The notes beneath the pieces are model-generated. The model was not told where the DNA came from and ran no database searches. It saw only the letters and a program-made list of their open reading frames with translations. Source: Urbifossiella limnaea (GTDB lineage: Bacteria > Planctomycetota > Planctomycetia > Gemmatales > Gemmataceae). From it: 64,000 bases of DNA. The translations under genes were made by a program, and so were the position numbers. Shown here piece after piece: positions 1-64,000 of the stretch. The stretch's first letter is position 1. Each line of letters begins with the position of its first letter. The DNA is taken from contig NZ_CP036273.1 of the NCBI RefSeq assembly GCF_007747215.1, positions 1,658,322-1,722,321 on the forward strand, written 5' to 3'.

Positions 1-149
1 TGGAGGACCGGCGGCGCGTACGGGGCGGCCGCGGCCGGGGAACTGGCGCGGACCCACTGGACCGGTTGGGGGGCCGGTTGCGGCTGGGCGAGCGACACCG
101 CCGGCAGCCCCGCACACAGGGCGGCCGCGGCGGCCGAACGGAGAGACAT
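1..149 (-). CDS. Secreted protein, N-terminal end only (runs off the window)
   Basis: Reading the minus strand from an ATG at 149-147 gives MSLRSAAAALCAGLPAVSLA followed by a Pro/Gln-rich stretch, which is a classical Sec signal peptide with a likely cleavage after the SLA-Q region. A strong AGGAGG ribosome binding site lies at about 157-162, upstream of that ATG, which fixes the start. Only 49 codons are inside the window, so the mature function cannot be told. The gene is divergent from the giant surface-protein gene at 680. The signal peptide plus Pro-rich start suggests an exported or envelope protein. Confidence 0.6.
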   Translation of the reverse strand, partial: MSLRSAAAAALCAGLPAVSLAQPQPAPQPVQWVRASSPAAAAPYAPPVL

Positions 150-679
150 ACCAGGCCTCCTGGAGCGGGCGACCCCCGCGGGATGCGCATCCAGCGCCCC
201 CCTCTTATCGCCCCCCGTCGGAGCCGCCGTGACCGCCCAACCCGCCGGCGCCGCCGGCCGCCCCCCGATCCGCCGGCGCGACCGCTACAGGGCGTCCGGC
301 CGCCACCTTCGCACGGACCTCATTGGTTCCACGCGCGGGGGGCACCCCTTCCTGAACGCATTGAGTGGGTTGGACGAACGAACGTGAGATCGACGCCACG
401 GCTCGGTGAGCCCGTTGGTCGGGTCGAGTCGTCGAGCCCGGACGCGGGGCGCTCGTTCCGACAGCCGCGACCGGAAACAAAACCCGTGCGTGGTTTTACG
501 CCACAAACTCGACCCACCAGTTTCTCACTCCGCGTCGGTCCTCGCACACTCGACCCGACTTACGAGAAGACCCAACCCGTCCGAACTGAGGCAAAATCCG
601 ACCCCCCTTTTCACGCGGGGCGGTAATGGCGTAGAGTTTGGGGATCTTTCCCGATCACGACATTCTTTGCAGAGTTCGC
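150..679. other. 530-bp divergent intergenic region
   Basis: This stretch separates the divergent secreted-protein gene and the giant surface-protein gene and must hold both promoters. The long open frames across it have Arg/Pro-rich compositions typical of non-coding high-GC DNA, and I see no credible gene. The last 100 bases, before the giant gene, are less GC-rich than the rest. I could not pick a convincing -35/-10 pair. Confidence 0.5.
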
Positions 680-3600
680 ATGACGCCCACTCGGCCCATC
701 TCCCGCAGAATCGCGCGATCCCTGCTCACAGCCCCGGTCCGCCGAACCCGCCCCGTCGACCAGCTCGAACGGCTCGAAGACCGCTGCAACCCCGCCCCCG
801 TCGCCACCGTCAGCGGGCTGCCGGCGGATACGCAGCCGCTCCTCGGCGAGACGGTGAATTACAACGTGACGTTCGCCAACACCGGGACGACGACCGGGTA
901 CGGGCCGTTCATCGAGCTGGCGGTGGACACGTCCGGGCCGGACGGCACCTCCGGCGGCGGGGCGGTGGACGGCATCGGCACCCCGTCCGTGACCATCGCC
1001 GGACAGCCGCTCACCCCCCGCGGGTCGGTCACCCTCATCGCCGGGCAGACGACGTACGTGAACCCGATCACCGGGGACACGCGGAACCTCGCGGCGGTGT
1101 ACGGGAGCCGGTTCAACACCGGCGACACGATCTACTTCTACGGCAGCCCGTTCGGCAGCTTCACCCCTGCCCAGACCACGACCGCGCAGGTCACCCTCCC
1201 GACTAGCACCCGGGCCGACGTGAACACCCCGATGCCGGTCTCGATCGTCGGCGGGTTCCGCGACGACGAGCCCGCCCTGAACGGGCCGGCGGTCTACGCC
1301 GCCCGCGTGGACGGGACGATCACCCCGCAACTGTACCGGCTGACCAAGATTTACACCGGCCCGGAGAGCGAGACGGCTACCGGCCCGAACTACGTCCGCC
1401 GGTACCGGATCGAGGTGGACGTGGCGACCGGCCAGACCGTCTCCGACCTGCGGGTGACGGACGCGCTGGCGAACACGATGCAGCTGGTGGCCCGCGACAC
1501 GACCGTGATCGCCGGGAACCCAAACATCGCCGTGTCGCGGACGGGCGGGTCGAGCACGTTCGTCCCGGGCCAGCTCACCGCCACCGGCGGGGCCGCGACC
1601 GGCGCCCCCGTGCCGACGGCGCCCGGCGGGAGCATCACGTACCAGTTCCTTCCCGGCGGCCTCACCCACACCGGAGTGGCCGGGGTGGACGCCGCCCTGG
1701 AGTTCAACTTCTACGTCCCGCGCGACGCCGACACCGCCGGCGCCCCCGTCGCCCCGGACCCGGCCAACCCGACCGTCCCGCAGGGGACCGACAGCACCAC
1801 CGCCACGAACACCGCCAGCTCCACCCTCGACTGGACGCCGGTCGACACGCGCGACCCGGCCCAGAACGACGTCGGCCCGGCCGCGTCCGGGTCGGTCCTG
1901 TCGCACACGCTGGAGCAGCAGTCGGTCGCGATTCAGAAGTCGGCGACGGTGGTCGACAAGGACACCGGGGCGGTCGTGCCGGCCGGCCAGCCGATCCGGC
2001 CGGGGCAGTCGCTGATCCGGTACACACTCAACTTCCAGGTGTCGGACTACGTCGCGCTGAACGACGTGTTCGTCCGCGACGTGGTCGGCGACGGCCAGCG
2101 GCTGTACCTCGGGCCGGTCGGCGGGAACCCGACGACGGCGTTCCCGACGCTGACCGTCACCAACGCCTATCTGACCGGGGCACCGGGCACCCGGCAGACG
2201 ACCGCGGGCGCGTTCACCGGCACCGACACGATCGAGTACCAGCGCCGCTACACGGCCGGGACCGCGGCCTCGGACCCGACGTCGTTCCCGGCCGACGGCC
2301 CGACCGGGGCGGTGTTCAACGCCCTCCCCCCAAACGTGCAGCCGGACGGGCCGACGAGCGACGCCGGGACTACGTACCTCCAGTTCAACGTGTCGCAAGA
2401 ACTTCAGGCCCGGCTCGGACCGACCGCCGGGCGGCTGGTCGGGGCGGAAATCCTGAACGACGGGACCGGCCCGCAGAACGACAACCACCCGGAGACCAAC
2501 CCGCCCCCGGGCCCGGTGACGGGCACGATCGTCTTCTACGTCGAGGTGACGGACGAGTTCGGCGACGAGTTCCGGGTGGCCAACGGGGGGTCCGGCGACC
2601 CGACCGTCGACCAGGGGGACGTGCTCGGGAACACGGTCAACGACCCGCGCACCCCCGCCCGCGACGGCGTGTTCGGCGACCTGATCTCCGCCGGCACGAT
2701 CAACGACCCCACCCCGACGGTGATCGGCCGGGGGTCCGACGACAGCGGCACGAGTGTGGCGATTCCGTACGGGGAGGAGACGAAACAGCTGGTGGCGATC
2801 AACGGCCAGGGCGTCCCCGCGCAGGGGTCCGCCAACCCGCCGTTCACCGTCCAGGCGGGCGACCGGGTGACCTACCTACTGACGTACACCCTCCCGATCA
2901 GCCGGTTCGAAGACCTAAAGCTGGTGGACTTCCCGCCCCTGCCCGTGATGAACCTGGGGCAGGCCCCGAACAACACCGCCACGTTCACCCGCGACCCGGC
3001 CGCGTACGGGTTCAACCCGGGCGAGGTCGGGGTGTTCGTGAGCGGGGTGACGCCGGGCGGGGTGAGCGCCGCGGGGTTCCAGAGCGACACGTACTTCAGC
3101 ACTTTCGCCCCGGGGAACGGGACCGGCCGCAACCCGATCCTGACCATCGACGCCCCGAACAACAGCCTGACGATCGACCTGGGCACGCAGGACGACGCCC
3201 AGAACCGCTTCACCGTCGTCTCCGTCCTGGTTACGTTCACGGTGGGGAATGACCCGTTCGCGACCGACCTGTTCCTGACGAACCAGCTCCGCGTGTTCGA
3301 GGGCTCGACCAACGCCGGGACGACCACGGTCGACGACCTCAACCGGTTCGGGCTCGTGCGGCCGGCGGTGAACCTTTACAAGGGTATCGTCGGCACCCAG
3401 GCCGGGGCCGCGGCGGCGACCGGCACCACGTTCGGCGACGTGGTGTTCACCGGCCCCGGCACCGCGTTCGGGTTCTCGAACCAGCTCAACACCGTGGCCG
3501 AGGCCACGGCCCTCGGCAACGCCAACACCGCGAGCCTCGACGCCGCCGACCGCGTGCGGTTCGCGCTGGTGGCCCAGAACGTCGGCAGGGGCGACGCCTT

Positions 3601-6600
3601 CGACACCCGCATCCGCGACGTGCTCCCGACCGGGTACGTCGTCCCGGCGGCGTTCCCCGGCCACGTCTTCCGCGGGTCCGGCGGCGCCGAGCTGGTGGCC
3701 GGAGTGGACTACACGGTGGTGAGCTACAACGCGACGACCGGCGAGTTCGTCATCGAGCTGACCGACAACTACACCGCCGGGAACGTGGGCGGCGCCGCCG
3801 AGGACGCCCGCGGCGGCGGCCTGAGCCGCGGCACCCGCACCGACCAGGCGCTCGGCAACGTCGCCATCACCAACGGCTCGAACGCCGTGGTCGTGCTGTT
3901 CGACCTGACCATCGCCGGTACGGTGGCGCCGGCCCAGGCGCTGACGAACACCGCGACCGTGCCGGTGTACTCGAACAGCGACAACGGCCCGAACTACACC
4001 GACCCGACGGTCATCCCCGGGGCCACCGTGCCGACCGACACGGCGACCGTGACCGTGCCGACGGCGGGGACGAAGTCGATCGTCTCGACGAGCGAGGCGT
4101 CCACGTCCGAGGCCGGGACCGGCACGACCGGCAGCCCGCGCGTCGTCGCCGTCGGCGAGGTGGTCCGCTACCGGCTGGCGTTCCAGCTCGCCGAGGGGAC
4201 GGCGACGAACTTCCAGCTCCGCGACAATCTGCCGACCGGCCTGACGTTCCTGAACGACGGCAGCGCCCGCGTCGCGTTCGTGTCGAACGGCGGCGGCATC
4301 AGTTCGACCACGCTCGCCGGCGCCGGGCTGGCCGTGACGGGGGCGAGCGGTGCCGTGGTGCCGACGTTCACGATCCCTCCGGGCGCCATCACCGGCGGCT
4401 CGTTCGTCACCGGCACCGACCCGCTGTTCAGCCTCGGCACGCTCACGAACACCGACAGTGACGTTGACGGCGAGTTCGTGGTGGTCGAGTTCAACGCGCT
4501 GGTGGACAACTCCGTCGCCGGCAGCAACGACGCCGGCGACAACCGCGACAACATGCACTCCGCGCTGGTGAACGGGACGAGCGTGTTCACCTCCGGGCTG
4601 GTGCGGGTGCGGGTGGCCGAGCCGTCGATCACCGACCTGGTGAAGGCCGCCAACCCGACCGTCGGCGACGCCGGCGACACGATCACGTTCACGGTCACGT
4701 TCTCGAACCCGAACGCGGCCGACCGCACGACCGCGTTCGACCTCGTGCTCACCGACATCCTCCCGGCCGTCGGGTACGACACCGTGGCGTTCGTGGCCGG
4801 GTCGCTTGTCACCACCGGCGCGACCAACGCCGCGGTGGCGGTGGCCGGGAACACCGTCACCTTCACCGCCGACGCGCTGGCGGTCGGCGGCACGGTGTCG
4901 TTCCAGTACACGGCCCGGCTGGTGGCGAACGTCGGGCCCGGGTCCTACCGCAACACCGCGAACCTGACGTACACCAGCCTGCCCGGCACGAACGGCACGC
5001 CGGTGAACCCGACCGGCGGCGCCACCCCCGGCACCCCCGGCACCGACACCGGCGAGCGGACCGGCAGCGGCACCAACCCGAACGACTACCTCGACAGCGA
5101 CTTCGAGGACGTGTTCGTGAACGCCCCGGTGGTCAAGTCGATCGTCGGCACCAACCAGGCGTTCACGGCCGGGACCACGGTCGCGGTCGGCGAGCAGGTG
5201 CAGTACCAGGTGGTGGTGACGATCCCGGAAGGCACGACGCCGACAGGGGTGCTGCGCGACGTCCTCCCGGCGGGGCTGGCGGTGGTCAGCCTCGACAGCC
5301 TGACGGCGGTCGCCGACGTGGGCCTGACGACCGACGCGCCCGGCGGCTTCGCCGGCGTGCTCGCCGCCGCCCGGGCGGCCCTCGCCGCCCCCGGCCAGAG
5401 CATCACCTTCAACGTCGGCACCCTGGTCAACGCCGACCGCGACCCCGACGGCGAGACGCTGACGTTCACGTACACGGTGGTGGTGCTGAACACCGCCGGC
5501 AACCAGCGCGGCACGGCGCTCACGAACTCGGCCACGACCGCCACCGGCGGCGTCGACCGGAGCACCACGTCGGCCCCGGCGGTGACCGTGGCCGAGCCGA
5601 CGGTGCGGGTGACGAAGACCGTGACCCCGACGACCGGCGACGCGAGCAACGCCGACGCCGACGCGGTGACCTTCACGCTGGTGATCGACCACGCCCCGGC
5701 GAGCAACGCGGACGCCTTCAACATCGCCCTCACGGACGCGATCCCGGCCGGGCTCACCTACGTGGCCGGGTCGCTGACGAACACCGCGGGAGTGGTTCCC
5801 GCCACGCTCGGCGCGAGCGCCGGCACCCTCAGCGCCAGCTTCACGAGCCTGGCGCTCGGCCAGTCAAGCACGCTGACGTTCCGCGCCCGGCTCAACGGCA
5901 CGACGACGCCGGGGCAGGTGGTGACGAACACGGCGGCGCTGACGTACACGAGCCTGCCGGGCGACGTGACCGCGCCGCAGACGCCGTACAACCCGGCGAG
6001 CGTGGAGCGGACCGGCGCCGGCGGCGTGAACGACTACGTCGCATCGGACCCCGAGGGGGTGACGGTCAACAGCAACGCCATCGGCGGCGTCATCTACCGC
6101 GACCTCGACAACGACGGGCTGTACGAGCCCGGCGCCGGCGAAACGCTGATCACGAGTTCGATCCGCGTCCAGCTCACCGGCACCGACAACCTCGGCTTCG
6201 CGGTGAGCACGATCATCACGACGGCGACGGGGAGTTACAACTTCACCGCGCTGCGCCCCGGGACGTACACGCTGACGCAACTGGACCAGCCGGCCGGGCT
6301 GCTCGACGGCCGCGACACCCCGGGCACGTCCACACCAGGGGCGCCGTTCGGCGGCACCGGCACGCCGGCGGTGACGCCGCGGGCGCCGCGCGACGCCGAC
6401 GCCATCACCACCATCACGATCGGGCTGGTCGGGAGCAAGACCGGGACGAACTACAACTTCGGCGAGGTGCTGCCGGCGCAGCTCGGCGACTTCGTGTGGC
6501 ACGACCTGAACGGCAACGGCCGCCAGGACGGCGGCGAGCCGGGCCTCAACGGCGTGGCCGTGACGCTGACCGGCACCGACGACAGCGGCCAGCCGGTGAC

Positions 6601-9600
6601 GCTGAACACGACGACGGCGACGAACGCGGGCAACCCCGGCTTCTACCAGTTCGCGGGCCTGCGGCCGAGCGACGCGGCCGGCTACGTCGTGACGTTCGGC
6701 ACGCTGCCGGGCTACGTCCGCACCGTGCGCGACTCGGCGGTCGCCACCGACGCCACCAACAGCGACGGCGACCCCACGTCGGGCGCGACGGCCGGCGTGG
6801 TACTTCCGGCCGGCGGGAACAACCCGACGATCGACCAGGGCCTGTACCAGCCGGTGAGCATCGGCGACCGGGTGTACTTCGACCGCGACGGCGACGGCGT
6901 GCAGGACGCGGGCGAGCCGGGCATCCCCGGGGCCGCGATCGAGGTGGTGTGGCTCGGGCCGGACGGCGCGTTCGGCGGCGGCGACGACCTGACGTTCAAC
7001 GCCACGACCGGCGTGGACGGCGGCTGGCTGGTGATCAACCTGCCGCCGGGCAACTTCCGCGTCACGGCGACGCCGCCCGCGGGCCTGGGGTGGGCGCTCA
7101 CCGACAGCCTCGACAACGCCGCCCTCTCCGCGACGAATCCGGTCACCGTCCCGATCACCTCGGGCGTCTCCCGCACCGACGTGGACTTCGGGTACCGCAG
7201 CACCGGGTCGATCGGCAACCGCCTGTACCTCGACGCGGACGGCGACGGGGTGCAGGACGCCAACGGCCTCGAACCCGGCCTGCCGGGCGTCACCGGCACC
7301 CTACGCTACGACGCCAACGCGGACGGCGACTTCACCGACCCCGACGACGGCCTGTTCACCACGGTGACGGACGCCGCCGGGCTGTACACGTTCGGGTTCC
7401 TGCCCCCGGGCGGGTACCAGGTGAGCGTCGCCGGCGCCGCGGGCCTGCCGGCGAACGTGGTGCTGACGGACAGCCTCGATAACGGGGCGCTCGGCGCGAC
7501 CGCGACGGTGACGAAGACGCTGGCGCTCGGCGAGAACGAGGTGACGTACGACTTCGGGTTCCAGGGGAACGCCAGCCTCGGCGACCTGGTGTACTACGAC
7601 GCCGACGGCGACGGGGTACAGGACGCAAACGAGCCGGGGATCGCGGGCGCGGCGGTATCGGCGACCTGGGTCGGGCCGAACGGCGCGGTCGGCGGCGGCG
7701 ACGACGTGACGTTCACGACCACGACGGACGCGCTGGGCAACTACCTGTTCCCGGGCCTGCCGGCGATCTCGCTGGTCGGCGCGAACCCCAACTACCGGGT
7801 GACCGTGGTTGCCCCCGCGGCGTTTCCGATCTTCACCGACTCGCTCGACGACGCGGCGCTGAATGCGGTGCGGCCGGTGGACGTGCAGGTGTCGCCGACG
7901 GACGGGTCGCCGCTGAACGACCGCCGCGACGTGGACTTCGGGTTCCGCGGGACGGCGAGCCTGGGCGACACCGTGTTCCTCGACTCCAACGGGAACGGCC
8001 GGCAGGACGGCGGGGCGGAGGTGGGCATCCCGGGCGTGGGGGTGTCGCTGTTCTTCGACCGCAACGCCGACGGCGACTTCGCGGATGCGGGCGAGGACGT
8101 GGCGCTGGCGACCGCCACGACCGGCGCCGGGGGCTTGTACTCGTTCACGAGCCTGGCCGCGGGCAACTACCAGGTGGTGTTCGGCACCACCGCCGGCGGC
8201 GTCACCTACACGCGCACCGTGCAGGACTCGGCGGTCGCCACCGACGCCACCGACAGCGACGCCGACCCGGTGACGGGTCGGACCGGCACCTACGCTCTCG
8301 CCAACGGCGACAACAACATCACGGCGGACGCCGGGCTGTACGTCCCGGTGAGCCTCGGCGACCGCGTGTACTACGACCTCAACGGCGACGGCGTCCAGCA
8401 GGGCACCGAGCTCGGCATTCCCGGCGTCGGCATCCAGGTCGTGTGGCACGGCCCGGACGGCGTGTTCGGCGGCGGCGACGACCAGACCGGTAATACCACG
8501 ACCGGCGCCAACGGCATCTGGTCCGTCGGCAACCTGCCGCCCGGCAGCTACACCGTGACCGCCACGCCGCCCGCGGGCGCCGGCTTCGACCAGCTCACCG
8601 ACTCGCTCGACAACGGCGTCCTCGGCGCGACCAACCCCGTGGTTGTGTCCACCACCTCCGGCGTGGACCGCGCCGACATCGACTTCGGCTACCGCGGCGT
8701 CGGCACCGTCGGCGACCGCGTGTTCCTCGACATCAACGCCAACGGCACGTTCGACGCCGGCGAAGGGCTGGACGGCGTCACCGTCACCCTGAGCGGCGAC
8801 CTGAACAACGACGGCACCCCGGACACGCTCACCACCACCACCGCGGCCGACGGCTTCTACCAGTTCCCGTTCCTGCGCGTCACCGCGGCCGGGGTGCCGT
8901 ACACGGTCACGATCAGTACCGCCACCCTGCCGCAGACCGGCGCCGGCGCGCCGATCACGAACACCGTCGATCCCGATACCGCCGGCACCGGTGACAACAC
9001 GTCGTCACTCACGCTGACCGCGGGTGCGCCGAGCAACCAGCTGCAGGACTTCGGCTACCGCGGCCCCGGCCGCATCGGCGATACCGTGTTCCTCGACGCC
9101 AACGGCAACGGCCTCCCGGACGCCGGCGAGGGGATCACCGGCGTCGTGGTGCGGCTCCGCGGCGACGTGGACGGCGACGGCACCGCCGAGGACTTTTTCG
9201 CCACCACCACCGCGGCCGGCGTCTACGACTTCTCGAACCTCCCGGTCCGCGATCGCACCGGAACGCTCGTCGCCTGGATGGTCACGGTCGATCCGGCCGG
9301 CACCACCCTGCCGGCGGGCGTGGCCAACACCACCGACCCCGACGGCGGCAACGACGGCACCGCGGCGCTGACGCTCGACCCGGCGAACCCGGTAAACCTC
9401 GCGCAGGACTTCGGCTACCGCGGCCCCGGTAGTATCGGCGACCGCGTGTTCCTCGACGTGAACGCCAGCGGCAGCTTCGACCCCGGCGAGGGGCTCACCG
9501 CGGTCACCGTCACGCTCACCGCCGACCTCAACGGCGACGGCGTGACCGAGACGCTGACCACCACCACCGACGCCGACGGGTTTTACCAGCTCAGCGGCCT

Positions 9601-12600
9601 CCCGGTGTTCCAGAACAACGGCACCGCGGCCGTGCCCTACGTCGTGACGGTGGTGGCGAGCACGGTCCCGGCCGGGCTCACGAACACCGTCGATCCCGAC
9701 ACCGCGAGCCCCGGCGACAACACGTCGTCACTCACGCTGAGCGCCGGGGCCCCGAGCAACCAGGCGCAGGACTTCGGCTACCGCGGCACCGGCGCCCTCG
9801 GCGACCGCGTGTGGATCGACAGCGACGGCGATTCCCTCCAGGGCGCGGTCGCCCTCGAACCGGGTCTCCCGGGCGTCGGGTTGACGCTGACGTGGTCCGG
9901 CGCCGACGACACGTTCGGCACCGCCGACGACGTGACCGGCGCGACCACGACCGACGCCGCGGGGAATTACTCCTTCAACGGCCTGCCGCTGGACCTCGGC
10001 CGGTTCCGCGTCGTCGTCACGCCGGCGACGCTGCCGGGGAACGCCACGCAGACGTTCGACCTCGACGGCCTCGCCACCCCCAACGACGCCGGCACCGCGG
10101 CGCCGATCACGCTAACGACTGCGGCCCCGAGCCGCACCGACGTGGACTTCGGTTACGTCGGCAGCGCGTCGCTGGGCGACCGCGTGTACGTCGACCAGAA
10201 CCGCGACGGCGTGCAGCAGGCGAGCGAGTCCGGCATCCCCGGCGCCGCCGTCACGCTGACGTGGGTCGGGCCGGACGGCGACATCAACACGCCCGCCGAC
10301 AACGTCACGTTCACGACCACCACCGGCGCCAACGGCCTGTACCTGTTCCCCGGCCTCATGGTGAACGGCCTCGCGGACGACTACCGCGTGCAGGTCACGC
10401 TGCCGGTGCCGGGCTTCACCCTCACCGACTCGCTGGACGACGGCACGCTCGCGGCCACGAACCCGGTGGACGTGGTCGTGTCCGGCGCCGTCGGCGACCC
10501 GCGGACGAACCGGCGCGACGTGGACTTCGGGTTCGCCGGCGCCGGCTCGCTCGCCGGCACCGTGTTCCGCGACGACAGCAACGAGGGCACCCAGGACGCG
10601 GGCGAGCCCGGCATCGGCGGCGTGGTCGTCACGCTCACCGGCACCGACGTGTTCGGCAACCCGGTCCTCGACCCGGCCACGGGTCAGCCGTACACGACGA
10701 CGACGGACGCGAACGGGAACTACTCGTTCACCGGCCTGCCGCCCGGCACCTACACCATCACCGAGACGCAGCCGACGGCCTACGGCGACGGAATCGACCG
10801 CGAGGGGAGCCTCGCCGGTACCGCCGGCAACGACGTGATCTCGGGCATCGTCGTCGGCCCGAATCAGGCCGGCGTCGGCTACACGTTCGGCGAACTGCCC
10901 ACGTTCGTCAGCGGCACCGTGTTCCGCGACGACAACCGCGACGGCGCCCCGCAGGCCGGCGAGCCCGGCATCCCGAACGTCCGCGTCGAGCTGCGCGACC
11001 CGGTGACGAACAACCTGATTGCGTTCACCACCACGGACGCGACCGGCGGCTACATCTTCGACCGCCTCCCGGCCGGCAACTATCGCATCGTCGAGATTCA
11101 GCCCACGGGCTACGCCGACGGCCCGGTCGGCCCCGCGACGGTGCGCGACGTGTTCGTTCCTACCACCGGCCTGACGGGGCAGAACTTCGCCGAGGTGCTC
11201 GGGAGCCTGAGCGGCCGGGTGTACATCGACACCGACATGGACGGCACCCGCGACCCCGGCGAGCCCGGCATCCCGGGCGTGACGGTCACCGTGGCCGGCA
11301 CCGACGTGAACGGCATCCCGGTCAACGTGACCGTGACGACGGACGCCGACGGCCGCTACACGGTGCTGAACCTGTTCCCGGCGGGCGAGGCCGGGTACAC
11401 GGTCACCGAGGGGCCGACGCCGCTGTACGCCGACCGCGCCGCGAACGTGGGCACCGGCTTCGACACGCCCGGGACCGCGGCGACGCCGAACCAGATCACC
11501 GGCGTGAACCTCACCCCGGGACAGAGCGGCGTCGATTACGACTTCGGCGAGGTCACCGGCAGCCTGAGCGGGTTCGTGTACGCCGACTTCGACATGAACG
11601 GCGTCCGCACCCTCACCGGCCCGCGCGCCGAGACCGGGGCGCACGTCCCCGGCACGAACACGCCGGGCGGCATCGCGGGGGTCACGATCACACTCACCGG
11701 CACCGACGGCGCCGGGACCGCGGTGAGCCGCACGACCACCACGGCCGCGGACGGCAGCTACATCTTCACCGGGCTCGCGGCCGGGACGTACACGCTGACC
11801 GAGACGCAGCCGCCGCTGCCGAGCACGCTCACGAACGGCTTCTACGACGGGGCCGAGACGCAGGGGAGCGCCGGCGGCACGGTCGTGACGCCGAGCCCGA
11901 CGTTCACCGCGGACCCGAACAAGAACCGCATCGTGCTCATCTCGCTGCCGGCGGGGGCGGACGGCACGGACTACAACTTCGGCGAACTGCCGCCGGCCGA
12001 CCCGTTCGGGTTCGTGTACGTGGACGCCAACCGCAACGGCGTCCGCGACCCGGGCGAGCGCGGCATCCCGAACGTGCCGGTGAGCATCAGCGGCACCGCG
12101 TTCGCCGGCACCGCGTTCGCCCGGCCGCTCACCGCCGCCGACGTGTCCGGCGGGCTGACACAGCTGACCGACGCGAACGGCCGCTACGAGTTCGTGCCGA
12201 TCCCGGCCGGGCTGTACACGCTCACCGAGGACCGCCAGCCGGCCGGGTACGCCGACGGCCGGGAGCAGGACGGCGACTCCAACGGCCCGCCGGCGACGGT
12301 CGGCAACGAGGTCATCTCGAACATCGCGCTGGCCCCGTTCCCGATCCGCGGGCCGTTCAACTTCGGCGAGGTGGCGCTGCCGGTGGTGCCGGGCACGCTG
12401 CCCCCGATCGACTTCTTCCCCACCGCCCCCGACGACATCAGCAAGCGGCAGTTCCTCACCACCACGCCGGACGTGCCGACGCCGCCCGCCGCTGCTACGG
12501 CGCCGAACTTCGCCGCGTTCAACCCCGGCGCCCGGCCGGCGGCGCTCGCGGCTGTTGCGGAAGGGGAAGGCGGCACGGGGTTGGTCCGCGTGTTCGACTT

Positions 12601-13486
12601 CGCCGGCGGCGCGGAGCGGTTCCGGTTCCGCTCGTACGGCGACTTCGCCGGCGGCGCCCGCGTCGCCACCGCGGACGTGACGGCCGACGGCATCCCGGAC
12701 GTGGTCGTCGTGCCCGGCGCCGGCGGCGGGCCGGTGGTCAAGGTGTTCGACGGCAACAGCGGCGCCGAGGTGCGGAGCTTCCTAGCGTTCGAGGAGTCGT
12801 TCCGCGGCGGGCTCCGCGTCGCGGCCGCGGACCTCAACGGCGACTTCGTGGCCGACATCATCGTCACCCCGGACACCGGCGGCGGCCCGATCGTGCGGGC
12901 GTTCGACGGCCGCACCGGGGCGGTGATCGCCAACTTCTTCGCGCTCGACCCGACGTTCCGCGGCGGCCTCCGCGTCGCCACCGGCGACGTGAACCGCGAC
13001 GGCACCGCCGACGTGGTGGTGACCGCCGGCGAGGGCGGCGGCCCGCGCGTCGCCGTGTACGACGGCCGCACGGTCGGCATGGCCGAGCCGGCGCGGCTGG
13101 CGAACGATTTCTTCGGGTTCGCGCCCGAGCTGCGGAGCGGGTTCTGGGTGTCGTCCGCGGACGTGGACGGCGACGGCTTCGCCGACGTGGTGATGGGCGC
13201 CGGGGCCGGTGGGGCGCCGCGGGTGGTGGTGTACAGCGGCCGGCTGCTCGCGGCCGGCGACGGGCCGCGCGAGGTCGCGTCGTTCTTCGCCGGCGAGCCG
13301 GCCGACCGTGGCGGCGCCCGCATCGTGGCGACCGACCTCGAAGGCGACGGCCGAGCGGAGGTGCTGGCGGGAGCGGGCGTTGGGGCGTGGCCGCTGGTCG
13401 GAATCTACGACCCGCTGACGGGTCTGCGGCGCGACGTGTTCTACGCCACGTCGGCGCCGTTCCGCGGAGGGGTAGAGGTGGGGTGA
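680..13486 (+). CDS. Giant secreted repeat protein (LEDR signal, DUF11-like, SdrD-B-like repeats, FG-GAP tail)
   Basis: The product is a 4268-residue surface or matrix protein. The ATG at 680 is preferred over a TTG at 638 because it puts the planctomycete extracellular motif LERLEDRCNP at about residues 29-38. Residues about 50-1795 hold roughly eight DUF11-like beta-sandwich units, recognisable by phrases such as LRDNLPTGL and LTDAIPAGL. Residues about 1800-3890 hold 17 SdrD-B-like domains, each opening with a calcium-loop-like D-x-[DN]-x-[DN]-G (for example DRDGDGVQDAGEPG). Residues about 3965-4268 hold five FG-GAP/VCBS-type repeats (for example DVDGDGFADVV). There is no catalytic motif. 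Related architectures act as adhesins or extracellular scaffolds; the adhesion role here is inference. The gene is followed by a strong hairpin at 13496. Confidence in the architecture is high and in the precise role low. Confidence 0.9.
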   Translation: MTPTRPISRRIARSLLTAPVRRTRPVDQLERLEDRCNPAPVATVSGLPADTQPLLGETVNYNVTFANTGTTTGYGPFIELAVDTSGPDGTSGGGAVDGIGTPSVTIAGQPLTPRGSVTLIAGQTTYVNPITGDTRNLAAVYGSRFNTGDTIYFYGSPFGSFTPAQTTTAQVTLPTSTRADVNTPMPVSIVGGFRDDEPALNGPAVYAARVDGTITPQLYRLTKIYTGPESETATGPNYVRRYRIEVDVATGQTVSDLRVTDALANTMQLVARDTTVIAGNPNIAVSRTGGSSTFVPGQLTATGGAATGAPVPTAPGGSITYQFLPGGLTHTGVAGVDAALEFNFYVPRDADTAGAPVAPDPANPTVPQGTDSTTATNTASSTLDWTPVDTRDPAQNDVGPAASGSVLSHTLEQQSVAIQKSATVVDKDTGAVVPAGQPIRPGQSLIRYTLNFQVSDYVALNDVFVRDVVGDGQRLYLGPVGGNPTTAFPTLTVTNAYLTGAPGTRQTTAGAFTGTDTIEYQRRYTAGTAASDPTSFPADGPTGAVFNALPPNVQPDGPTSDAGTTYLQFNVSQELQARLGPTAGRLVGAEILNDGTGPQNDNHPETNPPPGPVTGTIVFYVEVTDEFGDEFRVANGGSGDPTVDQGDVLGNTVNDPRTPARDGVFGDLISAGTINDPTPTVIGRGSDDSGTSVAIPYGEETKQLVAINGQGVPAQGSANPPFTVQAGDRVTYLLTYTLPISRFEDLKLVDFPPLPVMNLGQAPNNTATFTRDPAAYGFNPGEVGVFVSGVTPGGVSAAGFQSDTYFSTFAPGNGTGRNPILTIDAPNNSLTIDLGTQDDAQNRFTVVSVLVTFTVGNDPFATDLFLTNQLRVFEGSTNAGTTTVDDLNRFGLVRPAVNLYKGIVGTQAGAAAATGTTFGDVVFTGPGTAFGFSNQLNTVAEATALGNANTASLDAADRVRFALVAQNVGRGDAFDTRIRDVLPTGYVVPAAFPGHVFRGSGGAELVAGVDYTVVSYNATTGEFVIELTDNYTAGNVGGAAEDARGGGLSRGTRTDQALGNVAITNGSNAVVVLFDLTIAGTVAPAQALTNTATVPVYSNSDNGPNYTDPTVIPGATVPTDTATVTVPTAGTKSIVSTSEASTSEAGTGTTGSPRVVAVGEVVRYRLAFQLAEGTATNFQLRDNLPTGLTFLNDGSARVAFVSNGGGISSTTLAGAGLAVTGASGAVVPTFTIPPGAITGGSFVTGTDPLFSLGTLTNTDSDVDGEFVVVEFNALVDNSVAGSNDAGDNRDNMHSALVNGTSVFTSGLVRVRVAEPSITDLVKAANPTVGDAGDTITFTVTFSNPNAADRTTAFDLVLTDILPAVGYDTVAFVAGSLVTTGATNAAVAVAGNTVTFTADALAVGGTVSFQYTARLVANVGPGSYRNTANLTYTSLPGTNGTPVNPTGGATPGTPGTDTGERTGSGTNPNDYLDSDFEDVFVNAPVVKSIVGTNQAFTAGTTVAVGEQVQYQVVVTIPEGTTPTGVLRDVLPAGLAVVSLDSLTAVADVGLTTDAPGGFAGVLAAARAALAAPGQSITFNVGTLVNADRDPDGETLTFTYTVVVLNTAGNQRGTALTNSATTATGGVDRSTTSAPAVTVAEPTVRVTKTVTPTTGDASNADADAVTFTLVIDHAPASNADAFNIALTDAIPAGLTYVAGSLTNTAGVVPATLGASAGTLSASFTSLALGQSSTLTFRARLNGTTTPGQVVTNTAALTYTSLPGDVTAPQTPYNPASVERTGAGGVNDYVASDPEGVTVNSNAIGGVIYRDLDNDGLYEPGAGETLITSSIRVQLTGTDNLGFAVSTIITTATGSYNFTALRPGTYTLTQLDQPAGLLDGRDTPGTSTPGAPFGGTGTPAVTPRAPRDADAITTITIGLVGSKTGTNYNFGEVLPAQLGDFVWHDLNGNGRQDGGEPGLNGVAVTLTGTDDSGQPVTLNTTTATNAGNPGFYQFAGLRPSDAAGYVVTFGTLPGYVRTVRDSAVATDATNSDGDPTSGATAGVVLPAGGNNPTIDQGLYQPVSIGDRVYFDRDGDGVQDAGEPGIPGAAIEVVWLGPDGAFGGGDDLTFNATTGVDGGWLVINLPPGNFRVTATPPAGLGWALTDSLDNAALSATNPVTVPITSGVSRTDVDFGYRSTGSIGNRLYLDADGDGVQDANGLEPGLPGVTGTLRYDANADGDFTDPDDGLFTTVTDAAGLYTFGFLPPGGYQVSVAGAAGLPANVVLTDSLDNGALGATATVTKTLALGENEVTYDFGFQGNASLGDLVYYDADGDGVQDANEPGIAGAAVSATWVGPNGAVGGGDDVTFTTTTDALGNYLFPGLPAISLVGANPNYRVTVVAPAAFPIFTDSLDDAALNAVRPVDVQVSPTDGSPLNDRRDVDFGFRGTASLGDTVFLDSNGNGRQDGGAEVGIPGVGVSLFFDRNADGDFADAGEDVALATATTGAGGLYSFTSLAAGNYQVVFGTTAGGVTYTRTVQDSAVATDATDSDADPVTGRTGTYALANGDNNITADAGLYVPVSLGDRVYYDLNGDGVQQGTELGIPGVGIQVVWHGPDGVFGGGDDQTGNTTTGANGIWSVGNLPPGSYTVTATPPAGAGFDQLTDSLDNGVLGATNPVVVSTTSGVDRADIDFGYRGVGTVGDRVFLDINANGTFDAGEGLDGVTVTLSGDLNNDGTPDTLTTTTAADGFYQFPFLRVTAAGVPYTVTISTATLPQTGAGAPITNTVDPDTAGTGDNTSSLTLTAGAPSNQLQDFGYRGPGRIGDTVFLDANGNGLPDAGEGITGVVVRLRGDVDGDGTAEDFFATTTAAGVYDFSNLPVRDRTGTLVAWMVTVDPAGTTLPAGVANTTDPDGGNDGTAALTLDPANPVNLAQDFGYRGPGSIGDRVFLDVNASGSFDPGEGLTAVTVTLTADLNGDGVTETLTTTTDADGFYQLSGLPVFQNNGTAAVPYVVTVVASTVPAGLTNTVDPDTASPGDNTSSLTLSAGAPSNQAQDFGYRGTGALGDRVWIDSDGDSLQGAVALEPGLPGVGLTLTWSGADDTFGTADDVTGATTTDAAGNYSFNGLPLDLGRFRVVVTPATLPGNATQTFDLDGLATPNDAGTAAPITLTTAAPSRTDVDFGYVGSASLGDRVYVDQNRDGVQQASESGIPGAAVTLTWVGPDGDINTPADNVTFTTTTGANGLYLFPGLMVNGLADDYRVQVTLPVPGFTLTDSLDDGTLAATNPVDVVVSGAVGDPRTNRRDVDFGFAGAGSLAGTVFRDDSNEGTQDAGEPGIGGVVVTLTGTDVFGNPVLDPATGQPYTTTTDANGNYSFTGLPPGTYTITETQPTAYGDGIDREGSLAGTAGNDVISGIVVGPNQAGVGYTFGELPTFVSGTVFRDDNRDGAPQAGEPGIPNVRVELRDPVTNNLIAFTTTDATGGYIFDRLPAGNYRIVEIQPTGYADGPVGPATVRDVFVPTTGLTGQNFAEVLGSLSGRVYIDTDMDGTRDPGEPGIPGVTVTVAGTDVNGIPVNVTVTTDADGRYTVLNLFPAGEAGYTVTEGPTPLYADRAANVGTGFDTPGTAATPNQITGVNLTPGQSGVDYDFGEVTGSLSGFVYADFDMNGVRTLTGPRAETGAHVPGTNTPGGIAGVTITLTGTDGAGTAVSRTTTTAADGSYIFTGLAAGTYTLTETQPPLPSTLTNGFYDGAETQGSAGGTVVTPSPTFTADPNKNRIVLISLPAGADGTDYNFGELPPADPFGFVYVDANRNGVRDPGERGIPNVPVSISGTAFAGTAFARPLTAADVSGGLTQLTDANGRYEFVPIPAGLYTLTEDRQPAGYADGREQDGDSNGPPATVGNEVISNIALAPFPIRGPFNFGEVALPVVPGTLPPIDFFPTAPDDISKRQFLTTTPDVPTPPAAATAPNFAAFNPGARPAALAAVAEGEGGTGLVRVFDFAGGAERFRFRSYGDFAGGARVATADVTADGIPDVVVVPGAGGGPVVKVFDGNSGAEVRSFLAFEESFRGGLRVAAADLNGDFVADIIVTPDTGGGPIVRAFDGRTGAVIANFFALDPTFRGGLRVATGDVNRDGTADVVVTAGEGGGPRVAVYDGRTVGMAEPARLANDFFGFAPELRSGFWVSSADVDGDGFADVVMGAGAGGAPRVVVYSGRLLAAGDGPREVASFFAGEPADRGGARIVATDLEGDGRAEVLAGAGVGAWPLVGIYDPLTGLRRDVFYATSAPFRGGVEVG
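6079..12369 (+). repeat. Array of 17 SdrD-B-like protein repeats encoded in the giant gene
   Basis: Units begin near 6079, 6482, 6860, 7208, 7575, 7960, 8353, 8705, 9070, 9433, 9795, 10170, 10550, 10905, 11207, 11563 and 12000, so the period is mostly 350-390 bp. Each starts with a phrase like IGDRVYFDRDGDGVQDAGEP, continues with a Thr-rich beta strand, and ends with DFGYRG or YNFGE. Some units are closer to distant units than to neighbours: units 2-3 resemble 6-7, unit 8 resembles 10, and unit 5 resembles 12. That points to block duplication or recombination inside the gene. Confidence 0.85.
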
Positions 13487-13495
13487 GTTGTGTTG

Positions 13496-13537
13496 CCGCT
13501 TGCGGCTTCGCGATGCCCGGCGCGAAGCCGCAGGCGG
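13496..13537. terminator. GC-rich hairpin after the giant gene
   Basis: Arms at 13496-13512 and 13521-13537 are complementary over 17 bases with one G-T pair; the loop is 8 bases. It begins 10 bases after the stop codon of the giant gene. There is no T tract, so it is either a terminator of the non-canonical kind or a palindromic intergenic repeat. Its core (CTTGCGGCTT) is shared with the hairpin at 33700. Confidence 0.5.
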
Positions 13538-13559
13538 TAGCTCAGGCTCCCGCCGGGGG

Positions 13560-13705
13560 TCGAGCACCTTCGCGGTGAGCCCCGCCTGGCTGAACGGATT
13601 CTGCAGGTACACCACCGCCGACTCTGCCACGCCGCGCCGCAACACCGCTTCGGGCGTGTACCCCGAAAGGCACCGCACCCTCACCCGCGGCCGCAACCCC
13701 GCCAC
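13560..13705 (-). pseudogene. Possible gene remnant, unknown family
   Basis: The minus strand reads a protein-like stretch of about 45 residues containing RCLSGYTPEAVLRRGVAES and VVYLQNPFSQAGLTAKVLD. Its composition is balanced, unlike the Arg/Pro-rich noise around it. The frame stays open into the giant gene and has no credible start or ribosome binding site. I read it as a decayed fragment, with low certainty. Confidence 0.2.
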
Positions 13706-13772
13706 TCGTGCCGCCCGCTCAGCCCCTGTATTATCACGTCGGTCACCAGAGCGTCGATCGACCGATCGTGTC

Positions 13773-13907
13773 TCAGTTTGGGGATCGCTCGCGCAACTCC
13801 ACCGCCGCGGCGGTGTACGCCCCCGTATTCACCTGGTCGGTCTCCGCCCGGTCGAGGTGGTCCAGGGCCAGCAGCCTGGCGAGCAGCACTTCCGGTTCGG
13901 TCGTCAT
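13773..13907 (-). CDS. Small hypothetical protein (44 aa)
   Basis: The ATG at 13907-13905 is preceded by GAAAGGG as a ribosome binding site. The product, starting MTTEPEVLLARLLALDHLDR, is Leu/Glu/Asp-rich, mostly helical in character and ends at a TGA at 13773. No family is recognised. It lies alone between the giant gene and the left side of the mobile region. The balanced composition and good ribosome binding site favour a real gene, but 44 codons could be chance. Confidence 0.35.
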   Translation of the reverse strand: MTTEPEVLLARLLALDHLDRAETDQVNTGAYTAAAVELRERSPN

Positions 13908-14355
13908 CCCTTTCGCTCGCGACTCTGGCAGCCGCCCGCTCGGCCCCGCCGCCACCCGCCTGTCGTCTGTCGGCGTGATGAACGAGTCGACCTCAGCAAG
14001 CGGCTGTTCAATCCGCACCAGCACACCTCATGTCGAGGGGCGCGGGCCTATCGGGTGCGGTGGCGTGCGAACGTCGACCCACTGCCGCGGCGGCGACGCA
14101 GGTCGGGATAACCACCACACCGACACGGCAGCTACCGGGTCGACTCGATACGGCCGGCGGGACCGCGAGGTCGGGTTGCCCGGCAGCGGTGTCAGTGGCC
14201 GGTCCGGCCTCACATCCGAGCGGTTGTGCCCGCGCTACCAGCCACCTCGCTGCTCGACGACCGGCCACCGCGGCATGTTGCCGCCGTGATACGCGGGGAT
14301 TGCCCGGTCCCCGGCGTACGGACGCCGCCCTATGGCGGTTGTGTGGGACGCTGGG
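13908..14355. other. 448-bp region without a recognisable gene
   Basis: Open frames on both strands here give low-complexity Arg/Pro/Ala-rich translations. I see no tRNA, no long palindrome and no copy of the tRNA-His 3' end that would mark the far attachment site of the neighbouring element. Confidence 0.4.
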
Positions 14356-15366
14356 TCAACCCACCAGCCCAGCCCGCCGCAGCACGAACCCGACGTCCTC
14401 GACCGGGTGGCTTGGGCGCGGGTGCGTCGGCTGTGGCCGCAGCCCCCGGAGCCGGGCGAGAGTCGCGAGCGCCCGGTCGAGCTCCCGCGACAGGTGCGCC
14501 TCGGCCCGGTCCGTCCGCTCCCCGAGCCCGCCGGCGGCCAGCAGCGCGTCGGTCGCCGCCCGGCCCCGCGCCGCCCGGAGTTCGGCCACGAGCGACGCCT
14601 CCGTCGCCTCCAGGCCGCGGCCCCTCCCGCCGCGGGCCTCGGTGCCGGCCAGGACCGCGGCCCGCACGTCGGCCAGGAACACCGTCGGGTCGCGGCCGTC
14701 GCACCCGCCGGCCCGGCCGACCACCCGGCGCAGCAGGTCCGCCGTCCACTCGGCCGCGATGGGCGTTGCCACCTCGACCCCCAGCCCGGCGAGCACGCCG
14801 ACCCACGGGTCCGGCTTCCGCTGGATCCGCCAGCCGAGCAACTCGCCCGCCACCTGGGTCGCCGTCACCACCGCCCCGAGGGTGAGCTCGACGTCCGCCC
14901 CGGCCAGGGCGGCCGCCACGGCCCGGTCGGCGGCGGCCGCCGCCCGCTGCCCCGCGAGTGCGGCGCGGGCGTGGGCCAGGCGGACGGCCGGCGGGGCGGC
15001 CGGGCTGACCGGGATGAAGTGATCAACCCCCTCGCCGGTGATCGTGTCCGGGTCGGGGGGCAGCGCCGCCGGGGCGGGGCCGGTCGCCAGGGCCGCGAGC
15101 CGCCGCTGGCGGTACAGCACCCACGCCACCCGCTCGGCCGTCGCCGCCTCGGCCGCCCCCTCGGGCCGGAGGGACCGGGCCACGGCCGCCCGGAAGTCGT
15201 CCCAGTCCGCGGCCGTCTCGCCGAGGGCGGGGAGCAGGGCGGCGGCGGCGTACAGGCCGTGGCGGACGGCGTTGCGGGCGGACGCGGCCTTGCCGGCGGG
15301 GGTGCGGGGGCCGGTCGACCGGCGGGCGTTGGCGCGGTTGGCGGCGAGGCGGGCGGGGGACACCAT
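14356..15366 (-). CDS. Hypothetical protein with N-terminal 'AANRANARRSTGPRTP' motif
   Basis: The start is the ATG at 15366-15364, with AGGAG seven bases upstream; the longer open frame before it is not protein-like. The 336-residue product opens with RLAANRANARRSTGPRTPAG and then RNAVRHGLYA, a signature I know from a widespread family of hypothetical proteins in planctomycetes and acidobacteria. The rest is Ala-rich and helical with many Arg/Glu residues and no catalytic motif I recognise. Members are often near transposons and integrated elements, but the function is unknown. It is the leftmost substantial gene of the mobile region and shares its orientation. Confidence 0.65.
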   Translation of the reverse strand: MVSPARLAANRANARRSTGPRTPAGKAASARNAVRHGLYAAAALLPALGETAADWDDFRAAVARSLRPEGAAEAATAERVAWVLYRQRRLAALATGPAPAALPPDPDTITGEGVDHFIPVSPAAPPAVRLAHARAALAGQRAAAAADRAVAAALAGADVELTLGAVVTATQVAGELLGWRIQRKPDPWVGVLAGLGVEVATPIAAEWTADLLRRVVGRAGGCDGRDPTVFLADVRAAVLAGTEARGGRGRGLEATEASLVAELRAARGRAATDALLAAGGLGERTDRAEAHLSRELDRALATLARLRGLRPQPTHPRPSHPVEDVGFVLRRAGLVG

Positions 15367-15921
15367 GGCGGGCTCCTGGAGTGATGGCGAGTGTATCACG
15401 GCCGGTCGGACGGCCGCACCTGCACTCGGTTGGTGACCGCGTGGACTTCGCGAAACGAACCCACCTCCGAACACCGCGAGCGGCACCGACGCGGCGGGGG
15501 TGGTTACGGTCAGCAGAACGGCGTCGATCTGCCCGGGATCTGGCGTTTCCGACGGAAGACGGGGCGGGACTCGACGCATGTCTGGAGAACGCAACAGTCC
15601 GCGGCGTGTACGAGGTGCGGGCGGAGTCGGCGAAACGAACCCAACGAGTCGGCTCCCCCTGCGGCCGTGTCACGCTGGCCTCGTCCGGCCGGCTCCCGGC
15701 CTCCGGCGCTGAGGGCCGGAAGAACGGCCTCCTCGCGGCCGGCAGTCGGCCCGGACAAACGGGTTTGCCGCCTCCACCGCCGAGCTACGGTCACGACCAA
15801 TGCATCTTGACTCCAGCGCGGGCCCGAACCACCCCCACGGCGTCACTTTGTCCGGTTAACCCCGGACGGAGGACCCGGAGGTGCCACCGTAGCGGAAGCG
15901 TTCGGCGCCCGGGTCTCGGTC
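15367..15921. other. 555-bp gap with two copies of a short repeat
   Basis: No credible gene is seen. The 14-mer GCGAAACGAACCCA occurs at 15450-15463 and again at 15630-15643, in similar contexts (guanine-rich left flank, then C or A). The reverse complement, TGGGTTCGTTTCGC, gives 'WVRF' when translated, which may explain some spurious open frames here. The region may hold the promoter of the gene at 14356. Confidence 0.4.
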
Positions 15922-16290
15922 TCACTCCCCAGAAGGCCCCGGGTCGTCACCGGCCGTCGGATTCGACCCGCTCCCGGGCGCCCGGAGCTCGCGGTCCAGC
16001 ACCGGGCCGAGGTCCTCGGGGTGGAGCGCGTGGTTGAACGCCAGGACGGCCAGGTGTACGTCCAGCGCGTGAACGGCCGGCGGCCCGTCCGGGCCTACCA
16101 GCCCCCGCCCCACGACGGCCAGACACCGGCCGGCCCGGTGAGCGTGCCGGACCCGGCCGACGTCGCCGTACGGCCCGTTCTGCTCGTACACCGCCACCCC
16201 GTCGGCCGCGTCCCCGATCAGCCGGTCGCAGGCGTCGCAGAGCACCACCGCCGTCGGACCCCTCTCGTGCGGTACCGTCCTGATCGCCAT
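15922..16290 (-). CDS. Small Cys/His-containing hypothetical protein
   Basis: The ATG at 16290-16288 has GGAGGAA upstream at good spacing. The 122-residue product begins MAIRTVPHERGPTAVVLCDA and contains CDAC near residue 20 and H-A-H-R-A-G-R-C near residue 55. That CxxC plus HxH/C set could bind a metal and would be a small treble-clef or ribbon-like fold; this is inference. The C-terminal third is acidic and Pro/Gly-rich. It lies just downstream of the DNA polymerase gene in the same direction (157-bp gap) and could be a late member of the replication transcript. No family is recognised. Confidence 0.5.
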   Translation of the reverse strand: MAIRTVPHERGPTAVVLCDACDRLIGDAADGVAVYEQNGPYGDVGRVRHAHRAGRCLAVVGRGLVGPDGPPAVHALDVHLAVLAFNHALHPEDLGPVLDRELRAPGSGSNPTAGDDPGPSGE

Positions 16291-16447
16291 CCTGGTTCCT
16301 CCCCGGGTGACCCCAACGAGTGTGCCCCATCCCCGCCCGAGTCCGCCAGCCGGCCGTGAAATTTCCGCGTCGCGACGGCGGGTGGTCCCGTGCAGCAACG
16401 AACTGCGGCCGCCGGCGCTGGTGCGGCGGCGGGGGCGGCCCAGGGCG

Positions 16448-18430
16448 TCAGAGGGCGAAGAGCGGGTCGGCCGCCCACCGGGCGAGCGAGTCGGCACGGC
16501 CGTCCTTGTTCCAGCAGCCGGGGTGTTCGGTGTTGATCACGACCCGGGGGCGGAGGGCGGGAAACGCCTCGCGGACGACCGCGCCCATCACGTCGTGGGT
16601 CAGCTCGGCGACCTCCTGTAGTAGATCCAGCCGCGCCTCGAACACGAAGGCGTCGTGGAGGGGTAGGATCAGCCGCGCGTCGTACGGGCGGTAGAGGCGG
16701 TCGAGCCGGTTGCCGGCCTCCTTGAAGAGCGTCGCGGCGGCCGCCTGGACCGGGAAGTTGACGAACCAGTTCCGCTCCCACCGGGACGGCGGGCCGGCCG
16801 CCGGCCGGTAACGCCGGAGCCCGGATCCGGAGACGGCACCGCCGCGACTCGCCCCCTGCGCCCGTGCCGCGGCAAGGCCGGCGTGGAGGGCCGGATAGGC
16901 GGCCGCGAATGCCGCCGCGAAGGCGGTGGCGTTCGGCCCGAGCCGAGCCTCGAGCCCCTCCCGCCCGAGGCCGTAGATCAGCCCCAGGACGGCCACCTTC
17001 GCCCGCTCGCGCAGGTCGGGGTACGCCGCCCGGAAGTTTGTCGGTGTCAGGTTAGCGGCATCGGGCGGCAAGTCAGCGGCAAACACGATCTGGGCGGCGG
17101 CGGCGTACACATCGCCGGCGTTGAACGCCGCGATCAGTCGGTCGTCGCCGAACACGGCCGCGGTCACCCCGACCTCGATCTGGGCCCAGTCGGCTTCGCC
17201 GATCCCGTTCCCCGGGTCCGGCACGACCAGCGGTCGGAAAATGCGGCCGATGCCGGGGAGGTTGGGGGAGTCGCACGTCAGCCGCCCGGTGTGGGCGCCG
17301 AGGACGTGGTACCGCGGGTGCACGCGGCCGTCGGGGCCGGTGAACTCGCCGGTCAGGACGCGGTTCGCCCGGAGCGTTTGGATCCGTCGAAGACACCGGA
17401 TAAGCGGTACTGCCTCGGGGCGGTCGGCGGCGCCGTCCAGCCGGTCGCCGCCGAAGTCGAACCCGTCGCCGCGGCGGAAGTGGTCGAGCAGTTCCGCGGC
17501 GGCGAAGTAGGCCCGTAGGTCCTCGTCGCCGACCCCACGGAGTCCGAGGGTCGCGAGTCGGTCGAGCAGGTCACGACTGTGCGTCGCGGCGGTCGCGGCG
17601 ACGGACGTGGACCGGACGGGATCGACCCGGGCCCCGTGCCAGGACATCCGCGCCGTGGTCACGACCCACGGCATTTCGACCCGGACGAGGTGGTCGAGGA
17701 CGCCGCGGGTCGCGGCCTCGGAGACCTGGCCGAGGTAGACGCCGGCGGCGGTCGCGGCGACGTCGGCCGGGCCCGCGGCGGCGATCGGCACGCCGTACCT
17801 GGCGGCCAGGGCGTGCAGCCCGGTCGCGGCCGCCCGCTCGGCGGTCAGGTCCCCCCGGGCGGCGATGGCAGCGGCGGTGTCGGCGGCCGGACTGTATCGC
17901 GGGTGGTGGACGCCGAGGAGGAACGCGGCCGCCGCCACTCGCACGTCCCAGACGCACTGCGGGTCCGGGATCTCGAGCTGCCACAGGATGTGCAGCACGT
18001 CCTCCAGGCCGTGGCCGACGACAGTGACCCCGGGGCGGAGTACGCCCGAGAGGTGGGGGGCGACGGCCGGGTCGCCGAGGTCGACGTCGTAGCGGTGGAG
18101 GAGGACCCCGCCGCCGTCGGGGACGCCGACCGCGAGGCCGACGCGTGTCGTTGCGGCCGCACTCGCGCCTGGAGTAGAATTCGGTTGTTGGGTCACGGCG
18201 ATGCCGACCACGCTCACGTCGCGGCCGCGGGCGAACGCCGCCATCCCGGCCGCCGGCTGCGGGGTCGAGACGCGGGTGACGTCGTCTGCCCGGCCGGCGG
18301 CGGCGGGCGTCACGCTCAGCCGCACGGGGGAAGGGCCGACGGCGGCCGCGACCAGGTCGACCCACCCCGGGGCCAGTTGGAGGCCGGGGGAGGGGGGCTC
18401 AGCGGGCCTTTTAATAGTATTAAGATGCAC
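16448..18430 (-). CDS. Family-A DNA polymerase of the mobile element
   Basis: The 660-residue product carries the Pol I palm motifs: motif A ADWAQIEVGV near residue 411 (catalytic Asp kept), motif B RERAKVAVLGLIYGLG near 473 (Lys and Tyr kept), and motif C LPLHDAFVFEA near 590, where the usual HDE reads HDA. The N-terminal 230 residues look like a degenerate 3'-5' exonuclease fold (GHGLEDVLHILWQ, WDVRVAAAAFLL), with the DxE metal motif not evident. There is no 5'-nuclease domain. It starts with a GTG at 18430 inside the end of the helicase gene (11-base overlap), with an A-rich/G8 run just upstream acting as ribosome binding site, so translation is probably coupled. Family-A enzymes of this layout replicate phages and plasmids. 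Confidence 0.85.
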   Translation of the reverse strand: MHLNTIKRPAEPPSPGLQLAPGWVDLVAAAVGPSPVRLSVTPAAAGRADDVTRVSTPQPAAGMAAFARGRDVSVVGIAVTQQPNSTPGASAAATTRVGLAVGVPDGGGVLLHRYDVDLGDPAVAPHLSGVLRPGVTVVGHGLEDVLHILWQLEIPDPQCVWDVRVAAAAFLLGVHHPRYSPAADTAAAIAARGDLTAERAAATGLHALAARYGVPIAAAGPADVAATAAGVYLGQVSEAATRGVLDHLVRVEMPWVVTTARMSWHGARVDPVRSTSVAATAATHSRDLLDRLATLGLRGVGDEDLRAYFAAAELLDHFRRGDGFDFGGDRLDGAADRPEAVPLIRCLRRIQTLRANRVLTGEFTGPDGRVHPRYHVLGAHTGRLTCDSPNLPGIGRIFRPLVVPDPGNGIGEADWAQIEVGVTAAVFGDDRLIAAFNAGDVYAAAAQIVFAADLPPDAANLTPTNFRAAYPDLRERAKVAVLGLIYGLGREGLEARLGPNATAFAAAFAAAYPALHAGLAAARAQGASRGGAVSGSGLRRYRPAAGPPSRWERNWFVNFPVQAAAATLFKEAGNRLDRLYRPYDARLILPLHDAFVFEARLDLLQEVAELTHDVMGAVVREAFPALRPRVVINTEHPGCWNKDGRADSLARWAADPLFAL

Positions 18431-20270
18431 TTTGAGCCCCCCCCTTCGCCGCCTTCAGGAGGCGTTTGACCGTCGCCAGGCTGACTCCCAGGGCCGCCCC
18501 GATCTCCCGCCTCGTCGTCCCTCCCGCCCGCAGCCGCGCCGCCTCCGCCGCCTGGTCGACCCGTGCTGCCAGCCGCCTTTCCGCCGGGGTCGGCAAGCCG
18601 AAGTGGGCGCGGAGCTCGGCCGGCGAGCGGAACTCGAGGTCGTATGGCGCGCCCGGCAATGCTCCGACCTGGAACGTCACGACCTCCCGGGGGCGGGTGA
18701 ACGGGCGGACCCGGCCGACGGCCTGGACGACCACGTCCGCCTCCTTCTGCTCCAGCGCCCAGGCCGCCAGCTGCGGCACGATGGTGTTGGCGACGGCCGG
18801 GTCCTCGACGACGGCCGCGCGGCGCGGCGGGTTGGTGCCGAAGGTGAGCCGGACGGCGACCCGCCGGCCCGCCGGCTCGAAGTCGTTGACCAGACACTCG
18901 ACGGCGGCCGGGGCGGCGTAGTACCCGGTCAGGCAGTAGACCGCGTCGTGCAACTCGAACCGGTTGATGCCGCTCACGCCGTAGGTGATGAGGGGGATCA
19001 CCCGGGGGTCGGTCAGGTCGTACCGCTCCCACCCCTTCGTCACCACCCGAACGGTACCGCCGACGAGGGCCTTGACCCGCCGCTGCATCGCCGACTGACA
19101 GTGCTCCCGGAACTGCTTCTTGCAGACAAGGAGCGTCGTCTTCCGATTGGTGATGTTGCGGGCGACCAGTCGGGCGAACACGTCGAGGATGCGGCCCGCG
19201 TTGGCCGGGAAGTACTTGGCCGTGCCGGCGGCGTTGGCCAGGTTTACCCAGCGGGTGCCGGGGTGGGCGAACCGGTAGTCGGCGAACGGCGCGGCGATCG
19301 CCCCGCGGCGGTGGTCGGGGTCGAGGCGGAACCGGACCAGGCCGGGGGCGGCCGAGCCCGAGAAGACGATCGACCGGTCGCCGAGGACTGGCGGAAGTGC
19401 GAACCGCACCCCGCCGTCGGGGAGGCGGTCGCGGGTCGAGGGGTCGGACCGGCCGAACTGCGCGACGTCGTAGGCCACGAACCGAAAGGCGGGCCGGTGG
19501 GCCGCGCGGCCGGCGGCGGCGACGTCCGCGGCCCACCCGGCGCTGAAGCCCGGGAACTGCCACGGGTCGTAGAGGTCGTCGCCCGCGGCGAGGAGGGTGC
19601 GGCACGCCTCCGCCCACGCCGCCCCGGTCGCACACCCGGTCGCGGCGGCGGCGTCCGCGAACCGGTGGAGGTCGGGGCCGGCGACGTGGCGGCGGAACGG
19701 CCGGAGGAGGAGGTCCGACTCGTCGACGAGGGTGACGACGTCCGCCGCGCCGGTCGCGGCTTGGACGCGGCGGACGAAGTGGGGGTCGGTCGCCAGGTGC
19801 TGCTGGGCGGCGAGAACCAGCCGGCTCCCGGAAAGGCCCTTCCAGCGCGACAGCCAGTCGCAGGTGGACTGGTGCGGGCAGCGGCCACACAAATCCCGGC
19901 GTGCCAGCGCCGCGCAGCCGAGTTGCTCGAGTTCGGCCCACTCGGCGTCGAGCGGGCCGCACCGCTTCCGCGGCCGGCGGTCGAGGTTGACCGGGGCGAG
20001 GCCGAGAGCGCGGAGCCGCCCCCGGGTCTCGACGAGGATGTCGGTGCGCGGGGCGGTGACAAGGACGAGAGTGTCGGGCTCGGTCGCCGCCAACTCGGCC
20101 GCGACCGCGTCCAACGCGTGGCTCTTGCCGACGCCGACCGGCAGGCCGACGAGCAGGGGGCCGTTCGCGGCGGCGAGGTGCCGGAGGATGGAGGGACCAT
20201 CGAGGCCCCGGCGGAACTCCGCCAGGGCTTCGTCCCCGGCCACCACGGTGGTGACGGGGGTGCCGGTCAC
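18420..20270 (-). CDS. SF2-type helicase with cysteine cluster and C-terminal HTH
   Basis: The 616-residue product has a P-loop PVGVGKS near residues 44-50, a DExD-type Walker B VDESD near 183 and a motif VI QAVGRVRPF near 520. Between motif I and motif II sit Cys104, Cys119, Cys128, Cys131 and Cys137, placed like the 4Fe-4S cysteines of XPD/DinG helicases. The last 35 residues form a helix-turn-helix (TRREIGAALGVSLATVKRLL). The expected role is unwinding, or loading, for the polymerase encoded next. It starts at a GTG overlapping the stop of the SSB-like gene by 4 bases (GTGA) and its end overlaps the polymerase start, giving a three-gene coupled block. The iron-sulfur proposal is inference from spacing. 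Confidence 0.7.
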   Translation of the reverse strand: MTGTPVTTVVAGDEALAEFRRGLDGPSILRHLAAANGPLLVGLPVGVGKSHALDAVAAELAATEPDTLVLVTAPRTDILVETRGRLRALGLAPVNLDRRPRKRCGPLDAEWAELEQLGCAALARRDLCGRCPHQSTCDWLSRWKGLSGSRLVLAAQQHLATDPHFVRRVQAATGAADVVTLVDESDLLLRPFRRHVAGPDLHRFADAAAATGCATGAAWAEACRTLLAAGDDLYDPWQFPGFSAGWAADVAAAGRAAHRPAFRFVAYDVAQFGRSDPSTRDRLPDGGVRFALPPVLGDRSIVFSGSAAPGLVRFRLDPDHRRGAIAAPFADYRFAHPGTRWVNLANAAGTAKYFPANAGRILDVFARLVARNITNRKTTLLVCKKQFREHCQSAMQRRVKALVGGTVRVVTKGWERYDLTDPRVIPLITYGVSGINRFELHDAVYCLTGYYAAPAAVECLVNDFEPAGRRVAVRLTFGTNPPRRAAVVEDPAVANTIVPQLAAWALEQKEADVVVQAVGRVRPFTRPREVVTFQVGALPGAPYDLEFRSPAELRAHFGLPTPAERRLAARVDQAAEAARLRAGGTTRREIGAALGVSLATVKRLLKAAKGGAQSAS

Positions 20271-20914
20271 GACTCGATGCCGCGCATCAGGGCCTCGGCG
20301 GCCAGCCCGGGGATGCTCAGGAGCTCGGCCCGCGGGCGCGCGGGGTAGACGTCGGCGAGCCGCACCGCGCCCGACGTCAGGTTGGCCAAGAACTGCGCGA
20401 TCACGGGGGCCCCGTCTGCCCCGCCGGGCGTGAGGGGAAAGGCGGCCACCTCGAAGCTGAAGTCCGGGAGCCGGCGGATCTCAACGACCAGCTTCTCGCC
20501 GGCCATCACGCGGTCGAGGATCGGCACCAGCTTCGGCCCCAGGGCGCCCGGGCGGACGTTGTCGCCGATCGCCAGGACGCGGACGGCCCCGTCGGCGGGG
20601 ACGTACACCGGCAGCAGGGTAACGTCCTCGGCCTTCTTCCCGAGGGCGCAGAGCAGGCAGCCCCCGCCCTCGCAGCGGACGTATCCGCCGTTACCGGTCG
20701 CTGAGCGGATGAAGTGGCGGCTGGTGAGTGCCGCCGAGTCGGTGAACGGGACGATGAGGGTGGCGTCCTCCCCGAGGCGGACGGTGGAGAGGGACTGCGG
20801 GGGGAGGGGCGGGGCGGCCCACCGCCCCCGGGCCGAGATCAGGCCGGCCGGGGGCCGCGGCGCCGCCGGGGCGGGGGTGGCGGTCGGGTCGGTCTCGGTG
20901 GTCGTGTCGGTCAT
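20267..20914 (-). CDS. Putative zinc-type single-strand DNA-binding-like protein
   Basis: The ATG at 20914-20912 has GAGG about 9 bases upstream; a GTG about 15 codons earlier is an alternative. The 215-residue product has a disordered Thr/Pro/Ala-rich N-terminus (1-40), then a beta-rich core with His67, Cys81, Cys86 and Cys89 (RCEGGGCLLC), and continues with VTLLPVYVPADGAVRVLAIG and KLVVEIRRLPDFSFEVAAFP. The H...C-x4-C-x2-C layout recalls the zinc-bearing SSBs of the T4 gp32 kind, and the position before helicase and polymerase genes fits. The assignment is an inference, not a recognised family hit. Its stop overlaps the helicase start by 4 bases. Confidence 0.45.
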   Translation of the reverse strand: MTDTTTETDPTATPAPAAPRPPAGLISARGRWAAPPLPPQSLSTVRLGEDATLIVPFTDSAALTSRHFIRSATGNGGYVRCEGGGCLLCALGKKAEDVTLLPVYVPADGAVRVLAIGDNVRPGALGPKLVPILDRVMAGEKLVVEIRRLPDFSFEVAAFPLTPGGADGAPVIAQFLANLTSGAVRLADVYPARPRAELLSIPGLAAEALMRGIES

Positions 20915-21270
20915 CGTCTGGGCCTCGTAGGTGACGGGGGTGTCAATCGGGTCGGTCACGGTCGGGTACTCGCTGCTGGCTAGTGGTTGGGTCAGGAGGT
21001 AGGCGCCCCAACCGACTCGCTCCTGGCCGGTCGTCGGGGGCTTACGGTCAGACGATTCAATCACCGCCCGGCTCCCGGAGGCGGGCATCGGCGGCCTGGA
21101 TCGCGCGGGTCCGCTGGGCGTCGAGTGCGGCCCGGGAGAGGGATCGGGGGTGGCCAACACCCCTTCGGCGTCGATCGCGTTTTCGTTTCGGAGAACAACC
21201 GTCGGCTGCTGTCCACCCGCAGCGCCACCATCATCCTGGCTGCGGGCTCTCCGCCTCCGCCGACCGAAAC
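20915..21270. other. 356-bp leader between HTH gene and replication block
   Basis: No secure gene. On the minus strand a frame ending at 21057 reads AALDAQRTRAIQAADARLRE before a stop, which looks protein-like, but it has no clear start and could be the tail of a decayed or frameshifted neighbour. The rest probably holds the promoter or leader of the SSB-helicase-polymerase block. Confidence 0.35.
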
Positions 21271-21654
21271 TCAGTGCGGAGCCGCCGGCGGCCCGAGTTC
21301 GGGGATCGGCGCCCGACGCGCCCGCGATCCAAGGGAGTCGCCGACCAGTTGCCGCACTCGGGCCTTGGCCGCCTCCACCCGGGCACCCCTTTGACTCGCT
21401 GTCTCCGAGGGCCTGCTGAGAGCGCCGGCCTGGTTGCCGAGGAGTTTCAGCAGTTCCACGCCGAGGATGCGGTATGGTGCCCGCGCCGAGCCCCGCGGTA
21501 GAGCCGACAACCGCTTGCCGCGGACCCAGCGGATCGCGGTCGACTCGGACACCCCCATCAGACCGGCCAGGTCCGCGGTCGAGTAGATCACCCCCGGCTT
21601 CACCTCCAGCCAATCGATCAGCGGCAGGCGAGGCCTGTCCGCCCGAGCACACAT
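21271..21654 (-). CDS. Excisionase-like helix-turn-helix protein
   Basis: The start is the ATG at 21654-21652, because AGGAGG sits seven bases upstream; an in-frame GTG at 21675 is less likely. The 127-residue product has an HTH_17/MerR-like DNA-binding domain in its first 75 residues: IYSTADLAGLMGVSESTAIR, then RWVRGKRL and a hydrophobic YRILGVELLKLL. This is the fold of excisionases and of small regulators of integrated elements. The C-terminal 50 residues are basic and probably disordered. It is upstream of the replication block and just beside the IS630 copy. It could direct excision with the recombinase at 23907 or regulate replication genes. Confidence 0.65.
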   Translation of the reverse strand: MCARADRPRLPLIDWLEVKPGVIYSTADLAGLMGVSESTAIRWVRGKRLSALPRGSARAPYRILGVELLKLLGNQAGALSRPSETASQRGARVEAAKARVRQLVGDSLGSRARRAPIPELGPPAAPH

Positions 21655-21755
21655 GTCCGACCTCCTCGGGACCACAGTGACGGCCTTGATCCTCTCGGAT
21701 CCTAACTAGTTTCTGCTGTCGTAATTTTCCTAGGACCCCACCCGGCGAGCGGCTA

Positions 21756-21777
21756 GTGTCCTGAGTTGCGAATTCGT
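21756..21777 (+). repeat. IS630 left inverted repeat
   Basis: It starts directly after the TA at 21754-21755 and matches the right end at 22894-22915 when reversed; the strongest identity is over GTCCTGAGTTG. Confidence 0.8.
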
Positions 21778-21834
21778 TAACTCGACCTTGCGCCTCATCG
21801 GGCAGGTCGGTAGGGTTGCGGTCGGAGGTGCCCG

Positions 21835-22918
21835 ATGCCCCGACTCCAGCCCCTGACCGTGACCGACGAGCGGGCCAAACTCGACGCCTGGGTCCGCCGG
21901 CCGAAGACCGCCCAGCGGCTCGCCCTCCGGTCCCGCATTGTCCTGGCCGCCGCCGCCGGGCAGTCCAACACGGCCATCGCGGCCGCCCTCCGGGTCACCC
22001 TCCCGACCGTCGGGAAGTGGCGGCAGCGGTTCCTCGACCGCCGACTCGACGGGCTGAACGACGGCCCCCGGCCGGGGCCGCCGCGGACCATCACCGACGC
22101 CCACGTCGAGGACGTGGTCACCCGGACGCTCGAGTCCAAGCCGGCCAACGCCACCCACTGGAGCACCCGGGGGATGGCCAAGGCCACCGGCCTGTCCCAG
22201 ACGGCGGTCAGCCGCATCCGGCGGGTGTTAGGCCTCCAGCCCCACCGGCACGAGGCGTTCAAGTTCTCTCGACCGACCCGTCCTTCGTGGAGAAGGTCCG
22301 GGACGTGGTCGGGCTGTACTTCGACCCGCCGGACCGGGCCGTCGTCCTGAGCGTGGACGAGACGAGCCAGGTCCAGGCCCTCGACCGGACCCAGACGGTC
22401 CTCCCGATGACCCTCGGGCAGGCCGAGCGTGGCACCCGCGACTTCGTGCGGCACGGCACCACGTCGCCCTTCGCCGCCCTGGACGTGGCGACCGGGAAGG
22501 TGATCGGCAAGTGCCACCGCCGGCACCGGCACCGGCGGTTCGTGACGTTCCTCGCCGACATCGACGCCGCCGACCCGGCGGAGGACGGGGTGACGACCCA
22601 CCTGGCGCTGGACAACTACGCCACCCACAAGACCCCGGCGGTGAAGCGGTGGCTGGCGAAGCCCCCGCGGTTCGTCGTCCACTTCACTCCGACCCGCGGG
22701 TCGTGGCTCAACCAGGTCGAGCGGTTTTTCGCCGCGATCACCGAGAAGCGGATTCGTCGCGAGGTGTTCGAGACGGTCGAGGCACTGGAACAGGCGATCG
22801 AGGCGTACCTGGTCGAGCACAACGCGAACCCGAGCCCTTCCAGAGGACCGCGACCGCCGGCCTCATCCTCTGTCAGGTCGAGGACGTTTGCACACGAACC
22901 ACCAACTCAGGACGCTAG
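21835..22918 (+). pseudogene. IS630-family transposase, frameshifted twice
   Basis: The first frame starts at ATG 21835 and encodes the N-terminal HTH region (QSNTAIAAALRVTLPTVGKW) up to HRHEAFKFS. At about 22268 the reading must shift (a 2-base gain or 1-base loss) to continue as TDPSFVEKVRDVVGLYF and the DDE catalytic core: VVLSVDETSQ, HLALDNYATH and TRGSWLNQVERFFAAI. Near 22835 a second shift is needed to end as EPFQRTATAGLILCQ and stop at the TAG formed with the flanking TA. One frame change might be programmed in some IS elements, but two make an inactive gene more likely. All DDE residues are still readable, so the decay is recent. Confidence 0.85.
22894..22915 (-). repeat. IS630 right inverted repeat
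   Basis: It ends directly before the TA at 22916-22917 and is the imperfect inverse of 21756-21777. The last codons of the transposase run through it, so its stop codon depends on the target TA. Confidence 0.8.
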
Positions 22919-22980
22919 ACAAAAATGTTTCACGACCCGAAAAATCCGGCTCGCTGCTCGTGCTGCCAAAGGCGTGCGAT

Positions 22981-23835
22981 ATGATTTCGCTTGGGAAGAA
23001 TTCTCCCGGTGGGACCGAAACGATGCCGACAGACGGAAACACCGGTAAGCCCGCGCGCAGTTCGCCATCCACGCCGAGTACGGCAAAACACCGGACCGTG
23101 AAGGTGGCAAAGGAACTGGTGGCCATCGCCCGCAAGACGGCAGTGCTGCGGGGCCAGACCATCGAGGATTATGTCCTGCCGATCCTGGAGGAGTGCGCCG
23201 GCCAGGCGGCTGCGGACATCGGAGCCGACGGGCCACTGGTCCTGCGAGAGCGGGCGGACAAACTGAGCCATCTCACTTACAAGAAGAACCTCGGCACCCT
23301 GAACTTGGTCGGGCAGGCCCCAACCCGCCTCGCAAGTCTGGCCGGCCAATGCCTGACCAGCGTCGCCAAACTGATCGACCCATATTTTCGTAAGATTATT
23401 GAAGCGAATTACTCTGCTGCTCTCCATCGAGAATTCAGTAACGTCTGGCCAGTCTTAAGCCACAGGTTCACCCTCCCTCTCTTTAGCGTTTCCGGTGACT
23501 CGAAGACCTTGCTCTGTGAGGCGGGTCGGTTTGACTTCCTTGACATATTCGATCCCAACGCCGCCATGCTCCGCGTACCGGGCGAACCCTCGGACGGGAT
23601 TCGCTTAATGCCCGGGGACAGCGTGTGTATCCGCCGCGGCGTCCCCCCTTCGGCGGGGGACACAGTGGTCGTAGTAGTCGGCGGAAAGGTGGTTTTGAAA
23701 GACGTGCGTAATTCTGTCGGTGGGTTATTGCTCCACCCGCGGACGGGCCGGTCGCGGCCAGTGCGGGTCGAGGCCGAGCCGGGGCTTGTCGGGGTGCTTG
23801 CCTTCGTCCTCAGGGCTTCCCAGCCGACTGGCTGA
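22981..23835 (+). CDS. Ribbon-helix-helix / S24-like repressor candidate
   Basis: The ATG at 22981 has AAAGG eight bases upstream; an in-frame ATG at 23023 is an alternative. The 284-residue product has an N-terminal ribbon-helix-helix-like segment (VKVAKELVAIARKTAVLRGQ then TIEDYVLPILEE, about residues 40-72). Its C-terminal 90 residues resemble LexA/UmuD S24 folds: LRVPGEPSDGIRLMPGDSV near 197, then AGDTVVVVVGGKVVLKDV with the Lys at about 238. The usual catalytic GDSM Ser-Met is replaced by GEPSDG, so self-cleavage is doubtful. It is the only long gene of the element on the plus strand, as expected of a master repressor. Base composition is noticeably less GC-rich than its neighbours, a sign of transfer. 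The fusion of these two parts is my reading and needs a fold prediction. Confidence 0.5.
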   Translation: MISLGKNSPGGTETMPTDGNTGKPARSSPSTPSTAKHRTVKVAKELVAIARKTAVLRGQTIEDYVLPILEECAGQAAADIGADGPLVLRERADKLSHLTYKKNLGTLNLVGQAPTRLASLAGQCLTSVAKLIDPYFRKIIEANYSAALHREFSNVWPVLSHRFTLPLFSVSGDSKTLLCEAGRFDFLDIFDPNAAMLRVPGEPSDGIRLMPGDSVCIRRGVPPSAGDTVVVVVGGKVVLKDVRNSVGGLLLHPRTGRSRPVRVEAEPGLVGVLAFVLRASQPTG

Positions 23836-23906
23836 AGCCGGCCCCGCTCGGCTGGTATTCGGTTGTGAGTGCGGCACCCGAAGTATCGTCAGCCCGGCCC
23901 GCCCCC

Positions 23907-25184
23907 TTAACGGGCGTTCGCAAGGTCGGGCGCGAGATCCTCCGGCACACCCGCGGACCCGCCCCGAGCCTTCGCCACCTCGGCCGCAGTCTTGACCGCC
24001 GCGCCCGCGTAATGCTCCGCCATGCTCTTCGTGTGGTGGCCGAGCAGCGCCTGCACGGCGTCGAGGCCGAACACCTCCTGAATCTCCGCCGCGGCCAGAT
24101 GGCGGAGCTGATACGGGAACCACGCCGGCACCCCGGCCTTCTCGCACGCGCGAGTGATCGCAGCCCGGTAGCTGTTGTCGGTGTACCGGTCCTTCGGTGA
24201 GCGGCGCGGCGCCGCCACCTTCGGCACCTTCCGGTTCCCGCCCGACCCGCCGCCCCGCGCCAGGCGCGCGGCCTGCTGCTCGGCTCGCAGCCCGTCCGTC
24301 GCCTCCTTCGGCGAGAAGCACGGGGCGTCGGGGTCGCGTTCGAGGAACGGGGCGAGTACGGCCTGGGCCTCGCCGGCGAAGAGCAGAACACGAGGCTTGT
24401 TCTTCCACGTCAGCTTGTGCTTCTTCGGCACGTAGGCCCAGACGCCGAGTTTGTCGAGGTTGTGCCGGCCGGCACCCGGGACGTTGATGACGCCGCCCCG
24501 GTGGACCTGGGCGGGCGTCATCGCACACACCTCGCCGGGCCGGGCGCCGCTCGCCAGCTGCAACACCACCATCGCCCGCGGCTGCGGGCGGAGGAACGGC
24601 AGCACCGCCTTCACGTGCTCGGGGTCGGCGGGGTCCACGGTCCTTGGCGCCCGGGCCTCGCCGACCTTGGGCCGCGGCACCGCCTTTAATGCGTGCCAGC
24701 GCTCGGGAGTGGTCCGCTCGGCCTGGACGCCCCACCGCCAGATGCGGCGGACGGTGTCCACGTGGTAGTTCACCGTCGAGACGCTGAACCGCTTCACCCC
24801 AGGCTTCCTCAGGCCCGGGAGCCCGCAGAGCCACGTCTGCCAGGCGCGCAGGTCCTTCGGGCCGAAGTCGGCGACGGCGGTGGCGGCGTGGAGTTCGAGC
24901 AGCTGTTCCACGGCCAGGGCGGCCCGGTCGCGCTGCAAGCCCTCCTGCGGGGAGTCCGGCGACGCCAGGTAGTCGGCGCACAACTCCGACACGAGGTAGT
25001 CGTCGGGGCTCAGCGCGGCGGCCGTCGGGTCGATCGCCCACAGCGCGGCCAGGCGGCCGTACTCGGCACGGGCCTCGTTACCGCCGGCGACGCCGAGGTC
25101 GTGCCACTTCCCGTTCCACCACACCCGCTCGCGGTCGCGGAAGACGGACGGCTTCCCCAGGTACGACTTCTGCGGCCGGCCCAT
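23907..25184 (-). CDS. Tyrosine recombinase (integrase)
   Basis: The 425-residue product has an N-terminal arm/SAM-like core-binding region (to about residue 170) and a C-terminal catalytic domain. The box-I Arg is in SGARPGEVCAM near 214, a catalytic Lys candidate in KKHKLTWKNK, box II in PYQLRHLAAAEI near 365, a His in LLGHHTKSMAEHYAG and the nucleophile Tyr near 391. In box II the usual first His is a Tyr-Gln pair, so the pentad is R-K-(Y/Q)-R-H-Y; substitution at this position is tolerated in some families. Start ATG at 25184. It faces away from tRNA-His, which ends 128 bases upstream, and a perfect palindrome lies in between. Confidence 0.9.
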   Translation of the reverse strand: MGRPQKSYLGKPSVFRDRERVWWNGKWHDLGVAGGNEARAEYGRLAALWAIDPTAAALSPDDYLVSELCADYLASPDSPQEGLQRDRAALAVEQLLELHAATAVADFGPKDLRAWQTWLCGLPGLRKPGVKRFSVSTVNYHVDTVRRIWRWGVQAERTTPERWHALKAVPRPKVGEARAPRTVDPADPEHVKAVLPFLRPQPRAMVVLQLASGARPGEVCAMTPAQVHRGGVINVPGAGRHNLDKLGVWAYVPKKHKLTWKNKPRVLLFAGEAQAVLAPFLERDPDAPCFSPKEATDGLRAEQQAARLARGGGSGGNRKVPKVAAPRRSPKDRYTDNSYRAAITRACEKAGVPAWFPYQLRHLAAAEIQEVFGLDAVQALLGHHTKSMAEHYAGAAVKTAAEVAKARGGSAGVPEDLAPDLANAR

Positions 25185-25216
25185 CGCGTGACACCCCCAA
25201 ATGCAACAACCGACCC

Positions 25217-25244
25217 GAGTTTACGGAGCTAGCTCCGTAAACTC
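25217..25244. promoter_or_regulatory. Perfect 28-bp palindrome upstream of the integrase gene
   Basis: The two 14-base halves (GAGTTTACGGAGCT and its inverse) meet without a spacer; flanking bases extend the symmetry imperfectly to about 25209-25253. It lies 33 bases upstream of the integrase start, between that gene and the tRNA-His 3' end. It could be an operator for an element regulator, a recombinase core or arm site, or a tRNA/integrase transcript terminator. A seamless palindrome is more typical of a protein-binding site than of a terminator. Confidence 0.6.
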
Positions 25245-25311
25245 AAGGTCGGTAGCGTTGAGGCTTGAGCGTCGAGCCTGCTTAAACCCTTATCGATTCG
25301 GGACTTAGGAG

Positions 25312-25386
25312 GGTGACTGACGGGATTCGAACCCGCGACATCCAGAACCACAATCTGGCGCTCTAACCAGCTGAGCTACAGCCACC
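25312..25386 (-). tRNA. tRNA-His (GTG)
   Basis: On the minus strand the acceptor GTGGCTG (25385-25379) pairs with CAGTCAC (25319-25313), the D arm reads GCTCAGCTGGTTAGAGC, the anticodon loop TTGTGGT gives GTG, and the T arm contains GGTTCGAATCC. A G at 25386 opposite C at 25312 supplies the extra -1 G typical of tRNA-His. CCA is not encoded. Its 3' end faces the integrase gene. Confidence 0.95.
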
Positions 25387-25482
25387 GGCAGCGACGGCCA
25401 AAACCGTCACGTCGTATTTCTACACGCGCGCGGCCGCGGCAGCAACTCCCCCGGCCGGGTTTCCTACCGCTACACTGGCCGC

Positions 25483-26190
25483 ATGAGCCCGCCCGCACGC
25501 CGCAACTTCCTCACCGCCCGGTGGTGCCACCTCGTCCTCGCCAACTACCCGGTCGCCGACGACCTGGTTCGGCCGTACCTCCCGCCGGGCGTCGAGCCCG
25601 ACCGCCGCGACGGCACCGCGTGGTGCAGCCTCGTCGGGTTCCAGTTCCTCGACACGCGCGTCCTCGGCGTGAGCTGGCCGGGCTACCGCCACTTCCCCGA
25701 GTGGAACCTCCGCGTCTACGCCCGCCGCGGCGACGAGCGCGGCGTCGCCTTCGTCCGCGAGTTCGTCCCGCAGCGGCTCGTCGCGGGGCTCGCCCGCCTG
25801 ATGTACAACGAACCCTACCGCGCCGCCCGCATGACAATGGACGTGCAGGACAACCCCGAGGCCGTGACCGCGCGCTACACCGTGGAGTGGGGCGGCCGCG
25901 TCCACTCGCTGCGTGCGGTGGGCTCGAAGCCGGCGGTGCGGCCGGGGCCGGAGAGCGTCGAGCACTGGTTCAAGGAGCACAGCTGGGGCTACGGCACGAG
26001 CCGCCGCGGCCGGCTGATCCGCTACGAGGTGAGCCACCCGGAGTGGGACGTGTACCCGGTCACCGACTTCGCCGCCGACGTGGACTGGGGCGCCCTGTAC
26101 GGCCCGGCGTGGGCGGGGATGACCGGCCGCGCGCCGGCGAGCGTGGTCCTCGCCGCGGGGTCGGCGGTCAGCGTCTACCCGAAGGGTTGA
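25483..26190 (+). CDS. DUF2071 (YqjF-like) protein
   Basis: The 235-residue product matches the pattern of DUF2071, an acetoacetate-decarboxylase-like fold: an opening RWCHLVLANYPVADDLVRPY, then LPPGVEPDRRDGTAWCSLVG, FPEWNLRVYARR and a C-terminal SWGYGTSRRGRLIRYEVSHP. The family is widespread and has no proven reaction in most members. The ATG at 25483 is the first after the tRNA-His and no better start is seen. It is convergent with the ADP-ribosylglycohydrolase gene. It marks the return to chromosomal backbone after the mobile region. Confidence 0.8.
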   Translation: MSPPARRNFLTARWCHLVLANYPVADDLVRPYLPPGVEPDRRDGTAWCSLVGFQFLDTRVLGVSWPGYRHFPEWNLRVYARRGDERGVAFVREFVPQRLVAGLARLMYNEPYRAARMTMDVQDNPEAVTARYTVEWGGRVHSLRAVGSKPAVRPGPESVEHWFKEHSWGYGTSRRGRLIRYEVSHPEWDVYPVTDFAADVDWGALYGPAWAGMTGRAPASVVLAAGSAVSVYPKG

Positions 26191-26208
26191 GGTCGGCGGG
26201 GGCGGCCG

Positions 26209-27189
26209 TCACCACTTCAGGTCTTCGCGGTCGTCGCGCCAGTCGCGCGGGATCCCCGACTCGCCGACCGCCAGCCCGACGATGCCGCCGACGATCGCCG
26301 CGTTCGTGTCGATGTCGCCGTGGGCGCGGACCGTCTGCACGAGTGCCGTTCGGAAGTCGTCCAGGTGCCGCGCCGCGACCCAGAGGCAGAACGGCACCGT
26401 GTCCTGGCAGATGATGCGGCTGCCGTTGCCCAGCTGCCGCACGACCGGCTCCAGCGACGTGTCGAACGGCACGATTGCGGCCCCGTAGTCCACGAGCCGC
26501 ACCGCGGGCTCGGTCGGCACCTCGACGCGCAGGTTTGCCGCCCGCTCGATGCCGTCGCGCACCTCGCCGGCCGGCGTGTGCGCCAGCACGGCGTCGAACA
26601 GGCCGCGCTTCACGGCGTCGTCGGCACGGCGGTCGCGGTTCACCCAGGCGTACGCCGACGCGACCGCGGCCGCGATCCCGCCGGCGATTCCCTCGGGGTG
26701 GGCGTGCGTCACCGCCGCGGCGAGCCGGGCTTGCTCCGCGACGCGCTCGTACCCGTCGTCGGCGAAGTACGCCCCGACCGGCGCCGCCCGCATCGCCGAG
26801 CCGTTGCCGAACGAGCCGCCGCCGAACAGGCTCTCGGCCGCGGCGCGCCAGTCGGCCCCGGCGGCGATGGCGCCGAGCAGCCGGATTGCGCCGCCGCCGT
26901 AGCCGCGGAACGGCAGCAGCTCGAACCGGCGGGCGAAGGTCCGCGCCAGTTCGTCCTGGTCGATGCGGCCGTGGGCCGTCAGCACCTCGACAATGCCGAG
27001 CGCCATCTCGGTGTCGTCGGTGTACTCCCACGGGGCGCGGGCGGTGGCGCGCGGGTCGTCTAGCAGCGCGGCGTAGTTGTCGGGGTGGAAGCACGTCTGC
27101 CCGAGCGCGTCGCCGACGGACAGGCCTTCGACGGCGAGTTTGGCGCGGGTCAGGCGGGCGGCGTGGTCGGGCGGCAGCGGGGTGGTCAT
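26209..27189 (-). CDS. ADP-ribosylglycohydrolase family protein
   Basis: This 326-residue enzyme should hydrolyse ADP-ribosyl links on proteins or small molecules (ARH/DraG family). The binuclear-metal motifs are present: GDALG near the N-terminus, YTDDTEMALG, GNGSAMRAAP, and HGDIDTNAAIVGGIVGLAVG near the C-terminus, which carries the DxDTN metal ligands. Length is normal for the family. I chose the ATG at 27189; ATGs about 13-14 codons upstream (near 27229-27231) are possible, since neither has a strong ribosome binding site. No ADP-ribosyltransferase partner is nearby, so the substrate is unknown. Confidence 0.85.
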   Translation of the reverse strand: MTTPLPPDHAARLTRAKLAVEGLSVGDALGQTCFHPDNYAALLDDPRATARAPWEYTDDTEMALGIVEVLTAHGRIDQDELARTFARRFELLPFRGYGGGAIRLLGAIAAGADWRAAAESLFGGGSFGNGSAMRAAPVGAYFADDGYERVAEQARLAAAVTHAHPEGIAGGIAAAVASAYAWVNRDRRADDAVKRGLFDAVLAHTPAGEVRDGIERAANLRVEVPTEPAVRLVDYGAAIVPFDTSLEPVVRQLGNGSRIICQDTVPFCLWVAARHLDDFRTALVQTVRAHGDIDTNAAIVGGIVGLAVGESGIPRDWRDDREDLKW

Positions 27190-27281
27190 GGCGGCCCACC
27201 GGGCGCGGACGATGCGGAACGGGTTCATCATGCCGCTACCGGACGCGCCCCGCCACCGCAATCGCGGCGTAAACTGGTGGC

Positions 27282-28784
27282 ATGCCGATTCTGCTGGTGC
27301 TGTTCGTCACCGCCGCCTGTCTGCCAGTGCCGTGGCCGGAGCCGCCGCTCGGCCTCGGCGCCGGCGGCGCCGCGGGCCTCACCGCCGCCGCCGTCGCCGC
27401 GTCGCTGACGGCCGCGACCACTCTGCGGACGTGGGCCGTGCGCCGCCTCCGCCGCGACCCCAACTCCCGCGCCCGGGTCGGCCGCGTCTACGGCCGGCTG
27501 CGGCGGTTACTCAGCCTCGTGAACCTGGGGCTCGTCGGGTACGCCGTCGTCGGCCTCGGCTGGGGCTGGGCGGTGCAGAACACGCTGACAGTCGAGCACG
27601 ACGGCTGGGAGGTGCTGGCCCCGTTCGCCGAGTTGGCGGTGCCGCTCCCCTACTTCGTGCTCCTCGCCGCCGGCTGGGTGGTGTACTACGACGCCGAGAA
27701 GGCCCTGCTCGCCGGCGGCCGCGGCTTCCCGACGCGGCTAGGCTACGTCCTCGGGCACGTCCGCTTCCTCGGCTTCCTGCTGGCGCTGCCGCTGGCGCTG
27801 TACGCCGGCATCCAGGCGCTCGGCCGGTTCGCCCCCGAGGTCGCCGGGGCCGACGCCTTCCGCCTCGCGTCGCTCGCCGTCCTGCCGGTCCTGGCGATGA
27901 CGATGCCGCTCCTGGCGAAGCCGCTACTCGGCCTGAAGCGGCTCCCGGACGGCCCCACCCGCGAGCGCCTCGAAGCCCTCGCGCGGCGGCTGCGGTTCAC
28001 GTACACCGACCTGCTGCTGTGGCCGACGCACGGCACGATGGCGAACGCCCTCATCGCCGGGCTGCTGCCGCGGGCGCGGTACGTCGTGTTCACCGACCGC
28101 ATCCTCGACGACTTCCCGCCCGACGAGGTGGACGCCATCTTCGGCCACGAGGTCGGCCACCAGCGGCACGGCCACCTGTGGCTGTACGCGGCGTTCTTCC
28201 TCCTCAGCGTCGTGGACCTGACGGCGCTGGCCGTGTGGGCGCAGCCGAAGCTCGCCGGCTGGGTGGGCCGCGCCGCCGCGGCCGAGCCGTGGTGGGTGAT
28301 GGTGCCGACGGCGGGGCTCGCCGCGTACCTGTTCCTCGTGTTCGGCTTCCTGTCGCGCCGGTGCGAGCGGCAGGCCGACGTGTTCGGCTGTCGGTCGGTG
28401 TCGTGCGACGACCCGGGGTGCGAGGGGCACGTCCCCGACACCGACTTCCCCGCCGGCGGCGCGGGCCTGTGCCCGACGGGCATCCGCACGTTCGTCCGCG
28501 CCCTGGAGCGCGTCGACCTGCTCCAGGGGAGCGACGACCCGGCCCCGGACCGGCCGGCGGCGCGGCTGTTGCGCGGCGCCGTCGGCTGGCTGCGGGCGTG
28601 GCAGCACGGGCCGGTGAAGCGGCGCGTCGGCTTCCTGCTGACGCTCGCCGACGACCCGCGCCGCGAGCGCCGCTTCCAGCGGCGGACGGTCGCCGTGCGG
28701 GCGGCGCTGATGGCGGCGCTCGTGGCGGTGCTCGTGGTGCTCGGCGAGGCGGTGGGGTGGCGGGTGCTTCTTTCGGCGTTGTAA
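27282..28784 (+). CDS. Membrane M48-family zinc metalloprotease
   Basis: The 500-residue product has several hydrophobic spans (an N-terminal one, two or three between residues 75 and 220, two between 305 and 360, and one at the C-terminus) and the zinc motif HEVGH near residue 289 with a third-ligand ERQAD near 361. This is the HtpX/Ste24-like layout, a protease that handles misfolded or lipid-linked membrane proteins. An unusual Cys-rich insert (SCDDPGCEGH) follows the third ligand, with a further Cys some 18 residues on; it may bind a second metal. It is divergent from the ARH gene by about 90 bases. Confidence 0.85.
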   Translation: MPILLVLFVTAACLPVPWPEPPLGLGAGGAAGLTAAAVAASLTAATTLRTWAVRRLRRDPNSRARVGRVYGRLRRLLSLVNLGLVGYAVVGLGWGWAVQNTLTVEHDGWEVLAPFAELAVPLPYFVLLAAGWVVYYDAEKALLAGGRGFPTRLGYVLGHVRFLGFLLALPLALYAGIQALGRFAPEVAGADAFRLASLAVLPVLAMTMPLLAKPLLGLKRLPDGPTRERLEALARRLRFTYTDLLLWPTHGTMANALIAGLLPRARYVVFTDRILDDFPPDEVDAIFGHEVGHQRHGHLWLYAAFFLLSVVDLTALAVWAQPKLAGWVGRAAAAEPWWVMVPTAGLAAYLFLVFGFLSRRCERQADVFGCRSVSCDDPGCEGHVPDTDFPAGGAGLCPTGIRTFVRALERVDLLQGSDDPAPDRPAARLLRGAVGWLRAWQHGPVKRRVGFLLTLADDPRRERRFQRRTVAVRAALMAALVAVLVVLGEAVGWRVLLSAL

Positions 28785-28863
28785 CACGCCCCGCCGGTTC
28801 GCGGTACTCCCCGGCGGCCGCGTCGGCTAAGATGATTGGACCTGTACGCCGCGGAGGCCCTCC

Positions 28864-30612
28864 ATGCCCGACCCGGTTCCCGCCCCGCCCCGACGACTGC
28901 CGTGGCTCCTCGCCGGTGCCGCCGGCGTGTTCGTCGCGGCGCTCGTCGTGTCCGTGCTCTTCGTCGGCGAGCCGGCCGTCGCCGGGGCGGACGACAAGGC
29001 CAAGGACAAGGCCGGTAAAAAGGACGCCAAGGACGACCCCCCGCCGCCCCCGCGCAAGCGCGTCCCCGCCCCCGAACTCACCGGCGGCACCGCCTGGCTG
29101 AACACCGCCCGCCCGCTGTCGCTCAAGGACCTCCGCGGCAAGGTCGTGCTACTCGACTTCTGGACGCTCTGCTGCATCAACTGCATCCACTGCCTCCCCG
29201 ACCTGCACAAGCTCGAACAGCGGTTCCGCAACGAGCTGGTCGTGATCGGCGTCCACTCGCCGAAGTTCGACAACGAGAAGGACACGCTCTCGATCCGCAA
29301 GGCCGTCCTGCGGTACCAGATCGAGCACCCCGTCGTCAACGACGCCGACCGCAAGCTGTGGGACGCGTACGAGGTCGACGCGTGGCCCACGATGGTTCTC
29401 ATCGACCCCGAGGGGAACCTCGTCGGCTACACGTCGGGCGAGGGGAACTACGACCTGCTGGCCGGCGTCATCGAGCGCGTGGTGGCCGACGCCAAGACCC
29501 GGAAGACGCTCAACGAGACGCCCGTCCGCTTCGACCTGGCCCGCCTCCGCGAGGGCGGCGACACCACGCCGCTGTACTTCCCCGGCAAGGTCACCGCCGA
29601 CCCCGCCGGCGCCCGCCTGTTCATCGCCGACAGCACCCACCACCGCGTCGTCGTCACCGACATGAGCGGGAACGCGGTGGCGGTCGCCGGCACCGGCCAG
29701 CCCGGGTACGAGGACGGCGCGTTCAACGTGGCCCAGTTCGACGACCCGCAGGGGATCGCCGTCAGCGGCGACTTCGCCTACGTCGCGGACCGCAAGAACC
29801 ACGTGATCCGCCGGCTGGACCTGAAGAACAAGACGGTCGTCACCGTGGCCGGCACCGGCAAGCAGGCGTCCGACCCGAACGACCGCCGCATCCAGTCCGC
29901 CGTGCCCGCCAAGAGCATGGGCCTGAACAGCCCGTGGGACGTGCTCCTCGTCGGCGACGAGCTGTTCATCGCGATGGCGGGCCACCACCAGCTCTGGACC
30001 TACGACACGAAGAAGGACGAGATCGCCCCGTACGCCGGCAGCGGCCGCGAGAACATCGGCGACGGGCCGCTGCCGTTCGCCATGCTGGCGCAGCCGAGCG
30101 GCCTGGCCACCGACGGCAAGTCGCTGTTCGTGGCGGACAGTGAGGTGAGCGCGCTGCGCGAGGTGCCGCTGGGCGGGAAGGGCGAGGTGAAGACGCTCGT
30201 CGGCCGCGGCCTGTTCGTCTTCGGCGACAAGGACGGCCCCGCCCGCATCGACGACCCGCTGGAGCGCGAGACGAAGGAGGCGCGGCTGCAGCACGCCCTC
30301 GGCGTGGCCTACGCCGACGGCAAGCTGTACGTGGCCGACACCTACAACAGCAAGCTGCGGGTGTACGACCCGGCGACGAAGCAGCTGAACACCTTCCTCG
30401 GCGGGAACGACGGCGGCGGGTGGTTCACGTCGCCCACGTTCAACGAGCCGGGCGGCCTCAGCGCCGCGGGCGGCAAGCTGTACGTGGCCGACACGAACGC
30501 GCACCGCATCCGCGTGGTGGACATCCGGACGCGCGAGGTGAGCACGCTGAAGCTGACGGGCGTGGACCCGCCGAAGCCGCCGCCGGCGCCGGCGCCGGTC
30601 CCGAAGCGATAG
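28864..30612 (+). CDS. Membrane-anchored thioredoxin-NHL repeat protein (NHLRC2-like)
   Basis: An N-terminal membrane segment (residues 12-35) and a Lys/Asp/Pro-rich linker are followed by a thioredoxin-like domain with FWTLCCINCIHC near residue 97 (CCINC active site) and then an NHL beta-propeller: repeated phrases such as LFIADSTHHRVVV, FAYVADRKNHVIRRL, LYVADTYNSKLRVY and LYVADTNAHRIRVV. This order is that of NHLRC2-type proteins. It should sit outside the cytoplasmic membrane and take part in thiol-disulfide exchange. The tail is Pro-rich. It heads a cluster with a DsbD-N-like protein and DsbD, which could feed it electrons. The ATG at 28864 has GGAGG upstream. Confidence 0.88.
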   Translation: MPDPVPAPPRRLPWLLAGAAGVFVAALVVSVLFVGEPAVAGADDKAKDKAGKKDAKDDPPPPPRKRVPAPELTGGTAWLNTARPLSLKDLRGKVVLLDFWTLCCINCIHCLPDLHKLEQRFRNELVVIGVHSPKFDNEKDTLSIRKAVLRYQIEHPVVNDADRKLWDAYEVDAWPTMVLIDPEGNLVGYTSGEGNYDLLAGVIERVVADAKTRKTLNETPVRFDLARLREGGDTTPLYFPGKVTADPAGARLFIADSTHHRVVVTDMSGNAVAVAGTGQPGYEDGAFNVAQFDDPQGIAVSGDFAYVADRKNHVIRRLDLKNKTVVTVAGTGKQASDPNDRRIQSAVPAKSMGLNSPWDVLLVGDELFIAMAGHHQLWTYDTKKDEIAPYAGSGRENIGDGPLPFAMLAQPSGLATDGKSLFVADSEVSALREVPLGGKGEVKTLVGRGLFVFGDKDGPARIDDPLERETKEARLQHALGVAYADGKLYVADTYNSKLRVYDPATKQLNTFLGGNDGGGWFTSPTFNEPGGLSAAGGKLYVADTNAHRIRVVDIRTREVSTLKLTGVDPPKPPPAPAPVPKR

Positions 30613-30620
30613 TCCGGTTT

Positions 30621-30685
30621 GTTAGGCCGGGGCGCAAGCCCCGTTGGGGGTCCGAACCTCAACGGGGCTTGCGCCCCGGCCTAAC
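30621..30685. repeat. Perfect 26-bp inverted repeat in the redox cluster
   Basis: Arms at 30621-30646 and 30660-30685 are exactly complementary (core AGGCCGGGGCGCAAGCCCCG) around a 13-base loop. It begins nine bases after the NHLRC2-like stop codon and ends 22 bases before the next start. There is no T tract. It may stop or stabilise transcripts, or be a mobile palindromic repeat. Confidence 0.75.
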
Positions 30686-30707
30686 ACGATCACAACCCGA
30701 GGTTCCC

Positions 30708-31298
30708 ATGCCCCGTACCCCCGCCGCCCTCGCCCTCCTGGCTGCGATCGTGGTCGCCGCCCAGCCCGAGACGCCGGCCGCGGCGCAGGGTAAGGCCGAC
30801 TGGTTCGCCAAGGCCGTCAAGAAGGTGGAAGCCAGGTTCGAGCCCGCGGAGGCCAAGCCGGGCCAAACCGTCACCTTCAAGCTGACGGTGGAGCTGGCCG
30901 ACGGGTACTACACGTACCCGACGGCCCAGCCGGACAAGGCCGCGGCGTCGATGACGAACCAGCTGAAGTTCCCGGAGCCCGGCGCGGTGGTGTTCGTGGG
31001 CGCGGTGACGGACCCGCCGGTCTACGACGTCAAGAGCGAGCCGGACCTGGGGATCAAGGAGTACCACGTGAACCCCGGCACGGCGGTGTACAGCCGCAAG
31101 GCCGTGGTGTCGCCGAAGGCGGCGGCCGGGCCGGCGGCGGTGAAGCTGGCGGCGTTCAAGATGCAGGTGTGCGACAAGAACAACTGCTTCCCGCCGAAGG
31201 CGGTGCCGGCCGAGGCGACGCTGAAGGTGCTCCCCGGCCCGGCGGTGCCGGTGGAGGCGGCCTACGCCGCCGAGGTAGCCAAGGCGGTGGGCAACTGA
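30708..31298 (+). CDS. Secreted DsbD N-terminal-domain-like protein
   Basis: The product is 196 residues with a signal peptide (ALLAAIVVAAQPETPAAAQG). The mature part resembles the periplasmic alpha domain of DsbD: ARFEPAEAKPGQTVTFKLTV, then GYYTYPTAQPD, and a Cys pair in MQVCDKNNCFPPK. In DsbD this domain takes electrons from the membrane domain and hands them to DsbC/DsbG-type partners. Here it is free-standing and lies directly before a full DsbD, so it may be an extra electron carrier. ATG at 30708 with GAGG upstream. Confidence 0.78.
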   Translation: MPRTPAALALLAAIVVAAQPETPAAAQGKADWFAKAVKKVEARFEPAEAKPGQTVTFKLTVELADGYYTYPTAQPDKAAASMTNQLKFPEPGAVVFVGAVTDPPVYDVKSEPDLGIKEYHVNPGTAVYSRKAVVSPKAAAGPAAVKLAAFKMQVCDKNNCFPPKAVPAEATLKVLPGPAVPVEAAYAAEVAKAVGN

Positions 31299-31299
31299 G

Positions 31300-31351
31300 T
31301 TCGCCGCTCGCGGCGTAGCGACGTGACCGCCGCTACGCCGCGAGCGGCGAA
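31300..31351. repeat. Perfect 21-bp inverted repeat between the two DsbD-type genes
   Basis: Arms at 31300-31320 and 31331-31351 pair completely (core GCCGCTCGCGGCGTAGCG) around a 10-base loop. It starts one base after the upstream stop codon. It is of the same type as the palindromes at 30621 and 33700. Confidence 0.75.
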
Positions 31352-31454
31352 ACCCCGTGCCTGTAAGCCCCGACCCGACCCGCCCGTATCCTCTGACGCC
31401 TGCGCGACGCCCACGGCCCGCCGTGGGCGTTCGCCGTCCGCCCCGGAGCACGCC

Positions 31455-33698
31455 ATGCCCCGCTTCTCCCGCTTCGCCGCGCTCGCGGTCGTCGCCCTCG
31501 CCGCCGCCCCGGCCGCGGCGCAACTCCCCGGCGACGACCCGTTCGCCCCGCCGGCACCGGTCGCGGCCCCCAAGAAGCGGGCGAACAAGTTCTTCGACTT
31601 CGCCGACGTGTCGTTCGAGCTCGACAAGCTGAAGGTGAAGCGCGGCGAGACGGTGACCGCGAGGCTGACCATCACGCCGAAGGACAAGGCCTGGACGTAC
31701 CCGTTCCGCCCCGCCGACCCCACGCAGGCCAGCAAGAACGACCAGGCCACGCTCGCCGCCACGCCCGACTACGTGATCCTGTCCCGGTCGCCCGACCCCG
31801 CCGGCAGCAAGGAGAAGCCGCGGGACAACGCCCCCGGCAAGACGGACCAGTACTATCCCGGCCCGGGCGCCGCCACGTGGGTGTTCCGCGTGGTCGTGCC
31901 GACGACCGCGGCGCCGGGCAAGAAGGCCGTCGCGTTCGGGAAGGACACCACCCTCCAGGTGTGCAACGAGCGGAACTGCTTCACCATCGTCCGCGACGAA
32001 CTCCCGACGGCCGAGTTCGAGGTGCTCGACGAGCTGGCCGAGAACCCCGACCGCGCCGACCTGGCCGCCGCCGAGGCCCGCCTCGCCAGCCGCGGGCCCG
32101 CGCCGCTCGCCCCCAGTCGCGGCAGCGCGAACCCGCCGGCGCCGACCCCGGCGACGCCCACGCCGGCGGCCGAAGCCGTCGGCCCGAAGCCGGCCAAGCC
32201 GATCGCCACCTACGAAGCGGACCTGACCGCCGTCCGCGAGAGCCTCGTCCACGACCGCACCGCCGGCGGCACCGGCCCGACCGGCGGGAAGGACGAGGGG
32301 CTCGGCGCGTTCCTCGCCACCGCGGCGCTGTGGGGGCTCATCTCTCTGGTGACGCCGTGCGTCTTCCCGATGATCCCCATCACCGTCAGCATCTTCCTGA
32401 AGCAGGCGCACAACTCGCTCGGCGAGCGGCTGAAGCTGGCGGGGGTCTACTCGCTCACGATCATCGCCGTCCTCGGCACGTCGGCGTTCGCGCTGCTGAA
32501 GTTCATGGCGATTCTCGCCGCCCACCCGGCCACGAACATCGCGCTGGGGGTGCTGTTCTTCGTGCTGGCGCTGAGCCTGTTCGGCATGTACGAACTGACG
32601 CTGCCGAACAGTTTGGCCCGCCGCCTCCAGTCGAAGCAGCAGAAGGGCGGCGTCGTCGGCACGATCTTCGGGGCGCTGGCGTTCACGGTCATCAGCTTCA
32701 CCTGCGTGGCGCCGTTCCTCGGCGGGTTCGCCGGCATCTCGGCCGGGGCGGCCGGCGACGGCCAACTGGTCGCGCTGCCGACCGCCCGCGAGGTGCTGGG
32801 CGGGCTGGCGTTCGCCACCGCGTTCGCGGCGCCGTTCTTCGTGCTGGCGCTGGTGCCGGGGCTGCTCAAGGCGCTGCCCCGGTCCGGTGGGTGGCTCGAC
32901 AGCGTGAAGGTGGTGATGGGCTTCCTCGAAGTCGCCGCGGCGCTCAAGTTCCTCCGCACCGCCGAACTCCGGCTGCTGCCGACGACCGAGTACTTCACCT
33001 ACGACGCGGTGCTGGCCGGGTGGGTGGTGCTGTCGGCGGCGTGCGGACTGTACCTGCTGAACCTGTTCCGCCTGCCGCACGACGAGGAGCGGCCGAACAT
33101 CGGCGTGCCGCGGCTCCTGTTCGCGGTCACGTTCCTCGGGCTGGCGGTGTACCTGGCCCCGGCGCTACTGAACCCCGTCGAGGGGAAGCGGCCGCGGCCG
33201 GCCGGGGCGGTGTACGCGTGGGTCGAGGCGTTCCTGCTGCCGGAACACAAGGCCGGGCACGCCGACACCGACCTGAAGGACGCCATCGAACGGGCGCGGC
33301 GGCTGAACCGCCCGGTGTTTGTGGACTTCACCGGCGAGACGTGTACGAACTGCCGGTACAACGAGTTGAACGTCTTCACCCGCCCCGAGGTCGCCGGGCT
33401 GCTGGAGCGGTTCGAGTCGGTGCAGTTGTACACGGACGAGGTGCCGGCCGCGGCGTACCGGAGCGACCCGGGCCGCGAGCACCGGGGCGACGAGGCCTAC
33501 GCGAACCGGTCGTTCGAGGTCGCGGCGTTCGGGACGAACGCGCTGCCGACGTACGCGGTGTTGATCCCGCGGGCGGACGGCACCGTGAGCGTGTTCCGCG
33601 AGCCGGGCGGGGAGCGGCGGGCCATCATTGAGGGGAAGATCAACACCGTGTCGGACTTCGCGGCGTTCCTCAAGGCGGCGCTTGAGGCGGCGAAATAG
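31455..33698 (+). CDS. dsbD: Thiol:disulfide interchange protein DsbD
   Basis: The 747-residue membrane protein moves reducing power from cytoplasmic thioredoxin to the periplasm. A signal peptide (residues 1-22) is followed by the N-terminal domain (to about 190, Cys pair in VCNERNCFTIV), a Pro-rich linker, a CcdA-like membrane domain with about eight spans, with Cys in TPCVFPM near 299 and FTCVAPF near 415, and a C-terminal thioredoxin-like domain with ETCTNCRYN near 628. So all three cysteine pairs expected of DsbD are present. The ATG at 31455 has GGAG upstream. It ends the redox cluster and is followed by a perfect palindrome. Confidence 0.92.
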   Translation: MPRFSRFAALAVVALAAAPAAAQLPGDDPFAPPAPVAAPKKRANKFFDFADVSFELDKLKVKRGETVTARLTITPKDKAWTYPFRPADPTQASKNDQATLAATPDYVILSRSPDPAGSKEKPRDNAPGKTDQYYPGPGAATWVFRVVVPTTAAPGKKAVAFGKDTTLQVCNERNCFTIVRDELPTAEFEVLDELAENPDRADLAAAEARLASRGPAPLAPSRGSANPPAPTPATPTPAAEAVGPKPAKPIATYEADLTAVRESLVHDRTAGGTGPTGGKDEGLGAFLATAALWGLISLVTPCVFPMIPITVSIFLKQAHNSLGERLKLAGVYSLTIIAVLGTSAFALLKFMAILAAHPATNIALGVLFFVLALSLFGMYELTLPNSLARRLQSKQQKGGVVGTIFGALAFTVISFTCVAPFLGGFAGISAGAAGDGQLVALPTAREVLGGLAFATAFAAPFFVLALVPGLLKALPRSGGWLDSVKVVMGFLEVAAALKFLRTAELRLLPTTEYFTYDAVLAGWVVLSAACGLYLLNLFRLPHDEERPNIGVPRLLFAVTFLGLAVYLAPALLNPVEGKRPRPAGAVYAWVEAFLLPEHKAGHADTDLKDAIERARRLNRPVFVDFTGETCTNCRYNELNVFTRPEVAGLLERFESVQLYTDEVPAAAYRSDPGREHRGDEAYANRSFEVAAFGTNALPTYAVLIPRADGTVSVFREPGGERRAIIEGKINTVSDFAAFLKAALEAAK

Positions 33699-33699
33699 A

Positions 33700-33747
33700 C
33701 CGCCGCTTGCGGCTTAGCGTCGCGGGACGCTAAGCCGCAAGCGGCGG
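33700..33747. terminator. Perfect 21-bp hairpin after dsbD
   Basis: Arms 33700-33720 and 33727-33747 are fully complementary (core CCGCTTGCGGCTTAGCG) with a 6-base loop, starting one base after the dsbD stop. The position suggests a transcript end, but there is no T tract and a close relative occurs at 13496, so it may be a repeat element reused as a terminator. The remaining bases to 33887 hold no gene. Confidence 0.65.
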
Positions 33748-33887
33748 CTCGTGTGCCAGAACTCATTTCCAGTCAACAAGTTGCCGCAAACGCTATCGCT
33801 GCGGCTGGCTCGAACCGACTTTTTTATGAGTCGGTGACATGTTTCCGCGGATCGACCCCCCTCGGCCGGAAGAATCATTCCGGCCGC

Positions 33888-34454
33888 TCAGCCGATGCCG
33901 GCGGCGAAGTCTTCGCTGCGCACCTTGGCCCCCTCGGCGGCGATGTGCGGCGGCTTCGGGGCGGCGTGGCCGGCGTGCGGGCGGGCGGTCTTCGCGCCCA
34001 TGTCGGCCGCAATCGCCGCGTAGCTCGGGATGTCGTCGTCGAAGTCGTACTCGTCGTACCGGCACACGTAGCCGGGCTGCTTCGAGCGCTCCTTCTCCTC
34101 GTGGTACGCCTTCACCACGGCCCCCTGCACCAACTCGCGGGCGCCGCTGTGGATCGGGTGGGCGATGTCGGCGTGGAGCTTGGCCCGGCCGTCGATCTCG
34201 CGGGTGGCGCGGGTCTCGTCCATGCGGACGCCGCAGGCGTTGCAGAAGCGGGCGCGGAGGTGGTTCTTGCACCCGCACTTCTGGCACCGGTCGGTGAGCT
34301 TGCGGCTGGGCATGGCGACGAACACGCCCTTGGTGCCCTCGATGATCTTCAAATCCCGGACGACGAAGGCGTTGTCGAAGGTGACCGAGCAGAACGCGAG
34401 CAGCCGCTCGTTGTTCTCCTCGCACAGCTTGATGCGGACTTCCGTGATGACCAC
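33888..34454 (-). CDS. spoVG: SpoVG-family regulator with zinc-ribbon extension
   Basis: The start is the GTG at 34454, six bases after AGGAGG. Residues 1-85 are SpoVG-like: MVITEVRIKLCEEN, LLAFCSVTFDNAFVVRDLKI, GTKGVFVAMPSRK. SpoVG is normally about 90-100 residues; here it continues for 100 more, first with a Cys4 ribbon (C-x2-C with C-x2-C: RCQKCGCKN, RFCNACG) and then an acidic/basic tail. SpoVG is an RNA- and DNA-binding regulator in Firmicutes and spirochaetes. It lies 14 bases after ispE in the same direction; the ispE-spoVG pairing is also known in Bacillus-type genomes. Confidence 0.85.
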   Translation of the reverse strand: MVITEVRIKLCEENNERLLAFCSVTFDNAFVVRDLKIIEGTKGVFVAMPSRKLTDRCQKCGCKNHLRARFCNACGVRMDETRATREIDGRAKLHADIAHPIHSGARELVQGAVVKAYHEEKERSKQPGYVCRYDEYDFDDDIPSYAAIAADMGAKTARPHAGHAAPKPPHIAAEGAKVRSEDFAAGIG

Positions 34455-34468
34455 CGCGGGCCTCCTTC

Positions 34469-35419
34469 TCAGGCGGGATCGGGGGTGAGGGTGCGAGCGA
34501 CCAGGACGTGACTCGGGGGTTCGTCGGGCGGCGCGGCCGCCCGGACACCGGCCGCCACGCGGGCCGCGTCGTGCGGGTCCCGGCAGACGGCGAACACGGC
34601 CGACCCGCTCCCCGACATGAGGCACCCCACGGGGTTCAGGGCGGCGAGGCGGCGATACACGCGTTCCACTTCCGGGGCAAGTGCAAACGCCGGCTCCTCC
34701 AATCGGTTAAAGAGGGCCGCGCCCAGGGCGGTCGCGTCACCGGCCCGGAAGGCCGCCCGGACGGGGTCGCCACTCCGCGGCGATGCGGGGACGTGAAGTT
34801 GACGGAAGACCGCCGGCGTGGAGAGGCCGACCGGCGGCAGCACGAGCACGACGGGGAAGCCGGTGCCGGGCGGTTCGGGGGCGACGTGTTCGCCGCGCCC
34901 CGTGCACCACCCGGCCGGCAGGCTCAGGAAGAACGCCACGTCGGACCCCACGTCGGCGGCGACGAGGGCGAGCGCGGCGCGGGAGAGGTTCAGGCCCCAC
35001 ACGCGGTTGAGGGCGAGGAGCGCCGCCGCGGCGTCGCTGGACCCGCCGGCCAGCCCGGCCTGCGTCGGGATCCGCTTCGTCAGGTGCAGGTCGGTGCCGA
35101 GAGAGGGGTTCCCGGCGCGAAGCCGCAAGTGGGTGGCGGCTTTGACCACGAGATTGTCCGGCCCCGTGGACAGCGTCGGGTCGTCGCACGTCAGGTGGAA
35201 TTCGCCGTCGGCGCGGGGGCGGACTTCGAGCGTGTCGTAGAGGTTCAGCCCGACCATCAGGGTTTCCAACTCGTGGAACCCGTCGGGGCGCTTGCCGAGG
35301 ACTTCGAGGTAGAGGTTGAGCTTGGCCGGGGCGGCGACGACGAGCCCACGCGGGCCGGCGGAAAACGACGTGTGCGGTGAGGGTACGCCCGTACCGGGGG
35401 GTGGGAAGGGGGCGGACAT
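34469..35419 (-). CDS. ispE: 4-diphosphocytidyl-2-C-methyl-D-erythritol kinase
   Basis: The product is a 316-residue GHMP kinase of the non-mevalonate isoprenoid pathway; it phosphorylates the 2-hydroxyl of CDP-methylerythritol. Typical motifs are APAKLNLYLEVLGKRPDGFH at the N-terminus, IPTQAGLAGGSSDAAAALLA as the ATP-binding loop, and GCLMSGSGSAVFAVC near the C-terminus. ATG at 35419; the longer open frame upstream is not protein-like. The first 25 residues are Pro-rich and longer than usual. It is cotranscribed with spoVG. Confidence 0.93.
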   Translation of the reverse strand: MSAPFPPPGTGVPSPHTSFSAGPRGLVVAAPAKLNLYLEVLGKRPDGFHELETLMVGLNLYDTLEVRPRADGEFHLTCDDPTLSTGPDNLVVKAATHLRLRAGNPSLGTDLHLTKRIPTQAGLAGGSSDAAAALLALNRVWGLNLSRAALALVAADVGSDVAFFLSLPAGWCTGRGEHVAPEPPGTGFPVVLVLPPVGLSTPAVFRQLHVPASPRSGDPVRAAFRAGDATALGAALFNRLEEPAFALAPEVERVYRRLAALNPVGCLMSGSGSAVFAVCRDPHDAARVAAGVRAAAPPDEPPSHVLVARTLTPDPA

Positions 35420-35783
35420 CCCGAACCGTCCGTGGCTGTGCCGGGAGCGCCGTATCCGTGCGTCCCGTCTGGCGAGGGTGCGAATCTGTGAGGCTGGGCA
35501 GAAACTAATCTCGGCAAGATGGGCCGTCAAGAGCTCATCGGATAATCTCGGGATTTTCACCCCAGACGTTGCGACTGCTACGACCCGACGCCCTTGCCCC
35601 GCTTCGCGGACCGGCACGGCCGGCCGAACCGGCACGACCCGCCGGACATGTCCGAAAAGCGGCGGGTTTGGCTCAAGTCGGGCTTTGGCGCCGGCGCAAG
35701 AGCGACATACGGTAAAGCGTCCGGATGGCGAACCGCGCCGCCCGACCATCACAGCCGACACACCCCGAAGGAAGGAGCGAACC
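35420..35783. other. 364-bp divergent region, no gene seen
   Basis: It separates ispE (minus) and a small lipoprotein gene (plus) and should carry both promoters. Around 35500-35580 the sequence is less GC-rich than its surroundings, which is the most likely promoter zone. I see no ribosome binding site with a credible reading frame. Confidence 0.4.
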
Positions 35784-35954
35784 ATGTTCGCCAAGCGCTT
35801 TGTCCTCGCTCTCGCCGCCCTGGCTCTCGTCCTGCCGCTGACCGGCTGCCGCAACAACCGCTGCTGCAAGAGCAACTCGGTCAGCTCGGCCGCGCCGTGC
35901 TGCCCGGCCCCGGGCTCGCTGCCGCCGGGCTCGCTGCCGCCGGCCGGGTTCTAA
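35784..35954 (+). CDS. Small Cys-rich lipoprotein (56 aa)
   Basis: MFAKRFVLALAALALVLPLT is a lipoprotein signal with lipobox LTGC at residues 19-22. The mature part is only about 35 residues, with Cys pairs (NNRCCKSN, APCCPAPG) and a repeated GSLPP. AAGGAG is upstream at good spacing. Small lipoproteins of this kind are common in Gemmata-type planctomycetes and unassigned. It is too short for a catalytic role. A hairpin follows at 35990. Confidence 0.7.
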   Translation: MFAKRFVLALAALALVLPLTGCRNNRCCKSNSVSSAAPCCPAPGSLPPGSLPPAGF

Positions 35955-35989
35955 CGGTCGCACCGGTCGCGGCCGCAGTCCGGTCTCAA

Positions 35990-36015
35990 AGCCCACCCGT
36001 TGCGACGGGCGGGCT
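35990..36015 (+). terminator. Hairpin terminator after small lipoprotein gene
   Basis: AGCCCACCCGT (35990-36000) pairs with ACGGGCGGGCT (36005-36015) with one mismatch and a 4-base loop. The 'AGCCCACCCGT' stem is reused in the terminators at 40395 and 54296, so it is a standard terminator type of this genome. The 287 bases to the next start hold no gene. Confidence 0.6.
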
Positions 36016-36302
36016 TCATGTATTCGCACCTTCCGGCGCCCCGGCGCCAACTCCTTCCGGCGGTCCCGACGCCCCGACCGGTCGCGCCGCCGCTGCCGGT
36101 TGCCTCTTTCGCTCCCGCGTGGTTTGCCCCCGGCCGAAGCGGCGCGCACGATTGCGCATCGGCAGAGGAACGCCGCGGCCCACGGTCCCTTCGAGGCCGT
36201 GGCGGCCGAGCGCTGCCCCTGGGACGGCCGGAACGGACTCCCGGCCCCCGACGGATCGAGGTTCCCGTCCCGCGCCCGTGCCGCACCGCGAAGGAGGTTC
36301 CC

Positions 36303-36698
36303 GTGTCCCGTCGTCTCGTGATGTTCGGCCTCTTGGCCGTTTCCGCGCTGTCCACCGGCTGCTTTCCGTGCGTCCACAAGCGGATGGCCTGCCGCTGGCA
36401 GCTCCACCACGGCATCGGCTGTGGCCCCGTGTGCGCGCCCGCTTGCGGCCCGGTCTGTAACGCCACGCCCGCCTTCCGGATCCCGAGCCCGGTCGTGGGT
36501 ATGCCAGTCGCCGGTGTCCCGATCGGCGCCCCCGGATGTTCGACTTGCACGACCGGCGTCGATGCCGGTCCGATGGGCTACGCGATGCCGGTCGCCGGCC
36601 CCGGCTACGTCGGCGCCCCGCCGATCATCGGCCCGGCGATGCCGCTCGGCGCCCCGCGGATCGAAGCGCCGATGACCAACGGCGCCCCGAAGAACTGA
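36303..36698 (+). CDS. Cys/Gly/Pro-rich lipoprotein
   Basis: The start is a GTG at 36303, five bases after AAGGAGG. The 131-residue product has lipobox STGC near residue 20 followed by a Cys cluster (CGPVCAPACGPVC around 40-52) and then a low-complexity stretch with repeats of the type GPAMPLGAP and GYAMPVAGPGYVGAP. It should be an envelope lipoprotein, perhaps structural. No family is recognised. It follows another Cys-rich lipoprotein gene in the same direction and ends before a strong terminator. Confidence 0.7.
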   Translation: MSRRLVMFGLLAVSALSTGCFPCVHKRMACRWQLHHGIGCGPVCAPACGPVCNATPAFRIPSPVVGMPVAGVPIGAPGCSTCTTGVDAGPMGYAMPVAGPGYVGAPPIIGPAMPLGAPRIEAPMTNGAPKN

Positions 36699-36719
36699 GC
36701 CGCCTCGAGCGGGTACAAT

Positions 36720-36756
36720 GCCACCCCGGGTTCCGCCCGGGGTGGCGTCGTTTCGT
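36720..36756 (+). terminator. Intrinsic terminator
   Basis: GCCACCCCGGG (36720-36730) pairs exactly with CCCGGGGTGGC (36736-36746) across a 5-base loop and is followed by GTCGTTTCGT. It lies 21 bases after the lipoprotein stop and just before the enoyl-CoA hydratase start at 36768. Confidence 0.8.
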
Positions 36757-36767
36757 GGGGGTGCGTC

Positions 36768-37622
36768 ATGCCCGACCCCGCCGTCCGCGTCGAGGTCCGC
36801 CCCGACCGCGTGGCCGTGCTGACGATCGACCAGCCTGGCGCGAAGGTGAACGTCCTCACGGTGGCGCTGTGGGACGAACTCGAAGTCGCACTCGACGCGC
36901 TGCCGCCCGACCTGGCGGGTTTGGTGATCGCCAGCGGCAAGCCCGGCTGTTTCATCGCCGGCGCCGACCTGAAACTGCTGGCTGACGCGACGCCCGGCGA
37001 CCCGGCCGTGAAGGCGTTTATCGAGCAGGGTCTGCGCGTACTGGCGAAGCTGGAGGCGCTGCCATTCCCGACGTGCGCCGCGATCGACGGCGTGGCCCTC
37101 GGCGGCGGGCTGGAGTTGGCGCTGGCGTGTGACCTGCGTGTCATGTCGGCGGACCAGAAATACCGAATCGGGGTTCCCGAGGTGAACCTGGGATTGATCC
37201 CGGGGTGGGGAGGCACTCAACGCCTGCCGCGGCTCATTGGTCTCGCCCGCGCGCTCCCGCTACTCGTCGAAGGGAGGCAGCTTGATCTCTTCGAGGCGAT
37301 CAGCGCCGGCGTCGTCACTTTCGTCGAGGTTCCCAGCGACTTCCGCGGTGAGACGCTAGACGAGATCGCAAGGTTCGTCGGGACACTCCCGCGGCCGTTC
37401 CACCGGAAGCAGCACGACTCGTTCCCTGACGCCGCCAAGCCCCCGCCGCCACCTCTCGACGCATCGACGGCCGCTCGGGAGGTCTACCGGGTTGCCACCG
37501 ATGGCCTCCGACTACCGCTCGCCGACGGCATCAAACTCGAAACCGAGGCGTTCCTGCGGCTGGCCGGGTCGGACGAGTCGCGGGGGAAGATCGCCGCGTT
37601 CTTCGCCGCGCGGAAGCGGTAG
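36768..37622 (+). CDS. Enoyl-CoA hydratase/isomerase family protein
   Basis: The 284-residue product is a crotonase-fold enzyme. The oxyanion-hole regions are IAGADLKLL near residue 64 and GVALGGGLELALACD near 110, with a catalytic-Glu region GVPEVNLGLIPGWGGTQRLP near 135. The sequence is closest in feel to the hydratase part of FadB/FadJ-type proteins, which hydrate trans-2-enoyl-CoA in fatty-acid oxidation. The C-terminal 80 residues are less typical and Pro-containing. No dehydrogenase partner is adjacent. The exact substrate cannot be told. Confidence 0.85.
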   Translation: MPDPAVRVEVRPDRVAVLTIDQPGAKVNVLTVALWDELEVALDALPPDLAGLVIASGKPGCFIAGADLKLLADATPGDPAVKAFIEQGLRVLAKLEALPFPTCAAIDGVALGGGLELALACDLRVMSADQKYRIGVPEVNLGLIPGWGGTQRLPRLIGLARALPLLVEGRQLDLFEAISAGVVTFVEVPSDFRGETLDEIARFVGTLPRPFHRKQHDSFPDAAKPPPPPLDASTAAREVYRVATDGLRLPLADGIKLETEAFLRLAGSDESRGKIAAFFAARKR

Positions 37623-37755
37623 CGGCGCGGAATTCCCCCCTTGCCGCGCCCCCGCCCGCGCCTACACTCTCTCAATTGTGAACCAGGCGTCACTTTTGTC
37701 GTTTCGTCACTGTTGGCAGGAGTGCGACGCGTCGGAATAGCGGAGGCCGGGAGCG

Positions 37756-38025
37756 ATGGCGATCACGAAGGAAGCGAAGACCGAACTCATCAGCCAGTAC
37801 CGGCGCGCCGAGCAAGACAGCGGCTCGCCGGAAGTGCAGGTCGCGCTGCTCACCGCCCGGATCACGTACCTGACCGAGCACATGCGGGCGCACAAGAAGG
37901 ACTTCTCCAGCCGTCGCGGGCTGCTGAAGCTGGTCAGCCAGCGGGCCGACCTGCTCAAGTACCTCCGCGAGACGGACCGCGAGAAGTACCTCGCCCTCAT
38001 CGCCCGGCTCGGCCTGCGGAAGTAA
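37756..38025 (+). CDS. rpsO: 30S ribosomal protein S15
   Basis: The 89-residue product has the full S15 pattern: [37 protein letters not shown] and a C-terminal LIARLGLRK. It binds 16S rRNA early in small-subunit assembly. Length is standard. It is followed by pnp after 132 bases, the classical rpsO-pnp order. Confidence 0.98.
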
Positions 38026-38157
38026 CCCGCCGGCCCAGGGAATCGGTCCGCCATCCTCCCGCTCGCGGCCGCCGGGGACGCCCCGGGGCCGCCGGACGAA
38101 CGTCGTCCGACCCCGCACCGCCGCACGCACCCTGCCGGTCATCCGAAAGGGATCACC

Positions 38158-40380
<2,223 letters not shown>

Positions 40381-40394
40381 CCGGCAACTCCAAG

Positions 40395-40432
40395 GAAGCC
40401 CACCCGTCGCAACGGGTGGGCTTCTTTCGTTT
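40395..40432. terminator. Bidirectional intrinsic terminator between convergent genes
   Basis: GAAGCCCACCCGT (40395-40407) pairs exactly with ACGGGTGGGCTTC (40412-40424); the plus strand then reads TTTCGTTT. It lies between the pnp stop and the stop of the convergent gene at 40436 and can serve both. Confidence 0.85.
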
Positions 40433-40435
40433 CTG

Positions 40436-40783
40436 TCAGTTCGCCGGAGGGGCGATCACCGCCGGCAACTCCTTCAGCACGCAGGCCATCTTGTCCGGGC
40501 CGGGCACGGCCTTCTTCACCAGCACCGTCTTCACCAGCGGCAGCGGCGGGCACGGGCCGTCGCAGCCGCTCAGCCCGCAGCAGCGCTTCAGAATCGCCAG
40601 CGGCGAGTAGTCCGCGGCGCAGTACTCCTTGCACACGCTGGTGTACGCCGTCTTCGTCGTCTTCTGCGGCTCGTAAATGCACACCTTGACGCCGACCGCC
40701 TGCGCGGCGTGGTCGGGCGGCGGTTGCGCGCCCGAGAGGCCCACGGCCGCCATCAGCGCGGCCAGTGTCGCGATCCATCGCAT
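40436..40783 (-). CDS. Small secreted Cys-rich protein
   Basis: The ATG at 40783 follows GGAG at suitable spacing. A signal peptide (MRWIATLAALMAAVGLSGAQ) leads a mature part of about 95 residues with eight Cys, mostly in KVCIYEP, SVCKEYCAAD and LKRCCGLSGCDGPC. This looks like a disulfide-stabilised periplasmic or surface protein. No family is recognised. It is downstream of, and in the same direction as, the porin gene (gap about 15 bases between genes 40799 and 40783), so the two are probably cotranscribed. Confidence 0.65.
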   Translation of the reverse strand: MRWIATLAALMAAVGLSGAQPPPDHAAQAVGVKVCIYEPQKTTKTAYTSVCKEYCAADYSPLAILKRCCGLSGCDGPCPPLPLVKTVLVKKAVPGPDKMACVLKELPAVIAPPAN

Positions 40784-40798
40784 GGCGGTACTCCGGGG

Positions 40799-42421
40799 TC
40801 AGAAGTAGTACTGGGCGAACATCGAGAACCCGTGCACCCGGCCCCCGTTGTTCGGGGCCGGCACGATGCGGTCGGCGTTGAGGTAGACGAACTGCATCTT
40901 GGTGTTGTCGTTCAGATACCAGTTCACGGCAGCCTCGTGCTGGGCCAGCTCGCCGCCGGTGATGCCGTTCGCGTTCAGGTCGAGGTACGAGTACCGGTAG
41001 CCCACCTGCCACGCCCCGGTGCCCCAGTGGTGCCGGCCGTCTTCGCCCTTCACGAGGAAGGCGTTCTCCCGCACCTTGATCCGGTCGTACATGCCGTTGC
41101 GGCGGTCGTACCCGCGGTGCTCGCCGGTCAGGATGTAGCTGGCCTCCACGTACCCGCCCCAGAACATCGGGGTCCCCACGTTCTGCCCCGGCGCCAGGCC
41201 GTTGCCGCCGTACAGCGAGCGGGCGTTGCTCACGTAGCTGAACCCGGCCTCGGCCTGCACCGAGAACGGCCCGGCGATCGCCAGGAACTCCGGCCCCAGC
41301 GTGCTCACCCCGTCGGTCAGCAGGAACCCGGTGTCCACGAACCGGTTCGTGTTCGACCCGAGGAAATTGGTGGCGCCGATGCCGGTGCCGTCGCGGAGGT
41401 TCGGCCGGGCGCGGAACCGCGTCACGTTCTGGGTGTCGCCGAACGTGCTCCCGGTGCCGCCGGGGAGGATCGACCGGCCGAGGTCGCCGCTCCGGTACTG
41501 GTACGACCCGCCGAGGTGGAGAACGCCCGCCCCGTCGCCCTCGTAGATCGGCGTGCCCGTCAGGCGGAACGTGCCGGCGTAGTTCCCGTTGCCGAAGTCG
41601 TCGGTCCCGAACTGCACCGGCTGGACGCGGTGGAACATCGCCTGGAACGCCACGTTTTGCTCCTGGAAGTTGTTCATGTAGAACACGCCCGGGCCGAACA
41701 GGTTGTACAGCGAGTCGGACAGCGGCGACCGCTCGATGAACGTGAGGTGGTAGTCGCTCCCCATCATTTCCAACCCCTGCGGGATCTTGTGCTGGCCGAC
41801 CCGCAGGGCGCCCCAGTAGTCGTCTCGCGACCCGACCCACATGTGGTCGAATACGACGAAGTTTAGCTGCTCGAAGTTCACCTCCAGCACGTACTCAAAC
41901 GTCTCGTATGCTACGCCGTCGGACCGCAGCCGGACGCGGCGGAAGAACATGCCGTCGTCGAGCGGGCCGACCCCGCCGCCCGCGCCCTGCTGGGGCACGC
42001 CGCCGTTGCCCGGTGGGGGGCCGCGGAGGCCGAACGGCTGGGCGAAGAACACGCTCTGGAACTGGAACCGCCCGCCGAAGTGGAACTTCCAGTCGTTGTC
42101 GGGGGTGGCGAACCACAGCCCGTTGTCCCAGTACGCACGCAGGTTCAGCTCGCTGCCGACCTCGTGGCCCTTCTCCGCCGCGGCCCTCTTCTTGGCGTCG
42201 TCGGCTTGCTTTTGCTTGGCGTCGCGCTCCTTCAGCGCGGCGTCCACGATCCCCCGGACGGCCTTCTCGTCGAGAGGACCGGGGTTGACCACGTCGTTGA
42301 GGCGGTCCACGGCGGTCGGCGCCGGAACCGGTAGGTCGGGGAGGCTGGGCTGCTTCGCCGTCAGTCGGGGCGCAACCAGGAGGAGGGCCGCTCCCGCGAG
42401 CGTGAGAGAAAAGCGGTTCAT
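40799..42421 (-). CDS. Phosphate-selective porin O/P-like outer-membrane protein
   Basis: The 540-residue product has a signal peptide (MNRFSLTLAGAALLLVAPRL), a short Lys/Ala/Glu-rich probable coiled coil at about residues 50-95 (AALKERDAKQKQADDAKKRA), and a beta-barrel of alternating aromatic strands such as DNDWKFHFGGRFQFQSVFF and GAWQVGYRYSYLDLNANGI. It ends in FAQYYF, the terminal Phe expected of Bam-inserted proteins. OprP/OprO porins pass phosphate or polyphosphate; the ion here is not proven. The ATG at 42421 has AGGGGAA upstream. It argues for a real outer membrane in this organism. Confidence 0.85.
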   Translation of the reverse strand: MNRFSLTLAGAALLLVAPRLTAKQPSLPDLPVPAPTAVDRLNDVVNPGPLDEKAVRGIVDAALKERDAKQKQADDAKKRAAAEKGHEVGSELNLRAYWDNGLWFATPDNDWKFHFGGRFQFQSVFFAQPFGLRGPPPGNGGVPQQGAGGGVGPLDDGMFFRRVRLRSDGVAYETFEYVLEVNFEQLNFVVFDHMWVGSRDDYWGALRVGQHKIPQGLEMMGSDYHLTFIERSPLSDSLYNLFGPGVFYMNNFQEQNVAFQAMFHRVQPVQFGTDDFGNGNYAGTFRLTGTPIYEGDGAGVLHLGGSYQYRSGDLGRSILPGGTGSTFGDTQNVTRFRARPNLRDGTGIGATNFLGSNTNRFVDTGFLLTDGVSTLGPEFLAIAGPFSVQAEAGFSYVSNARSLYGGNGLAPGQNVGTPMFWGGYVEASYILTGEHRGYDRRNGMYDRIKVRENAFLVKGEDGRHHWGTGAWQVGYRYSYLDLNANGITGGELAQHEAAVNWYLNDNTKMQFVYLNADRIVPAPNNGGRVHGFSMFAQYYF

Positions 42422-42585
42422 GCGTTCCCCTGCGGGCGCGGCCGGGTAGCGGGATACCGGTCGTGCCGAAAATACAGAGTACTCATCGGCCAAATCGGGC
42501 CGAAACGTGAAGAAATCCTCAAGCCCACGACGCCGCCCGATGACACGCGACGGTCGTCATTCCCGGAACCAATATCACACCCCTC

Positions 42586-43875
42586 ATGCCGCCCCACGCC
42601 ACACGCCCCCTCCGCCGCGTCCTCGTCGTCGCACTACTGGTGCTCGGCCCGGCCGCCCGCGGCGCGGAACCGGTGCCGGACGCGCTCCGCGCCGAACTGA
42701 AGCTCGCGCCGTTCTACCAGCGCCACGCCGACGCCGGCGGCCTCCCCGTCGTCGGCTCCGCAAAGGTCAGCGACCACGCCCTCGCGGAAGCCGCGTGGGT
42801 CGTCGGCAAGATGCTCGGCGACCGTCCCGACGTGCTCAAGGCCATGCGGGCGAACCGCGTCCGCGTCGCGGTCATGGCGGCGACCGAGTACACGACCGAC
42901 CTGCCCGAGCACGCGAACATGAAGCCGAAGCTGTACTGGGACCGCCGCGCCCGCGGCCTCGGGGCCACGCGGTCGAACCCGGTCGTCAGCTGCGGCGAGG
43001 AGAACCTCCTCGGCCACCAGGGCGACCCGTACCCGGCCGAGAACATCTTCGTCCACGAGTTCGCCCACGCGATCCACGGCACCGGCCTCTCCACGACGGA
43101 CCCGACGTTCGACCGCCGGCTACGGGCGGCGTATCAGGCGGCCCGCGACCGCGGCCTGTGGAAGAACACGTACGCGGCGACGAACGCCGGCGAGTACTGG
43201 GCGGAGGGCGTGCAGTGCTGGTTCGACGACAACGCCCCGCCGGACGCGCTCCACAACGACGTGCGCACCCGCGCCGGGTTGAAGGAGTACGACGCGGGGC
43301 TCGCCGGGCTGTGCCGCGAGGTGTTCGGCGACGGTCCGTGGCGCTACCGCCGCCCCGCCGCCCGCCCGCCCGAGGAACGCGCCCACCTGCCGGGCTACGA
43401 CCGCGCCAAGCTGCCCCGCTTCGAGTGGCGCAAGGTACCCGTCGGCGACGCCGCGAAGGTGACGGTGCAGACCGCGGCCGGCGACTTCGAGCTGGTAGTG
43501 GACGCGAAGGCCGCCCCGGAGGCGGCGCGGCTCTTCCTGGCGGTCGCCGAGGACGGCGGCTACCACAGCGGCCGCCTGCGCGGCGCCGCCGGCGTCGTTC
43601 GTGGCACGGCCGCGGCCGGGTGGCTGACGCGCGGTGCGGCCGAGCGGCTGAAGCTGCCGACGGTGCCGGCTAGCACCGCGCGGCCGGCGGAAGGAACGAT
43701 CGCTCTCGTGCGCGGGGGGGCGGTTGGCGAGTTCGTGCTGTTCCCGGGTACGGTACCGGAGGCAGTCGGCGACGTGGTGCCGTGCGGGCGGATCGGGTCG
43801 GGGGCGGACGTGGTGCGGGCGGTCCTCACCCGCGGCGAGACGATCGACCTACGGCGCGTGATCCGCACGGAGTGA
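42586..43875 (+). CDS. Secreted zinc metallopeptidase fused to cyclophilin-like domain
   Basis: After a signal peptide (residues 1-27) the 429-residue product has a peptidase domain with the zinc motif FVHEFAHAIHG near residue 155 and a downstream Glu in NAGEYWAEGVQCWF near 205 that can be the third ligand, a layout like the lethal-factor-like (ATLF) gluzincins. From about residue 290 it turns into a cyclophilin-type prolyl isomerase fold: VTVQTAAGDFELVVDAKAAP, then EAARLFLAVAEDGGYHSGRL. The usual catalytic Arg and Gln of cyclophilin (FHRV, QGG) are not conserved. The fusion is uncommon in my knowledge. The 3' end overlaps the convergent aldolase gene by 27 bases. Confidence 0.72.
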   Translation: MPPHATRPLRRVLVVALLVLGPAARGAEPVPDALRAELKLAPFYQRHADAGGLPVVGSAKVSDHALAEAAWVVGKMLGDRPDVLKAMRANRVRVAVMAATEYTTDLPEHANMKPKLYWDRRARGLGATRSNPVVSCGEENLLGHQGDPYPAENIFVHEFAHAIHGTGLSTTDPTFDRRLRAAYQAARDRGLWKNTYAATNAGEYWAEGVQCWFDDNAPPDALHNDVRTRAGLKEYDAGLAGLCREVFGDGPWRYRRPAARPPEERAHLPGYDRAKLPRFEWRKVPVGDAAKVTVQTAAGDFELVVDAKAAPEAARLFLAVAEDGGYHSGRLRGAAGVVRGTAAAGWLTRGAAERLKLPTVPASTARPAEGTIALVRGGAVGEFVLFPGTVPEAVGDVVPCGRIGSGADVVRAVLTRGETIDLRRVIRTE

Positions 43876-44769
43876 CGGCACCGGCCGCCGGCCGCGGACG
43901 CCGTACACCCGCGCCCGCTCCCGCACCACCTCGGCCCACCGGCGGTGCGTCGCCGGCTCGCACATCGCCCCGGCCCGCCGGAACACCGCCGGCGCCGCCG
44001 GGTCCAGCACCGCCTCCGCGTCCCGCAACTCCCGCGCGCTCACGCGGTACTCGGCTTCGATGACCGGCACCTGTGCCGGATGCACGGCCGTCTTTCCGAA
44101 CAGGCCGCAGGCGAGATCCCTACGCACCTCGCGGGCCAGGCCGCGCGGGTCGTCCAGGTACTCGAACACGGGGCCGGTCAGGTTCACCCCGTGCGGCCGG
44201 AATGCGGCGGCCAGCTGCGCGATCACCGGGCCGATCGGCGTCTCGTAGATCGTCCCGCGCCGCGGCCGCCGCAGGCCGAGGAGTTGCAGCAGGTCGTTCC
44301 CGCCGACGCGGATCGTGAGCAGCCGGCGGCGATGCGGGTCGGTCAGCAGCACGTCTCGCAACCGGCGCACCTCCGTGGCGTCGAACACGTCCTCGGTCTC
44401 GAGCGTAGGCATGACCCGGTACGCGTCGTCGGCGGCGAACGCGGCGAAGTAGTCGGGCAGGTTGCGGCGCGTGAGTTTCGGCAGGACGAACCCGGCGAGG
44501 CGGCGTGCCCCGGGCATGGCGAGCACAGCCCGGAGCACGGCCGGGTCGCGCGGGCGGACGAAGCAAAGCGGCCCGAACGGCTCCGCGCGGTCGAGCAGCG
44601 CGGCGACGCCGTTCAGGGCCGCGGGCAGGTCGTGCGCGTGAACGGCGTCCTCGGTGCAGACGACGACCGACCGCACGGCCGGGTACTTCCGCCCGCCGGC
44701 GACGGCGGCCAGGTCCGGGCGGGTGGCCGGGACGTACAGCGACGCCCCGAGCGCCAGCGGGATGGTCAT
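43849..44769 (-). CDS. HpcH/HpaI aldolase / citrate-lyase-beta-like protein
   Basis: The 306-residue product is a TIM-barrel lyase of the citrate lyase beta/HpcH type: SLYVPATRPDLAAV at the N-terminus, VCTEDAVHAHDLPAAL, a metal-site region PTLETEDVFDATEV, and GLFGKTAVHPAQVPVIEAEY near the C-terminus. Homologues occur in the metabolite-synthesis module of Ter systems. Its ATG overlaps the StiP stop by 4 bases (ATGA), so it is the last gene of the five-gene operon. The substrate is unknown; an acyl-CoA or nucleoside-linked precursor is possible. Confidence 0.8.
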   Translation of the reverse strand: MTIPLALGASLYVPATRPDLAAVAGGRKYPAVRSVVVCTEDAVHAHDLPAALNGVAALLDRAEPFGPLCFVRPRDPAVLRAVLAMPGARRLAGFVLPKLTRRNLPDYFAAFAADDAYRVMPTLETEDVFDATEVRRLRDVLLTDPHRRRLLTIRVGGNDLLQLLGLRRPRRGTIYETPIGPVIAQLAAAFRPHGVNLTGPVFEYLDDPRGLAREVRRDLACGLFGKTAVHPAQVPVIEAEYRVSARELRDAEAVLDPAAPAVFRRAGAMCEPATHRRWAEVVRERARVYGVRGRRPVPSLRADHAP

Positions 44770-45857
44770 CCGTCGAGCTCCTTGATGAGGGCCGCGGCGG
44801 CGTACGGCAGGCCGGCGTCGACTTCGACCGGCACGCCCTTCTCGCGGGCCAGCACGAGCAGGTGTTCCACGTCGGGCGAGGCCTGGTCGCGGACGAGAAC
44901 GCGGTCCGGGACGCGGCGCAGCAGCACCCGCGTGGCCTCGCCGATCCCGGGTTTTACGTGGTTCTCGTCCCGGACGCCAGTGCGATCCCGCACCGCCGCC
45001 AGGAACGCGGCGCTCCGCTGCCGCAGCCCCGCGGCGTCGATCGGCGCCGGCGGCGTGGGCGTGGTCATCGCGGCGAACACCTCGTCGACGAACGCCCGGG
45101 ACAGGTCGTGCGGGGCGAACTCGCGGAGGAACAGGCAGCCGTGGAAGTCGCCGGGGCCGACCACGTCGGCGTTCAGGATCGACCGGCTGACGAGCCCCGA
45201 CACGGTGGCCCCGAGCACGGCCGACGGGATGAGGTAGTCGTCGGCGGTGGCGGCGACGGCGGCCGCCCCGCACAGGTCGGCGACGGCCCACAGCCCGCCG
45301 TCGAGCCCGGCGCCGGTGCGGGCGTTGAACGCCGCCACAGCTTTCGCCAACTCGCGGGCGATCACGCCCTTGCCGGTCCAGCCGTCGACGAACACGACGG
45401 ACGCGGCGGGGTGCCGTTCCAGGATGAAGCGAAGTGCCACCTCGTCGATGCCGCGGTCGCGGATGATGCTGACGGAGTAGTGCGGCGCGTGGAGGGCGCG
45501 GGCCAGGAGCACGCCGACGGGCGTGCCGGCGCGGGCCAGTGACACCAGAGTGACACCGCCGGGCCGCTCGGCGAGGCGCGCGGCGAGGGTGAGCACGTCG
45601 GCGGCGAAGCGGGCCTTGTTGCGGGCGAGCGCGCGGCGGAACACTTCCAGGTACGCGGCCGACGGCAGCTTCTCGGCCGAAATCATCTCGCTGTAGTGGC
45701 GGGCGCCGGACTGGATGAGCCGCTCCTTCTCGGCCACCGGCGTCGGCGCCAGCCGGACCGGCTTGAGGAGGAACGTCACGTCGGCGGGGTCGTAGCTGCC
45801 GCTGAACGGGTGCGAGGGCGAAGCAACAGACGCAAGTTCCCGAGGCTCTGGCGTCAT
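44766..45857 (-). CDS. StiP family protein (PRTase-like core, C-terminal PELOTA-like domain)
   Basis: The 363-residue product carries the family opening FSGSYDPADVTFLLKPV (about residue 18) and a core with SLARAGTPVGVLLARAL, YSVSIIRDRGIDEVALRF and VVFVDGWTGKGVIARELAKA. Databases name this family 'cysteine protease StiP', but the VDGWTGKG loop resembles the PRPP loop of phosphoribosyltransferases, and I find that role more likely. The last 80 residues (NHVKPGIGEATRVLLRRVPD, then VEHLLVLAREKGVPVEVD) fit a PELOTA-type RNA-binding fold. Both its start and its stop overlap neighbours by 4 bases. Confidence 0.82.
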   Translation of the reverse strand: MTPEPRELASVASPSHPFSGSYDPADVTFLLKPVRLAPTPVAEKERLIQSGARHYSEMISAEKLPSAAYLEVFRRALARNKARFAADVLTLAARLAERPGGVTLVSLARAGTPVGVLLARALHAPHYSVSIIRDRGIDEVALRFILERHPAASVVFVDGWTGKGVIARELAKAVAAFNARTGAGLDGGLWAVADLCGAAAVAATADDYLIPSAVLGATVSGLVSRSILNADVVGPGDFHGCLFLREFAPHDLSRAFVDEVFAAMTTPTPPAPIDAAGLRQRSAAFLAAVRDRTGVRDENHVKPGIGEATRVLLRRVPDRVLVRDQASPDVEHLLVLAREKGVPVEVDAGLPYAAAALIKELDG

Positions 45858-46588
45858 GCCTCGCCCCTCAGCCGGTCCGCGAGTTGACCGACCCGCGGCA
45901 CCGCGGCGAAGTCGCACGCGGTCAGGAACGCCGCGTCGCTGAACCCGTCGCCGACGCCGATCGTCGCCACCGGCTCGTCGGCAAAGTACGTATCCAGGAC
46001 GTGCCGGACCGCCCGCTCCTTCCCCAGGCACGCCGGCACCAGTGACAGGTTGTTGTCGTTGAGGTGGAGTTCGAACCGCCCGTCCGCAGCAGCCCGCAGT
46101 TCGTCACGAACGGGGGCCAGCCGCGTCGCGTCGCCCCCGGGGTGCTTTACCACCAGGTACAGCGGCAGGTCGAAGTCGCGGATCACGCGCGCCGTGAGGC
46201 CGAGGCCGAGCCGGGCCGACGCCGCCTCGGCCGCGCTCCGTGCCGATTCCAGGTCCGCGGCGGTGTCGCGCAGCTGTGGGCGGATCACCGCGTCCCACGC
46301 TTCGTCGAGGGTGCCGCCGGGCGCGAGGACGACGCCGCCGAAGTCGAGGACGGCGGCGTGTGCGAACGGCAGGTCCACGCGGCGGAAGGCGTCCAGGCTG
46401 CGGGCCGTCGTTGGGATCACGGTCCCGCGGTTCAGCAGGTCGAACACGGCACGCTGGCGGTCGGTGATGAACGACAGCGGCGAGCCGTCGCGGGCGCGGG
46501 CCGCCGGCCGCACCGGCTCGCCGGGCGGGCACTTCGGCCGCGTCTGGAACACGGTCCCGTCCAGGTCGAGGAACACGACGACGCGCAC
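45854..46588 (-). CDS. HAD-family phosphatase
   Basis: This 244-residue HAD hydrolase has motif I VFLDLDGTVFQ at residues 5-15 (nucleophile Asp and acid/base Asp), motif II TTARSLD, a Lys in VVKHPGG or CLGKERAV, and motif IV TIGVGDGFSDAAFL. Start is a GTG at 46588 with TGAGGAG upstream. It probably removes a phosphate from an intermediate made by the neighbouring phosphoribosyltransferases. It lies 9 bases after the PRTase stop and overlaps the StiP start by 4 bases. Confidence 0.88.
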   Translation of the reverse strand: MRVVVFLDLDGTVFQTRPKCPPGEPVRPAARARDGSPLSFITDRQRAVFDLLNRGTVIPTTARSLDAFRRVDLPFAHAAVLDFGGVVLAPGGTLDEAWDAVIRPQLRDTAADLESARSAAEAASARLGLGLTARVIRDFDLPLYLVVKHPGGDATRLAPVRDELRAAADGRFELHLNDNNLSLVPACLGKERAVRHVLDTYFADEPVATIGVGDGFSDAAFLTACDFAAVPRVGQLADRLRGEA

Positions 46589-46597
46589 CCGGGCTCC

Positions 46598-47716
46598 TCA
46601 GAAGTACACGGCCGTCGCGCCCAGCATCTCGTGCAGGCGGTGAGCCACCGGCAGCCGGCTCGTCTCGTAGCCGATCAGCACTCGGTCGTAGCGGCGGCCG
46701 GCGACGTTGTAAAGGAAGTTCGGCACGGCGGGGTCGGTATTGTCGGCGAACGTGAGGACGCCGCCGAGCTCGCCGCCGCCGACGAGTGGCGAGCGCGTCG
46801 TGGACTGAAAGGCCACGTCCCAGCCGCGCTCGTCGAGCCGGCGCGCGAGGCGGAACGGCGGGTGCGCGAACTCGCCACTGCCGAGCACGAGCACACGCTC
46901 GCCGGGCGTCACGCCCGCGGCCGCGATCATGGCGTCGAGGTCGTAGGCGAGTGGGCCGCGGACGCCGAGGCGGCCGTGATTCGTGGGCAAAACCGCGTCG
47001 AGGAGTTCGCCGCGGCCGGTCACGTCGGGCGCCGGCTCCGGGTCGAACGCGGGGTCGGGCTCGAACGTGTAGCCGCCGCGCAGCAGGCTGTGGACGGGAA
47101 CGGGAACGCCGAGTTCGGCGGCGAGTCCGGCGCGGCGCGGGCCGAGCCAGTCGGTGAGGCACACGAGGTGAACGCCCGCCAGCCGCGGATTGAGGCGGCG
47201 GTACGCGGCGGCGAGGTTCAGCAGCGTGCGGCCGGTGCTGATCTCGTCGTCCACCAGCACGAGCGACACGGCGCGGCGGAACAGGTCTGCGCAGCCAGGC
47301 TCAGCGGGCTCGTACAGGAGGTGGTCCGGGGCGTGGCTGTGCGGCTCCTCGAAGCCGAAGGCCAGCGGCCGGCTGAGGCGGTACCGCGTGGTGTGGAGGA
47401 ACACGGCGTCCATACGGCCGGTGCGGCGGAGTAGTTCCTCGAACACGCCCTGGCCGAGGCCGGTCGCCGTCTCCGCGAGCGCGACGACGGCCACGGGGCC
47501 CGGCAGGTCGAGCAGCGATTCGGCGAGCCGGGCGTGCGTCTCGGCCATCACGCGCGGGCGGACCGGGACGTGCTTGCCGAGCACCCGGCTGACGAACACG
47601 AACCCGCGCTTGCGGCTGCGCCGGCAGCCGAAACCGCACAGGCGGTCGAGCGGCAGTGTCGCCGCTTCGACGTCGAGGCGGAGGGTTCCGCACGGCAGCC
47701 GCACGGTGTGCGTCAT
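46598..47716 (-). CDS. Phosphoribosyltransferase with TRSP domain
   Basis: The 372-residue product has a type-I PRTase domain: the PRPP loop is LVLVDDEISTGRTLLNLAAA near residue 165, and an earlier VAVVALAETATGLGQGVFEE near 92 is a second family motif. After about 240 a separate alpha/beta domain (ERVLVLGSGEFAHPPFRLAR, then VAFQSTTRSPL and NFLYNV) matches the TRSP domain known from Ter-associated PRTases. It should join a base to ribose phosphate, or split it off. Its ATG overlaps the ATP-grasp stop by 4 bases. Confidence 0.85.
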   Translation of the reverse strand: MTHTVRLPCGTLRLDVEAATLPLDRLCGFGCRRSRKRGFVFVSRVLGKHVPVRPRVMAETHARLAESLLDLPGPVAVVALAETATGLGQGVFEELLRRTGRMDAVFLHTTRYRLSRPLAFGFEEPHSHAPDHLLYEPAEPGCADLFRRAVSLVLVDDEISTGRTLLNLAAAYRRLNPRLAGVHLVCLTDWLGPRRAGLAAELGVPVPVHSLLRGGYTFEPDPAFDPEPAPDVTGRGELLDAVLPTNHGRLGVRGPLAYDLDAMIAAAGVTPGERVLVLGSGEFAHPPFRLARRLDERGWDVAFQSTTRSPLVGGGELGGVLTFADNTDPAVPNFLYNVAGRRYDRVLIGYETSRLPVAHRLHEMLGATAVYF

Positions 47717-48702
47717 GTCGAGCGCGCCGGCACGGGTTGGGGCACGCGAACGCCGGTGCGCGGGGCCGGCAAATCGGCGGCGGTCCCGGTGCCGAGCGCG
47801 AGCCGGACCGCCCACAGCGGCAGGTTCAGCCCGCTGCGGAACGTCATCGGCAGGCCGCCGGACATCCGCGGGTTGATCTCCAGCAGGTGCGGCTCGCCGG
47901 CCGCGTCGCGGAACTGGGTGTTGAACAGCCCCGTCAGCCGCAGCCGCGCCGCCAGCCGCCGCACCACCTCGACCAGCCGCGGGTTGTCCTCGATCAGCTG
48001 CCACCCGTGCCCCTTGCGGCGGACGACGGCGCCGACCAACTCGCCGTTCTCGGCGAGCGCGTCCACGCTCCGCTCCGGGCCGGGCAGATACTCCATCACC
48101 AGCAGGTCGGCGAAGCGGCCGGCTCCGAGGCGGGTGCGGGCGTCTGCCAGTGCAATCCCGTTCGGGTGGTTGAAGTCGTCGAGGACGTGGAAGCCGATGC
48201 CGTACACGCCCGTGGCCGGCTTGTAGCACACCCGCGTGTGCCGGCCGCGGAGGCGCTCCACGGCGGCGTCGAAGGCGGTGCGGTCGGTCACCACCTCGCA
48301 CGTCGGCAGCCGCACACCCGGCACGTCGGCCACGGCCGCGGCCAGCTTCGCCTTGTGGTTCACCAGCCGGATCGTCGCCGCGTCGCCGGCCGCGCACACG
48401 CGCGTGCCGACCGCCGCGAACCGGTCGCGCGCCGCCACCACGGGCAACACGTTCCGCCCCGGGAAGAACAGCGCCACGCCGTGCCGTTCCGCGAACCCCA
48501 GGCAGTAATCGACGTACCGGTCGGCCGCGAGGCCGTCGGGCTCGAGTTCGAAGTGATCGGCGTGGCAGCGACCGCGGTAGCGCGGGCTCGGGTGGGTGAC
48601 GAGGACGCGGAACTCGCCCGGCCGGCGGTCGCGGCGGAGGCGGGCGACGACTTCGCCGGTGTTGGCGAGGTACTTGTTGAACCAGACGGCGGGCGCGGGC
48701 AT
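47713..48702 (-). CDS. ATP-grasp ligase
   Basis: This 329-residue product is the first gene of the operon. The ATP-grasp signatures are NHKAKLAAAVADV (lid), RVCYKPATGVYGIGFHV (ATP-binding Lys and loop), LLVMEYLPGPERSVDALAEN (metal side) and LLEINPRMSGGLPM (C-terminal metal ligands). The N-terminal 100 residues are a pre-ATP-grasp Rossmann-like fold. The enzyme should form an amide or ester bond on a nucleoside-like scaffold. It is divergent from modA with a 61-base spacer that must carry the operon promoter. Confidence 0.85.
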   Translation of the reverse strand: MPAPAVWFNKYLANTGEVVARLRRDRRPGEFRVLVTHPSPRYRGRCHADHFELEPDGLAADRYVDYCLGFAERHGVALFFPGRNVLPVVAARDRFAAVGTRVCAAGDAATIRLVNHKAKLAAAVADVPGVRLPTCEVVTDRTAFDAAVERLRGRHTRVCYKPATGVYGIGFHVLDDFNHPNGIALADARTRLGAGRFADLLVMEYLPGPERSVDALAENGELVGAVVRRKGHGWQLIEDNPRLVEVVRRLAARLRLTGLFNTQFRDAAGEPHLLEINPRMSGGLPMTFRSGLNLPLWAVRLALGTGTAADLPAPRTGVRVPQPVPARST

Positions 48703-48763
48703 GGCGGGATGCTACCGTCGCGCCCCGGCGCGTCAACCGGAACCGGCCCGTATGCTGTCCGGG

Positions 48764-49540
48764 ATGTCGCGCACCACCGCCGCCGCCGTCGGATCACTCG
48801 TGCTGCTCGGGCTCCTCGCCGCAGCGCTGGGGTGGCGCGGCCGCGACGCCGGCGGGGCGCGGCCCCTTGTCGTATACGCCGCGGCGGCGGTGCGGGTGCC
48901 GCTCGAGGTCGCCGCCCGCGACTACGAGGCCGCACACGGCCGCCACGTCGCGCTGCGGTTCGGCGCGTCCGAGGACATCCTCACGCGGGCTGGCCTGGTC
49001 AACCCGTCGGACCCCGCCGACGTGTTCCTCCCCGCCGACGACTCGTACGTCCGCACGGCTCGCGACCGCGGGCTTGTTGCGGACGGCTTCCCGCTCGCCA
49101 CCATGCGCGCGGTCGTGCTGCTGGCGCCGGGTAACCCGAAGGGGCTCGCCGGTTGGGCCGACCTCCAGCGCGACGGCGCGCGGGTGGCGGTGCCGAACCG
49201 CGCCGCGGCCGTCGGCAAGCTCACCCGCGACCACCTGACCGCCGCCGGCCGGTGGGAGACGCTGAAGCCGCGCGTGGCCGACACCGGCACCGTGACCGAG
49301 GCGGCGAACGCGGCGAAGGTCGGGGCCGCGGACGCGGCCGTGGTGTGGGACGCGGTCGCCGTGAACTACCCCGGGCAGGCCGTGCTGACGCCGCCGGAAC
49401 TGGCCGGCGTCGTGGGCCGCGTCGAGGTGGCGGTGCTGACGCAGTCGGCCGACCGCGACGCGGCGCTGGGCTTCGCCCGCTACCTCGCCGACCCGGAGCG
49501 CGGGCTGAAGACGTTCCGCACAGCGGGGTTCACGCCATGA
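48764..49540 (+). CDS. modA: Molybdate ABC transporter substrate-binding protein
   Basis: The 258-residue product is a periplasmic binding protein: signal anchor TAAAVGSLVLLGLLAAALGW, then PLVVYAAAAVRVPLEVAARD, VALRFGASEDILTRAG, PADVFLPADDSY and ADAAVVWDAVAV. These are ModA-like contacts for a tetrahedral oxyanion, although the usual AASL start is AAAAV and the specificity could be for another oxyanion. The ATG at 48764 is preferred, with one at 48752 possible. Its stop overlaps the modB start (ATGA). Confidence 0.8.
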   Translation: MSRTTAAAVGSLVLLGLLAAALGWRGRDAGGARPLVVYAAAAVRVPLEVAARDYEAAHGRHVALRFGASEDILTRAGLVNPSDPADVFLPADDSYVRTARDRGLVADGFPLATMRAVVLLAPGNPKGLAGWADLQRDGARVAVPNRAAAVGKLTRDHLTAAGRWETLKPRVADTGTVTEAANAAKVGAADAAVVWDAVAVNYPGQAVLTPPELAGVVGRVEVAVLTQSADRDAALGFARYLADPERGLKTFRTAGFTP

Positions 49541-50331
49541 CCACCGGCCGCGCCTCGGCGGTGCCGTTCTACGCCGCGCTCGGGCTCCTCGGCGGGCTGT
49601 ACGTCGGCCTCGTCGTCGCCATGCTCGTCGCCGACCTGGCGTACACGTCGCCGGCGCACGTCGGCCGCGCGCTGGCGTCGCCCGACATCCGCGCCGCGGT
49701 GTGGCTCACGCTCATCAGTTGCTCCGCGTCGGCGGTGCTGGCGGTGTGGGTCGGCGTGCCGCTCGGCTACCTGCTGGCGCGGACGCGCTTCCCGGGGAAG
49801 GCCGCCGTCGATCTGCTGGTGGACGTGCCGATCGCCCTGCCGCCGCTCGTCGTCGGGCTCAGCCTCCTCATCTTGTTCCAGACGCCGCCGGGCCTCGCGG
49901 TCCAGCGACACCTCACGGTCACCTACGCGGTGCCTGCGGTGGTGTTGGCGCAGTTCGTCGTCGCGGCGGCGTTCGCGGCGCGGACCATGCGGGTGACGTT
50001 CGAGCAACTCTCGCCCCGAACCGAGGACGTGGCGATGACGCTCGGCTGCTCGCGCGGCCGGGCGTTCTGGCTCGTCACACTGCCGGAGGCGCGGCGCGGC
50101 GTGCTGGCGGCGGGGACGCTGGCGTGGGCGCGGTCGCTCGGCGAGTTCGGGCCGGTGCTGGTGTTCGCCGGGGCGACGCGCGGGCGGACGGAGGTGCTGG
50201 CGACGACGGTGTACCTGGAGCTGAGCGTCGGCAACCTGGAGGCGGCGCTGGCCGTGTCGGTGCTGATGATCGGCGTCGCGGTGGCGGTGCTGGTGCTGAC
50301 CCGGGCGCTCGGCCTCCGCGGCGCGGGCTAG
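49537..50331 (+). CDS. modB: Molybdate-type ABC transporter permease
   Basis: The 264-residue membrane protein has about six spans and the ABC coupling loop RTEDVAMTLGCSRGRAFWLV, then LPEARRGVLAAGTLAWARSL (the EAA motif region), close to ModB/CysT permeases. Overlaps modA by 4 bases at its start, and its stop overlaps the stop of the convergent patatin gene by 4 bases. No modC ATPase follows, so the ATPase must be encoded elsewhere. Confidence 0.88.
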   Translation: MTTGRASAVPFYAALGLLGGLYVGLVVAMLVADLAYTSPAHVGRALASPDIRAAVWLTLISCSASAVLAVWVGVPLGYLLARTRFPGKAAVDLLVDVPIALPPLVVGLSLLILFQTPPGLAVQRHLTVTYAVPAVVLAQFVVAAAFAARTMRVTFEQLSPRTEDVAMTLGCSRGRAFWLVTLPEARRGVLAAGTLAWARSLGEFGPVLVFAGATRGRTEVLATTVYLELSVGNLEAALAVSVLMIGVAVAVLVLTRALGLRGAG

Positions 50332-51560
50332 CGGGCGCCGGGGGCGAGGAACTGGGTGCCGGTGCGCGGCCGCGTCTGCTCGTGCGGCTCGGCTCCCGGC
50401 GGCGTGTCGCGCCAGGCCCGGCCGCCGGCGGCCGCCTCGTACCCGGCGGCGTACAGCCGGCGCATCGCCGCCGGGTCGAAGCTCATCGCGTCGCCCCCGG
50501 CGTCGAAGTTCTCAGGGACCGCCGCCAGGTGGTACCGCATCCCGCCGAGGAGGCAGAGCGAATAGATGCGGTACAACTCGCCCCGCGTCTGCGACGCGAC
50601 CACCGACTCCAGCGAGCCCGCGGCGATCCGGACGGCTCGCTGGTCGGTACACGCCGGGTCGGCGTAGAGCTTCCCGGCGATAACGACGTACGCGTCCGAC
50701 CCGGCGAGCGGTTGCCGGCCGGCCCGCAGCGCCTCGCGGTCTAGGTGGAGGGTGCTCGCGCGGAGGAACACGCCGGTCGTCGCCCCGCCGTCCACGTGGA
50801 GTTCGGTGAACCGCCGGCCGTTCACTTCCACCTCGACCGGCACCGGCGGGAAGAAGCCCGGGACCGACGCTGACGCCAGCAGGACGGTGCGGTAGAGGTC
50901 CGCCGCGTCCGGCCGGCCGCTCGACGCGATCGCCCCCATGTCCCAGACCACGAGCCGGCGGGCGTCGAGGTTCGTGGTGCCGACGTACAACCGCCGCCCG
51001 GCCGCGTGGGCCCGCGCCACCTCCGCGAGGAGGGCGTCGTCCACCTGCGCCGCGATCAGCTTTTTCAGCGGCTCGGACGACGCGGCCGAGTCCGAGAACA
51101 GCACCGCGACGCGCGGCCGGCGGCGGTAGATGTCCTTGTCGGAGACCGTGGTGTAGAGCCGGGTCATCGGCTCGTCGTAGGCGGTGCCGAGGAAGGCGTA
51201 GCTGGCGACGAGGGCGCCCGTGCTGACGCCGGTGACCACGTCGAACGTCGGCCGGGTGCCGGTGTCGGTCCACCCCTTGAGGACGCCGACCGAGTAGGCT
51301 CCGTACATCCCGCCGCCGGACAGGGCGAGGAACTTCCCCGGCTTCGCGGCCGGGTCGGGGGCGGAGTTTGCGGCCCGGGTGCGGTCCACGAGCGAGCGGA
51401 GGAGTTCCGTCTCGACCACGGCCGACTCGTCGGCCGGGCCGGGTTGCACGAGGCCGCTCTCGCGGGTGAGTTCGGGCGGGGCGCACGCCCGGTGCCGCGT
51501 CGCGCAGCCCGCCGCGGCGAGGACGAGCCCGACGGCGGCGACACGGGTGAGCGGGGACAC
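50328..51560 (-). CDS. Patatin-like phospholipase, lipoprotein
   Basis: The 410-residue product starts at a GTG at 51560 (an alternative start lies at 51599), which gives a lipoprotein signal with lipobox AAAGC near residue 20. The patatin catalytic dyad is present: oxyanion loop SGGGMYGAYSVGVL near 80, nucleophile GVSTGALVAS near 115 and DGGATTG near 257. It should hydrolyse acyl lipids at the envelope. Length is normal for bacterial patatins. It is convergent with modB. Confidence 0.88.
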   Translation of the reverse strand: MSPLTRVAAVGLVLAAAGCATRHRACAPPELTRESGLVQPGPADESAVVETELLRSLVDRTRAANSAPDPAAKPGKFLALSGGGMYGAYSVGVLKGWTDTGTRPTFDVVTGVSTGALVASYAFLGTAYDEPMTRLYTTVSDKDIYRRRPRVAVLFSDSAASSEPLKKLIAAQVDDALLAEVARAHAAGRRLYVGTTNLDARRLVVWDMGAIASSGRPDAADLYRTVLLASASVPGFFPPVPVEVEVNGRRFTELHVDGGATTGVFLRASTLHLDREALRAGRQPLAGSDAYVVIAGKLYADPACTDQRAVRIAAGSLESVVASQTRGELYRIYSLCLLGGMRYHLAAVPENFDAGGDAMSFDPAAMRRLYAAGYEAAAGGRAWRDTPPGAEPHEQTRPRTGTQFLAPGAR

Positions 51561-51738
51561 CAAGCTCTCGCGTTCGAGCGGCCCGGGTTCGGGTCGCACC
51601 CCACTGTAGGGCGCCTGGAGTGACCGGTTGAACGAATCCTGTCCGGTGGCGTGTATCCGCGCTGCCGTTCGGGCAGATTATGCCGGTCGCGCGGGCAGGG
51701 GTGGCCGCTCGGCGTTGAGATGTGCGGGTGAAACGCAG

Positions 51739-51764
51739 CGAGCCCCCAGCTTACCGGGGGCTCG
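51739..51764 (-). terminator. Hairpin downstream of the truncated tRNA-Ser
   Basis: CGAGCCCCC (51739-51747) pairs exactly with GGGGGCTCG (51756-51764). Read on the minus strand it lies 16 bases after the 3' end of the tRNA-Ser fragment and is probably its original terminator. This suggests that the 3' half and flank of that tRNA gene are in their native place. Confidence 0.65.
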
Positions 51765-51778
51765 TGTGGGGATCGGAC

Positions 51779-51810
51779 GCGGAAGGGGAGGGATTCGAAC
51801 CCTCGAACGT
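51779..51810. repeat. 32-bp direct repeat, copy 1 (tRNA-Ser 3' end)
   Basis: This block, which starts GCGGAAGGGGAGGGATTCGA, is identical to 54192-54223. It covers the acceptor 3' strand, the T arm and the start of the variable arm of a tRNA-Ser. The two copies flank 2.4 kb with the DUF1559 and lipoprotein genes. Confidence 0.8.
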
Positions 51811-51839
51811 CTTGCGACGTTGCCGGTGTTCGAGACCGC
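51780..51839 (-). pseudogene. Truncated tRNA-Ser (CGA), 3' part only
   Basis: On the minus strand the anticodon stem-loop (loop CTCGAAC, anticodon CGA), a long variable arm (AACGTC with GACGTT), the T arm GAGGGTTCGAATCCCTC and the acceptor 3' strand CCCTTCC plus G are present. The acceptor 5' strand and D arm are missing: the sequence beyond 51839 has no resemblance to them. The variable-arm stem differs from the UGA tRNA at 54193 by a compensated base pair, so it came from a genuine second isoacceptor. Confidence 0.75.
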
Positions 51840-52255
51840 CGGCCGGTCGCGCGTTTGCCGGGATTCCAGGCTCGTCCGCGTCGCCCACGTCCCTGTTCGC
51901 GGCCGATTTGCACCCGGCCTCGAACAGGCCCGCGACCTCCTCGAGATGTACGAGTGCCGCTGATTGTGGAAGTTGGCGAACAGTCCGTCCTTCACGTAGT
52001 GGATGCCGGCGGGGTCAGGTCTGCTTCAGCAACCTCACCCACGCCCTTTTGGACCATGTTTTATGAGAACGGGCTCATTTTTGATTCTTGCTCTTGTCAC
52101 GCCCCCTCGCATGATGAAAAATTTGGGCGGAATATGAACGAGTGATGAAGTTTGTGTTGTCGGTTCATGAAGGCCGTCTGTGGCGGGTTTGCGACCCGTG
52201 CCACATGGCCTTCGCCCTGACCCCGCCTGCCTTCTCCCGCTTCTCCGGAGTTGCC
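51840..52255. other. 416-bp region with AT-rich leader before the DUF1559 gene
   Basis: From 51840 to about 51960 a plus-strand frame reads RFAPGLEQARDLLEMYECR before a stop, which may be the tail of a lost gene. From about 52050 to 52170 the sequence is strikingly AT-rich for this genome (runs such as CATTTTTGATTCTTG and GATGAAAAATTTGGG), probably the promoter and leader of the DUF1559 gene. A possible -35 TTGTCA is at 52094; I cannot choose a -10 with confidence. Confidence 0.45.
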
Positions 52256-53281
52256 ATGCCCCGCTCTCTCCCACGCCGGTCGGCGTTCACGCTGATCGAA
52301 CTACTCGTCGTGATCGCCATCATCGCCATTCTGATCGGGCTCCTCCTGCCCGCCGTGCAGAAGGTCCGCGAGGCCGCCGCCCGGATCAAGTGCGCTAACA
52401 ACCTCAAGCAATTCGGCATCGGCATGCACGCCTACCACGACACCCGGAACCGGCTCCCCTCGGCCGGGGCCCATAACCGGGACGGCAACAACAATGCATC
52501 GTCCGACAGCACGAGCTGGGGGCCGTCGTGGGGGATCGCCATCCTCCCCTACATCGAGCAGGACCCGCTGTACAAGGGGTACAACTACGCCCTGCAGCGG
52601 TCGCGGGACGGGGTCAACGCGGCCGTGGTCGGGGTGACCATCTCCGTGTTCCAGTGCCCCAGCGACGGCAGCAGCAAGCCGGCCTTTAACTGCAGCGGGG
52701 TGTCGTTCGCCCGCGGCAACTACGCGGTCAACTGCGGGGCCGGCAACGCCTTCTCCACGACCGACTACAACCTGACCAACGAGCGCGGGCCGTTCAGCAT
52801 GGGCGACCCGTCGGCCCCAGCCCCCACGCCCTACACCCAGGACAACATCGGCTACGGGGCCCGGTTCGCCGACATCACCGACGGCACGTCGAACACCGCC
52901 CTGCTCTCCGAGTTGCTCGCCGGCGACCAGGCCGGCGACGTCCGCGGGGCGTGGGCCTACCCCCCGGGAGCCTACATCAGCGGCGGGGCGCCGTCGTACA
53001 ACAGCCCGCGACTGCTCCTGACCCCCAACGCCAACGCCCTTGACAACAACAACCGGGACCAGCCCGGGTTCTGCTCGGCGAGCAACACCGACCGGGATCT
53101 GCGCTGCGCGGCCGGCGGCAGCCGGGCCTACCAGACCGCCCGCAGCAAGCACACCGGCGGCGTGCAGGTGACCCTCGGCGACGGCTCGACCCGGTTCATC
53201 CGCAACTCCATCGACCTGCCGACTTGGCGCCAGTTGCTCGCCCAGTCCGACGGCACGGTGCTCGGCTCCAACGCCTACTGA
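52256..53281 (+). CDS. DUF1559 protein with prepilin-type N-terminus
   Basis: The start is the ATG at 52256 with GGAG upstream, which puts the type-IV prepilin motif [20 protein letters not shown] at residues 7-26. A DUF1559 domain follows ([20 protein letters not shown], then [20 protein letters not shown], and [20 protein letters not shown]). It ends with the H-X9-DG signature, [18 protein letters not shown]. Such pseudopilin-like proteins occur in tens to hundreds of copies in planctomycete genomes and are thought to be surface-associated; no function is proven. The product has 341 residues. A small lipoprotein gene follows after 71 bases, a common pairing. Confidence 0.93.
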
Positions 53282-53352
53282 CGCCCCCCCGGGGGGGCGG
53301 GCGCCCGCCCCCGCCGTCCCCCCACTCTCTCCACCCCCAGGGCCCGACCCGT

Positions 53353-53787
53353 ATGCCCCGCTACCTTGTCCTCTCCCTCGGCCTCGTCGCCGCCGCCCTC
53401 GCGCCGGGGTGCGGGTCGTCCGAGAAGCCGTACACCGACAACTCGAAGGACCCTGACCTGTACGCCCAGGACGTCAAGCAGATCGCCGTCGACGCCATCC
53501 AGCGGGCCCGCCGCTCGCGCGAGCCGGCCGACCAGCTCCAGACCATCGTGACCGAGATCGAAGGGCAGTCGGCGAACAACCGCCCCGTCGGCTCCCACCA
53601 GCCGGTCTACACCGAGCTGTTGACGGCGGCGAAGCAGCTCCAGGGGGACTGCAACAAGGCGAACGGCCGGCCGGCCGACCTGTCGACCCGTCTCGACGGG
53701 CTGAAGAAGATCGCCGACAAGCTCCCCGGCCAGGTCCAACTCGGCCGCGGTGAGGAACCCAAGGCGAAGGACCCCGCGCGGGACTGA
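53353..53787 (+). CDS. Small lipoprotein paired with DUF1559 gene
   Basis: MPRYLVLSLGLVAAALAPGC gives a lipobox APGC at residues 17-20. The 144-residue product is hydrophilic and helical in its mature part: AQDVKQIAVDAIQRARRSRE, PADQLQTIVTEIEGQSANNR, DLSTRLDGLKKIADKLPG. No family is recognised. It is probably cotranscribed with the DUF1559 gene and could be its envelope partner. A terminator follows at 53821. Confidence 0.75.
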   Translation: MPRYLVLSLGLVAAALAPGCGSSEKPYTDNSKDPDLYAQDVKQIAVDAIQRARRSREPADQLQTIVTEIEGQSANNRPVGSHQPVYTELLTAAKQLQGDCNKANGRPADLSTRLDGLKKIADKLPGQVQLGRGEEPKAKDPARD

Positions 53788-53820
53788 CCGACTTTCGGGG
53801 GCGCCAGGCCCTGATACTCG

Positions 53821-53864
53821 CGAGGCCGGGCTCACGCCGAGGTGGGCTCGGCCTCGGTGTTTTC
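53821..53864 (+). terminator. Intrinsic terminator of the DUF1559-lipoprotein pair
   Basis: The outer arms CGAGGCCGGGCTC and GGGCTCGGCCTCG can pair with two mismatches, and an inner GCCGAG/CTCGGC hairpin is an alternative. GTGTTTT follows. It begins 33 bases after the lipoprotein stop. Confidence 0.65.
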
Positions 53865-54191
53865 CGCGTCACTCGTCGATCGCTCCACCCGGCGACAAGT
53901 CTCCTGGATAGGCAGCTGCGAGCCCGATGGCCTCCGCCGCAACGGCGGTCATGCCGGGGTAGGCCCACAACCGTCGGACTCCACTGAACGGCACCACATC
54001 TCGACCACGGCGATCAGGTACGTGATCGCGCCGCTCTTTGGGTCGGCTGGGGGGGGGCGTCACCCGGACCCCGCCGGGTGCGAGTTCCCAGCCGACCGGC
54101 CGCCCGCCAACGGTTCCTTTCTGGTGTACTCCCGTACCTTCTGCCTCGTGGGGCGAATTCGGCGGAAAGGCTTGTGTTGCTTGGTTTTCGA
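53865..54191. other. 327-bp gap before tRNA-Ser, possible gene remnant
   Basis: No intact gene. On the minus strand a frame ends at 53869 with YPGMTAVAAEAIGLAAAYPG followed by DLSPGGAIDE and a stop, which reads like a protein tail, but upstream it merges with the tRNA and has no start. It may be the remains of a gene cut by an insertion at the tRNA. Confidence 0.3.
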
Positions 54192-54223
54192 GCGGAAGGG
54201 GAGGGATTCGAACCCTCGAACGT
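54192..54223. repeat. 32-bp direct repeat, copy 2 (3' end of intact tRNA-Ser)
   Basis: Identical to 51779-51810 and in the same orientation. It is the 3' end of the intact tRNA-Ser(UGA) gene plus one flanking base. Confidence 0.8.
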
Positions 54224-54279
54224 GTTGCCACGTTGCCGGTTTTCAAGACCGGTGCAATCGACCACTCTGCCACCCTTCC
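54193..54279 (-). tRNA. tRNA-Ser (TGA)
   Basis: On the minus strand GGAAGGG (54279-54273) pairs with CCCTTCC; the D arm contains GGCAGAGTGGTCGATTGC, the anticodon loop CTTGAAA gives TGA, the long variable arm is AACGTGTTGCCACGTT, and the T arm GAGGGTTCGAATCCCTC. The discriminator G is at 54193. At 87 bases it has the class-II length. CCA is not encoded. Confidence 0.95.
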
Positions 54280-54295
54280 GGCGGCTCACAACAGG

Positions 54296-54327
54296 CGACG
54301 CCCACCCGCAGTGGCGGGTGGGCGTCG
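54296..54327. terminator. Hairpin between tRNA-Ser and the oxidoreductase gene
   Basis: CGACGCCCACCCGC (54296-54309) pairs exactly with GCGGGTGGGCGTCG (54314-54327). On the minus strand it lies downstream of the oxidoreductase gene and upstream of the tRNA promoter, so it may isolate the tRNA from read-through. The bases 54328-54515 hold no gene. Confidence 0.65.
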
Positions 54328-54515
54328 GTCCCGATACTGACCACATTCACGCCGTCGGCCACAACTCCCTGCTGGGCAGCGACTACCGCCGGAACCGACC
54401 CGGCGGCGTCGCTCTCACACTGTTTCTTCCAGTTGAGTCAATGCTTCTTGGGACGGGGTGTCCCTCTCTCCTGGAATCAATCAACTCCGTCCCACCGACG
54501 ACGCCTGGAACGAGG

Positions 54516-56078
54516 TCAGTTCCCGGCCGGCGCCGGGTCGGCGCCGTTCACCCACGGGCCTTCGAGCCGCTGGTACGCCGGCGGCACCAGCTTGCTGCCG
54601 CGGTCGCCGCCCGTCCAGCCCTGCACCTGGCTCGGCGTGTCGCGCTTCTTGCTGCGGGCCTCCAGCTTCGTCGCCCAGCTGCTGTCGGCCTCCTTCGGGG
54701 CGCGGCCGTCCTTGTCCCAGAAGTACACCTTGCCGTTGCGGTAGCTGTTGGCGCCCATGTTCACCGTGCTGAACGCCGCGGCGCCGAGCTCCGGGGTGCT
54801 CAGCGTCATCCGCCGCTTCGCCGCCACGCACTCCAGGAAGTTGTCCCACAGGGCGTACGTCGCCGAGTCCTCGACGCCGTTCTTCGGGCTGGCGAACTTC
54901 GGGTTCACGTACTCGTGGATCGGCTTGCTGTCCGCGTCCTTCGGCTTGCTCGGGCCGCCGGCCGGGTACTGGCCGTACACCTCGAACCCCTTCAGGTAAT
55001 CGGCCCGGCCGGTCGGGCTGAACTTGATCGTGCCCAGGTGGCCGCGGATCGTCTCGCCCAGCTGCACGTCGTTCAGCATCGTCGCCGAGATGATGACCTG
55101 GCAGCCCTCCTCGTAGTCGGCCACCACCGTCGCCACGTCCGGCACGTCGCGGCCGTCGTACTCCATGTACAGGCCGCCGCCGCCGGTCACCCGCCCGGGG
55201 AACTTCAGCCCCATCGCGGCGATCAGGTGCGTCGTCTGGTGGACGAACAGGTCGGTGAACATGCCGCCGCCGAACGGCCAGTAGCACCGCCACTGCGCCC
55301 ACACGGCCCGGTCGAACGGCATCTGCGCCGGGGTCGGGCCGAGCGGCTGGTCGTCCACGCCCTTGAAGGCGTGGCCGAGCCACATGTTCCAGTCCACCGT
55401 GGTCGGGCTCATCTCGCGGGTCAGCGGGTAGTACCGCCACTGGCCGACGCTGCTGTTGCGGAAGTAGCTCGTCTGCCCCTGGAGGACGTGGCCGATGTTG
55501 CCGGCCTTCACGTACTCGTTGGCCGCGAGCCACGTCGGGTCGGCCATCGACTGCACGCCGACGGTGACGACGCGGTTGAGCTTCTGGGCGGCGTCGACCA
55601 CGGCGATCGCCTCGGCGATCGTGCGGGTCATCGGCTTCTCCATGTACACGTCCTTGCCCGCCTGCATGGCGTCAATGGCCATGCGGGCGTGCCAGTGGTC
55701 GGGGGTGGCGATGCACACCACGTCCACGTCCTTCTGCTCCAGGATTTTGCGGTAGTCCTTGGAGACGTGGTTGCGGTCGTCGCGGTTCAGGCCGCACCGC
55801 TCGGCCGACGGGTACAGGCCGCGGCCGCGGATCAGGTTCGCCACGACCTGCCCGTCCCACACGTCGCACACGGCGACCGGGGCGACGGGCTTGTTCAGCT
55901 CGCGCATCTTCAGGATCACGTCGATGTGCTGCTGGCAGCGACCGCCGACGCCGAGGAAGCCGACGCCGACGCGGGCGTTGGCCCCGGGCACCTGGGCGTA
56001 GCTCTTGGCCGTGAAACTCATGGCCGCCCCGGCCGCGGCCGAGGACGCCAGGAAGGACCGTCGCGACGACTTCGACAT
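54516..56078 (-). CDS. Tat-exported Gfo/Idh/MocA family oxidoreductase
   Basis: The 520-residue product starts at ATG 56078, preceded by GGAGG, and opens with a twin-arginine signal SKSSRRSFLASSAAAGAAMS. A Rossmann dinucleotide-binding fold follows (ARVGVGFLGVGGRCQQHIDV), with VDVVCIATPDHWHARMAIDA and the family's EKP motif in GKDVYMEKPMTRTIAEA. The C-terminal half is the Gfo/Idh substrate domain with a His in FTDLFVHQTTHLIAAMGLKF. Such exported enzymes are abundant in planctomycetes and are assigned to sugar or polysaccharide catabolism. The substrate is unknown. Confidence 0.92.
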   Translation of the reverse strand: MSKSSRRSFLASSAAAGAAMSFTAKSYAQVPGANARVGVGFLGVGGRCQQHIDVILKMRELNKPVAPVAVCDVWDGQVVANLIRGRGLYPSAERCGLNRDDRNHVSKDYRKILEQKDVDVVCIATPDHWHARMAIDAMQAGKDVYMEKPMTRTIAEAIAVVDAAQKLNRVVTVGVQSMADPTWLAANEYVKAGNIGHVLQGQTSYFRNSSVGQWRYYPLTREMSPTTVDWNMWLGHAFKGVDDQPLGPTPAQMPFDRAVWAQWRCYWPFGGGMFTDLFVHQTTHLIAAMGLKFPGRVTGGGGLYMEYDGRDVPDVATVVADYEEGCQVIISATMLNDVQLGETIRGHLGTIKFSPTGRADYLKGFEVYGQYPAGGPSKPKDADSKPIHEYVNPKFASPKNGVEDSATYALWDNFLECVAAKRRMTLSTPELGAAAFSTVNMGANSYRNGKVYFWDKDGRAPKEADSSWATKLEARSKKRDTPSQVQGWTGGDRGSKLVPPAYQRLEGPWVNGADPAPAGN

Positions 56079-56116
56079 GAGACGCCTCCAGGGTGGGCGA
56101 GGGGTGTAACGAACGA

Positions 56117-56142
56117 AGCCCACCTGAAACTCCGGGTGGGCT
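56117..56142 (-). terminator. Hairpin after the esterase gene
   Basis: AGCCCACC pairs with GGTGGGCT within 56117-56142, with one or two extra base pairs toward the loop. On the minus strand it follows the esterase stop by 12 bases and precedes the oxidoreductase gene. Confidence 0.6.
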
Positions 56143-56153
56143 GAATCACCAAC

Positions 56154-56882
56154 TCACTTCTTCTTCTGCGCCGCCAACCAGGGGAAGAATTCCTTCTCGG
56201 CGTAGGCGCGGTCCCAGCTGTTGTGGTCGACGCCGGCGTACTCGCTGTACTTGGGGTTGCCGCCGGCCTTCTTCAGGGCGTCCACCATCGTCCGCGACAG
56301 CTCGACCTTCACGGCCTTGTCCTGGTCGCCGTGGAACACCCACGTGGGGATGTCCTTGATCTTCGGGGCGTCCTTGGCGTTCCCGCCGCCGCAGATCGGG
56401 GCGATGGCGGCCCACCGGTCGGGGTGCGCCGCGGCGATACTCCAGGTACCGAACCCGCCCATGCTCAGGCCGGTGAGGTACACCCGCTTCGTGTCCGTCT
56501 TGTAGCTCTTGGTCACCTCGTCGAGGATGGCGAGGGCACGCTTCCCCTCGGCGCTCGCGGCCTGCCAGCCGCCCTTCTGCGACTGCGGGATGACGGTGAT
56601 GAACCCGAACTCCTTCTCCTGCTTCTTGATGGCGGTGCCGATGCCGACCTTCGCGGGCACGCCGCCGCGGCCCTTCGTCTCGCCGGCGCCGTGCAGGAAC
56701 AGGATGACGGGGTACTCCTTCGTGCCGTCGTAGCCGTGAGGCACGAACACGACGTAGGGAATCTTCGTCCCGTCGGGGTCGGTGAAGTCCTTGGTGATGA
56801 AGCCGGTCTTGGCGTCCTGGGCGGAGCCGGCGGCAACGAACGCCACGGCCGACAGGAGGGCGGCGAACAGCGCGCGGGTCAC
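56154..56882 (-). CDS. Secreted alpha/beta-hydrolase (esterase/PHB-depolymerase-like)
   Basis: The product is 242 residues from a GTG at 56882 with GGAG upstream. A signal peptide (MTRALFAALLSAVAFVAAGS) precedes an alpha/beta hydrolase: YPVILFLHGAGETKGRGG with the HG oxyanion element, nucleophile YLTGLSMGGFGTWSIAAAHP near residue 140, Asp in FHGDQDKAVKVE and His in AGVDHNSWDRAY. It is a predicted periplasmic peptidase-like or carbohydrate esterase of the kind found near sugar-catabolic genes. It is upstream of the oxidoreductase in the same direction. Confidence 0.88.
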   Translation of the reverse strand: MTRALFAALLSAVAFVAAGSAQDAKTGFITKDFTDPDGTKIPYVVFVPHGYDGTKEYPVILFLHGAGETKGRGGVPAKVGIGTAIKKQEKEFGFITVIPQSQKGGWQAASAEGKRALAILDEVTKSYKTDTKRVYLTGLSMGGFGTWSIAAAHPDRWAAIAPICGGGNAKDAPKIKDIPTWVFHGDQDKAVKVELSRTMVDALKKAGGNPKYSEYAGVDHNSWDRAYAEKEFFPWLAAQKKK

Positions 56883-56970
56883 GGGCGGGCTCCGGGAGAG
56901 GAGAGGGGGCCGGCTGGGCGGTGGGAGTAGCGTATCAGACGCGGATGCGCCCCGCCAGCGGGGACGGGGC

Positions 56971-57070
56971 GAAGAGTTTAGACAGGATGACAGGATGAAC
57001 GGGATACCGAACCAAGACGGTGGCTTCGGTTCGGTATCCCGTTCATCCTGTCATCCTGTCTAAACTCTTC
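56971..57070. repeat. Perfect 43-bp inverted repeat
   Basis: Arms 56971-57013 and 57028-57070 are exactly complementary around a 14-base loop. Each arm contains a tandem of the form TCATCCTGTCATCCTGTC. It sits between the methyltransferase 3' end (three bases away) and the esterase start. The arm is far longer than a terminator needs. Confidence 0.85.
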
Positions 57071-57073
57071 CGC

Positions 57074-58174
57074 TCACTTCCGCCGGAAGGCGAAGAACTC
57101 GCGCGTCGCCGGCCCGACCCACGGCAGCGCCTGCACCACCTCCGCCGACAGGCCCGCCAGCGCCGCCAGACGCAGCAGGTGGTCGCGGTTCACCTCCACC
57201 GCGTACCGACTCCCCGCCGACCGGCTCACCAGCGGCGACGTGAACACGTCCGCAAAGACGACGCCGCCGGGGGCCAGCGCCCGCGCCGCCTCCGCAAGCA
57301 GCAGTGCCGTCTCGTCCGGGTAGGTGTGCGTGAACACGCTGTAGAACGCCACCGCGTCGAACGCCGCGTCCGGTGCCGGGACCGTCGTCATGCCGTTGAC
57401 CGCGAAGCGGAAGTTCGGCCGGCGGTACGTGCGGCGGCAGAATTCGACCGCCTCCGGCGCCAGGTCCGTGCCGAAGTACCCCCCGCGGTCGGAGAGGTAA
57501 GCTTCCGCGGCCGCGGCCAGCAAGCCGGTGCCGCAGCCCACGTCGAGCAGGCGGCCGTCGGGCGTCAGACCGAGCTTCTTCAGCAGGTCGAGCTTGATCG
57601 GCTTGAGGCGCTCGAACTCCGCGGCCGACGGCGGGCCCGAGGCGCTCCAGTGGTCGCGGCCCAGGTCGGCCTTCGAATAGATGTCCAGGTAGTTGAACCC
57701 CGCGTCGAACGGGTGGGTGACGTTCACGTCGAAGCGGGCCGCCGGGCCGACCGCCTCGAAGCTCGGGCCGCCGCGCTGGCCGAGGGCGAACGTCGCCACG
57801 TAGTCGCCGAGGTAGCCGGGGGCCGGGGCGCGGAACACGGCGGTGACCGACTCGCCGGGGTACACGGCGCGGGGCAGGGGGGCGAACCCGTCGCACGGGT
57901 CGCAGGCGGCGCCGGTGGCGCAGCTCCAGCGCGCAAGGACGCCGACCGGGTGCGTTCCCTCCGGCCCAACCGGGAGGGGACTGTGGTTCGTGACACGGAG
58001 CGTCACGTCGAACGGCCGGCCGGCCTCGCCCACGGGGCAGGCCCGAACGACCTCGACGCGCGCCCGCAGGTCGGGACCACACAGCGGGGCGACGTGGCGG
58101 ACGGGGCGGAAGGCACGGGCCACGCGACGGGCCGCCGGGCGGAGGGCGGACGGCACGAGGAGCTTGGCGTTCAT
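57074..58174 (-). CDS. Class-I SAM methyltransferase with N-terminal beta-sandwich
   Basis: The 366-residue product, from ATG 58174, has an N-terminal region (about 25-150) that reads like an Ig-like or beta-sandwich domain (VTLRVTNHSPLPVGPEGTHP, VFRAPAPGYLGDYVATFALG). The methyltransferase proper follows: motif I GRLLDVGCGTGLLAAAAEAY near residue 210, then YFGTDLAPEAVEFCRR, FDAVAFYSVFTHTYPDETAL and LAPGGVVFADVFTS. Such fusions are seen in polysaccharide- or glycan-modifying clusters. The methyl acceptor is unknown. Confidence 0.85.
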   Translation of the reverse strand: MNAKLLVPSALRPAARRVARAFRPVRHVAPLCGPDLRARVEVVRACPVGEAGRPFDVTLRVTNHSPLPVGPEGTHPVGVLARWSCATGAACDPCDGFAPLPRAVYPGESVTAVFRAPAPGYLGDYVATFALGQRGGPSFEAVGPAARFDVNVTHPFDAGFNYLDIYSKADLGRDHWSASGPPSAAEFERLKPIKLDLLKKLGLTPDGRLLDVGCGTGLLAAAAEAYLSDRGGYFGTDLAPEAVEFCRRTYRRPNFRFAVNGMTTVPAPDAAFDAVAFYSVFTHTYPDETALLLAEAARALAPGGVVFADVFTSPLVSRSAGSRYAVEVNRDHLLRLAALAGLSAEVVQALPWVGPATREFFAFRRK

Positions 58175-58261
58175 GCGGCGGGGTCCGGGGAACGGAGCGG
58201 GGCCGGGGCGGCGGGACACTACCCACCCCACCCCGGCCCCGTCAACCACAACAGCGGTGCG

Positions 58262-60694
58262 TTAGCCCACGTACAACGGGTCGGCGAGCCCGCCGAACAC
58301 GCGAACCCGGCCGCGGGCGTCCGGGTCCGGGTCGAGCTTGATGTCCGCGCCGTAGTACAACTCGACTTCCGAGTTCGGCCCGCCGACCAGGATGTCGGCC
58401 CGGTTGTCGCCGTCGAGCTTGGCCGCGGCGACGCGGGCACCCGCCCGCCCGTTCGCGTCGCCGGCGAAGAAGTCGGCCAGCGCCACGTTCGTTTTCCCGC
58501 CGGCCAGCGCCACGCCACTCACCACCCGCACCCGCGGGGCGCCGCCGACGCCGGCCCCGGCGACCACGTCGGCGTACCCGTCGCCGTCCACATCGCCGAC
58601 GGTCAGGAACACGCCCGTCCGCACCGACTCGTCGAACACGAAGAAGTCGTTGACCAGCTGCTGCGGCTTGCCGCCGGCGAGGGTCGCGCCGTTGTACACG
58701 GAGAGGCGCGGGCCGCCGCCCCACCCGGGGGCCACTACCAGGTCGGCGACGCCGTCGCGGTTGACGTCGCCGGCGGCGACCCGCAGGCCGCCGCGGAAGT
58801 CGGGGTACGGCAGGCCGAAGAAGTCGGGGACCATCTTGGTCAGCGCTCCGCCGGCCCACACCTGAACGCGCGGCCCGCCGCCCTCGCCGGGGGCGATGAC
58901 CACGTCCATGCGGCCGTCGCGGTTGAAGTCGGCCACCGCCACCTCGGCGGACCCGGTAAAGTTCTCAAACGGGGCGGTGTCGAAGATCAGCTGCCGGGTC
59001 GCGCCGTCCCAGATGCGCACCCGCGCCGCGATGCCGCCGCCGCTGCCGACAATGACGTCGGGCGTGCCGTCGCCGGTCACGTCGCCGCGAACGACGCGGG
59101 CGCCGCCGGCGTAGTCGTTTCCGAACGGGGTGATGGTGAAGTCCACCGTCGCGTCGGAGCGGAAGACGACGACCGTGGTCGCGGACCCCGGCGTGGCGGC
59201 AGTCGCGGTGGCGAACGCGGCCGGGGTCGAGGGTGCAGGCGCGGCCGCTGCCGGCGTGCTGTTGGCCGGCACCTGCGTCGCCGTGTCGGGGCGCGTCGGG
59301 CTGCCGGTCGAGTTCGGGTTCGACGCGGCCACGATCGGCGCGGCCATGCCGGCCGGCACGCCCACCTCGACGAGGCTGTAGTCGGTGACGGTCGGGTTCT
59401 TGTTGGCGTCGGTGTGGGCGAGCGCCCCGAGGCCGGCGAACGTGACCTGCCCGTTCCGCTCGGCGGCGACCGGGTACAGCAGCTGGTTCGCCAGCGGGTT
59501 CGACTGCCGGTACACCGTCTTCAACTGCCACCGGCCGCCGCTCAGCGTGGCGACGCGGATCTGCCCGGCGACCTCGTTCGCGTACGACACCGGCAGGTGC
59601 TCACCGGCCTCGTCCGAGAACACCACGTTCGCCCGGCCGGCCGAGTCGAAGTACAGCTGCGGGGCGAACCCGGTGAACTTCGCCCCGTCGCCGGCGACGT
59701 AGCCGTCCGGCGCGGTGGCGACGTTCTGGTGGGCCCACGTGCCGTTCGCGTTGCGGGTGCTGTAGATCAGCTTCGACCACTCGGGCGAGCCGGTCGGGTA
59801 GCGCTCGACGTAGTAGTGGGCGATCGCGATCTGCCCGGACGGGCTGACCGCGACCGACGCCCCGAGCCCGGCGTCGGCGGTGCCGTCGCTCGGCTGCTGG
59901 ACCACCTCGGACTTCCACGAGCCGGACGAGTTCGAGGCGTAGCGCAGCTCGCTGTAGACGGTGCTGAACGCGCCGGCGATGTAGAACTGCGGCGTGTACG
60001 TGACGTGGGCGTTGTTCTTCCCGTCGACCGCGATCGACAGGTACCGCGGCGCCCAACGGCCGCCGGTGAACCAGATTTCCTGCTTCAGGTCGGCCGTGTC
60101 GGCGACGCGGTCGAACGCCCAGCTGCCGCTCTTGTTCGTGGCGTACCACAGGATGCCGCTGCCCGAGTTGCCCACGCCGGTGGCCGCGGTGTACGTCTCG
60201 GCGAAGAGCAGGTGGAGGGAGTTGTTCGCTCCCGCCTCGGCGACCAGGTTGCTCGGCCCCCACGTGCTCAGCCACGGCGTGCCGATCGTTTCGACCTGCT
60301 GCCACGCGCCGCCGGTGCGGGCGTAGTGGCGGATGACGGTCTGGAAGCCGTTCCCCGAGCCGTTCCAGGCCTGGTCGAGGAACAGGACGTGCGGGGTGCC
60401 GTCGTTGGTGAAGACGAGCTGCGCGGACTGGGACGCCTTCTGCACGGCGTCGCGGTTGTCGTACTGGCTCTGCGTGAAAGTGGTGGCGGTGGCGACGGGC
60501 GTGTCGAACCACTGGCTCGCCGCGCGGGTGCGGTAGACGAGCGTCTGGCCGTTCCAAACCAGCTGGGCGAGCTCCCCCGTGGGGGCGTACTGGGTCCAGT
60601 TGAACTCGCCCGCCGGGATGACACTCCCGGCCGGCACGTCGCGGTCTTCCAGTCGCTCGACGCGGAGGTCGGCCGGGCGGTTCGGCTTGGTCAT
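58262..60694 (-). CDS. LEDR-signal surface protein with beta-propeller-like region and FG-GAP tail
   Basis: The 810-residue product starts at ATG 60694 with RVERLEDRDVPAG at residues 11-23, the planctomycete extracellular signal. Residues about 35-500 read as repeated beta strands, suggesting a propeller (GVGNSGSGILWYATNKSGSW, YLSIAVDGKNNAHVTYTPQF). A Thr/Pro/Ala-rich linker follows, and the last 265 residues hold five FG-GAP-type repeats (VTGDGTPDVIV, FNRDGRMDVVI, VNRDGVADLVV, VDGDGYADVVA, LDGDNRADILV). The tail has the same five-repeat order as the giant protein at 680. It is probably surface-anchored, with carbohydrate or protein binding as possible roles. Confidence 0.85.
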   Translation of the reverse strand: MTKPNRPADLRVERLEDRDVPAGSVIPAGEFNWTQYAPTGELAQLVWNGQTLVYRTRAASQWFDTPVATATTFTQSQYDNRDAVQKASQSAQLVFTNDGTPHVLFLDQAWNGSGNGFQTVIRHYARTGGAWQQVETIGTPWLSTWGPSNLVAEAGANNSLHLLFAETYTAATGVGNSGSGILWYATNKSGSWAFDRVADTADLKQEIWFTGGRWAPRYLSIAVDGKNNAHVTYTPQFYIAGAFSTVYSELRYASNSSGSWKSEVVQQPSDGTADAGLGASVAVSPSGQIAIAHYYVERYPTGSPEWSKLIYSTRNANGTWAHQNVATAPDGYVAGDGAKFTGFAPQLYFDSAGRANVVFSDEAGEHLPVSYANEVAGQIRVATLSGGRWQLKTVYRQSNPLANQLLYPVAAERNGQVTFAGLGALAHTDANKNPTVTDYSLVEVGVPAGMAAPIVAASNPNSTGSPTRPDTATQVPANSTPAAAAPAPSTPAAFATATAATPGSATTVVVFRSDATVDFTITPFGNDYAGGARVVRGDVTGDGTPDVIVGSGGGIAARVRIWDGATRQLIFDTAPFENFTGSAEVAVADFNRDGRMDVVIAPGEGGGPRVQVWAGGALTKMVPDFFGLPYPDFRGGLRVAAGDVNRDGVADLVVAPGWGGGPRLSVYNGATLAGGKPQQLVNDFFVFDESVRTGVFLTVGDVDGDGYADVVAGAGVGGAPRVRVVSGVALAGGKTNVALADFFAGDANGRAGARVAAAKLDGDNRADILVGGPNSEVELYYGADIKLDPDPDARGRVRVFGGLADPLYVG

Positions 60695-60855
60695 CCGGGG
60701 CCCCTGTCGGGTAACGGACGGGCGCGCGCGATCCGGCCGATAGCCGTGTGGCTCGGCGGAATCAATCGCACCCCTCCGGGCTGGGACGGAACCACCCACC
60801 GGCCCCCGCCGGCAGGCACGACCGACGCCGGTCCCTGGCCCCCGACCGGCGCGCT

Positions 60856-60896
60856 GCCGCCGGCCCGCAACGGGAATCCCGATGCGGGCCGGCGGC
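60856..60896. repeat. 14-bp inverted repeat with nested hairpin
   Basis: GCCGCCGGCCCGCA (60856-60869) pairs exactly with TGCGGGCCGGCGGC (60883-60896); the loop itself can fold as CGGGAATCCCG. It lies between the divergent surface-protein and ABC-transporter genes, 57 bases upstream of the latter. Confidence 0.6.
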
Positions 60897-60952
60897 CGTA
60901 CCGATCCCCCCGCGCTCCCACTCCGGGAGCGCCGCCGTAGAATGCCCGTTGA

Positions 60953-61993
60953 ATGGACACCCCGGCGATCCGCACCGAGAACCTGACCCGCACCTACCGC
61001 CTCCCCAGGCGGCGATGGGGCAAAGCCCCGGACCCGGACGCCCCGCCGGAGTTCACCGCCCTCGCGGGGGTGACGCTCGACGTGCGGCCGGGAGAGCTGT
61101 TCGGCCTGCTCGGCCCCAACGGGGCCGGCAAGACGACGCTCATCAAGATCCTCACTACCCTCCTCGCGCCCACGTCCGGGACCGCTGAAGTCAGCGGGCT
61201 GGACGTGGTTTCCCAGGCGAGGCGCATCCGGCCGTTCATCAACATGGTGAGCGGCGGCGAGTCGAGCGGGTACGGGATCCTGAACGTCCGGGAAAACCTC
61301 TGGCTCTTCGCCCGGATGTACGGCGTGCCGACGGCCGTGGCCCACGACCGCATCGACAAGATGCTGGGCGTGGTCGGGCTGACCGAGAAGGCCGGCTCGC
61401 GCGTAAGTCACCTATCGACCGGGCAGCGGCAGAAGATGAACTTTTGCCGCGGATTTATCACCGACCCGAAAGTGCTGTTCCTCGACGAGCCGACGCTCGG
61501 CCTGGACGTGACCAGCGCGCGGGCGATCCGCGTGTTCGTGCGCCGGTGGATGGCGGAAGACCCGGCCCGCACACTGCTTCTGACGACGCACTACATGGCC
61601 GAGGCGGACGAATTGTGCGACCGGCTGGCCATCATCGACCGCGGAAAAGTGCTCGCCTGCGACACACCGGGCAATCTGAAGAAGCGAGTGCAGGAGTACC
61701 CAATCTTCGAGCTGAACCTGGCCCCGGGGTCGGGCGGGTGGGCCGAGTTGGGCAAGCTGTGGGGGGTGCAGCAGAGTACGGCGGTGGAAGGGCCGGAGGG
61801 CGTGGCGCTGAAGGTGGCGCTCCGCGAGGAGCCGGCGATCGGGGCGGTGGTGCAAGCCCTGGCGACCGGCGGGGCGCACATCCTGTCGCTGAAGAAGGTG
61901 GAGCCGACGCTGGAGGACGTGTTCATCGAACTGGTGGGCCACGGACTCGGTGGCGACGCGGTCGCCGCGAAGGGGGCGACCGCACATGTCTGA
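60953..61993 (+). CDS. ABC-2 type transporter ATP-binding protein
   Basis: The 346-residue product has a Walker A LLGPNGAGKTTLIK near residue 55, signature LSTGQRQKMNFCRG near 154, Walker B VLFLDEPTLGLDVTSARAI and an H-loop TTHYMAEADELCD. The long C-terminal extension (from about 240, including LKKVEPTLEDVFIELVG) is that of drug- or polysaccharide-exporting ABC-2 ATPases. It drives the two permeases encoded next; its stop overlaps the first permease start by 8 bases. Confidence 0.93.
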   Translation: MDTPAIRTENLTRTYRLPRRRWGKAPDPDAPPEFTALAGVTLDVRPGELFGLLGPNGAGKTTLIKILTTLLAPTSGTAEVSGLDVVSQARRIRPFINMVSGGESSGYGILNVRENLWLFARMYGVPTAVAHDRIDKMLGVVGLTEKAGSRVSHLSTGQRQKMNFCRGFITDPKVLFLDEPTLGLDVTSARAIRVFVRRWMAEDPARTLLLTTHYMAEADELCDRLAIIDRGKVLACDTPGNLKKRVQEYPIFELNLAPGSGGWAELGKLWGVQQSTAVEGPEGVALKVALREEPAIGAVVQALATGGAHILSLKKVEPTLEDVFIELVGHGLGGDAVAAKGATAHV

Positions 61994-62810
61994 GCCCCCC
62001 GTACACGCCGTGCGGCTGTTCTTCGCCGCCGCCCTGGCGCGGTCCTACGCTCGCGTCGCCTGGCTGTTCCGCAGCCGGACGTGGATGGTGCAGGAAACCG
62101 TCCTGCCGGTGCTGGGGGTGTGCGCGTTCGCGTACTCGTACCGGGCGATGGCGGCGCCGCCGGAGTACACCGGGCTCGTCGTGCTCGGGGCGTCGATGAC
62201 GACGTTCTGGCTGAACGTGCTCTGGGGCATGGGCGCCGCCCTGTACTGGGAGCGCGACAGCGGCAACCTCGAACTGTTCGTGATGTCGCCGGCCCCGATG
62301 ATGGGCGTCCTCACCGGCATGGCCCTCGGCGGCATGACCACCACCCTCGTCCGCGCCACCGTCATCGCCGTCGCCGGCGTGCTCATGTTCGACGTGCCGA
62401 TTCAACCCACGAGTTGGACGCTGCTCGGGCTCGTGTTCTTCCTCACGCTGGCGGCGCTGTACGGGCTGGGGATGATGTTCGCGTCGGTGTTCCTCCGCTG
62501 GGGCCGGGAGGCGTGGCACCTGGTGAACCTGCTGCAAGAGCCGGTGTACCTGCTGACGGGGACGAACTTCCCGGTGGGGGCGATCTTCCCGAAGGCGGTG
62601 GCCGCGGCGGCGACGCTGATCCCGCTGACGGCCGGCCTGGACGCGATGCGCCAGGTGCTGTTCCGCACGCCCGGCATCTTCGACGTGTGGCTCGAAGTGG
62701 CGCTGCTGGCGGTGCTGTCGGTGGTGTTCTTCGTCTGCGCCCGCTGGCTGCTCGCGCGCCTGGAGCGCCGGGCGGCCGAGGAAGGGAAGCTGACGGTGCG
62801 GTGGCAGTAG
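61986..62810 (+). CDS. ABC-2 type permease (first)
   Basis: The 274-residue product has about six membrane spans and the ABC-2 pattern: LPVLGVCAFAYSYRAM, LELFVMSPAPMMGVLTGMAL (the coupling region after the second span), and LLQEPVYLLTGTNFPVGAIF before the last spans. Start ATG at 61986, overlapping the ATPase gene. It probably forms a heterodimer with the permease at 62906. The substrate is unknown. Confidence 0.88.
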   Translation: MSEPPVHAVRLFFAAALARSYARVAWLFRSRTWMVQETVLPVLGVCAFAYSYRAMAAPPEYTGLVVLGASMTTFWLNVLWGMGAALYWERDSGNLELFVMSPAPMMGVLTGMALGGMTTTLVRATVIAVAGVLMFDVPIQPTSWTLLGLVFFLTLAALYGLGMMFASVFLRWGREAWHLVNLLQEPVYLLTGTNFPVGAIFPKAVAAAATLIPLTAGLDAMRQVLFRTPGIFDVWLEVALLAVLSVVFFVCARWLLARLERRAAEEGKLTVRWQ

Positions 62811-62811
62811 T

Positions 62812-62897
62812 GTCCTTCGTCATTCGTCCCTTGTCATTCGGGGGGCGGAACCGACCGGACAACCACCCCGAATGACGAGGGACGAATGACGAAGGAC
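62812..62897. repeat. 32-bp inverted repeat inside the ABC transporter operon
   Basis: Arms 62812-62843 and 62866-62897 pair with a single mismatch around a 22-base spacer; the arms contain tandem GTCATTCGTCC-like units. It fills the gap between the two permease genes and its right arm ends nine bases before the second start, so it overlaps the ribosome binding region. Confidence 0.8.
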
Positions 62898-62905
62898 GGA
62901 ACCGA

Positions 62906-63784
62906 ATGCGTGAGCAACTCAGAACCCTAAGACTGGCCGCGTGGCTCGGCTGGCAACTCGAGACGAACTGGGCCAGCCCGTGGCTGTTCGCCATCTACAT
63001 GGTCATCAAGCCGGTCACCGGCTCGCTGATGCTGGTGTGCATGTTCTACGCCGCCCGCTACGCCACCGGCGGGAAGGTGCCGGCCGAGTTCCTGCCGTAC
63101 CTGTACGTGTCGAACGCCTGCTTCGGGCTCGTCGGCACGGTCACGTTCGGGCTCAGCTACGCGGTCATCACCGACCGCGAGCGCTACCGGATGCTGAAGT
63201 ACGTGTTCCTGAGCCCGGCCCACTTCCAGACGTACTTCGCCGGCCGCGGCCTGGCCCGCGTCGCGGAGGGGACCGTCGGCGCCGTGCTGAACATCGCCGT
63301 GGGCCTGCTCCTGTTCTCCGACATGCGGCAGGCGCTCGGCACCACGGGCATCGACTGGTTGTGGCTGGCGGTGTTCCTGGCGGTCGGTGTGGTCATGCTG
63401 TGGGCGGCCGGGATGATCCTGGCCGGGGCGTGCCTGAACCTGTCGCGGAACGGCATGTTCCTGAGCGAGGGCATCTCGGGCGTGGTGTACCTGCTCAGCG
63501 GCGTGGTGTTCCCGATCGGCGTGCTGCCGGTGTGGGTGCAGTGGGTGGGCCTGAGTCTGCCGACGACGTACTGGCTCGAGGGGATGCGACGGGCGCTGAT
63601 GGGGCCGGTGCCGGACAGCGCCCCGATCCTGCGCGGCCCGCTGGCGACGTGGTCGAACCCGGAGCTGGCGCTGACGCTGCTGCTGACGACGGCGGCGCTG
63701 GTGGCGTTCGCGCTGTGGTTCTGGCGGTGGAACGAGCGCCGCGCCTGGCGCCTCGGCAAGCTGGAGGAGAACGCCGGCGTGTGA
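62906..63784 (+). CDS. ABC-2 type permease (second)
   Basis: The 292-residue product has about six spans and ABC-2 features: YMVIKPVTGSLMLVCMFYAA, ERYRMLKYVFLSPAHFQTYF as coupling region, and VVYLLSGVVFPIGVLPVWVQ near the C-terminus. It is the partner of the first permease. It starts just after the inverted repeat, with only a weak purine-rich ribosome binding site (GAAGGACGG), so hairpin folding could lower its translation. Confidence 0.86.
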   Translation: MREQLRTLRLAAWLGWQLETNWASPWLFAIYMVIKPVTGSLMLVCMFYAARYATGGKVPAEFLPYLYVSNACFGLVGTVTFGLSYAVITDRERYRMLKYVFLSPAHFQTYFAGRGLARVAEGTVGAVLNIAVGLLLFSDMRQALGTTGIDWLWLAVFLAVGVVMLWAAGMILAGACLNLSRNGMFLSEGISGVVYLLSGVVFPIGVLPVWVQWVGLSLPTTYWLEGMRRALMGPVPDSAPILRGPLATWSNPELALTLLLTTAALVAFALWFWRWNERRAWRLGKLEENAGV

Positions 63785-63802
63785 AGGTGGATCGGCGTTC
63801 GG

Positions 63803-64000
63803 TCACGCCTTCCCGAGCACCAGATCGACGACCCAGCAGCCGCGGACGTGCGGCCCCGGACCGCGGCAGTGGTCGAGCACCTCGCCGGACGTACAGCCGG
63901 CGTCCTCCAGCGCGTCGGCCAGCACCGGCATCGGGCCGAAGTCTCGCTCCGCGTACATCCCGCGCGCCAGGCCGACGACGGCCTCCGTCCGCCAACTCGG
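63803..64000 (-). CDS. C-terminal end of a Gemmata-type repeat-companion protein (partial)
   Basis: The minus strand reads 65 in-frame residues from the window edge to a TGA at 63803: GLARGMYAERDFGPMPVLAD, then ALEDAGCTSGEVLDHCRGPG and PHVRGCWVVDLVLGKA. This ending (LEDAGC, HCRGPGPHVRGCWVVD) is one I know from many Gemmata proteins with a TIGR02996-type domain or similar. The function is unknown. The gene is convergent with the ABC operon. Confidence 0.7.
   Translation of the reverse strand, partial: PSWRTEAVVGLARGMYAERDFGPMPVLADALEDAGCTSGEVLDHCRGPGPHVRGCWVVDLVLGKA

Follow-up and report, generated by a model that had tools for sequence, protein, structure and literature searches.

A possible ribbon-helix-helix repressor with a LexA/S24-like domain that has lost its self-cleavage residues, encoded in a tRNA-His-bounded segment of Urbifossiella limnaea

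The stretch of DNA analysed here, referred to as the window, comprises 64,000 nucleotides of the 7.8-Mb single-contig genome of Urbifossiella limnaea (G000:C1:1658322-1722321). On its forward strand, an intact open reading frame runs from an ATG at 22981 to a stop at 23835 and encodes 284 amino acids, and a second possible start, the in-frame ATG at 23023, gives a product of 270 amino acids (23023-23835). Residue numbers below refer to the 270-residue form. The initial annotation had read the gene as a ribbon-helix-helix (RHH) domain joined to an S24-like C-terminus, and the peptide KELVAIARKTAVLRGQTIEDY and the motif GEPSDG, which it had quoted from the two halves, are both present in the frame. 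The gene, called the RHH-S24 gene in the following, is convergent with a tyrosine integrase gene (23907-25184, reverse strand; PF00589, 39.7 bits; phrog_1, 104.7 bits) and divergent from a reverse-strand gene for an excisionase-like protein (21271-21654, start estimated), which matches Pfam HTH_17 with 27.4 bits at a cut-off of 27. An insertion of the IS630 family lies between the two divergent genes (21756-22915, forward strand). The reverse strand also carries genes for an SSB-like protein (20267-20914, start estimated; weak match to phrog_14578, E 0.087), an ATPase/helicase-like protein with a C-terminal HTH by Pfam and ResIII at just E 0.32 (18420-20270), and a family A DNA polymerase (16448-18430; Pfam DNA_pol_A, E 7e-31).

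These three genes (16448-20914) are shared as a module with L106 (L106:8850-13500), which comes from another genome of this genus, where the polymerase homologue is 42% identical and the homologue of the SSB-like protein, 38% identical, is encoded beside an ATPase; a 40% identical homologue of the window's ATPase occurs in G483. The L106 locus also holds a recombinase of the serine type and a Prim-Pol gene, and a tblastn search of 20 kb of it with the RHH-S24 protein gave nothing below E 0.7.

An exact direct repeat of 45 bp (25309-25353) covers the 3' part of a tRNA-His gene (25311-25385). As the other copy of the repeat lies about 49.6 kb away (G000:C1:1633997-1634041), the element, or a larger island, covers that distance. 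The segment bounded in this way holds sulfatases, an aquaporin-family gene, transposases and an ORF of 4282 amino acids, and it appears more island-like than phage-like. The long ORF occupies 638-13486 on the forward strand.

Orientation and composition set the RHH-S24 gene apart from its surroundings, as the initial annotation had proposed, with one restriction on the former. The genes for the polymerase, the ATPase, the SSB-like protein, the HTH_17 protein and the integrase all lie on the reverse strand in the module at 16.4-25.2 kb, with the IS630 gene on the forward strand. The opposite direction of the RHH-S24 gene thus holds within this module only, since forward-strand genes occur as well across the full 49.6 kb between the tRNA repeats. 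The lower GC content is borne out, at 62.0% against 73.9% for 16448-21675 and 72.5% for the integrase gene, a value as low being found in 0.8% of the 813-bp windows sampled over the 64 kb. GC at third codon positions is likewise 0.72, compared with 0.82-0.94 in six other genes of the module.

The C-terminal half of the protein (residues 144-270; 23452-23832) is a LexA/S24 domain, a conclusion that is well supported, with a match that exceeds chance. Pfam PF00717 scores 24.7 bits (E 2e-5) on this half, above its cut-off of 23.3, and 22.7 bits on the whole 284-residue protein. The best S24 relatives reach an E-value of about 1e-8 per genome, and S24 matches occur in 42 of 392 genomes of the phylum at E ≤0.001, the genome itself counted, and in 69 of 102 genomes of the order at E ≤0.01. 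Among the matches listed, at most 30 per search, the relatives that were examined are of the LexA type, apart from two (L006 and L007) that read as UmuD-like. Other profile searches gave weaker signals in the same direction, namely NCBIfam UmuD (E 0.0004) and lexA (E 0.004), both far below their cut-offs, a UmuD-like PHROG (E 0.007) and, as the best PDB sequences, LexA chains at E 0.027. An AlphaFold2 model built from the protein and 34 LexA-type C-termini has a block of pLDDT 79-93 over residues 181-270, with a whole-protein mean of 62. It resembles LexA by Foldseek (2.6e-6) and by VIA (3k2z, Z 10.8, rmsd 3.0 over 115 aligned residues), and the CI repressor of phage 186 by VIA (2fjr, Z 9.3). 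The LexA-type rows of its alignment lean the model towards LexA, while the sequence matches are independent of the model and thus unaffected by them. The initial annotation's S24-like C-terminus is well supported by a Pfam score above cut-off as well as by a predicted fold matching LexA.

Within this domain, the residues needed for LexA-style self-cleavage can be followed in an alignment of 34 of 42 C-terminal stretches from the same phylum, from which near-duplicates and two odd ends were omitted, along with L006 and L007, the UmuD-like pair that lacks a cut point. Where all 34 relatives carry the nucleophile Ser and 33 of them the Met that follows it, the RHH-S24 protein has Pro189-Ser190 (23587-23592), and the general base is kept as Lys226 (23698-23700), a lysine in all 34. 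The change of the catalytic Ser-Met motif to GEPSDG with retention of the lysine, as first described for this gene, is therefore upheld. In addition, the scissile Ala-Gly of the relatives, with Ala in every one of the 34 and Gly in 32, is replaced by Asp159-Ser160 (23497-23502), a loss that the initial annotation did not report. A second alignment, of 59 of 62 related ORFs with the N-terminal hits L040, L041 and L042 omitted, shows the serine and the lysine to be invariant in all 59. With nucleophile and cleavage site both gone, it is well supported by the aligned residues that the protein has probably lost LexA-style self-cleavage. RecA should then not trigger self-cutting, so that another route of release would be needed. 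Seven columns remain identical in the protein and all 34 relatives (G187, G198, D199, K226, L237, G257 and R264).

The N-terminal half is, in our assessment, probably an RHH domain, with a core at residues 24-58 (23092-23196). Its sole Pfam match at E ≤10 is to ParD (E 0.065, 14.1 bits at a cut-off of 27.3), and over about 40 residues it aligns free of gaps to each of two proteins from the genome searches. One, L042 (E 0.017 among 392 genomes), has 77 residues, adjoins a PIN-domain gene and matches a FitA-like RHH family best (24.2 bits, cut-off 27); the other, L134 (E 0.40 among 102 genomes), matches TacA1 above cut-off with 79.4 bits. These E-values are counted per genome, so that chance alone should yield matches as strong as these in searches of that size, and L042 and L134, the two scanned with Pfam among 40 non-self matches, are informative only in that RHH families are their best Pfam hits. 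An AlphaFold2 model of 76 residues, built from three rows, two of which are the RHH-type proteins L042 and L134, has a mean pLDDT of 75, with a block of 82-95 over model residues 11-50, and consists of helices at residues 19-42 and 47-87, with a short turn between them. Its eight top Foldseek matches, from Arc and the KacTA complex, are all RHH chains, although none has an E-value better than 1.8, and judged by title 21 of the 29 chains listed are RHH proteins; the remaining eight include phycobilisome, helicase and oxidoreductase chains. By VIA, all Z scores of the model were below 5.

Other observations do not favour RHH. The ribbon is absent from both AlphaFold2 monomer models, which place a helix at the expected strand. 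A strand that forms only with the dimer partner may, however, escape monomer prediction based on three sequences. In hhalign comparisons with a profile of one narrow RHH family, the NikR type (22 of 28 peptides), the N-terminus scored 0.78 against a shuffle median of 2.43 and a best of 8.84 in 150 shuffles, while L042 and L134 scored 13.89 and 8.38 with the same profile. Given how narrow that family is, the low score speaks neither clearly for nor clearly against RHH. No PHROG matched the N-terminus, the PDB sequences gave a single unrelated match (E 1.1), and no RHH relatives of L042 were found in viral contigs. Pfam likewise matched no family in residues 76-176, between the halves, and no HTH family anywhere in the protein at E ≤1. 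The proposed RHH N-terminus is thus left with hints from family and fold, none of them significant alone, set against models without a ribbon and a negative NikR-profile comparison. Fold prediction, suggested at the outset as a check on both halves, gave a LexA-like C-terminus and an N-terminus of two helices without a ribbon.

The combination of the two halves appears singular in the genomes searched. In the search for the same domain pair, which the initial annotation had suggested, no second RHH-S24 protein was found in 392 genomes of the phylum and 102 of the order, and pattern scans and tblastn for relatives of the protein returned none. There is no second copy of the gene in its own genome, where the sole other S24 match is a LexA of 231 amino acids. 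The LexA winged helix (LexA_DNA_bind, Pfam E ≤0.01) is found in 55 of the 59 related S24 ORFs, and no RHH family appears in the 59 among the 25 of 29 families listed. In a tree of the C-terminal domain, the protein groups with the LexA-like proteins L066, L073, L081 and L083 of the same order, a sequence-based placement that is poorly supported (support 0.415, on a long branch) and can be taken only as provisional. Pfam identified element replication genes in two of five regions fetched around that group, in a scan that covered part of their ORFs: L176 has Prim-Pol with AAA_25, and L180 has DUF3987 and AAA_24. In L180 (L180:1043-2820), an HTH_17-like gene (18.2 bits, below cut-off) is transcribed divergently from the S24 gene, which is directly preceded upstream by an ORF of 78 amino acids with an RHH_1 match below cut-off (E 0.054). 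Against the RHH-S24 N-terminus, this ORF gives a pairwise shuffle p of 0.0085, and it may hint, as a lead only, at the source of the RHH half. Together, this suggests that the RHH-S24 gene may have arisen through the remodelling of a LexA-like repressor carried by an element.

A divergent layout is usual for a repressor and an early operon, and apart from the IS630 copy the estimated start of the excisionase-like gene and the start of the RHH-S24 gene are about 206 bp apart. The insertion belongs to NCBIfam NF033545 and has TA at both edges and inverted ends. The two halves of its transposase lie in different frames, by programmed shift or decay; with the cut-off at 100 bits, the second half scores 145 bits and the first 82 bits. 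Starting at the target TA, a sigma-70-like promoter match (22916-22945, forward strand) lies upstream of the RHH-S24 gene, a match to the consensus only, with one found against 0.1 expected from shuffles; no terminator match was found there. In the rejoined region, taken as 205 bp, a search for operator repeats gave four imperfect palindromes against 2.31 expected (fraction 0.24), with no significant excess. The immunity-repressor role proposed for the gene agrees with its position divergent from the excisionase-like gene, whereas a search of the shared region showed no operator. As the IS630 copy splits the shared promoter region, the switch may already be broken.

A candidate binding site had been named elsewhere, as the target for a gel shift, in the perfect palindrome of 28 bp upstream of the integrase gene (25217-25244), which occurs as a single copy in the genome at ≤3 mismatches. 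This choice was probably wrong, since the core of the palindrome, the GTTTACGG inverted repeat, also precedes two related integrase genes, those of L108 (L108:1434-1479), whose integrase is the closest relative with 46% identity, and L121 (L121:1407-1432). The repeat is thus found upstream at two of 19 integrase loci, and any inverted repeat with an arm of at least 9 within 460 bp at nine of the 19. Up to 260 bp upstream of the integrase gene, inverted repeats occur at eight of 17 loci, two of the 19 having been dropped for incomplete sequence, compared with 11 of 220 control windows. In the 19 kb around the L108 integrase (L127), tblastn at E ≤0.1 matched the integrase alone and not the RHH-S24 protein. 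The palindrome is therefore an unlikely operator of the RHH-S24 protein and is most likely a feature of the integrase gene or of the attachment region.

It is well established that RHH dimers bind short palindromic sites and that the S24 domain of CI-type repressors joins dimers cooperatively. The reading we favour, to which we give nearly even confidence, is that the RHH-S24 protein acts as a RecA-independent repressor of the element integrated at tRNA-His, with its dead S24 domain used for dimerising or oligomerising. The N-terminal RHH domain would bind DNA, most likely in the roughly 206-bp region shared with the divergent excisionase-like gene, and would keep the excisionase and replication genes off. 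The catalytically dead LexA/S24 domain might serve only to dimerise or oligomerise, and by joining RHH dimers could provide cooperative binding as in CI-type repressors. Release would then depend not on RecA but on an antirepressor, on the protein no longer being made or on its being diluted, and the element would be silenced without responding to the usual DNA-damage signal of the cell. It is possible, and put forward more tentatively, that this amounts to a new architecture, in which the LexA-like winged helix has been swapped for an antitoxin-type RHH domain and both cleavage determinants have been lost, so that what had been an SOS sensor turned into a RecA-blind RHH repressor of higher order.

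The same features could be read in other ways. The gene might be a decaying orphan, an S24-family regulator without function whose catalytic residues were lost through disuse and whose promoter region was struck by IS630. Such decay would fit the lack of a second copy or any full-length relative found, the joint loss of cleavage site and nucleophile, and the position of the insertion between the gene and its divergent partner. However, the frame of 270 codons is intact, seven columns are identical with all 34 relatives and a promoter-like site persists after IS630, and we consider decay unlikely. A question of a different kind is whether the N-terminus, instead of being RHH, folds as a helical hairpin that mediates oligomerisation or contacts other proteins, which would make the protein an antirepressor or partner instead of a DNA-binding repressor. 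The helical model of residues 19-42 and 47-87, with no strand, and the negative NikR-profile comparison would agree with this, yet the Pfam family and the Foldseek hints point to RHH, and a dimer-dependent strand may be missed by monomer models from so few sequences, so that we assign the hairpin a low probability. Finally, the dead S24 domain could pair with the LexA of the host as a decoy and shift or block the host SOS response or LexA cleavage. The host has one LexA above the Pfam cut-off (L002), and the RHH-S24 protein retains G257 and R264 near its C-terminus, but with about 28% identity between the two domains cross-dimers are uncertain, and the gene layout gives no pointer to the host regulon; we regard a decoy as very improbable.

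The repressor reading can be set beside several known systems. With LexA and Peptidase_S24 (PF00717) proteins of the same phylum, the RHH-S24 protein has in common the C-terminal fold, the conserved glycines, Asp199 and the lysine of the dyad, whereas it is without the serine nucleophile and the Ala-Gly site, and no LexA winged helix was found in it. The LexA of Synechocystis PCC 6803 still has its LexA-type N-terminal domain and regulates host genes, in contrast to the element-borne RHH-S24 gene. Like the RHH-S24 protein, it has lost both the Ala-Gly site, changed to Gly-Gly, and the serine, Ser119 having become Asp, and the authors of that report judge it non-cleavable (PMC3091678). On the N-terminal side, the RHH-S24 protein resembles ParD, FitA, TacA and Arc in a two-helix core with a Gly turn, about 40 residues being aligned, but unlike RHH antitoxins its gene has no matching toxin gene noticed beside it, the neighbours being the IS630 copy and the integrase gene. 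We know of no RHH antitoxin or repressor fused to an S24 domain, and a search of the open-licence PMC literature for RHH with an S24/LexA fusion found no paper joining both. The CI repressor of coliphage 186 (2fjr) shares the S24-like C-terminal fold (Z 9.3), although both 186 CI and the Gifsy repressors bind DNA through HTH domains, unlike what is proposed for the RHH-S24 protein. According to one study, the Gifsy repressors are induced without cleavage, being inactivated by small antirepressors, and 186 Tum is named there as an earlier antirepressor case, so that such uncleaved repressors can be released (PMC3121763).

RHH and S24 domains rank among the most thoroughly studied components of bacterial switches. 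If the proposed repressor is real, an S24 domain could be retained purely for assembly while serving a different DNA binder, and a mobile element could escape SOS control through the loss of self-cleavage.

Follow-up and report, generated by a model that had tools for sequence, protein, structure and literature searches.

The genome of Urbifossiella limnaea carries an operon of five enzyme genes that is a biosynthetic module of the Ter type and not a Ter system. We consider it probable that this small-molecule module is complete and functional, that it has long been working without TerD, and that it makes a ribosylated product. The Ter-associated biosynthetic module was described by Anantharaman, Iyer and Aravind in 2012 (Mol Biosyst 8:3142, via PMC8115787 and PMC7824862), and its nucleoside-like metabolite is a prediction of the literature. 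An earlier note on this DNA had interpreted the five genes as a Ter-type metabolite operon that forms a stand-alone pathway and may be linked to an oxyanion or metal; the first two parts of that interpretation are borne out here, but the link is not.

The operon and its enzymes

In the window, by which we mean the whole stretch of 64,000 nucleotides that was analysed, five minus-strand genes (43849-48702) represent the five Ter-operon enzyme families ATPgrasp_Ter, PRTase_2-TRSP, HAD phosphatase, StiP-PELOTA and C-C_Bond_Lyase. The features are as follows.

47713..48702, minus strand: gene 1, ATP-grasp ligase (ATPgrasp_Ter), 329 aa; Pfam PF15632, 9e-42, 142 bits
46598..47716, minus strand: gene 2, PRTase_2-TRSP, 372 aa; Pfam PF15609, 3e-61 (207 bits), and PF12500, 2e-18 (67 bits)
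45854..46588, minus strand: gene 3, HAD phosphatase, 244 aa, GTG start; matches 6CJ0/6D3V, no Pfam family
44766..45857, minus strand: gene 4, StiP-PELOTA, 363 aa; Pfam PF11202, 4e-97 (StiP, 325 bits), and PF15608, 2e-31 (PELOTA_1, 108 bits)
43849..44769, minus strand: gene 5, C-C bond lyase, 306 aa; Pfam PF15617, 5e-88, 296 bits
48703..48763, no strand: divergent gap between the operon and modA, about 50-60 bases, read from the sequence

The strand, order and junctions of these genes, as first described, were all reconfirmed from the sequence: genes 1/2, 3/4 and 4/5 overlap by ATGA, and genes 2/3 are separated by 9 bases from stop to start. The family names are likewise backed, by Pfam for four of the five genes with large scores far over the cut-off and by the PDB 6CJ0 match for the HAD, and chance matching is ruled out at the Pfam scores obtained. 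The gap at 48703..48763 is the sole non-coding site before gene 1 for an operon promoter. At the opposite edge, the lyase gene shares its final 27 bases (43849-43875) with the end of a plus-strand gene that runs towards it (42586-43875) and for which no Pfam family was found. Defence-system models gave no match.

The ATP-grasp enzyme is CPSase/L-amino-acid-ligase-like, and its closest solved relative is 2PN1 (profile E 4e-20). Gene 2 encodes a type I phosphoribosyltransferase whose canonical PRPP loop, VLVDDEISTGRT, contains the usual DD pair and whose AF2 model (pLDDT 94) matches APRT with Z 12.6 over 174 residues. The HAD encoded by gene 3 carries motif I as DLDGT and motif IV as GDGFSD, and the residues D8, D10, T61, K190, D214 and D218 are all kept. 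The lyase is a CitE/HpcH-HpaI TIM barrel with citrate-lyase-like solved relatives (best 3QLL, 2e-16).

StiP (44766-45857) looks like a PRPP-binding phosphoribosyltransferase in its predicted structure and sequence. The AF2 model (pLDDT 94) matches XGPRT/HGPRT phosphoribosyltransferases, with a Foldseek probability of 1.00 to XGPRT, and the loop FVDGWTGKG is nearly invariant in 88 copies. Both defining features of a type I PRTase, a (predicted) PRTase fold and the PRPP loop, are found in the StiP domain. The Pfam name of PF11202, which designates StiP as a cysteine protease, was rejected: at C241, the best cysteine column, Cys stands in 81% and Ala in 18% of the 88 copies, and the PRTase-like fold does not support the name either.

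In the pathway that we infer from these enzymes, from its acceptor and order of steps to its product and the TerD-independent action of that product, and for which the folds are predicted ones, the lyase and the ATP-grasp enzyme would prepare an acceptor by C-C bond chemistry followed by ATP-driven ligation. PRTase_2-TRSP (APRT-like) and StiP-PELOTA (XGPRT/CriT-like), both PRPP-dependent, would then add ribose-5-phosphate, and the HAD, which is translationally coupled to StiP, would take off the phosphate. The most likely product is a ribosylated, nucleoside-like small molecule made without a TerD sensor.

Absence of TerD and distribution of the operon

The window genome is a single contig of 7.8 Mb and is 97% complete, and genome-wide searches were made for TerD, TelA and TerC. 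Neither an HMM nor a TerD protein query matched TerD (PF02342) anywhere in this contig, and TelA gave no match in it. The only clear TerC homologue is encoded some 238 kb away and is thus not linked to the operon, and one more match falls below the cut-off; this homologue is not specific, since TerC is also present in 9 of 14 control genomes. A phmmer search with a TerY query found no match next to the operon. The earlier observation that the window holds no Ter gene is correct, and for TerD and TelA it extends to the whole genome. TerD-family genes just outside the operon, which the earlier note had named as counting against its interpretation, were found neither there nor elsewhere in the genome.

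Of 95 Gemmataceae genomes, 9 carry StiP and 2 carry TerD; none carries both. The absence of TerD from all nine StiP-bearing genomes supports a stand-alone pathway, and it is less certain in eight of them because these are draft assemblies (75-95% complete). StiP is carried by two of the six genomes of the genus, and in a sample of 392 genomes of the phylum a full-length StiP was found in the window genome only, with partial StiP-like proteins over the cut-off in two others. Partial StiP-like proteins of other Planctomycetota (L013 and L014, in genomes G427 and G215) also give weak uracil phosphoribosyltransferase scores, and L013 has a PRTase-TRSP-like neighbour gene.

The order of the genes across Gemmataceae, proposed earlier as a check, is the same wherever the contigs allow: the ATP-grasp gene leads in all nine loci, and PRTase-TRSP, HAD, StiP and lyase follow in this order in eight, the ninth contig stopping at StiP. 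The flanks differ in every genome. An all-against-all comparison of the Gemmataceae flanks yielded one unrelated pair and, apart from it, nothing but antisense shadows of the operon's own five genes. A replacement partner was also sought in the flanks and rejected, as none recurs; one GTPase-like gene region occurs in two loci only, several kb away.

A StiP scan of the genome collection gave 80 loci, 1 from Gemmataceae and 79 from outside. TerD lies within the fetched DNA of 62 outside loci, and when the other 17 genomes were searched whole it was found elsewhere in 13 and was absent from 4. Thus, TerD is present in the locus or genome of 75 of 79 outside relatives versus 0 of 9 Gemmataceae (Fisher p 1e-9, which overstates the difference because the rows are related and not independent). 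The four exceptions are Bradyrhizobium iriomotense (L063), Mesorhizobium amorphae (L092) and two metagenome bins. The two named species resemble Gemmataceae in having PRTase_2-TRSP, HAD and StiP in a genome without TerD, but differ in that their fetched DNA gave no match to the ATP-grasp enzyme or the lyase. StiP also occurs on plasmids of Bradyrhizobium elkanii nodule strains. Of the groups sampled, only Gemmataceae hold all five genes of the cassette in genomes that are well assembled and lack TerD.

All five enzyme families are common to the Ter-associated module and the window operon, and the Gemmataceae gene order (ATP-grasp, PRTase-TRSP, HAD, StiP, lyase) is the commonest proteobacterial one; in contrast to that module, the operon has no Ter gene near it in the window genome or in eight other Gemmataceae, and TerD is missing from these nine genomes altogether. 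The Ter operon of the Pseudomonas aeruginosa plasmids CP109686.1 and Rms139 contains homologous ATP-grasp, PRTase, HAD, StiP and lyase genes in the same order (34, 41, 33, 46 and 46% identity, respectively), but on the plasmids an additional HAD-IB, TerD/TerZ, TerB, TerC and TerE come after the module.

With TerD missing, the product must have another mode of action or an unrecognised receptor. It could still serve Ter-like stress signalling if an unrecognised or distant protein, such as the TerC 238 kb away or a TerB/vWA protein, has replaced TerD. According to a proposal of the Aravind group (PMC7824862), TerB/TerD proteins sense a signal that the enzymes of Ter systems produce, and the window genome does contain a TerC-family gene. 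However, TerC is common without Ter systems, as in the control genomes above, a TerC match is absent from four of the StiP-bearing Gemmataceae genomes, and no neighbour is common to the loci. We regard such a replacement as rather unlikely.

Structural likeness of StiP to CriT

The best VIA-align match of StiP is the CriT domain of the Hib capsule polymerase Bcs3 (8A0C; Z 11.3, 190 residues, 10% identity), and the next-best structural match is 5BQP/XGPRT (Z 10.1 over 127-128 residues). A comparison of StiP with CriT by sequence profile gave no match, so the likeness is structural only. The loop FVDGWTGKG appears, like that of CriT, to carry a single acid in place of the two of usual PRTases. 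CriT is a PRPP-dependent ribofuranosyltransferase, and a neighbouring HAD dephosphorylates its product (PMC10299916). The CriT-CrpP pair of Bcs3 combines a PRTase-fold transferase that uses PRPP with a HAD that removes the 5-phosphate, much as is proposed here for StiP and its HAD; it differs in showing no detectable sequence similarity to StiP, in the subgroup of its HAD, and in making a polymer and not a small molecule, whereas the C-terminal L7Ae/PELOTA (L7Ae-like) domain is a feature of StiP.

It is possible, although unlikely, that StiP and its coupled HAD form a PRPP-dependent O-ribosylation and dephosphorylation pair that serves a Ter-unrelated purpose in Gemmataceae. The product would then be an O-ribofuranoside and not a true nucleoside, or it would be ribosylated RNA; the latter is considered because the C-terminal domain of StiP, in which E307 and R310 are invariant, is of the L7Ae-like RNA-binding kind. 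A nucleoside-like small molecule remains our preferred product.

Conservation of the enzymes

Conserved columns were defined as those at least 95% conserved in relatives outside Gemmataceae, of which there are 172. The window proteins keep all 172, including 27 of 27 in the ATP-grasp enzyme, 36 of 36 in PRTase_2-TRSP (PRPP loop included) and 58 of 58 in StiP-PELOTA, and 153 of the 172 are kept by every Gemmataceae copy. The kept residues include the PRPP loop of PRTase_2, the HAD and ATP-grasp residues, and the invariant R72, E124 and D159 of the lyase. As judged from sequence, the catalytic residues appear intact in all five window enzymes, among them those of the PRTase, whose inactivity the earlier note had named as counting against its interpretation. 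The module looks active, since all of the residues conserved in outside relatives are kept.

The operon proteins share about 40-65% identity between Gemmataceae genera. A tree of 67 rows placed eight of the nine Gemmataceae copies in one starred clade with G058 outside, and a smaller, more careful tree clustered all nine with G058 inside. G058 (L104) has long branches in both the operon proteins and rpoB, so this lineage is either fast-evolving or deep. The grouping of G000 with G089 is the only one on which the rpoB and operon trees firmly agree. Because the diverged copies keep their active sites, selection has presumably acted on them in TerD-free genomes, and intact active sites after such long divergence argue for a function without TerD.

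An alternative is a decaying Ter operon that has lost its Ter genes and has no present function. The patchiness of the cassette (9 of 95 genomes in the family, 2 of 6 in the genus) and the different flanks in every genome are what such a remnant might leave behind, but frameshifts are absent, translational coupling is intact, every conserved active-site residue is kept, and the five genes stay together across diverged TerD-free lineages. We consider decay improbable and a working module the better account.

The HAD and the trehalose phosphatase entries

The HAD of gene 3 matches PDB 6CJ0/6D3V, deposited as trehalose phosphatase, by profile (3e-81) and by phmmer (5e-28), and 6D3W is a further deposited entry of this name among its matches; gene 3 shares only 33% identity with the Pseudomonas enzyme (6CJ0). 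The sequence of 6CJ0 is 99.6% identical to a protein on the P. aeruginosa plasmid CP109686.1, where PRTase and StiP flank it within a full Ter operon that also includes TerD, TerB and TerC, an arrangement identical to that of plasmid Rms139. The crystallised trehalose phosphatase is the HAD of this plasmid Ter operon (L108:8989-9747, CP109686.1). Cross et al. (2018, FASEB J 32:5470) are said to have found Mg-dependent, specific hydrolysis of T6P by P. aeruginosa TPP. The only cysteines of 6CJ0 are at positions 85 and 231, the exact pair named for the P. aeruginosa extra-chromosomal TPP, which was assayed as TPP (PMC6838324). With a 6CJ0-family HAD inside a Ter operon and this assay, a Ter-operon HAD already has both a structure and an assay. 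A limited literature search found no paper that joins 6CJ0 to the Ter operon.

T6P is probably not the natural substrate of the HAD, since a T6P-synthase-type gene is found in only 4 of the 9 Gemmataceae carriers. The name of the 6CJ0 family, the TPP assay and the GT20 (OtsA-type) gene of the window genome could suggest a true trehalose-6-phosphate phosphatase in an operon for trehalose or another disaccharide. This is quite improbable: GT20 genes occur in only those four carriers, several of the nine carrier genomes being incomplete, and never inside the operon; apart from the 6CJ0 family, the HAD profile comes closest to MPGP/SPP-type HADs, with canonical OtsB absent among its matches; and none of the other four operon enzymes is known to act in trehalose synthesis.

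The facing modAB pair

As described earlier, the operon faces a modAB pair, in which modA scores over the cut-off of NCBIfam modA and the ModB-like permease stays below its own cut-offs. The pair (window 48752-50331) has no adjoining modC ATPase, and a patatin-like gene on the minus strand (50328-51599) overlaps modB by four bases. A link to molybdate, another oxyanion or a metal through this pair is very improbable, for although the gap of only about 50-60 bases would permit shared regulation, modC does not adjoin it, and the same queries found modA/modB beside the operon in no other Gemmataceae locus, not even in the congener (proteins 78-84% identical), and in 0 of 79 outside loci. No neighbour outside the five genes recurs across the Gemmataceae loci.

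Implications

The metabolite of Ter operons has been a prediction since 2012, and the Ter proteins complicate every genetic test of it. A complete copy of the five genes in genomes without TerD sets the biosynthetic half apart, and because the TerD gene is absent, the small molecule can be studied apart from the Ter system. The structure and T6P-phosphatase assay of a Ter-operon HAD, together with the evidence from predicted structure that StiP may be a PRPP transferase, provide biochemical starting points. Expression of the five genes alone should yield the metabolite.
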